Part shown: positions 1-28,335 of the stretch, piece after piece
Numbering within the stretch: the stretch's first letter is position 1
How the letters are laid out: each line of letters starts with the position of its first letter
Source: a virus
IMG/VR virus record: IMGVR_UViG_3300030329_005427
Location: 1-28,335 of that record
Direction: 5' to 3' (one strand)
DNA: 28,335 nt
Made by a program: the position numbers and the translations under genes
The notes under the pieces: generated by a model
The model's input: only the letters and a program-made list of their open reading frames with translations
The model's database searches: none
Told to the model about the DNA's origin: nothing

Positions 1-21
1 TAAACAATAAAAGGATAAACA

Positions 22-258
22 ATGGCTAAGAAAAAAGAAAAAGAAACTCAGAAAGTTGTTATCAATGATGTTGAGTACAAACCTGAAGACTTCACAGAAG
101 AACAAGCAATGCTTGTAAACCATGTGGCTGACCTGGATAGAAAGATCGCTGGATCTCAATTCAACCTAGATCAGTTGACTGGTGGAAGAGAATTCTTTAT
201 GAAGAAATTAGAAGAGGCTCTTGAAGATAATAGTGAAGAAGCAGAAGTGGTCGAGTAG
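22..258 (+). CDS. small DUF6447-like hypothetical protein
   Basis: A 78-residue acidic, soluble protein. It begins with a Lys/Glu-rich stretch, then a short segment (VVINDVEYKPEDFTEEQ, about residues 12-28), then a helix with a coiled-coil look that ends in an acidic tail. The pattern of a short beta segment (V-x-I-x-x-x-E-Y), then D-x-x-E-x-A-x-x-x-x-x-x-x-D-x-x-I, then a helix ending in L-x-E-A-L resembles the DUF6447 family of small phage and bacterial proteins. That assignment is from memory of the family consensus. The start is supported by AAAGGA 8 bases upstream. The gene opens the window, just upstream of a block of small membrane-protein genes and the portal, a place where phages often keep small accessory genes. 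No molecular function can be given. Confidence 0.75.
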   Translation: MAKKKEKETQKVVINDVEYKPEDFTEEQAMLVNHVADLDRKIAGSQFNLDQLTGGREFFMKKLEEALEDNSEEAEVVE

Positions 259-284
259 CACAAGCTACAACATCAAGGTGCAAT

Positions 285-422
285 ATGTTTTTGTGGAAAA
301 ACGCTAAACCTGAGCATCAGATGATTACAGGGTACATCCTGTTTTTATTGGTTATTTTTATAATGACCTTATTTACAGGATGTGACTCTGGTTGGTCTGT
401 ATGCGGTTGGGAGGTGAAGTGA
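285..422 (+). CDS. 45-residue membrane or lipoprotein-like peptide
   Basis: A short gene reading MFLWKNAKPEHQMITGYILF at its N-terminus, then a hydrophobic stretch (about residues 14-31) ending in LFTGC with Cys33, then DSGWSVCGWEVK and stop. The charged N-terminus, single hydrophobic helix and LFTGC sequence look like a lipoprotein signal with an imperfect lipobox (Phe at -3). AAGGTG lies 4 bases before the ATG. Its TGA overlaps the GTG start of the next gene (GTGA), the same coupling used by many genes here, which supports it being translated. If Cys33 is lipidated, the mature peptide is only 13 residues, very short for an outer-membrane spanin (lambda Rz1 is far longer), so a spanin role is a guess. 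It could equally be a small inner-membrane peptide. Confidence 0.55.
   Translation: MFLWKNAKPEHQMITGYILFLLVIFIMTLFTGCDSGWSVCGWEVK
409..417 (+). promoter_or_regulatory. strong Shine-Dalgarno site that sets the start at GTG 419
   Basis: GGGAGGTGA matches the AGGAGGTGA anti-SD complement at 8 of 9 bases. It lies just before two GTG codons, at 419 (4 bases after GGAGG) and 423 (8 bases after). The first opens the 107-residue protein described next. The second would open a different frame encoding a hydrophobic protein. An upstream in-frame ATG at 392 has no comparable site, so 419 is preferred. Confidence 0.6.
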
Positions 423-742
423 GTGAAAAGCCTAAAACGGCAAGAAGTTATAGAGCTACTGTCCTTGATGATAATGCTATTGTTAGCATTAACATTAAAT
501 GGTTGGCTCAAATTGCCGTACTTATTTGTGGTTTGGTATATAGTTATTGGCAGATCGAGTCCCGTATTCGAGAATTGGAAAATAAAATGGCTAATGCTGA
601 TGAACAAATTGGGGATTTACTTGATAAACATATCGTGGAAGAAAGGGTTGAGAGACAAGAGCTGGCAGAAAAAGTAGCTTTTTATGAAAAAGAATTTAAT
701 ATTAATCCATTCAGTTGGGGAAAAAAGAAGGGGAAGAAATAA
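419..742 (+). CDS. membrane-anchored coiled-coil protein
   Basis: A 107-residue protein starting at GTG. It has a polar N-terminus of about 26 residues, one transmembrane helix (about residues 28-44, around WLAQIAVLICGLVYSYW), then a long charged helix with heptad character (about 46-93), and a basic tail ending GKKKGKK. The topology, a short N-terminal region, one membrane helix and an extended coiled coil, is that of an inner-membrane spanin (Rz-like) or of a membrane-anchored lysis accessory protein. No sequence signature proves this. The gene overlaps the preceding lipoprotein-like gene (GTGA) and the following gene (TAATG), so the three are probably co-translated. The adjacency of a lipoprotein-like peptide and an i-spanin-like protein is suggestive. 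A virion or assembly role next to the portal gene is the alternative. An ATG at 392 would add nine residues but lacks a ribosome site. Confidence 0.8.
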   Translation: MSEKPKTARSYRATVLDDNAIVSINIKWLAQIAVLICGLVYSYWQIESRIRELENKMANADEQIGDLLDKHIVEERVERQELAEKVAFYEKEFNINPFSWGKKKGKK

Positions 743-1059
743 TGGATTTTATGGCGGTATACGGAGAAGCTGGAATGATAGGTGTTGTAGGTGTTATGTT
801 TGTATACCTAGTGATATCCTTATCAAAGAAAAGCGAAGCTCAGCAAAATGCATTAGAAAATTTAAAAATTGAAAATAAAGGACAGAGCGAAACACTTGAA
901 AATATGGAAGGTATGATTATAAAATTAATTGAAAGATGGAATCGCTCTGACGAAACAAGAGATAGAAGGCATGAAAAAATGGTTGAAGAAGTTAATGATT
1001 TGTCTGATATTTTAATGGAAGTAAAGGGTAATTTAAGCAGAATAAATGGAAAGCATTAA
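742..1059 (+). CDS. small membrane protein, holin-like topology
   Basis: A 105-residue protein with an N-terminal transmembrane helix (about residues 9-28, GEAGMIGVVGVMFVYLVISL), followed by a Lys/Glu/Gln-rich helix to the C-terminus. The ATG at 742 overlaps the previous stop (TAATG) and is preceded by GGGGAAG. The in-frame GTG or ATG codons upstream lie inside the previous gene and have no reason to be used. One N-terminal membrane helix plus a cytoplasmic or periplasmic charged helix is the layout of BhlA/UviB-type holin-like proteins and of i-spanins. I cannot decide between them. The middle contains many Asn and Glu residues and the sequence WNRSDETRDRRHEKM, which is strongly charged. It belongs to the same tightly coupled four-gene block of membrane proteins upstream of the portal. 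Confidence 0.75.
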   Translation: MDFMAVYGEAGMIGVVGVMFVYLVISLSKKSEAQQNALENLKIENKGQSETLENMEGMIIKLIERWNRSDETRDRRHEKMVEEVNDLSDILMEVKGNLSRINGKH

Positions 1060-1271
1060 TGGAAAGAGAAGATCTATACGCGCTTTTAGTTAAACACGAT
1101 GAAAGACTAAAAAATATTTATTCTACTTTATCAAAAATAGAAAGGCATTTAGAAAAATTAAATGGCAAAGTTGATGAGCATGAAAAGGCTATTGCTAAAA
1201 TACAAGTATTGGGATTAGTTGCGATAGTAAGTTTTCCTATTATTGTAAATGTAATAATGAGTGCTCTTTAA
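1059..1271 (+). CDS. coiled-coil protein with C-terminal membrane helix (XhlA-like topology)
   Basis: A 70-residue protein with a heptad-rich N-terminal part (about residues 8-47, ERLKNIYSTLSKIERHLEKL and following) and one C-terminal transmembrane helix (about residues 49-68, VLGLVAIVSFPIIVNVIMSA). This is the topology of XhlA, the haemolysin or holin-partner of PBSX, and of other tail-anchored phage lysis accessory proteins. The similarity is of layout only. Start and stop overlap the previous gene (TAATG). It ends 17 bases before the portal start, so it closes the membrane-protein block. With the two preceding proteins it offers mirror-image topologies, membrane helix at the N-terminus in two and at the C-terminus in one, which would suit partners pairing through coiled coils. 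Confidence 0.75.
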   Translation: MEREDLYALLVKHDERLKNIYSTLSKIERHLEKLNGKVDEHEKAIAKIQVLGLVAIVSFPIIVNVIMSAL

Positions 1272-1288
1272 TATTAAGGGATTAAGTT

Positions 1289-3586
1289 ATGGCAAGAAAA
1301 AAGAAAGCAGATATAGTTAGAGAAGTCTTTGATAATGGAGCTGACGTATATGAAAGACAACAATGGGAAAGAATAAATACGGTAGGATATGAATTTGCTA
1401 ACGATGCCCAATTATCTGAAAAGGAAAAAACGTCACTTGAAGAACAGGGAATGCCTACATTTACTATCAACAGGATAATGCCTGTAGTAGAGATGTTGAA
1501 TTTTTACGCTACAGCTAATGCTCCAAGGTGGCAAGCTGTTGGAGCTGAAGGTAGTGATGCTGATGTTGCTGCGGTATTTTCTGATATAGCTGATTACATA
1601 TGGCATCTTTCTGATGGCGCTACTATATATTCTAATGCAGTGAATGACGCAGTTACTAAATCAGTAGGATATATTTTAGTAGACGTAGATGCAGATATGG
1701 ATAATGGACTTGGAGAAGTGACATTAAAGCAACCTGATCCTTTTGATGTTTACGTAGATCCAAAAAGTCGTGATATGTTATTTAGAGATGCTGCCTATAT
1801 TATTATAAAAAAGGTACTTCCTAAGCATCATTTAATTAAACTATATCCAGATTATAAAGCAAAAATCAATAAAGCAAGTACGGTTCAAACTCAAGATGGA
1901 TACAGCGAGAGAGCTATGTACGATACGGATCAAGCGTTATTCAGTAAAAAAGATGAATATAATCAATTCTCTACGGACGCTGGTGGCAATGCTGATCATT
2001 TAGTAGAATGGTTTGAGATGTACGAAAAAGTTAAAGTTCCATTTGTAAACGTTTTTTACAGAACTCCTCCATCGAAACAAGAACTAGCTAATATGAAGAA
2101 ACAATGCGAAGTGATGGTTATGGAGATGCAGCAAGAGTTAGAAGTTCAGTTTAGAGAGCAAGAAGCTCAAATGCAAGAAGCAGTCCAGGGTGGTAAGATG
2201 TTACCAGAAAGAATGCAATTAGAGCTTGTAAAGGCAAAGGAGCAGATGGAAGCTCAACTGCAAGGATTTGAGCAGGAATGTATGAGTAAGTTACAGCTAG
2301 AAGCTTCTAAGATAGAGAATATGATTATCAGTAAGGAAGAGTTTGAGATATTAAGTAAGGACGAAAAGTTTATTAGCACCGTAGTTGAAAGCATAGACTT
2401 TCATGGCACACGAATAAAGCAATGCTGCGTAGCTGGTGATCAATTTTTATATGAAAAAGTCCTCCCTGATAATGTAACAGAGTATCCGCTTGTTCCATTT
2501 CATTACAAATGGACTGGAACTCCGTTCCCGATATCTGCAGTTTCTCCGTTGATTGGTAAGCAAAGAGAAATAAATAAAAGTCATCAGATTTTAGTCCATA
2601 ATGCATCATTAGGTTCTTCATTGAGATGGCTTTACGAGGAAGGCTCTATAGATGAGGATCTTTGGGAAAAGTATTCTTCTGCTCCAGGAGCGTTATTACC
2701 AAAGAGAGTAGGATCGGAAGCTCCTACTCCTATTATGCCAGCTCCATTATCTAATGCATTTTTTGGTATTGTACAGCAAGGAAAGCAGGATATGGAATAC
2801 CTAGCTGGTATCTATTCAAGTATGCAGGGCGATACGCAACAGCAACATGAGACATTTAGAGGTATGTTAGCACTGGACGAGTACGGAACTAGGCGAATAA
2901 AACAGTGGATGAAGCACAGTATGGAACCAGCATTACGTCAAGTTGGCAAGATTGTTATGCAGTTTTCTCAAAGTGTCTATACTGCTAATAAAAGATTTAG
3001 AATTGTTCAACCAAACGCTTTACAGGAAGATAAGAAGGTAGAGATCAATGTCCCCTTGTATAATGACATGGGTGAAGCAATAGGAAAGAGCATGGACTAT
3101 GAATCTGCTAAATTTGATGTTCGAGTTGTAGCTGGATCAACATTGCCAGTGAATAGATGGGCATATCTAGCAGAACTAAAAGAATTATTGCAATTCGGTG
3201 TAGTAGATGATATAGCAGTACTTGCAGAGACTGATATAAGAAATAAAGAACAAATAGCTCAGCGTAAGAGTCTATATGCGCAGCTTCAAAGTCAAATAGG
3301 TCAGATGGAAGAAGCAATGAAAGATAAGGAAGGTACAATAGAGACTCTTGAAAGACAACTTGTTCAGGCAGGAATCAAGGGGAAGGTTATGCAGGCTGAA
3401 ATGGAGATCAATAAGGTAAAAGAGCAAGAAAAAGCTAAGGCTAGTGAGCAATCTACAGAAAGTAGAGCAAAGCATACAGTTCTAAGGGATGTAATGTCCA
3501 ATGAAGTAGACTTGCAAAAAGAACGAATGAACCTCGAATTACAAAAAACACGAAATAATTTGGCTAATGCCGATAATCAAGAATAA
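1289..3586 (+). CDS. portal protein (P22 type)
   Basis: A 765-residue protein that I read as the dodecameric portal through which DNA is packaged and ejected. The N-terminal half shows the P22-portal pattern: a helical start, MPTFTINRIMPVVEMLNFY, APRWQAVG, paired short beta segments (GYILVDVDAD) and QPDPFDVYVDPKSRD, later PLVPFHYKWTGTPFPISAVS and GMLALDEYGTRRIKQWM. Length is close to P22 gp1 (725). Between about residues 262 and 360 lies a Glu/Gln/Met-rich helical stretch that looks like an inserted coiled coil, and the last 110 residues (about 650-765) are again a long charged helix, the usual place of the P22 portal barrel. It precedes scaffold and capsid genes in normal head-module order. 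Start ATG 1289 follows AAGGGATTAAGTT. The large terminase expected just upstream is not in the window. Confidence 0.9.
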   Translation: MARKKKADIVREVFDNGADVYERQQWERINTVGYEFANDAQLSEKEKTSLEEQGMPTFTINRIMPVVEMLNFYATANAPRWQAVGAEGSDADVAAVFSDIADYIWHLSDGATIYSNAVNDAVTKSVGYILVDVDADMDNGLGEVTLKQPDPFDVYVDPKSRDMLFRDAAYIIIKKVLPKHHLIKLYPDYKAKINKASTVQTQDGYSERAMYDTDQALFSKKDEYNQFSTDAGGNADHLVEWFEMYEKVKVPFVNVFYRTPPSKQELANMKKQCEVMVMEMQQELEVQFREQEAQMQEAVQGGKMLPERMQLELVKAKEQMEAQLQGFEQECMSKLQLEASKIENMIISKEEFEILSKDEKFISTVVESIDFHGTRIKQCCVAGDQFLYEKVLPDNVTEYPLVPFHYKWTGTPFPISAVSPLIGKQREINKSHQILVHNASLGSSLRWLYEEGSIDEDLWEKYSSAPGALLPKRVGSEAPTPIMPAPLSNAFFGIVQQGKQDMEYLAGIYSSMQGDTQQQHETFRGMLALDEYGTRRIKQWMKHSMEPALRQVGKIVMQFSQSVYTANKRFRIVQPNALQEDKKVEINVPLYNDMGEAIGKSMDYESAKFDVRVVAGSTLPVNRWAYLAELKELLQFGVVDDIAVLAETDIRNKEQIAQRKSLYAQLQSQIGQMEEAMKDKEGTIETLERQLVQAGIKGKVMQAEMEINKVKEQEKAKASEQSTESRAKHTVLRDVMSNEVDLQKERMNLELQKTRNNLANADNQE

Positions 3587-3613
3587 AATACACAACAACT
3601 TAGGAGAATAAGT

Positions 3614-4534
3614 ATGGTAGCTTCTACACAAGAAACTGAAAGTAACCCTGTTAATCAAGAGTCTAAGCCTTTAAATGATGTTAATTTAGAGTCTTTGGCT
3701 GATGCAGGCTCGGAAAGTGAAGCATTTTTTGAAGCACTTGATAAAGATGTCAATGGAGGAATCCTTGACGATACCACTGAAGTAACCCAACAAGTCGCAA
3801 GTGATCCCGAACAGGCAACTCACTATGCTCAGGACAATGGCTCTAATACGTGGGACAATGATGAGAATCCTTATAAGAAACGGTATTCCGACTCTAGTCG
3901 TGAAGCTGTTAAACTTAGGGAGGAGCTCAAGGACTTGGAACCATTTGTTCCTGTTCTTGAAGCTATGAAGAATGATAGTGGTCTTGTTGATCATGTTAGA
4001 GAGTATTTGGTTAATGGTGGCGCTCCCGCACAATCCATACAAGAGAAATTAAATCTTGGTGAGGATTTTATGTTTGATGCGAGTGACGCTATTGCTGACC
4101 CTGAATCTGATTCAGCTAAGGTAATGAATGCTCATGTTGATGGTATAGTTCAGCAAAGAGTTGGACAAATGCTTAAAAATGAGCGTCAAAATGCCCAAGT
4201 AATGCAAGGCAAAGCTAGGCAAGCTAAAGAGGAAGAAGCATTTAGGGACAGAATGAACATGTCTGAAGATGATTTTAAGATGATGATGTCTGAAGCAAAA
4301 GGTCGTAAAATGACCATTGATGACATTTATTACCTTGTAAATCGTGATAAAGCTGCGCAGAATACTGCTAATGCTACAAAAGAAGATATGATCACCCAAA
4401 TGAGGAATGTACGTAACATGCCAACAAGCGCCAGTGGAGTAAACAGCCCAGGGAAGGTAGCTAAATCTGCAGATGATGCAGTTTTTGATAAGATACTGAC
4501 TCTGGATCCTGATTTAGAAAACCTGTTCGGATAG
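3614..4534 (+). CDS. probable scaffolding protein
   Basis: A 306-residue, strongly acidic and hydrophilic protein placed between portal and major capsid genes. The N-terminal 90 residues are low-complexity (Ser, Glu, Asn, Gln rich) and probably disordered. A helical part follows (REAVKLREELKDLEPFVPVLEAM, about 95-120), then a region with DHVREYLVNGGAP, and a second helical part (QQRVGQMLKNERQNAQVMQG and following, about 180-240). The C-terminus ends KILTLDPDLENLFG. Length, charge, helical content and position match internal scaffolding proteins such as P22 gp8 (303 residues), which co-assemble with coat and leave through the procapsid. No protease motif is visible, so I do not call a fused maturation protease. 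TAGGAG sits 8 bases before the ATG. Function rests on position and composition. Confidence 0.75.
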   Translation: MVASTQETESNPVNQESKPLNDVNLESLADAGSESEAFFEALDKDVNGGILDDTTEVTQQVASDPEQATHYAQDNGSNTWDNDENPYKKRYSDSSREAVKLREELKDLEPFVPVLEAMKNDSGLVDHVREYLVNGGAPAQSIQEKLNLGEDFMFDASDAIADPESDSAKVMNAHVDGIVQQRVGQMLKNERQNAQVMQGKARQAKEEEAFRDRMNMSEDDFKMMMSEAKGRKMTIDDIYYLVNRDKAAQNTANATKEDMITQMRNVRNMPTSASGVNSPGKVAKSADDAVFDKILTLDPDLENLFG

Positions 4535-4557
4535 AGATTTAGTAGTCCTATTCCGAA
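4526..4557 (+). promoter_or_regulatory. imperfect hairpin at scaffold-capsid junction
   Basis: TTCGGATAG (4526-4534) pairs with CTATTCCGAA (4548-4557), a 9-bp stem with one bulged base and a 13-base loop. The first arm contains the scaffold stop codon. There is no following T-tract, so it is not a standard terminator. It could be an RNA processing or stability element that separates scaffold and capsid messages, or chance. The strong AAAGGAG of the capsid gene begins about ten bases after the stem. Confidence 0.3.
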
Positions 4558-4577
4558 CTTAAAGAAAGGAGTTTGGA

Positions 4578-6197
4578 ATGCCAGAAGACATTCTATATTC
4601 ATCTGGGTCGAATATTGGCACATTTGCCGATAATGCGGCCCCTGGTGCCCCTAGCGGGTACTCTGGTGGATCTCCTGTTGACACTGGTGATCTTCGTAGA
4701 AAATACGATTTTAGTGATCGTGTATCGGAGCTCGCTGTGTCCCAGGATCCATTTTTTCGCTTTGTAAGTAAAGTAGCGAAAAAGCCAACCGATGATCCTC
4801 AGTTCAAATATACAGAACGACGAGGTTCATGGCATAAGCGTTATGCCTATCCAGCTGGATTTTCAGCTGATGACTCAACATACACATACATAGGCGCTGT
4901 TTCACTTAGTACGATAGCTCTGCAAACAGCAGATACTGTTTTCTACGTGAAGATGGCTGGCGACTATAAGAATACTGGAAACATTGGAAATATTTACGGT
5001 CAGACCGACGGAGAAGTAAAAATTGGTTCTGATGGTACAGAGCCTAAGTTTTTCCTAGTAGACCAATTAGTTCGCATACCTTTAGCAAGCGCTGAAGGTG
5101 GTACTCCAGTAGACTATGTAGTAGCTAAGGTTCTTACAGTGACTGAAAGTGTAGGTGCTGGTGATAAGAATCAGAAAGACAGCACAAATGAGATCGCTCA
5201 TACAAAGCTGAAGCTAAAAGTTGTTAAAGGTTGTTCTGCAATTTCATCTAATGCATACATCCCTAGACTAAAAGCACCAGCAGCAGCATCCAATTTTGTT
5301 GGTGTTGCTACTCATGGACTAGCAGGCGCAAGTGTAGTGAAAGATAATCACACGACTGGAGCATCTGCAAAGAGCCTTGATCATGCATTCTTAGAAGATC
5401 TAAGATGCTATGTCATGGGTACAACCTTTGATAAAGGAACTGGTTATCCAGAAACCTGGAAAGATCAGCCTTTCTCAACTGGTTACGGACAAACTCAGAT
5501 ATGGAAGACAACCATGTCAATGACTAATACTGACAGGGCGACTAGCCTAAAGTATGAGGGCAATGAGTGGGCGCGTATCTGGAAAGAAAAGCTCATTGAG
5601 CACAAGTTCGATATTGAGCAATCATTGTTGTTTGGTTCTCAAAACTCCACTCATCGTACCACTCAAGGTGCGGTAGACTGGGTAGTGAACAATGGAAATG
5701 TGTTCTCATGGAGCACCAGCAAGGACGCAGATGGCTTCTTAGAAGATATGTCTGCATTGCTTGATCCAAGATATGCAGCTGCAAATGCAACTGTATTTTT
5801 CTGCTCAACAGCAGTCTATAACTGGTTGCATCAACTAGGTGGCTACTTTTCACAAAATGTCAATATCAATGATCAATTCCGTGCAGACCTTGCTGTAACT
5901 GGTCGCAAAAAGGTTCTTGGCCTTGATATGACAAGTATCATGACACCATTTGGTGGAATGAACGTAGCTAGAAATATCCATTTGGATGGAACAGATGTAG
6001 CAATTCTAGGTGTTAACCTAAAGAACTGTGCTTATCGTCCTCTAGTGGGTAATGGCTTGAATCGCGATACTAGCATTTATGTTGGTGTCCAAACGCTTGA
6101 AAACAGTGGTGTTGACCGTAGGGTTGACCAGATCCTTACCGAAGCTGGTATGGAATGGTCTATGCCTGAGTCTCACTCTGTTTGGAAAGCGACATAA
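4578..6197 (+). CDS. major capsid protein (HK97 fold, SU10/DUF5309-like)
   Basis: A 539-residue protein, by position and content the shell subunit. The N-terminus is Gly/Ser/Pro rich, followed by a helix (DLRRKYDFSDRVSELAVSQD, about 36-55) and FKYTERRGSWHKRY (about 73-86), resembling the N-arm and E-loop of HK97-type coats. An extended beta-rich region (about 110-230) may be an insertion. The stretch around QTQIWKTTMSMTNTDRATSL, LKYEGNEWARIWKEKLIEHK and DIEQSLLFG (about 303-354) matches the spine-helix region of DUF5309/SU10 family coat proteins as I know them. P-domain-like sequence follows to the C-terminus (VWKAT). Its AAAGGAG site, 8 bases before ATG, and the terminator that follows two genes later fit a highly expressed gene. 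Family name is from recollected consensus; capsid identity is strongly supported by context. Confidence 0.88.
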   Translation: MPEDILYSSGSNIGTFADNAAPGAPSGYSGGSPVDTGDLRRKYDFSDRVSELAVSQDPFFRFVSKVAKKPTDDPQFKYTERRGSWHKRYAYPAGFSADDSTYTYIGAVSLSTIALQTADTVFYVKMAGDYKNTGNIGNIYGQTDGEVKIGSDGTEPKFFLVDQLVRIPLASAEGGTPVDYVVAKVLTVTESVGAGDKNQKDSTNEIAHTKLKLKVVKGCSAISSNAYIPRLKAPAAASNFVGVATHGLAGASVVKDNHTTGASAKSLDHAFLEDLRCYVMGTTFDKGTGYPETWKDQPFSTGYGQTQIWKTTMSMTNTDRATSLKYEGNEWARIWKEKLIEHKFDIEQSLLFGSQNSTHRTTQGAVDWVVNNGNVFSWSTSKDADGFLEDMSALLDPRYAAANATVFFCSTAVYNWLHQLGGYFSQNVNINDQFRADLAVTGRKKVLGLDMTSIMTPFGGMNVARNIHLDGTDVAILGVNLKNCAYRPLVGNGLNRDTSIYVGVQTLENSGVDRRVDQILTEAGMEWSMPESHSVWKAT

Positions 6198-6208
6198 GGA
6201 GGTAACTA

Positions 6209-6448
6209 ATGGCTAATCCTTTATATGGTTCAAACAAAGCAGACGCTAAACTTGATGGAATGGTAGACGCTCAAGACGCAATCGCAGATGCCGCAGCAGT
6301 AACATTCGCTGCTGGCAGTATTGATACAGGAACTGATATGACTGCAGCAGAAGCTGGTAAGATCGTAACAGACCTTGGTGTATTAAGAACCAAGATCAAT
6401 GAAGTGATTGCTGCTCTTGAAAGCGCTGGAATCCTCAAGTCGTCATAA
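6209..6448 (+). CDS. small Ala-rich head-associated protein
   Basis: A 79-residue Ala/Asp-rich protein starting MANPLYGSNKADAKLDGMVD, an opening seen in many small phage structural proteins directly downstream of coat genes. The middle has a Ala/Thr/Gly-rich segment and the C-terminal third is one helix (AGKIVTDLGVLRTKINEVIA). It starts 11 bases after the capsid stop with the perfect ribosome site AAGGAGGT, and the transcription terminator follows at 6486. It is therefore likely to be made in amounts near those of coat. Capsid decoration or cementing is the most natural guess, but no domain proves it, and it could be a minor head-completion protein. Confidence 0.75.
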   Translation: MANPLYGSNKADAKLDGMVDAQDAIADAAAVTFAAGSIDTGTDMTAAEAGKIVTDLGVLRTKINEVIAALESAGILKSS

Positions 6449-6485
6449 AACTGAAGTTTGAGAGGTAATAACTCAATATAAGGTT

Positions 6486-6515
6486 TGGGGCCCATCTAAT
6501 GGTGGGCCCCATTTT
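6486..6515 (+). terminator. Rho-independent terminator after capsid genes
   Basis: TGGGGCCCA (6486-6494) pairs perfectly with TGGGCCCCA (6503-6511) across an 8-base loop and is followed by TTTT (6512-6515) and an A/T-rich run. This is the most GC-rich hairpin seen in an otherwise AT-rich window. It lies between the small head gene and the adaptor gene, like the terminator after gene 10 in T7, and would raise coat relative to downstream genes. Confidence 0.85.
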
Positions 6516-6538
6516 AATAATTAAGTTAAGGAATAATA

Positions 6539-7384
6539 ATGGCTGCAATTACCACAAGGACGCTAATTGAAAAAGCATATGATATAGCTACTATAGCCGT
6601 TCCTACGGACCCGAGTGCTGACCTAAAGGAAGAGATATTTGGTTATTGGAGAGCTGGCGCTAGGGATGTGGTCAGTAGGGCTAAACAAGCTAGACCAGAT
6701 CTAATATTGGGCATGGTATCTCAATCATCTGTTGCAGCAAATACAGATTATGTTTCTGTAGATGTTGATTCAGTGGATACAATACTTTCTGTTAGGCGAA
6801 ATAATTATCCTTGTATGCAAGTCTCTTTTAATGAATCTCAGCTTTATGATGATGCTTCATCTGGGAGTATTCTAGAATCTAGTATTTATCATCCAGTTTT
6901 TTTTGTTGATACATCAACTGCAGATTCATCTCGCGTAAGGGTTATGCCTACAAATCATACATCAATTGAAGTAGATTTAGTTGAGTTTTCAGCTATAGAT
7001 GCTGTTGATATATATGTTGCTACATCTGCAAATAATTTACCAACACTATCTGAAACACTGTTCTTAACATACTTAGCTATCAGGCTTATTGATAATGAGA
7101 TTGGAAATCATATCACTGCGGGAGATTATAATGGCGCTATTGATAGTGCTAAAAATTTTATTAATAGTCTTACTCATAATTCTATAGATATAGATGTGCA
7201 GGCTAGGTTAGAAGATGATGATATAGAAACTGCATCTGTTGCAATACAAGCTGCTAAGAATGAATTAGATAGGGCAATGGGATCATTAAAAGAAGTTGAA
7301 CAATTACAAGCTAGGAAAAATCAATTAATGCAGGAATATTATGGAGCGTTAGGCTCTTCTGGTGGATCACAGGATAAAGAATGA
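6539..7384 (+). CDS. probable head-tail adaptor protein
   Basis: A 281-residue protein, first gene after the capsid terminator, where podoviruses encode the ring that extends the portal. The N-terminal helix and the pattern AGARDVVSRAKQARPDL (about residues 38-54) followed by a beta-rich middle, then LPTLSETLFLTYLAIRLID (about 168-186), resemble the gp6-like/DUF6682 class of adaptor proteins: an N-terminal helix pair that counts DNA-proximal residues and a late helix ending in a conserved aromatic and acidic region. The last 60 residues form a Gln/Lys/Glu-rich helix with a Gly/Ser tail. The stop overlaps the next start (ATGA). A GGAATAATA leader with weak AAGGA lies before the ATG. The assignment is from position plus pattern and is moderate. 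Confidence 0.65.
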   Translation: MAAITTRTLIEKAYDIATIAVPTDPSADLKEEIFGYWRAGARDVVSRAKQARPDLILGMVSQSSVAANTDYVSVDVDSVDTILSVRRNNYPCMQVSFNESQLYDDASSGSILESSIYHPVFFVDTSTADSSRVRVMPTNHTSIEVDLVEFSAIDAVDIYVATSANNLPTLSETLFLTYLAIRLIDNEIGNHITAGDYNGAIDSAKNFINSLTHNSIDIDVQARLEDDDIETASVAIQAAKNELDRAMGSLKEVEQLQARKNQLMQEYYGALGSSGGSQDKE

Positions 7385-7662
7385 GCTGGGCAACGCAGAC
7401 TCCCAACAGTAATGATTCATGGAAAACCTTCGCACCTCATAGTAGGTCTATATGGGAAGATGCTGGTTCTTTTACTTGGGATGGATTATCTACAGATACA
7501 TCACTTGATCTTTTAGATCTTACCTGGGATGGAATTAGTTGGAAAATACTATCGGAATGGAGTCTTGATAATGTTGGTAGCGCTCCAAGTTGGATCGCTC
7601 AAAATATGACAAGCGATACATATACTACATCCCTTCAACCGCATACAACTTGGGAGATATAA
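7381..7662 (+). CDS. tryptophan-rich small virion-cluster protein
   Basis: A 93-residue protein with nine tryptophans (W3, W14, W25, W33, W49, W54, W60, W71, W91), about one in ten residues, and few charged residues other than Asp. TWDG occurs twice (residues 32-35 and 48-51), SW occurs four times, and two segments (about 22-39 and 43-60) look like degenerate copies of one unit. It has no Cys. The ATG overlaps the adaptor stop (ATGA) and the stop overlaps the next start (TAATG), so it is surely translated in the tail-connector operon. I do not recognise a family. The spaced aromatic pattern suggests short beta hairpins that bind other virion proteins or carbohydrate, but that is only a reading of composition. 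Confidence 0.75.
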   Translation: MSWATQTPNSNDSWKTFAPHSRSIWEDAGSFTWDGLSTDTSLDLLDLTWDGISWKILSEWSLDNVGSAPSWIAQNMTSDTYTTSLQPHTTWEI

Positions 7663-7943
7663 TGAAATTTATGGAACTAATGCAAAGAGCTGGATTACAA
7701 AGTTTTGGCATTGCAAAGTCTTATTTTAAAAGTGCTCTATTAGAAGTCGAAAGTAGATATCCTGACAAAATAGAGCAAGCTAAGACAAATTTAACTAAGG
7801 ATAAAAGATATTACTCAACTCCACCGAATATGGTTAATTTGCAAGATGTTCGTGTTAAGTATAAAGGAGATGATGGAGAAACAAAATACCGTTCTATCCC
7901 CAGGATAAAAATGGTAGAGGATATTGATCAAGATGGCGTCTGA
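7662..7943 (+). CDS. small connector or tail-completion protein, hypothetical
   Basis: A 93-residue basic protein. The N-terminal half is a helix (FMELMQRAGLQSFGIAKSYF), the C-terminal half contains YYSTPPNMVNLQDVRVKYKG and RSIPRIKMVEDIDQDGV. The phrase of a Tyr/Tyr-Ser-Thr-Pro-Pro turn followed by a hydrophobic beta strand and charged strand is common in small head-completion or tail-assembly proteins of marine-type podoviruses, but I cannot name a family. The ATG at 7662 overlaps the previous stop (TAATG). An in-frame ATG at 7590 lies 72 bases into the previous gene and lacks a ribosome site, so I reject it. Confidence 0.7.
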   Translation: MKFMELMQRAGLQSFGIAKSYFKSALLEVESRYPDKIEQAKTNLTKDKRYYSTPPNMVNLQDVRVKYKGDDGETKYRSIPRIKMVEDIDQDGV

Positions 7944-8301
7944 TAATAAATATGCATATTATTTTCGAGGCAGAGATATTGCTGTAGTAGAAAATAAGGA
8001 TGGTAAGTGGCAATCCCCAACAGAGACTGTTGCAGAGGGATTGATGTTTGAGTATAGTAAATTGCCTAATGTTCCTACGGTTGAGAGTTCTGATTTAGAT
8101 ATATCAGATACACTCGCTAATGCTATTATATACTACTTTAAAGCTATGAAAGCAGAGGAAGAAAAGGAATTGCAAGAGAAAGAGTATTACTATGCACTGT
8201 TTTTAAAATGGGCTCATATGGATAGAGATAACAGAATTAAAACTGTTAGAAGAATTACACCTTTATTTTCTAGTGCCCCTAACATAAGAAATACAAAATG
8301 A
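7933..8301 (+). CDS. small connector-like structural protein, hypothetical
   Basis: A 122-residue protein with an N-terminal beta-rich part (about residues 6-35, KYAYYFRGRDIAVVENKDGK), then GLMFEYSKLPNVPTVESSDL, a predicted helix pair (LANAIIYYFKAMKAEEEKEL and following, about 64-100), and a basic tail. The layout, a short beta N-terminus, an E-Y-x-x-x-P-x-x-P turn and then a helix containing Y-x-x-A-x-x-x-E, is seen in neck and head-tail joining proteins of podoviruses. This is a pattern, not a firm hit. I chose ATG 7933, which overlaps the previous gene by 11 bases and follows GAGG by 12 bases. A TTG at 7924 is in frame but has no better site. It is part of the coupled 7381-8747 run. Confidence 0.7.
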   Translation: MASDNKYAYYFRGRDIAVVENKDGKWQSPTETVAEGLMFEYSKLPNVPTVESSDLDISDTLANAIIYYFKAMKAEEEKELQEKEYYYALFLKWAHMDRDNRIKTVRRITPLFSSAPNIRNTK

Positions 8302-8747
8302 TTAAAAAAGCTGTTAAAAAAATAACAAAAGAAACTTTAAAAAGAATTAATCTATATTCAGAAGAAGCAGTAGCATTGATAATGGCAACTGGTAGCGCTG
8401 AAAGTGGATATAGGCACTTAGAGCAGATAAAAGGTCCTGCTTTAGGATTTTTCCAAATGGAGCCTGCAACATGTCGTGATATAATGGAGAATTACGTAGT
8501 GTATAGGCCTAAGTATAAAAATGCATTAATTACTATTGGTTTTGATGAAGCAGATTTAGAATTTTGTTTATACACTAACATTGCAGTTCAAGCAGCAATG
8601 TGTAGACTGCATTACAGACGAGTTCCTAAGAGATTACCTGCAGCGGATGATCTAGAGGGTCAAGCAAGATATTGGAAAAAATGGTATAATACAGAGCTTG
8701 GTCGTGGAACCGTTGAACATTTCATTAAAGCAAATCAGGAGAAATGA
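8298..8747 (+). CDS. lysozyme / lytic transglycosylase-like cell-wall enzyme
   Basis: A 149-residue soluble protein with the SLT/lysozyme-like pattern: TGSAESGYRHLEQIKGPALG then FFQMEPATCRDI (residues 31-61). The Glu of AESGY (Glu35) sits where the catalytic acid of SLT-type transglycosylases is found, followed by the conserved GxFQMEP-T segment. The rest includes a paired-helix region (DLEFCLYTNIAVQAAMCRLH) and an ARYWKKWYNTELGRG stretch like the C-terminal wall of the active-site cleft. It lacks a signal peptide. It could be the endolysin or a virion-associated wall-degrading protein used in DNA entry; its place among tail genes favours the latter, the membrane-protein block upstream would allow the former. 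Overlaps the previous gene (ATGA) and abuts the next (TGA then ATG). Confidence 0.72.
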   Translation: MIKKAVKKITKETLKRINLYSEEAVALIMATGSAESGYRHLEQIKGPALGFFQMEPATCRDIMENYVVYRPKYKNALITIGFDEADLEFCLYTNIAVQAAMCRLHYRRVPKRLPAADDLEGQARYWKKWYNTELGRGTVEHFIKANQEK

Positions 8748-9629
8748 ATGATATGTCCTTATTGTTCTTCAATAAAAGTAGTAAAAGAAGGTACTCGAAA
8801 AACGAAAAAAGAGAATTACCAGCGTTTTTCTTGTCAGAAATGTGGGAAATGGTATCAAGTACCTTTTTCTCAAGCAGAATTAAACAAAAATGGAATTGTT
8901 GAGCCAGGTAGCCTCCTTTCCTTTAAGTTCGATGGACCTATTAAAGTTCACGGTGCTACTGATGTTCATCATGGTGCAGCTGAGCATAGCTGGAGCCATT
9001 TTGACGAATTTATTGAGGAAGTGGACGCAGACCCACGAGCAAGATGGTTCTTGAATGGAGATAATATTGAACTTATACCACCGAATTATAAGATTCCTCA
9101 AAGAGGTCAATCAATGGAGCCCGATGAACAGCATATATCATTTAGAAAGAGAATTGAGAAGATTGCAGATAAACTTCTTTTTATTCGTGGTGGTAACCAT
9201 GATTTTATCAGGAGCGTTAACATTCTAGGCTTTGATGTATCTATGTTACTCGCTGATGATTTAAAGGTGCCATATTTTAAAATGCCTGGATATACTAGAA
9301 TCGATATTAATGATAAGTCTTGGTACTTAGTTAGTGGTCATGGTAAAAGTGGTGGTAAAAATGGGGATCTAGAACTAGATAAAATGGCTGCAGTTTATAG
9401 CCAAGGAGATGTTTTTTTTCTTGGACATAATCATCAGCTGTATGCTAAACCTATTGACTCATTGAGGGTTGAAGGTAGTGAGGAAAAACTTCATAGGAGA
9501 TGGTATTGTAGAGGAGGATCATTCTTGAATTATGCGGAATATGCTCGATATTCATTTTATCCTATGATAAGAACAGGTTGGGTTACAATGGAATTTGGAC
9601 CCAAGGTAATTAAAGCATGGGCTAATTAG
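8748..9629 (+). CDS. zinc-ribbon metallophosphoesterase in the virion operon
   Basis: A 293-residue protein. Residues 3-32 form a CPYC...CQKC zinc ribbon (Cys3, 6, 29, 32). Residues 65-293 carry calcineurin-like phosphoesterase motifs in the right order: DVH (D72, H74), GDN (D105, N106), GGNHD (N150, H151), SGHG (H198) and GHNH (H227, H229). These would bind two metal ions and cleave a phosphodiester or phosphomonoester. The ribbon resembles those of InsA-like and other DNA-binding proteins, so a nucleic-acid substrate is a reasonable guess, but nothing fixes it. The gene sits inside the connector and tail block, its ATG directly follows the previous stop, and AGGAG precedes it. It may be a virion component or an assembly or defence-countering enzyme (for example against nucleotide-signal or DNA-modifying defence). 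The enzyme class is firm; the role is open. Confidence 0.88.
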   Translation: MICPYCSSIKVVKEGTRKTKKENYQRFSCQKCGKWYQVPFSQAELNKNGIVEPGSLLSFKFDGPIKVHGATDVHHGAAEHSWSHFDEFIEEVDADPRARWFLNGDNIELIPPNYKIPQRGQSMEPDEQHISFRKRIEKIADKLLFIRGGNHDFIRSVNILGFDVSMLLADDLKVPYFKMPGYTRIDINDKSWYLVSGHGKSGGKNGDLELDKMAAVYSQGDVFFLGHNHQLYAKPIDSLRVEGSEEKLHRRWYCRGGSFLNYAEYARYSFYPMIRTGWVTMEFGPKVIKAWAN

Positions 9630-9638
9630 GAGAAAATC

Positions 9639-9869
9639 ATGGATATAAAATCAATGTTAGTTAAACTAGCTGAAGATCAAGCTGAAAAAATGCAAGAGGA
9701 AGCTGTAAAGCATCTTGCGTCTGATGAAATGTCTGATATGATCGCTACAAAGATCAATGAAAAAATAGATATTCCATTTGTAAGTGAAGATAAAGAACAG
9801 ATATTTTTTGAAAGGATGGTTGATATCGTAACAGATATCTTAGAAGGCGTATTTAAGGGGAAAAAATGA
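9639..9869 (+). CDS. small acidic helical protein, hypothetical
   Basis: A 76-residue acidic protein that is likely entirely helical. It has an N-terminal amphipathic helix (SMLVKLAEDQAEKMQEEAVK), a middle with ATKINEKIDIPFVSEDKEQI and a C-terminal helix (FFERMVDIVTDILEGVFKGK). Small proteins with a KIDIPF-x-x-E-x-x-E pattern occur in tail regions of podoviruses and in bacterial genomes, usually unnamed. TAGGAG lies 9 bases before the ATG. The stop overlaps the next start (ATGA), coupling it to the Lys-rich protein. It may be a helper of tail assembly or a partner of that protein. No function is assigned. Confidence 0.7.
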   Translation: MDIKSMLVKLAEDQAEKMQEEAVKHLASDEMSDMIATKINEKIDIPFVSEDKEQIFFERMVDIVTDILEGVFKGKK

Positions 9870-10078
9870 AAGAAATAATAATATTAACAGCTGTACTTGC
9901 TGAGGAACCAGATAGCTCTAAATTTCCTACACCAGAGCATATTCTGAATACCCATCCTACGTATAGCGTAGTTGCGAGTGCTGATGTAAAAAAGAAAAAG
10001 AAAAAGGGTAGGAAATTAGCTGAGAAGGGAAAGAAGAAAAAAAAGGGTTTCTTTTCAAAGGTATTTGGTTCGAAATAA
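9866..10078 (+). CDS. small protein with poly-lysine C-terminus
   Basis: A 70-residue protein. The N-terminal 40 residues are ordinary (MKEIIILTAVLAEEPDSSKF then PTPEHILNTHPTYSVVASAD), then from about residue 42 the sequence is almost only Lys with Gly and Arg (VKKKKKKGRKLAEKGKKKKK), ending GFFSKVFGSK. At the DNA level this is an A-rich tract with a possible slippery site (see 10039-10045). The strongly basic tail would bind DNA, RNA or acidic membrane lipids; the terminal GFFSKVFGSK is amphipathic. The gene is coupled to the preceding one (ATGA) and followed after 15 bases by the nozzle-like gene. I do not recognise a family. Confidence 0.65.
   Translation: MKEIIILTAVLAEEPDSSKFPTPEHILNTHPTYSVVASADVKKKKKKGRKLAEKGKKKKKGFFSKVFGSK
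10039..10045 (+). other. candidate -1 slippery heptamer A AAA AAG
   Basis: Within the Lys codons of the 70-residue gene the reading frame runs AAG AAG AAA AAA AAG GGT, so the heptamer A AAA AAG is in the phase that supports -1 slippage in E. coli dnaX. AAGGGA lies about nine bases upstream, similar to the stimulating internal Shine-Dalgarno of dnaX. I see no strong downstream hairpin. A -1 shift would read through 10045 to a TGA near 10131, adding about 28 codons. Confidence 0.3.
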
Positions 10079-10093
10079 CCTTTAGGATGATCG

Positions 10094-12718
10094 ATGGCCA
10101 GGAAGCAAGAATGGAAAATTGAAAGATTTGATGGTGGGTTAAATCTTGGGTCCTCTTTGCGCGATGTGCAAGATACTCAATTAGTACAAGCTCAATCAGT
10201 TAATCTAGATACTCTTGGCACAATAAAATGTGGTGGCAAGGTAGTTGTTAATGCAGTAGGTACTACACCTACCTTCACCACAGAAGCAGGAGTTGGCAAT
10301 CAATACTTTACTCCTTTATCTTTAAAATTCGGTAGTGGATTATTCAAATTTGGTAGTGATTACACACTAACATTAAGTGGGACAGATGCAGTTGCTACTG
10401 AATCCCCAACAAAATATATAGGGTTTATAGATAAGAATGCAAATTTAGCCTTATATAATGATACTAGTTCTGCATGGATAACTATGCGATTCGATGCGCA
10501 GTCTTCTAATTCAGCATTTGACCCTGTTACTTATGCAGTAGATGGAGTAGTGAGGATATCTAATGCTGATTATTCATATGTAGGCACAACAACTGGAAAA
10601 TGGTTTGGTTATATTAGAAGGCATTTTTTTAAAGGATGCACTGATGCATATACTGTTAATAAATGGAAAATGCTAGATCAAGACCTTACCCCTCCTGGTG
10701 GCTTACATGTGAAAGGAACATATAATTCAGGGGTGAGAAAAGATTTTGATAGTAATGTAGGAGACACAGTAGATCCAGTCACTCTAAGTAATAACGATAT
10801 TTTAGTGCATCTTTATGCTAAAAGAGATCAAACGGCAGCTGATGCTCTAAATAAATCTGCTGATGCGGGAACTGGCTCAGGTGAACCTGTTTCTACTGTA
10901 ACTGGCTGGGAAGCCAAATGGTATATTGCTGTATCATATGTATATGAGGGAGATCAAGAATCGCCATTGCGTTATAGGGATTCTGGAGATGAATTTGTTG
11001 ATTTTATTGAAGAACAGCAACCCGCTATTGATGGTAGCGCATCTACTACTATAACTGCTGAAGTTCCGTATATACAAGATGTCAATGTCATGGTTGCAAT
11101 TAAATCTGATGTGATTGATGATGATGGGTCACTTATCATAGATCCTCGCATTAAAGGGATAAATGTTTACGCTAGGGAAGAAAATGCAGAAAGTTGGTGG
11201 AGGATAGCTACTTGTCACATAGAAAAGGGAATTGAGCTAGAAAGTGGTACAGGAACCTATGATGTCTGGAAGAATTATGAAAGAGGTAGTTCTGGGGCGA
11301 TTACTAGCTTTGCTGATCCCAACGTAGGGAATGCCAATGCTTTTACCTTAGTGACCTCTAATGGACATGGTCTTTCTAATGGGGATACTATCAAAATTGA
11401 AAACTCAACAAACTATAATGGCTCTCATACTGTTTCTTCTGTTGCTACAAATACTTTTGAAATTGACCATTCTTTTACCACTGGTGGTAGTGAGGGATCT
11501 GGCTCTACGTGGATCAAGGGAACGATTGGTCGTTTCTGGTCTCAAACTAGCTACCAAAAAACATTTCCCAATGATATTACTTTTGAACTTTCTTCTGGCT
11601 TTGATAATACGGTTGAAGAAATTAGAGCTAGGTTTAAAACAGCAACAGTACTTGGCAGATACGCATGGATTGGTAATGTAAGAATGCTTAATCCAGATAA
11701 GGGAGAAGTGGAAACACTAAGTGATGTTATGATAAAAACTCCAGCTGGGAAATTCGATACATACCTGTATGATAGAAGATCAGTAGCTGCTATTAATGAC
11801 GGAGAGAGTATTGTTCATATAGAAGGATATAATGATCGCATATTGCAGTTTAAAGAAGATACTCTATATATAATAAATGTTACAAGTGATATGGAATTCC
11901 TAGAGCAAACACTACCTGGTCGTGGAGTTACTCACTCTGCTTCAGTAACGAAAAGTCAGTATGGAATCACATGGGCAAATAAAGAAAGTGTATTTCATTA
12001 TGATGGACAAAACGTTATAGATCTCTTTCTTAAAGAGGGATCTAAAGCTATAACAGAAGAAGAGTGGGAGAGATTTAGGTCTGTTGCAAAGAATAATGCA
12101 GGTGGCGCTAGTAATGATCAATTGGTTGGATACAATCCAAGAAATTCTACATTGTTAGTTGTAGACAGTGTAGGTGGTGGAACTAACACTGGAGAATTAT
12201 ACATTTTTAGTTTTAAAACTAATTCATGGACGTTTTTTCCAGATGTTCAAGGTCTATTTGAAGGTGAAAAGAAGAGCAATATGATAGTAGACTGGGATGG
12301 AAAATTAATGTTTGGCGAAGAGCATGATCACGATTCTGAAAGTGGTACTGTTATGAAATTTAAAGAATGGCAATATGAACCGTTTGGAAATTCTACATTT
12401 CTAGTAGAAACCAAGGATCTAAACTTTGGCTCTAATGCTTCTAATAAACGTATTTACAGTATTTACGTAACTCATAGGAATTCAGGAAGTAATGCCGTTA
12501 AACTATGGTATAAAGCAACAAATCTTAGTAGTGGAACTGGAGATTGGGTAGACGCTGGTGTGCTAACAAATTCTGCTAGTACGATTGTGCAAAAATTTAG
12601 CGTAGGATTAAACAATATTGTATCTTTACAATTAAAAATCGATAGTGCAGGTATACCAAATTTAAATTTTGAAGTTGATAATATTAGCATTGTTTACAGG
12701 GAAAAGACATTAAAGTGA
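10094..12718 (+). CDS. large nozzle / tail tube-like protein with inserted beta domain
   Basis: An 874-residue beta-rich protein. It starts KIERFDGGLNLGSSLRDVQD (about 8-27), the opening typical of podovirus tail nozzle or DNA-stabilising proteins (T7 gp12, P22 gp10-like group): F-x-G-G-L-N, then pre-determined contacts on the neck. Long beta-rich stretches follow. The C-terminal half includes SQYGITWANKESVFHYDGQN, YNPRNSTLLVVDSV and LYIFSFKTNSWTFFPD, repeats that look like beta-propeller blades. Residues about 403-476 look like a separate inserted beta module (FTLVTSNGHGLSNGDTIKIE and following) of the FCCH-like kind often found inside phage tail proteins. Role inferred: the distal short-tail tube through which DNA leaves. 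Spacing of 15 bases from the previous gene, with AGGATGA before the ATG. Its stop overlaps the next start (GTGA). Confidence 0.7.
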   Translation: MARKQEWKIERFDGGLNLGSSLRDVQDTQLVQAQSVNLDTLGTIKCGGKVVVNAVGTTPTFTTEAGVGNQYFTPLSLKFGSGLFKFGSDYTLTLSGTDAVATESPTKYIGFIDKNANLALYNDTSSAWITMRFDAQSSNSAFDPVTYAVDGVVRISNADYSYVGTTTGKWFGYIRRHFFKGCTDAYTVNKWKMLDQDLTPPGGLHVKGTYNSGVRKDFDSNVGDTVDPVTLSNNDILVHLYAKRDQTAADALNKSADAGTGSGEPVSTVTGWEAKWYIAVSYVYEGDQESPLRYRDSGDEFVDFIEEQQPAIDGSASTTITAEVPYIQDVNVMVAIKSDVIDDDGSLIIDPRIKGINVYAREENAESWWRIATCHIEKGIELESGTGTYDVWKNYERGSSGAITSFADPNVGNANAFTLVTSNGHGLSNGDTIKIENSTNYNGSHTVSSVATNTFEIDHSFTTGGSEGSGSTWIKGTIGRFWSQTSYQKTFPNDITFELSSGFDNTVEEIRARFKTATVLGRYAWIGNVRMLNPDKGEVETLSDVMIKTPAGKFDTYLYDRRSVAAINDGESIVHIEGYNDRILQFKEDTLYIINVTSDMEFLEQTLPGRGVTHSASVTKSQYGITWANKESVFHYDGQNVIDLFLKEGSKAITEEEWERFRSVAKNNAGGASNDQLVGYNPRNSTLLVVDSVGGGTNTGELYIFSFKTNSWTFFPDVQGLFEGEKKSNMIVDWDGKLMFGEEHDHDSESGTVMKFKEWQYEPFGNSTFLVETKDLNFGSNASNKRIYSIYVTHRNSGSNAVKLWYKATNLSSGTGDWVDAGVLTNSASTIVQKFSVGLNNIVSLQLKIDSAGIPNLNFEVDNISIVYREKTLK

Positions 12719-12906
12719 AAAGAGAAATTAGAAATATTGTTAATTTAAAAGGTACTAAAGCTTCAGTAAGTACAGGAATACCTGCATTGGGTGATCTCCC
12801 CGAAGGTGTTCCTCAATATAGATTTATAAAAGGCAAGGGTATGTATCAATTTTTAAAGCATAATGGCGTGATATATAACTCTAAGTTTAATAAGGGAGGA
12901 TTATAA
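12715..12906 (+). CDS. 63-residue basic protein with a short beta module
   Basis: A small basic protein beginning at GTG (MKREIRNIVNLKGTKASVST) with a Gly/Pro-rich turn (IPALGDLPEGVPQYRFIKGK) and GMYQFLKHNGVIYNSKFNKGGL. The final section, an aromatic strand, a turn (KHNG) and another strand (VIYNSKF), looks like a single beta hairpin, similar to repeat units that attach to the surface in some tail and adhesion proteins. I do not assign a family. The GTG overlaps the nozzle stop (GTGA) and the TAA overlaps the next ATG (TAATG), so it is locked into the operon. A role as a tail-tip adaptor is plausible but not shown. Confidence 0.65.
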   Translation: MKREIRNIVNLKGTKASVSTGIPALGDLPEGVPQYRFIKGKGMYQFLKHNGVIYNSKFNKGGL

Positions 12907-13532
12907 TGTCTCAAGCCTACGGTGCAGTTCAATTAAAATATGACAATATGAAATCTAAGGATACCGCTTTACAGAGCAGATTTGACCATTCTCAAGATAT
13001 TGCTGATAAAACACTAGAAGATCAATATAGAGGTGCACAAGCAATAGATGACTCAAAGGATAGCTGGGCTATGAATCTTGGAAGGGGTGTTGCGGGTGGT
13101 GTGGTAGGATTAGGTACATTTCTTACTACAGGTAGTCCAACTGCTACTGCAGCTGCTGTAGGTGCAACTGATAAAGCAATTACATCAGCTTATGGAACAC
13201 CAGATGATTATGTTGCATATACTAGAGGTGGGCTTGATAACTTTCTCGCATTAAAAGATAAGCAGAATAAGCAATATACAACTGAGGCTATACAACTGGG
13301 TTCATTAGCTTATCAGGGAGCTGATATTGCTACAAAAACAGCTAATATGAATGTTTATGATTACTATGAGCAAAACTTAGGTGATGAATTTCACAATCAA
13401 AGTTGGGCAGATTGGGCTGCAGAAGATCATAGTATTTTAGATCTGCATAAAGGTATTGATTCTAGATTTGGACAATTTGATAATGTAGATAGTTATTGGG
13501 ATAGATTAAGCATTATGATGGGGCGAAGATAG
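12906..13532 (+). CDS. probable internal virion protein with hydrophobic Gly/Ala segment
   Basis: A 208-residue protein. An N-terminal helical part (about 1-55) is followed by a Gly/Ala/Thr-rich hydrophobic segment (about 57-92, GRGVAGGVVGLGTFLTTGSP then TATAAAVGATDKAI), then helical sequence with many Asp, Asn and Trp, ending DNVDSYWDRLSIMMGRR. Gly/Ala-rich amphipathic segments of this sort occur in ejection and internal core proteins that insert into the host envelope, such as P22 gp7, gp16 and gp20 or T7 gp14-like proteins. It is placed after the nozzle and before three large proteins, as in other podoviruses, so an ejection role is likely. Start overlaps the previous stop (TAATG), preceded by GGGAGG. 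Family not identified. Confidence 0.65.
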   Translation: MSQAYGAVQLKYDNMKSKDTALQSRFDHSQDIADKTLEDQYRGAQAIDDSKDSWAMNLGRGVAGGVVGLGTFLTTGSPTATAAAVGATDKAITSAYGTPDDYVAYTRGGLDNFLALKDKQNKQYTTEAIQLGSLAYQGADIATKTANMNVYDYYEQNLGDEFHNQSWADWAAEDHSILDLHKGIDSRFGQFDNVDSYWDRLSIMMGRR

Positions 13533-13541
13533 GGGGTTTTT

Positions 13542-14039
13542 ATGGCTAGTAAGGCTGAAGAAAAATATGGTGTAGAATTTGGCGAATGGTATGCATTGCA
13601 TGAAAATGAGTATGATGAGTTTTGGTCAACAGAAAGGACTGAGATGGAAAATGCATATAAGCAATGGAAATCCTTAAATAAAACATATCAACCAATGATA
13701 GATGATCTCCAAGATCAATATGATGATCTTACTGCTCTAACAACTTCTGCTCATTATAGACCAGAGATAGGGTTCCAAATACAAGCTGGCGCTAATAAAG
13801 CAGAATCTATGTGGTCAGGATCCACTAGGAAGTTATTTAATACAAAAGCTGGATCTACGATGATTGCATCTTCTGGTATAGCTTCCACAATGAAGGATAT
13901 AGAAACCTCCTTTAATAGCATTATGGATAATACTATTTATAGCACATATTCTGATGTCCAAAATAAAATAAGCGGAGCTAAGGATCTACAGAGGCAAATA
14001 CAGAGTGATATTAGAGGATATGAAAGGGAGTTAGTATGA
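13542..14039 (+). CDS. helical virion-cluster protein, hypothetical
   Basis: A 165-residue protein that is mostly helical. The first 70 residues are aromatic and acidic (EFGEWYALHENEYDEFWSTE), followed by a coiled-coil-like segment (YKQWKSLNKTYQPMIDDLQD), a Ser/Thr/Gly-rich middle (AGANKAESMWSGSTRKLF), and a C-terminal helix (VQNKISGAKDLQRQIQSDIR). There is no membrane helix. The stop overlaps the start of the following 642-residue gene (ATGA), and the ATG has an AGGGGG site embedded in the previous stop region. Coupling with the two neighbours suggests an internal core or ejection subunit. No family is recognised. Confidence 0.65.
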   Translation: MASKAEEKYGVEFGEWYALHENEYDEFWSTERTEMENAYKQWKSLNKTYQPMIDDLQDQYDDLTALTTSAHYRPEIGFQIQAGANKAESMWSGSTRKLFNTKAGSTMIASSGIASTMKDIETSFNSIMDNTIYSTYSDVQNKISGAKDLQRQIQSDIRGYERELV

Positions 14040-15964
14040 GCGAAGCACTATCAGCATTAAATCAACTAGTTGGCTTAGTACGAGAGGATATACAGCAAAA
14101 ATATAAGGCTAGGGATACAGCAGCTGCACGTGATTTTGCTAGAGAAAATTTATTTATCCAAACAGGATTAAAGGAATTAGAGCAATCTAGAGCAACTACA
14201 TCAGCATTAGAAGCAGATGCTGTAAATAAAGGTTTGAATATTAATGCAATTGAATCATTAAATGATATGCAACAAACAAATGAAGCTAGAAAATTTGCTA
14301 CAAAAAGTTTAGAAGATGTTAATGTGGCTCTTAAAGGGGAATCGGATTATCAGAGATCTATTAAAAAGAATTTATCAGAATTTTCTAAGGGACAGATTGA
14401 CTTTGCTAGCGTAGATAGAGATACGTCTGGCACAATTTCCGATAAAGAACTTGGAAGGCTTACTACGACCGTATATCGAGATGAAGAACTCCAACATACA
14501 ACTCCAAGTGCTGCTTATATACAGGGATTGAGGTCAAAAGAGCTTACTGCTATTCAAGCCACAGATCTTGCCAGGAAAAAAGAAGATCTCTCTCAATTAA
14601 AAACTATTGGAAAGGATTTAGATAAGAAGAGCAAGTTAGAATTACAGATATTGCAACAGCAATATGAAACTGGCGAAATAAATAAAAAAACACTTAGTAA
14701 GAAGCTAGAAGCTCTTGGGCTTGAGACTGATTTCCTAAGAGATACCCAGGAAACTAGAAAGGGTATATTAGCCGAAGAATACAAAAAAGCAAAAACTTCG
14801 AATGATATCCTTACAATAAAATCAAAATACACAGAGCAAGAAATAAACGCAGCCTTAGCTAATGTAGATGCTGAAACTCGAAATAGGTTAAAAAATCTTG
14901 GATTAATAGATTTAAGCATCGAAGCTCAAGCACTTGCAAATGAAAAAGAAAAAGTGAAATTGAGATTTCTAGAAGGTAGTTTAGAAAACCAAGAGAAATT
15001 AGAAAAACTAAATTTAAATATGTCTGCCGCGCAACTGGAACAATTAGATGTAGCAATAAGTACAGCTAAGGTTGGCTATGAAATGGCAAAGAAAGAACTT
15101 ATAATGACTGATGTTAAAAATGAGAATCTAAAAAGGAAATGGGAAAAAGAGGAGTGGGTATTCGAAAAAGAAGTTATGGATAAAACTATTACTGACCAGC
15201 AAAAACTTATTGCGGATGTTAATAGTAATGCTATTAAGTTAACTACGTTTGCTTTATCTCAGATGTCTTTTATGAATTTTAAAACAAACGAAATAAAGCC
15301 AATAGTCAATATGATGCAAGAGTTACAAGCTCAAGCTGCAGCAGGAGATGTGAGCAAATGGGAAGGGGATTTTGAAGAATTTGTTTTAGAGAATCCAATA
15401 TATGAAGCTATAGCAGATGATTTAAAAGATTTATTTTCAGCTACAATACAAATTGATGATACTACGCCTAAAAGCGATCCTTTACTAAGATTAGCACCTC
15501 AGATCGATATGATGAGTAAAGAGTTACAATCATGGTCGCAAAGCGATGCTGGAAAAAGTGCTCTTGAAGCGTTTAAAAAAGAGTATATTGCTAGTCTTGC
15601 AGGTAGAGGGGCTACTCAAGATTTCTCTGAAAAACAATGGATGGATATTTTCTTGAGATCTAGTTCATCAACTGCCCCTAGATGGCAAACTACTCTTAGT
15701 AATTTGCATTATAATAATTTTGGAGTAACTGATGAGCAGGCTGAGAAATTTAGAAAAGCAATGGCTTGGCAGGAAACAGGTATATATAAAGACAAAGATC
15801 TGTTTAAGGAGATGGTATCACTAGCAAAAACTAAGCCTGTTTATGAAAAACAACTATCTATGTTTCTAAAAGATGCTTCATATTATAATTTAGGTGAGCA
15901 TGAAAGTTATGATAGTATGACTGATGAACAATTTGAAGCATTTCTAGATAGTCTAGATAATTAA
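14036..15964 (+). CDS. large helical virion protein with an EF-hand loop
   Basis: A 642-residue, Lys/Glu/Gln-rich helical protein. After an N-terminal helix, the stretch GQIDFASVDRDTSGTISDKE holds a perfect EF-hand calcium loop, D127-x-D129-x-S131-G-T133-I-S-x-x-E138. The central part (about 180-390) is one long coiled-coil-like region (for example KKSKLELQILQQQYETGEIN), and the C-terminal 200 residues are mixed. There is no signal peptide or membrane helix. The position between the internal virion proteins and the giant RNA polymerase-like protein suggests an internal core or ejected protein, similar in place to T7 gp15. The EF-hand lies alone in the N-terminal part, so calcium binding might be a structural or sensing switch at ejection. 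The gene starts by ATGA overlap and is followed after 7 bases by the giant gene. Confidence 0.7.
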   Translation: MSEALSALNQLVGLVREDIQQKYKARDTAAARDFARENLFIQTGLKELEQSRATTSALEADAVNKGLNINAIESLNDMQQTNEARKFATKSLEDVNVALKGESDYQRSIKKNLSEFSKGQIDFASVDRDTSGTISDKELGRLTTTVYRDEELQHTTPSAAYIQGLRSKELTAIQATDLARKKEDLSQLKTIGKDLDKKSKLELQILQQQYETGEINKKTLSKKLEALGLETDFLRDTQETRKGILAEEYKKAKTSNDILTIKSKYTEQEINAALANVDAETRNRLKNLGLIDLSIEAQALANEKEKVKLRFLEGSLENQEKLEKLNLNMSAAQLEQLDVAISTAKVGYEMAKKELIMTDVKNENLKRKWEKEEWVFEKEVMDKTITDQQKLIADVNSNAIKLTTFALSQMSFMNFKTNEIKPIVNMMQELQAQAAAGDVSKWEGDFEEFVLENPIYEAIADDLKDLFSATIQIDDTTPKSDPLLRLAPQIDMMSKELQSWSQSDAGKSALEAFKKEYIASLAGRGATQDFSEKQWMDIFLRSSSSTAPRWQTTLSNLHYNNFGVTDEQAEKFRKAMAWQETGIYKDKDLFKEMVSLAKTKPVYEKQLSMFLKDASYYNLGEHESYDSMTDEQFEAFLDSLDN

Positions 15965-15971
15965 TATAAGT

Positions 15972-18900
15972 ATGGCTTTAGATCTATATAAAAAAGAACA
16001 AATTCGCTCAATGTTCTTGGCACAAGGGCGATATGTAACAGATGCTCAAATAGAGGAGTATTACAATAAAGCCCAAGCGACTCAAGCAACTCAACCAGAA
16101 GAACCAGAGTTATGGGACCCTCAGGAGCCTACACTTGCTTCGGCATACAACGATGAATCAACTCTCGAACAAGCGCTTGAAGCAACAGCTAATCTAGTCT
16201 GGGGAGGTCTTGATACTGCCTTAATAGGCTTGCCAGGGTTAGCTTGGAAGGGAATAGATAAGGAAAGTTATGAAGCTTCAATGGCCGACTTAAATGATAA
16301 TGCCTTGGCAAGAGTTGGTGGTGGTATCGGTGGTGCTCTTGGATTTTTAGCTCCTATGGGATGGTCTGGTAGACTTCTTAGCTACGGAGCAAGAGGTTTA
16401 CGAGGTGCTAGACAAGCTAAGGCTTTAAAAACTGGCGCTACCACAATAGATAAGATAAAGGCGCCTACTACAGAAGCTATACAAACTGCTGCAGGTTCTT
16501 CTTTATTCAAGAGCGCTCAAAAAAGAGCTTCTGATCTCGGAACACTTACTAAGGATGAGGCTATTGAAATAGCTAAAAGAGTATCAGATGATACTATAGG
16601 GTTTAGCTTGACTGGTAAAAAATGGTGGCAAAAGGTCTTTCAAGGTGGCCCAGGATATCAAATGGAGCACGGACTTAGTAGTGTTAATAGATTTAAAGAG
16701 TTAATGAAATTCCAAATGTCCGATAGGTTAGCTGCTGAGTTAGCAGAAAGTGGTGTAAAGTTAACTAATAAACAGATATTAAAAATGTCTGATGATCTTG
16801 TTGATATGCTTGGAAAAAAATCCTTTAATACTATAGATGCAATGATACAAGGTAGTTATATGGGTCGCATGCATCCTGCTTTATTTAATTTATTAGGTGG
16901 AGCTGTTCAAGAGGGCATTCAGTTTGGTCTAGTGGGTACTGCTATGGATGCAGTTCAATATGTAAAAGGAGATCTAGACCTAAATGAAAGATCATTTGGA
17001 GATAGGGTTTTACATCATGTTGCACTTGGTGGTGTTTTAGGTACTATAAAATTTGTACCTGGAGGAGCAAAAACGCCTATATGGAAGAATTTTGTTAACG
17101 CTTCTTCCTTTATGACTAAAAAATTAAATGATAAAGTTGGAAAAATGGGTCTTGAAGAGTTGAAGGCATTTGGCTTAGTAAAAATGAGAAATGATAGATC
17201 TTCTATTTTCTCGATTACTAAAAATGGAAAAACCATTAATCTCACAAGAAAGGATCTGCGTCCAGAGTCAACTACGATCGGCAATGAAAATATTCAATCT
17301 TTACGAAAGACAATTCAAGATCATAATACAATGTTAGCAAAAAGCTTAAGAGGTCCTTATTGGACCAAATTTGCAGCAAATACCCGTAAAGATCTATTTG
17401 GATCCCTTGGTCGTATGTCCCTAGGAGCCGCCTCCATGAATTATGATGCAATTAATTCTGGCGCTTTTGAGGGTTTAGAAGATGCTGAGGTTGCGTTTCA
17501 CCTTGCATTAGGTGCGTTTATGACAAAAAAACATAAACCTCTTTTTAAAGATACAGCTCCTAGAATGGACTTTCATTTTGGAGAACGTGATTATCATTAT
17601 TTTTCAGATATGACAGAGGTATCTAATGCAATTGCAAAAAATTCAAGATATATTAATAATATAGGTTCATTGATCAAGCAATTTGATGGTAACACTTATA
17701 CTGATTGGGTTAATAAATATCCAATTAAAGACGTAGAAAGAATGATCAAGGTGTTGAAAGATAATGATGTTATATATGATAGCTTGGATGGCGAAGTAAC
17801 AGCAAAACAAGTAACACCTGTCCCTCATAGGGAGCTTATGGACCTCCTAGGTCCTATTAGTGCTATTATGACATCTAGAGGATTAAGAATAAATCCTAAT
17901 GCTACTAAAGAGATGCAAGTTAAGGTTTTAGATATAATAAAAAATATGACCTCGGAAGAGTTGACATCTGGAGACCATATAAGAAAGTTAGATTCTAGAG
18001 CTAATGTATTACAATCTGTTTTAGCTGGAAGCCAAAGGAGTATTCAAAAATTTCAAAATGATGCTTACAAGCTATTTGATGATATGTACAAAATAATCAC
18101 AGATGGTGAATATTCTATAACCCCAGAAGGTGAAATGTTTGTTTTTAATTTAAAGCATGAACACCTTGACTTGAATGAACAGCAGAGTCAAACTATTGCT
18201 AAGTTTCTTGAGCTAAAAGAAAATTTACGACAAGAAAATATTATAAAGCTTAGAGAGATTGAACATGGAAAAGAAGCGGGTTTGCAGCATGAAGTAACGA
18301 TGGAAATGATAAATAAGATGGATGAATTTATTAATCGTTATGAAAAAAATCTTGGAGCGGAGATATTAGGTGAGGGTTGGAATGCTCCTGCGGATATTAA
18401 TGATAAGATGCTTTGGTCTTTAGTTAATGAAGTAAATCACCAAAGAAATGTAGTTAATGTTTTTTCGATTATGAATGGGGAAGCAATAACTGGGGTTAAT
18501 GAAGTTGATGCTAAGGAGATACAATCATTGATCAAGCAAGTCTTATCTCATAGAGACAACTTTAATAATGAAATAATGGTTGATAATGCATTAAAGATAG
18601 ATCTAATATTCGATGAAGGCATTAGCATTACACCACAGCAGCAACAAGCATTGCAAAGCTTTATACAAGATCTTTGGAGTATCAATGCAACAGTTAAGGC
18701 TCCTACTGATATTAGGAGAGTTGAGGTCCCAGTATCAAAGGTACTCGCATTAAAAGAAAAATTAGTTAATAATGGTATGCCAGATCATGAGATTCATATG
18801 CTGGATTCTAGAATGGCTAATTGGGTTGAAAAGGCAGTGCAGCACGGTATAGAAAGAGCAACATTAGGTGCTGATATGGAGCCTATTATTGGAGTTGCTT

Positions 18901-21900
18901 TAAAACAGCTAATGAAAAATGGACTTATACAAACTACCACTGATAGTAAAAATAGAGGTGTTAGGCTCGTTGCGCCTAATAAAATAACAGTAGAGCAAGT
19001 AGAACGAATTATACCAAATTTAACTCAGAAAGAAAAGCAAGCATATGTAGATGCATATACCAGAGTTATGGACTCGATTGGGAAAAAATTAGTAGCTAGG
19101 CGAGATGATTTTAATATAACAATGCTAACTGCAGAACAATTATCATCTATTACAACAGCTGATAAGATGTTAGATAAAAATCGATATATAACTGATTCTG
19201 AAGCAAAGGAAAATATAATACTAGAAGCTATAGAAAGAACCAATGTCCGCAGGAATGTTTTACAGGACCAGCTAAAGGATCCTACAATTGAAGATAGTGC
19301 AGCTTCTCAAATACGCGATCTATTGAATTTTGAAACTTCAAAATACCAACAATTAAACGAAATACATCAAGCTTGGAGAGCAGCATTCGCTGGTGGTCAG
19401 GAAATGACTAGAGCTGCAGCATATTTAGAATTTGCAGGTACTACTAGAAATAAAGATGGTAAAAATATATTTGATCTTATTAGGGATATTGAAAAATCAG
19501 AGGATCCCTTTCATAAATTCACAGAAGATATAAAGCAGCTTCAAAATATTATTGCTGAAAAGGTCAATGAGAGACCGAGTGGTAAGAGCTGGGATGAGAG
19601 AAGGAATGATTTTTTAATAGCTGAAGAACAAAGAGAAATTGAAGGTGTTTTACCAGATAATAGAAAACATACTAATCCCGATCTATTTTTTGAAAAATAC
19701 GGAATAGATAAGAATGACATCTTTTCTGTTGGAGAGAAATATTATAGATCAACATTTGAAACTAACGCAGAAGCTCTGTATGAGTTATATAATGAAGTTG
19801 TTGTTACTCAAAATCAAAGTAGGGAAGTTTTTATTGATAGAGTTATGGAGCTAGCTGGAACTAATAGAGCCGAAGCTTCAGCTGAGTTAAGAAATGATGT
19901 TATGGTTTTAAGCAATCTCATGGATAGAAGGTTTAAGATCAAAAGGCTTACAGTTAATCAAACTAGTGGAACTGGAGTATTTGAGAATACAGAGATATCC
20001 AAAGGCTTTTTAACGGATATATGGACAGAAATATTTAGCGGCATTAACGCTCCAATGCTTATTCTAGATAGCGGATATACTAAGAATGGCAAAATACAAA
20101 ATATCTTCACAAGCCCTAACGGATTAAATGAATTAACTCAAATATTATATGGCAATGAATTTTTTGCTACATTAAATCAGGGTGAAAATAGATATATAAG
20201 TTCATTAAAAAGAGGAACGGCAAAACCAATTGAACCAGGTCAAGAAGTATGGCATACACAGAGTCTAGCTGAAACCTATTTAAAAGGAGCAATGTATCCT
20301 GTTATTGTCGATGAGAATATAACAGTTCTTATTCCAGAAGCTCATATATCTCATATTAAAAAACCATTTATGAGGTGGTTTGAAAAAATTGAGAAAGATC
20401 CGTATACTAAAAAAGCCATAGATAAGTTGCCCCAAGCTAAGGAGCTTATAAATGAGCTAAGGAATTATTATGAGATATTTAAGAATGGAGATGGGTCCCC
20501 CGCTTCATTTGTTAAGGATGGACAAAGATGGCAAGAGAGTGTACATGATGCAATTTTTACAATTTTTAATTCTATGTATGGGGAGCGTATTGATGGAGAC
20601 TGGCTTCAAGATGCTTATACTAATGGCCCTGGTCAAAGAAAACATTTTAAATATAAAAGGTTAGCTCAAAACCAAGGATATTCAAGAAATAGTATTGCTC
20701 GACGGGAAACTGCTAAGGCTATTTTTGGTGAAGGTACTGGTAGTAGTGAGTATGAAAAAATATTAATTGAAAAATATGCTGATAGAGAAATAAATAATAT
20801 TTTCGTCGTGGACGATGGTGTTAATAGTGAAATGGGTTCTGCTGCTAACAAATTAATAACAGATAATAGATCAGTTGCTGAGCATAGATTGAAAAGAATG
20901 TATGATAGGGGTGACATTACCAAGAAAGATTATGACGATAATTTAGCATTGCTAGAAAATGCATCTTCTATTAATGCTGAAACTGTAAATGGAATGACCC
21001 CTGTGCGTCGAGAGTATTTAGATTTCCTTTTATTGCAAAATGGTGATGCTGATCTTATAGGAAAATCAGCTGGGCAAAAACCAGTGGGATTAACTTCGTA
21101 TACTGATTCAAAGGGAGTAGTGCATGTTCTTTATAATAAGACTCACTACTTTTATGACTCTAGGCTAGATAAGTTTTTTGAATTGAATCCAGATATAGAT
21201 ATGATTGCATTTACCAGTGGAGCAAAGAAAGCTAAGATCATTGATCCTAATCAGTCCTTGGAGAATCAATTAAAGCCATACGAAGCTATACCTGTTATAG
21301 GCGACCTAATTAAAGATAAAGATGGTGTTGAAAGACAGGTTACTATATATGATATGCTTAATTCATTGAATACTAATGATTCTAAAAGATCTATAATGCC
21401 AGTTAGGGCAGATCAGAGTTTATCAGGTACTGTTTATGGTGAGCATCACAATGCTAAGATATTAAAACAATTTAGTAACTGGACATCACCAGAGGTTCAA
21501 AGAGATCTTTATAGGTACGCTCGTCAAGATATGATAGAACAATTTTCTGAAGTGCAAATGAAGTTTTATAATCCAGAAAATACTGCACTAGCATCAGCAG
21601 AAGCTAAATCCTTCTTAAGAACAGAAGGAAACAAGGATGGAACTATTGCTGTTCAAACTGAAAATGCATCTACCGAGGCTATTTGGATAGAGAATAGTGG
21701 GATTCCTTTTTCGATATCTGGAAATCTATATGATGCTATAATCAAGAAAAGATATGTTGATCAAGCTGGAATTTTTGATGGATTTACAGATGCAGGTGGT
21801 TCAGCAATATTGCGTGGCAATATGGCTATGGATCTAGATATTCCTGTTTATCAGGGCAATGTTCAGGTAAAGTTAGGTGAAGCTAATATCTCAGAGGTAT

Positions 21901-24900
21901 ATTTAGATGCAAAAATTCATAATATAAGTGATTATGGACCTGCTCAAGGAAAGCCTAGGGGTAGAGAAAAGCGTAATTATAAATCTGCAGCTGGAATTAC
22001 ATTAGTAATGGAATTTAGAGGCGATGGCACAGCACCTAGAGATATACTATACGATCTTAAAAAAGGTAAAATATCAGATCCGTTAAATCCTAAAGCAAAG
22101 TTAGAAGACTATAAGACTTTGGCTAATGCCGTTGATAAAATATTGCAAGAAATTAACATGGGAGATGGTAGGGTTTCTACATATAGAGATGTTTATAATA
22201 TCTTAAATGGACATGGAATGAGTAGACCAGATGGGTCACATCCAGTAAAGCTTGGTATCATGGGGTTACCTGCTCCTAGAACTGGTCCACATGATGCAGT
22301 TGTTATGAAGGTAAAGGGCATATTAGATAGAAAAGATGGTGGTATAATGGAGATGAATACCTATGATCTTACCATGAGAGCACAAAGAGACTTTGATACT
22401 GATAAGTTATATTTTTATATGGATACACCATTTTCTGCTATGAGAGAAGCATATAAAATTAACGGTGATGTTAAGGAAGCAAGAACTACTGAGGCATTTC
22501 AAGGTGCAGGGATGCCATTAAATCCATATAATAGACTCAGTATGGAGAATTACACTTCTAATATCAATGAGTATAGGAAGAAATTTGGTCAAGTTGTTAA
22601 GACACAACGCAAAATATCTTTCATGAAGAATTTAATTGATTTAATGGGTACTGAGCCTAATACAAAAAATATACCTATGGATAATAAGGGTGATGTAAGA
22701 TTGGTTGTTGAGCATAACGATTCTGATTTTTTACAAAGACTTGTTTCACATACTCAAGGCGCAGTAGATATTTATGGAGAGAATGGCTTGCCACTTTATT
22801 TAGCCAATATGAAAGCCTGGCAAAGAGAAATACTATTTGGAAGCGATAAGTTCAAAAATCCCATTTTTAAATTAGAAGATAAAAACGGTAATCGATTACC
22901 GATGGAAGAGGTGCATAAGCTTATTATTGAAAAAATGATGAATGACTATGGAAGATTATTAAGCTATGAAGGTAATATATGGGAGGCTGGTGAGTCTAAA
23001 AGGCCGAGATATAAAGATATGATAACTGGAATGGAATTGTTTAACCAGGAATATAGTCCAGATATTATTAATAGAAATTTTTATTATTATATAGAAAAGA
23101 AATTAAGTACAGAAGCAGCTAATGATTTTTTTGGATTCGCCAAAACAACCGAAAAAGGGATTGATCCATTTTTACAAGGCATATCTAAAGCTATGCGTAA
23201 TCATACTGATCCATTTCTAAGATCAATGAGGGCTATTACCAGTAAAGATCAGTTTAAAGTTCGTGAAACATTCAGTCCAGATGGCGAACATTTTAATGCT
23301 ACAGTGCAAAAACTACTAGGTCGACATAGAGCAGAAATGCTTGAAACTTTTAGGCTGGAGCCGCAAACTGGTGGAGAGAGACCTTTATATCTTGAAGGTC
23401 CAAAAGCTGAGACTTTAATTATTGATGAGATGTGGAGAGGTTTTTATAAGGAAAAGAATACTGAAAAGGCTTTAATACAGGCCAATGCTATAGAACATCA
23501 AATAAATTCAATGGAGCGCTTAGTACAAAAAGAAAGTAAAAAACCAGAAGAGATAAGGGATGATGCTTTTATTTCAATGCAAGAAGAAAATATAGCCATC
23601 AAAAGAAAAGCTCTGTCTGTATTGCTTAATAAGCTTACTGTAGAAAAAGATGCTGGATTACCTGGGCAAAAAATGAAGTATTACAAAGCAAAAGGTAAAA
23701 AAGGTCGTAACTATATTCAAGTAAGTGGTAATAATGTGATGATCAAAGATGCTACAAAAGGCACTGAAAAGAAAGTTCAGCTTGATAAAAATGGAGGATA
23801 TATCCTACAACCTAATGAGGTTGCAGTTTATAATCCTATAAAATTAAGAGCTGTGAGGGAGCATGATTTGATTGATGGTGCTGCTTGGGCAAATACAGTT
23901 CTTGGCTACTGGAGCAGGGTCACTGAAGGAGATTTACGAGACTTTAGAAAGTATGTAAAGGAAACGAAAAATGAAATACAAAAGCTTATTTCTGAAACAA
24001 TGGATAATAAGAATTTAAAAGACTGGGAAGCATATGAACATAGGGTCTTTAATGCAATGGAAAGAGGTTTAGAAAATATTCTAAAAATGACAATGGAAGA
24101 ATCTGGATGGGCCTTTAAAGACGCTGAAGGTTTTCCAGGCTATGCGAAATTACCAGCAGGTAAAGAATCTTACTTAATAGACTTTTTAATGGCTATGCTA
24201 ACTCCCAAAGGATCTGGAAATCCTAATGAATTTTATTTTTCTCCTAAAACTGGTGGCTTTATTCCAGCTGTTAAAGCTCAATCGCCTGTTGTTATTAAAG
24301 CTGTAATGCGTATGTTAGATAGTTATAATGTAACACCTAATAAAAATGAATTAGTAGCTAAAATGGCACAAGTACACAGAGGGTTTTATGATGCTATTGT
24401 CGCTGGGGAAGGCTATCATTCCGCATTTGATAGAATAGCAGAACAAAGTTTCGAAGGCGCATTAGTGAATACAATTAAAAATAGAGTAATGCATAGTCCA
24501 TTTATGCAGCATAAAGATTATAAAAAGTTAACTGAGTGGTTGGAACTAGGAACGGGGATGGAAGCTAAGATGGCTGAACTAATGCATCAATTATTAGTGG
24601 ACAATGCTATTATTGATCCAGGTACAGTAATGAGATTAAAAGAGGAGATCATTAATAAACCTGGTGGCGAAGAAGCTTATAAAAGTTTATTTACAGTGTC
24701 TCGTGGACAACTCTTATTCGATGGTCTCAATACAAAACAATTCAGCACTGGAAAAGGTGAAGGTCAATTGGTTGGGGAGTTGACCATGGAAAGACCCGCA
24801 ATTAGAAGTGATAGGATTACTGGTACGGGGCAGAGAAAGAGAGGAACTGAAATTAGTCAATGGCTTCAAGATCAGATTGGCTATGAAAACAATGTAAAGT

Positions 24901-24908
24901 GTGATTAG
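15972..24908 (+). CDS. giant virion protein with a double-psi beta-barrel RNA polymerase core
   Basis: A 2978-residue protein filling 8.9 kb. Residues 1-35 (EQIRSMFLAQGRYVTDAQIE) are a short docking-like helix pair. Gly-rich hydrophobic segments lie at about 77-150 and 296-367, suited to membrane passage. Residues about 370-1650 are helical. Residues 1738-1755 read NPDIDMIAFTSGAKKAK; 2097-2113 contain PAPRTGPHD then VVMK; and D2140-F-D2142-T-D2144-K with LYFYMD follows after MNTYDLTMRAQ. This order, an Arg-x-Gly turn, a strand, then DxDxDK at a strand end, is the catalytic loop layout of DPBB RNA polymerases: DxDGD in cellular and YonO enzymes and, as I recall, DFDID in the crAss-like phage gp66 virion RNA polymerase. 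I infer packaged, ejected early-gene transcription. No T7-type polymerase motifs were seen. Shine-Dalgarno is weak; translation may follow from the previous gene. Confidence 0.7.
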   Translation: MALDLYKKEQIRSMFLAQGRYVTDAQIEEYYNKAQATQATQPEEPELWDPQEPTLASAYNDESTLEQALEATANLVWGGLDTALIGLPGLAWKGIDKESYEASMADLNDNALARVGGGIGGALGFLAPMGWSGRLLSYGARGLRGARQAKALKTGATTIDKIKAPTTEAIQTAAGSSLFKSAQKRASDLGTLTKDEAIEIAKRVSDDTIGFSLTGKKWWQKVFQGGPGYQMEHGLSSVNRFKELMKFQMSDRLAAELAESGVKLTNKQILKMSDDLVDMLGKKSFNTIDAMIQGSYMGRMHPALFNLLGGAVQEGIQFGLVGTAMDAVQYVKGDLDLNERSFGDRVLHHVALGGVLGTIKFVPGGAKTPIWKNFVNASSFMTKKLNDKVGKMGLEELKAFGLVKMRNDRSSIFSITKNGKTINLTRKDLRPESTTIGNENIQSLRKTIQDHNTMLAKSLRGPYWTKFAANTRKDLFGSLGRMSLGAASMNYDAINSGAFEGLEDAEVAFHLALGAFMTKKHKPLFKDTAPRMDFHFGERDYHYFSDMTEVSNAIAKNSRYINNIGSLIKQFDGNTYTDWVNKYPIKDVERMIKVLKDNDVIYDSLDGEVTAKQVTPVPHRELMDLLGPISAIMTSRGLRINPNATKEMQVKVLDIIKNMTSEELTSGDHIRKLDSRANVLQSVLAGSQRSIQKFQNDAYKLFDDMYKIITDGEYSITPEGEMFVFNLKHEHLDLNEQQSQTIAKFLELKENLRQENIIKLREIEHGKEAGLQHEVTMEMINKMDEFINRYEKNLGAEILGEGWNAPADINDKMLWSLVNEVNHQRNVVNVFSIMNGEAITGVNEVDAKEIQSLIKQVLSHRDNFNNEIMVDNALKIDLIFDEGISITPQQQQALQSFIQDLWSINATVKAPTDIRRVEVPVSKVLALKEKLVNNGMPDHEIHMLDSRMANWVEKAVQHGIERATLGADMEPIIGVALKQLMKNGLIQTTTDSKNRGVRLVAPNKITVEQVERIIPNLTQKEKQAYVDAYTRVMDSIGKKLVARRDDFNITMLTAEQLSSITTADKMLDKNRYITDSEAKENIILEAIERTNVRRNVLQDQLKDPTIEDSAASQIRDLLNFETSKYQQLNEIHQAWRAAFAGGQEMTRAAAYLEFAGTTRNKDGKNIFDLIRDIEKSEDPFHKFTEDIKQLQNIIAEKVNERPSGKSWDERRNDFLIAEEQREIEGVLPDNRKHTNPDLFFEKYGIDKNDIFSVGEKYYRSTFETNAEALYELYNEVVVTQNQSREVFIDRVMELAGTNRAEASAELRNDVMVLSNLMDRRFKIKRLTVNQTSGTGVFENTEISKGFLTDIWTEIFSGINAPMLILDSGYTKNGKIQNIFTSPNGLNELTQILYGNEFFATLNQGENRYISSLKRGTAKPIEPGQEVWHTQSLAETYLKGAMYPVIVDENITVLIPEAHISHIKKPFMRWFEKIEKDPYTKKAIDKLPQAKELINELRNYYEIFKNGDGSPASFVKDGQRWQESVHDAIFTIFNSMYGERIDGDWLQDAYTNGPGQRKHFKYKRLAQNQGYSRNSIARRETAKAIFGEGTGSSEYEKILIEKYADREINNIFVVDDGVNSEMGSAANKLITDNRSVAEHRLKRMYDRGDITKKDYDDNLALLENASSINAETVNGMTPVRREYLDFLLLQNGDADLIGKSAGQKPVGLTSYTDSKGVVHVLYNKTHYFYDSRLDKFFELNPDIDMIAFTSGAKKAKIIDPNQSLENQLKPYEAIPVIGDLIKDKDGVERQVTIYDMLNSLNTNDSKRSIMPVRADQSLSGTVYGEHHNAKILKQFSNWTSPEVQRDLYRYARQDMIEQFSEVQMKFYNPENTALASAEAKSFLRTEGNKDGTIAVQTENASTEAIWIENSGIPFSISGNLYDAIIKKRYVDQAGIFDGFTDAGGSAILRGNMAMDLDIPVYQGNVQVKLGEANISEVYLDAKIHNISDYGPAQGKPRGREKRNYKSAAGITLVMEFRGDGTAPRDILYDLKKGKISDPLNPKAKLEDYKTLANAVDKILQEINMGDGRVSTYRDVYNILNGHGMSRPDGSHPVKLGIMGLPAPRTGPHDAVVMKVKGILDRKDGGIMEMNTYDLTMRAQRDFDTDKLYFYMDTPFSAMREAYKINGDVKEARTTEAFQGAGMPLNPYNRLSMENYTSNINEYRKKFGQVVKTQRKISFMKNLIDLMGTEPNTKNIPMDNKGDVRLVVEHNDSDFLQRLVSHTQGAVDIYGENGLPLYLANMKAWQREILFGSDKFKNPIFKLEDKNGNRLPMEEVHKLIIEKMMNDYGRLLSYEGNIWEAGESKRPRYKDMITGMELFNQEYSPDIINRNFYYYIEKKLSTEAANDFFGFAKTTEKGIDPFLQGISKAMRNHTDPFLRSMRAITSKDQFKVRETFSPDGEHFNATVQKLLGRHRAEMLETFRLEPQTGGERPLYLEGPKAETLIIDEMWRGFYKEKNTEKALIQANAIEHQINSMERLVQKESKKPEEIRDDAFISMQEENIAIKRKALSVLLNKLTVEKDAGLPGQKMKYYKAKGKKGRNYIQVSGNNVMIKDATKGTEKKVQLDKNGGYILQPNEVAVYNPIKLRAVREHDLIDGAAWANTVLGYWSRVTEGDLRDFRKYVKETKNEIQKLISETMDNKNLKDWEAYEHRVFNAMERGLENILKMTMEESGWAFKDAEGFPGYAKLPAGKESYLIDFLMAMLTPKGSGNPNEFYFSPKTGGFIPAVKAQSPVVIKAVMRMLDSYNVTPNKNELVAKMAQVHRGFYDAIVAGEGYHSAFDRIAEQSFEGALVNTIKNRVMHSPFMQHKDYKKLTEWLELGTGMEAKMAELMHQLLVDNAIIDPGTVMRLKEEIINKPGGEEAYKSLFTVSRGQLLFDGLNTKQFSTGKGEGQLVGELTMERPAIRSDRITGTGQRKRGTEISQWLQDQIGYENNVKCD

Positions 24909-24916
24909 GGGGTTGT

Positions 24917-27571
24917 ATGGCATGTTTAGCTGATTCGCCATTATGGCATGAAACAAATAAAGCAGAAAAGATGTGGCAAGAGTCTAAATCAATTAAAAGA
25001 TTTAACTTATCGGATGATTTGCATGCATTTAAAAGTTTATTTGAAGCTACAACTGGTAAATTATTAGAAGCTGGTGAAAATATCACAGAAATAGATATGA
25101 GGAAATTCCAGCAAGGTATAACTGAATTAAACAAGGATTTAAGAAATCCTGGGGTTCTTGGTAATAAATTTCTTCGAGCATTTATACCAGGTTTTGCCAA
25201 GGCTAGATGGTCACCCACTACAAAAGAATTTTGGAATAGACTAGTAGAAGGCAACGAGTTTAGGGCGAATAACACAAATGTAATGATGGCCAGTTATAAC
25301 AATATGATCAAATCCTTAAAACAAGCTATGTTAGAGTTTGATGGAATGGGCACGGTACAAGATAAATCAGCTCCTAGATTTGCAATTACTAGCGATCAAA
25401 GGGCTCGTAAAAAGATCATTAATGAAAAATTTAGCAAACTATCAAAGCTAGAAAAAGATCTTGTAATTAAGATGAAGAATGGTGATCCAATTGGGCATAC
25501 AAAAGAATTAGAAGCATTATTTCATTTCTTAGAAAATGACGGTTCTATCTTTAATGATTTTATCGAAAGAGTTGAATCTAAAACAGATCGTGGATTAAGA
25601 TATAAGTACAGAGATCAACTTGGGTCTAGAGAAAATTATATAAATAGGATCAACAAAGCAGCTACTGAATGGGCAAGTATACAAGAGGTTTCTAAAAAAC
25701 ATTTGGTAAGAGGTCTAAGCAATGTTAAAGAAACTATAAAATTAAAATATGGTAGATTAAGTAATACAGCTCAAAAACTTATTGATGAATATACTGCTGT
25801 TGAGAAAAATTTAGAATCAATAGAGGGTGGGTATATACCTCATTTTGTTATGGATATTATGGGGCAAACGATGACTCTTCCAGAAGCATTAGGCAAGGTA
25901 ACAACTACTAAGGAAGTAGAAACTATTCTCGCTAAGCATGTAGCAGAGGTTCAAGATATTAATGTGGGTTTAACACAAAGATTGAAGAAAAGATCTAAAG
26001 AAGATAATGAATATTTTTCAAGAAATCCAATGTTATATGCTCATAAATATATAGAGCAGGTAGCTTCATTTAATCACAGCTCTCATATTAATAGAGCTTA
26101 TGTACAAGGATTGAAAGATATAACTGAGGTTATACTACGTAATCCAAATACAAAGGAAGCTCAAGCAGCTGAGGTTTATTCAGACGTGTTAAGATCAATG
26201 TATGACAAAGCCGTATCTACTCAAAGAGTTGAAGATGCAGGTACAAAAGAGAATCTTACTAGAATTCTTACTTCACTTCAGTTCACTTCAAAACTAGGGT
26301 GGTCAACAAGAGGTGCGCTAAGAAATTCAACTCAACAATTGTTAAATAGAGTTTATTGGAATATACTAGCTCAAACTAGGGCATCAAGAGAGTACGATGA
26401 AAATGCTACCTATAAAGAAGGCCTGGATAAGCAAATGGCAGAAAAGGGATTAATGTTTCTTGATATTGCGTCTATTACAGAAGGTGCACTTGCAAATACC
26501 GATCTTCTTGCTTACGGTATTGACTTAGATAAAGGTATTCTTACATTTAGGGATCAAAAAAATATTTTAGAAACTATAGCTCAAAAATCTAGTAAAGTAG
26601 CAGAGCATTCAGCTGTATTTACAAGACGTGCTGAGAATTATAATAGAAGAAGTACTTTTAAGACTGCTTACCATCAACGATATTTACAATTAAAGAACTT
26701 AACTAAATACGCTAATGCAGAATTTGATTCAAATATCAGAGCTCAAATGGAAGCTGCTGCTGGAACGTATGCTAGTCGGATGACTAATTTACTTCATTTT
26801 GAATATTCGAAATTTGGGAAGTCTGATGTACTAGCAAGTAAGACAGGATCTGTTTTAGGCCAATTTCAACATTATGCTTTTTCATTTGCTGATCTACAAT
26901 TTAAATTAGTTAAAGATTGGAACAGGGCTAGAAAAGCTGGTGATTGGACTGGAGAAGAATTTGCTCGGATCTATCGAATGGCATTGTTGCATAGTTTGAC
27001 AAATGTTATATCGGGACTTTCTGATATTGATTTTACAAGTTATATAAATAATGATACATTAGATAGAGTAGTTCAATTAGCTACATTTCTTACAGGCGAT
27101 GAAGAAGCAAGTAAGGATGCTTTTTACGGCAAGGGACTTGTAGGTGCATCTGGAATAGTTCCATTAAATGATGCAGTTGAAATATTGAATTTAGGTGTTG
27201 CTGCAGGATATTGGGATATGCTTGCAGATGAAGATAGCACTATAGGATGGCTAACTGGAATGCGTGAGTATGAAAAGATCGATGATCTTGAATTTGCTAA
27301 GGAAGTTGCTGGTATGGGCAGTATTCAATTAGAAAGAACATTAAGAAAAAGCTTACTACCTTTATTTAATTCCATGGCAGGGGGTGATGAATTTAGTTTA
27401 TCTGCGGCATTAAGAGCAGAGTTTGGGCTTTACCCAGGCACAACATCTCTTGGGATTAAAACACGGGATATGTCAAAAAGAATGGATGAATTGCGACAAG
27501 GTAAAAAACCTGTTGGTAAATTGTCTGAGAGGAACAGAAGAAAAGCATTAAGTGCAATAGCTAATTTATAA
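24917..27571 (+). CDS. large internal/ejected virion protein, partner of the giant protein
   Basis: An 884-residue helical protein starting eight bases after the giant gene, with AGGGGG before its ATG. It has no signal peptide. Two segments stand out: K459-LGWSTRGALRNSTQQLLN (about 459-477) and Q649-FQHYAFSFADLQFKLVKDW (about 647-668), both resembling conserved segments of large polyvalent-type and internal virion proteins (LPD38-like by memory of the consensus, not tested). The last 200 residues hold mildly hydrophobic helices (LLHSLTNVISGLSD and FYGKGLVGASGIVP) and a basic end (KLSERNRRKALSAI). In crAss-like phages the virion RNA polymerase is next to other very large virion proteins; the same arrangement here suggests co-packaging and co-ejection. 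It ends at the bidirectional terminator. Function stays inferential. Confidence 0.65.
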   Translation: MACLADSPLWHETNKAEKMWQESKSIKRFNLSDDLHAFKSLFEATTGKLLEAGENITEIDMRKFQQGITELNKDLRNPGVLGNKFLRAFIPGFAKARWSPTTKEFWNRLVEGNEFRANNTNVMMASYNNMIKSLKQAMLEFDGMGTVQDKSAPRFAITSDQRARKKIINEKFSKLSKLEKDLVIKMKNGDPIGHTKELEALFHFLENDGSIFNDFIERVESKTDRGLRYKYRDQLGSRENYINRINKAATEWASIQEVSKKHLVRGLSNVKETIKLKYGRLSNTAQKLIDEYTAVEKNLESIEGGYIPHFVMDIMGQTMTLPEALGKVTTTKEVETILAKHVAEVQDINVGLTQRLKKRSKEDNEYFSRNPMLYAHKYIEQVASFNHSSHINRAYVQGLKDITEVILRNPNTKEAQAAEVYSDVLRSMYDKAVSTQRVEDAGTKENLTRILTSLQFTSKLGWSTRGALRNSTQQLLNRVYWNILAQTRASREYDENATYKEGLDKQMAEKGLMFLDIASITEGALANTDLLAYGIDLDKGILTFRDQKNILETIAQKSSKVAEHSAVFTRRAENYNRRSTFKTAYHQRYLQLKNLTKYANAEFDSNIRAQMEAAAGTYASRMTNLLHFEYSKFGKSDVLASKTGSVLGQFQHYAFSFADLQFKLVKDWNRARKAGDWTGEEFARIYRMALLHSLTNVISGLSDIDFTSYINNDTLDRVVQLATFLTGDEEASKDAFYGKGLVGASGIVPLNDAVEILNLGVAAGYWDMLADEDSTIGWLTGMREYEKIDDLEFAKEVAGMGSIQLERTLRKSLLPLFNSMAGGDEFSLSAALRAEFGLYPGTTSLGIKTRDMSKRMDELRQGKKPVGKLSERNRRKALSAIANL

Positions 27572-27598
27572 AGGGGGATATTATATTCACCCCCTTTT
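27570..27598. terminator. bidirectional terminator between convergent genes
   Basis: AAAGGGGG (27570-27577) pairs with CCCCCTTT (27590-27597) around a 12-base A/T loop, with TTTT (27595-27598) following on the plus strand. The stem overlaps the stop of the 884-residue gene and the minus-strand gene ends a few bases away at 27602. On the minus strand the same stem is followed by only a short T run (TTT), so termination there is weaker. It closes the long late operon. Confidence 0.78.
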
Positions 27599-27601
27599 AA
27601 A

Positions 27602-27820
27602 TTAATCAGCGTATATTCTATTTTCGTTTTTTATTGTTTTACTAAGATCCATTATTTGAGATAGCATTGTATCTATATTTAATGATAGATTGATCAATCT
27701 TTGTTCTAATTCACATAGATCTTCTAATGTAAACTTTTTTTCTCTTCCTAATATTTTACCACATAAATAATCAATACTGTTAATTGAATTATTAAATTCC
27801 CTACTTAAGTTTTTTTTCAT
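27602..27820 (-). CDS. small helical protein, hypothetical
   Basis: A 72-residue protein of mixed charge, all helical by look: MKKNLSREFNNSINSIDYLC, then GREKKFTLEDLCELEQRLIN and LSLNIDTMLSQIMDLSKTIK. It has heptad-like spacing of Leu and Ile, two Cys (20 and about 35) and no membrane segment. It is the last gene of the minus-strand block, overlapping the upstream nuclease gene by 20 bases and ending by the convergent terminator. The overlap suggests co-translation with the nuclease. A small nuclease or replication accessory protein is possible, but nothing shows this. Confidence 0.6.
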   Translation of the reverse strand: MKKNLSREFNNSINSIDYLCGKILGREKKFTLEDLCELEQRLINLSLNIDTMLSQIMDLSKTIKNENRIYAD

Positions 27821-28127
27821 ATTTCTTTACCTTTAATAATAATTCTAAATAATCTTCATAAGGCATTACCACTAATGGCATACCTCTGTCTTCTTTAATT
27901 AATTGAATGTCTACATTTTCATTAGGTATCATCCATTCTGCAATTTTAGCTCTACATTTACATTGAACTTTAATTGTATTATCGATTAAAACATCAACTT
28001 CTTCATGGTGGCCTAGGGCAGCTCCATTACTGCCCCAAGCTCTTTTTGCTGGGATTCCAGCTTCTTTTGTTAACTTAACCACTAGACGCTCAAATCTATT
28101 ACCTTTTTGCTTACTCTTGTTGCTCAT
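27801..28127 (-). CDS. PD-(D/E)XK nuclease, Hjc-like Holliday junction resolvase
   Basis: A 108-residue protein with the short Hjc-type resolvase plan: KGNRFERLVVKL (E13), AGIPAKRAWGSNGAALG (about 23-39), EEVDVLI (D45), then KVQCK (Q55, K57). This gives the E...D...(E/Q)xK metal-binding set of the PD-(D/E)XK fold, with Gln where Hjc usually has Glu. It would nick branched DNA such as replication or recombination intermediates before packaging; phage homologues with the KRAWGSNG and VQCK phrases are annotated as resolvases or nucleases. It overlaps the following gene by 20 bases and the preceding one by an ATGA. It is on the minus strand, so it belongs to a different expression class from the virion genes. 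Confidence 0.8.
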   Translation of the reverse strand: MSNKSKQKGNRFERLVVKLTKEAGIPAKRAWGSNGAALGHHEEVDVLIDNTIKVQCKCRAKIAEWMIPNENVDIQLIKEDRGMPLVVMPYEDYLELLLKVKKYEKKLK

Positions 28128-28318
28128 ATTGGTATTGTCCCGAATTCTTCTACTTTTTCTATTATTTCTTCTCTTAGAGTATCTTCTTCATAAAATGGAT
28201 CTTTTTCTTCCTCAGGAGATGATTGATTTTCTATCGGACCATATATTAATTGACACATAAATTCATAATCAATCTTTTCATCAGAAGATATAATATCATC
28301 ACAATTATTTTTTTTCAT
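28124..28318 (-). CDS. small acidic protein, hypothetical
   Basis: A 64-residue, strongly acidic protein: MKKNNCDDIISSDEKIDYEF, a short hydrophobic stretch (MCQLIYGPIE), then EEEKDPFYEEDTLREEIIEK and EEFGTIPI. Its TGA overlaps the start of the nuclease gene (ATGA), so it is translationally coupled to it. The start at the minus-strand ATG (28318) has only TTTAAAATATCTC before it, a poor ribosome site, and the window ends 17 bases upstream, so a start further upstream cannot be ruled out. The function is unknown; the acidity could suit a DNA-mimic or a regulator of the nuclease. Confidence 0.5.
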   Translation of the reverse strand: MKKNNCDDIISSDEKIDYEFMCQLIYGPIENQSSPEEEKDPFYEEDTLREEIIEKVEEFGTIPI

Positions 28319-28335
28319 GAGATATTTTAAAGATT

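Follow-up and report, generated by a model that had tools for sequence, protein, structure and literature searches.

Virion-packed RNA polymerases (RNAPs) of the two-barrel type are established in crAss-like phages, in phage P23-45 and in some jumbo phages, and the T7-like enzyme of phage N4 has a fold unrelated to that of the two-barrel RNAPs. The giant RNAPs of the crAss-like phages phi14:2 and phi-crAss001 are virion components (PMC7886860; PMC10172136), and gp96 of the Thermus phage P23-45 is a giant virion protein with a fused two-barrel RNAP (PMC10770324). YonO, encoded by the Bacillus phage SP-beta, transcribes the late genes of this phage inside the cell (PMC5467207). The N4-type (Schitoviridae) virion RNA polymerase is a protein of about 3,400 aa packed in the podovirus capsid (PMC10925440).

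This report examines a giant ORF encoded in a 28,335-nt stretch of DNA from an uncultured bacterial virus, hereafter the window (IMG/VR record IMGVR_UViG_3300030329_005427). An earlier note, made from the sequence alone, had proposed that this ORF contains the core of a crAss-type virion RNAP. The relevant features are collected in Table 1.

Phage type and gene neighborhood

The portal, the terminase and the gene order agree with the podovirus-like phage that the earlier note had assumed. The closest matches of the terminase are podoviruses of the Zobellviridae (24–26%; best 15 of 607), and no crAss record occurs among the matches of the portal. Start sites of the Bacteroidota type lack a Shine-Dalgarno sequence. 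A Shine-Dalgarno core was found for 14 of the 22 window genes; the corresponding figures are 1 of 20 for the genes of phi14:2 and 20% for random 20-mers. Terminase, portal, SU10-type capsid and Shine-Dalgarno usage argue against an assignment to Crassvirales, and the last of these also supports the suggestion that the host type may differ from that of crAss-like phages.

The giant ORF lies midway in the late structural operon and takes the slot of the Zobellviridae internal virion protein D, which in that family is directly followed by a protein of 660–676 aa; this position supports packaging of the giant protein in the virion. The 884-aa protein encoded downstream shows no significant sequence match to its Zobellviridae counterpart, and the Zobellviridae internal virion proteins were rejected as recognizable homologues of the giant protein, no significant sequence similarity being detected. 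When the early region of a twin contig was searched for repeats that might mark a polymerase-specific promoter, only A+T-rich chance repeats appeared. The T7-like RNA polymerase model PF00940 had no match in the nine contigs, and the control genomes gave none either.

Table 1. Coordinates of the features of the window discussed in the text
Feature	Position (nt)	Strand	Basis or remark
Portal protein, P22 type	1289..3586	+	PF16510 5.9e-50; phrog_156
Major capsid protein, SU10 type	4578..6197	+	PF17236 3.2e-21; phrog_1328
Tail/neck protein, 874 aa	10094..12718	+	Position; weak structural PHROG matches
642-aa protein directly upstream of giant ORF, probable partner internal/ejection protein	14036..15964	+	Position only; no family match
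Giant ORF, 2978 aa, ATG start	15972..24908	+	Predicted ejected internal virion protein with RNA polymerase core
First (beta-like, lysine) barrel core, residues 1696-1760, GQK1703PVG...YNK1723THYFY...IDMIAFTSGAK1752K1753	21057..21251	+	Densest invariant block; lysine alignment with crAss
Tentative first strands of second barrel, residues 1940-1990 (AGGSAIL...IPVY...LGEANIS)	21789..21941	+	By-eye resemblance to crAss NGGSFIQ
Second (beta-prime-like, metal-binding) barrel core, residues 2096-2150	22257..22421	+	crAss-only HMM match
P2102-R-T-G-P-H-D2108 turn ahead of metal loop	22275..22295	+	Family-invariant; P2102 invariant in joint alignment; resembles crAss YRIPNQ
Metal loop D2140-F-D2142-T-D2144-K2145	22389..22406	+	Counterpart of gp66 DFDIDK 1361-1366; invariant in family and joint alignment
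884-aa protein directly downstream of giant ORF, probable partner internal/ejection protein	24917..27571	+	Position; Zobellviridae parallel

Conservation and sequence comparison of the two predicted barrels

The translation places DIDMIAFTSGAKKAK at residue 1741 (nt 21192), RTGPHD at residue 2103 (nt 22278) and DFDTDKLYFY at residue 2140 (nt 22389), all at the positions claimed earlier. Neither Pfam nor PHROG models matched the giant protein, single-sequence and profile searches against solved structures were equally empty, and tblastn against 50,697 phage records gave no significant match (matches to Flavobacterium phages, with an E value of 7, were discarded as chance). Hydropathy revealed no transmembrane segment in the window's giant protein. 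Homologues of 2957–3096 aa are encoded in eight IMG/VR contigs (36–97% identity) and none was found in the searched phage records or in GTDB genome contigs; a DNA-pattern scan of IMG/VR for PRTGPHDxxxxK recovers only the same eight contigs. Three groups of residues are invariant in all homologues, including those at 36–40% identity: D2140/D2142/T2143/D2144/K2145, R2103-T-G-P-H-D2108 together with K2113, and S1749-G-A-K1752-K1753. The three aspartates proposed as metal ligands are therefore conserved, and of the lysines suggested at 1752–1755, K1752 and K1753 are invariant but K1755 is not. A second invariant lysine, K1703 (in GQKPVG), had escaped the earlier note. The two catalytic lysines and the three aspartates are the most conserved parts of the giant protein, which diverges strongly outside the core.

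Homology of the second barrel to the virion RNAPs of crAss-like phages is supported statistically. An HMM of this barrel built only from crAss-like phage RNAPs (phi14:2 gp66 family) matches residues 2096–2150 of the window protein with 15.8 bits (5.4e-7 in a one-protein search; E = 4e-4 when 2099 ORFs are scanned blind). In the scan the family ranks directly below the crAss RNAPs with 15.8–18.3 bits, the best unrelated ORF reaching 5.3. The maximum among 488 shuffled or reversed decoys is 3.7 bits, against 15.8–18.0. The proven two-barrel RNAPs of P23-45 score 3.7 (gp64) and 2.5 bits (gp96) with the same model, and the distant family members L006–L010, taken singly, score at or near noise. When the whole 2978-column family profile is compared with crAss RNAP, the best local match falls at 2102–2150 or 2096–2150, with a score of 32.0 versus at most 24.1 in 300 column shuffles. 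Automatic alignment did not reproduce the by-eye match of AGGSAIL (1941–1947) to crAss NGGSFIQ, and profile comparison of residues 2145–2480 gave no credible match to a bridge helix or trigger loop.

For the first barrel, homology to crAss RNAP is supported by exact register. The score itself is weak and alone not significant, about 2% of shuffles equaling it, and with HMMER it lies at decoy level. K1703 and K1752 align with the invariant crAss lysines gp66 K1012 and K1065, the top hhalign match of residues 1696–1760 is the crAss K1065 loop, and all eight MAFFT settings pair K1752 with gp66 K1065 and D2140 with D1361. The first-barrel sequence IDMIAFTSGAKK was aligned against IDMINFESGVKV (L082) and IDMVNFESAVKI (L102), from divergent crAss-like RNAPs. 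The relationship to crAss-like virion RNAPs proposed earlier is thus supported by statistics in one barrel and by register in the other. In a joint alignment of 8 family members and 50 crAss RNAPs (13–18% overall identity between the two groups) no columns are invariant except K1703, K1752, P2102, D2140, D2142, D2144 and K2145.

Structure prediction and interpretation

AlphaFold modeling of residues 1330–2500 from the family alignment alone gave a mean pLDDT of 52 and no PDB match. Residues 1660–2200 with crAss sequences added gave a pLDDT of 58.5 and a pTM of 0.54; because of this addition the second model is not independent of crAss. In Foldseek searches with this low-confidence joint-alignment model, RNA polymerase large subunits make up most of the best PDB matches and crAss RNAPs are among the best viral (BFVD) matches. 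The models do not prove the double-barrel fold put forward earlier, although the second one draws RNAP matches; no contrary fold appeared, and the aspartates on which the proposal depended are conserved.

In our judgment it is quite likely that these podoviruses of about 50 kb carry, within an internal protein that is ejected, a working two-barrel RNA polymerase of the crAss type, and that this enzyme makes their early transcripts. The first barrel would supply the lysines K1703 and K1752 and the second the DFDTD metal loop (2140–2144); the polymerase, embedded in the giant internal protein and packed in the capsid, would leave it with the DNA or ahead of it and transcribe the phage early genes before, or without, the host RNA polymerase. 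Second-barrel homology, first-barrel register, invariance of the catalytic residues and position in the structural operon are results of the computation; the polymerase fold, activity, packaging, ejection and early-gene role are what we infer.

A two-barrel RNAP could instead be made during infection for late-gene transcription. YonO, which works on late genes from within the cell (PMC5467207), provides a precedent, and no second RNA polymerase was recognized in the contigs examined. This nevertheless appears unlikely, given a gene flanked by those of probable internal proteins, midway in the late structural operon and in the slot of Zobellviridae protein D, and an embedding in some 3,000 residues as for the virion RNAPs of crAss-like phages, N4-related phages and P23-45. 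The threonine (not glycine) at the third position of the loop and the divergence outside the core would suit a giant ejection protein whose inherited polymerase barrels are no longer active and which has a purely structural or channel role, but the crAss RNAPs equally lack the glycine (DFDID), and the invariance of two lysines and three aspartates at 36–40% identity makes such a loss very improbable.

DxDxD by itself is no evidence, because 0.8 occurrences are expected by composition in a protein of 2978 aa and DxDxDK is present in 5% of shuffled copies of the giant protein. Together with a fold that AlphaFold did not confirm, this leaves some room for the view that the acidic motif arose by chance or convergence in an unrelated structural protein that binds metal. 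That reading is the least credible of all, in view of the 5e-7 HMM match extending over 55 residues, with shuffles and decoys well below, and of the independent register of the lysine loop in the correct order.

If a crAss-type RNAP is indeed injected by these phages, the strategy is not bound to Crassvirales or their hosts. This virus does not appear to be crAss-like yet has the active-site sequences of a crAss-type polymerase; therefore polymerase injection as a strategy probably extends more widely than has been recognized. On balance we lean, by a small degree, towards a non-crAss podovirus lineage of about 50 kb, with hosts outside Bacteroidota, which would hold its own branch of crAss-type virion RNAPs in the slot that an ordinary ejection protein fills in related podoviruses and couple DNA entry to host-independent early transcription; the RNAP would then have moved between unrelated phages, or be both far older and more widespread than Crassvirales. 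A protein family of about 3,000 residues that Pfam and PHROG models do not recognize would gain a name. It would also offer a second set of sequences, very divergent (DFDTD, RTGPHD), for asking about the residues required in a minimal two-barrel polymerase, which by the joint alignment are two lysines, one proline, three aspartates and a further lysine.

Comparison with described polymerases

One of the closest described systems is phi14:2 gp66 (PDB 6VR4), in which, as predicted for the window protein, a lysine barrel is followed by a DxDxD barrel in one chain; both giant proteins are encoded in the structural gene block. Its DFDID, given correctly in the earlier note, begins at residue 1361, and D1361/D1363/D1365/K1366 align with D2140/D2142/D2144/K2145 of the window protein. 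The proteins differ in length (2180 aa for gp66, about 2960–3100 aa in the window family) and in their motifs (DFDID and YRIPNQ versus DFDTD and RTGPHD), and the carriers of the window family, unlike crAss, have an SU10-type capsid, a P22-type portal, a Zobellviridae-like terminase and Shine-Dalgarno sites. P23-45 gp96 also holds a two-barrel RNAP inside a giant virion protein, as predicted here. Its carrier protein is the tail tape measure, whereas that of the window is a predicted podovirus internal protein; gp96 and gp64 have DFDGD or DYDGD in place of DFDTD, and by HMM crAss is closer to the window family. YonO has a DxDxD loop too, and the single-chain two-barrel architecture predicted for the window protein, but has only 839 aa, reads DNDGD, is not fused to a virion protein and showed no alignable similarity to the window protein. 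In Zobellviridae, the internal virion protein D (ICBM2 gp36, ICP2 gp6) occupies the same place in the gene order, at about half the size and without a conserved DxDxD loop. The strategy proposed for the window protein, a large polymerase carried in a podovirus capsid, is that of the N4-type virion RNAP.

Homology to crAss-like virion RNA polymerases

The three motifs picked out by the earlier note in the 2978-residue protein of this IMG/VR virus record (28,335 bases) lie where it placed them, at residues 1741, 2103 and 2140. Given the composition and length of the protein a DxDxD string is expected 0.8 times by chance and therefore evidence beyond the motif was required. The sequence of gp66, the virion RNA polymerase of the crAss-like phage phi14:2, was taken from its phage record and reads DFDIDKMY at 1361, in agreement with the DFDID given in the earlier note. 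Relatives of gp66 were collected from IMG/VR (80 loci) and 64 core sequences were aligned as a crAss profile. Comparison of this profile with the complete 2978-column family profile (hhalign, no region chosen) gave as top match residues 2102–2150 against the DFDIDKMY segment, and sliding windows containing residue 2140 outscored all others. When the more divergent crAss-like members served as template, the match scored 32.0 and the best of 300 column shuffles reached 24.1.

An HMM covering 65 columns of the second (metal-loop) barrel, built from crAss sequences alone, scored 15.8 bits on the window protein (5.4e-7 for one protein) versus at most 3.7 bits on 488 shuffled and reversed decoys. 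When 2099 ORFs from the collected loci were ranked, the window's family came directly behind the crAss polymerases, with E values from 4e-5 to 4e-4, and the best unrelated ORF reached 5.3 bits. P23-45 gp64 and gp96, two-barrel enzymes proven biochemically (PMC10770324), scored 3.7 and 2.5 bits. The more distant family members L006–L010 are individually at or near noise; the statistical link therefore runs through the window protein, its twin and L004/L005, the others being reached through the family alignment. At the sequence level, the putative catalytic segment is shown to be homologous to the crAss-like virion RNA polymerase.

A divergent crAss-like RNA polymerase locus (L092, frame from base 3; 44 bits) was also observed, whose metal loop, DFDVDSLFV, lacks the usual lysine after the third aspartate.

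First barrel, family and predicted fold

In the first (lysine) barrel the similarity is not significant on score alone and the register is exact. The top hhalign match of residues 1690–1765 is the loop around gp66 K1065, the top position of a first-barrel HMM in the whole protein is 1741–1755, and the window has IDMIAFTSGAKKA at the site where divergent crAss-like polymerases have IDMINFESGVKVG or IDMVNFESAVKIG. K1752 fell in the K1065 column and D2140 in the D1361 column under all eight MAFFT settings. When 8 family and 50 crAss sequences are aligned jointly, just seven columns stay invariant: K1703, K1752, P2102, D2140, D2142, D2144 and K2145. Such a set is expected at the active site of a two-barrel polymerase, with lysines in one barrel and the metal loop in the other. 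This exact register, together with the second-barrel HMM value, supports the polymerase interpretation of the earlier note.

IMG/VR scans with the whole protein, the core region or the alignment returned the same small family (identity to the window protein 97% for L002, about 60% for L004/L005 and 36–50% for L006, L008, L007, L009 and L010), and an independent scan for the pattern PRTGPHDxxxxK recovered exactly the same eight contigs. No relatives of the giant protein were found among 50,697 phage records or in GTDB genome contigs. Complete members have 2957–3096 residues, and conservation peaks in two blocks, 1701–1750 (21 of 50 positions invariant) and 2101–2150 (22 of 50), with 0–11 in the other blocks. 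The residues singled out beforehand are invariant in the family alignment, with the exception of K1755.

The AlphaFold model of residues 1330–2500 from the family alone (pLDDT 52) gave no fold match. With crAss sequences added, residues 1660–2200 reached pLDDT 58.5 and pTM 0.54; Foldseek matched this model in the PDB mostly to large subunits of RNA polymerases, with no E value under 0.001, and in BFVD to crAss-like polymerases headed by an unnamed viral protein, a result that is consistent but not independent because crAss sequences are in the alignment. The two-barrel fold is thus inferred from homology. The unnamed protein, A0A516L9L2_2, is the sole strong match (4e-8, 18% identity, 522 columns) and may be a closer relative or stand between this family and the crAss polymerases.

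Genomic context and phage type

A single operon encodes a P22-type portal, an SU10-type capsid protein and a tail protein, followed by proteins of 208, 165, 642, 2978 and 884 residues. The early region of the 97%-identical twin, on the opposite strand, encodes primase-helicase, Sak4-like, ThiF-like and JAB-like proteins, with the terminase further on; the best relatives of this terminase (best 15 of 607 matches) are from Zobellviridae podoviruses. Shine-Dalgarno cores precede 14 of 22 window genes versus 1 of 20 in phi14:2, in keeping with the suggestion that the host type may differ; combined with what terminase, portal and capsid show, the start sites count against membership of Crassvirales and against a host of the typical Bacteroidota kind.

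The giant gene, unlike most window genes, has no obvious Shine-Dalgarno site (15952–15971, TCTAGATAATTAATATAAGT), and its translation may be coupled to the upstream gene. The ThiF/E1-like and JAB-like pair, adjacent in G006 and G007 as well (judged by sequence start), may form a phage counter-defence module or a ubiquitin-like one.

Features of the window and of the twin contig (G001, in part L109)
Feature	Position	Strand	Context	Evidence
Giant ORF, 2978 residues	window 15972-24908	+		
Metallophosphoesterase-like, N-terminal zinc ribbon	window 8748-9629		structural operon	phrog_7339, 8e-20
Probable PDDEXK endonuclease, Holliday-resolvase-like	window 27801-28127	-		PF24608, 1e-5, just under cut-off
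Adjoining ThiF/E1-like and JAB-like proteins	L109:12565-14590 = G001:32565-34590		twin early region, outside window	PF00899, 3e-22; Prok-JAB, weak
465-aa protein, DUF7788 and DUF2828	L109:16705-18102		twin contig	phrog_850, called RNA-binding, 1e-87

Comparison with ejected polymerases

The available contigs, which may be incomplete, yielded no second recognisable RNA polymerase, and one control search gave no signal. The comparisons support the view that the window protein is a new, divergent variant of the crAss-type predicted polymerase, one not expected in this phage group. Virions of crAss-like phages contain the homologous polymerase, which is injected along with the DNA and carries out transcription of early genes (PMC7886860, PMC10172136), and in P23-45 an ejected tail protein carries a fused two-barrel polymerase (PMC10770324). 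By analogy with these phages, the giant protein would be packed in the head, thread partly unfolded through portal and tail, refold at the inner membrane and transcribe the entering early genes. It shows no detected sequence similarity to the internal virion proteins of ICP2 and ICBM2; by gene order, it occupies the slot of ejected internal proteins, the position held in these two phages, after the tail and small proteins, by internal virion protein D (1416–1484 aa), which is directly followed by a protein of 660–676 aa.
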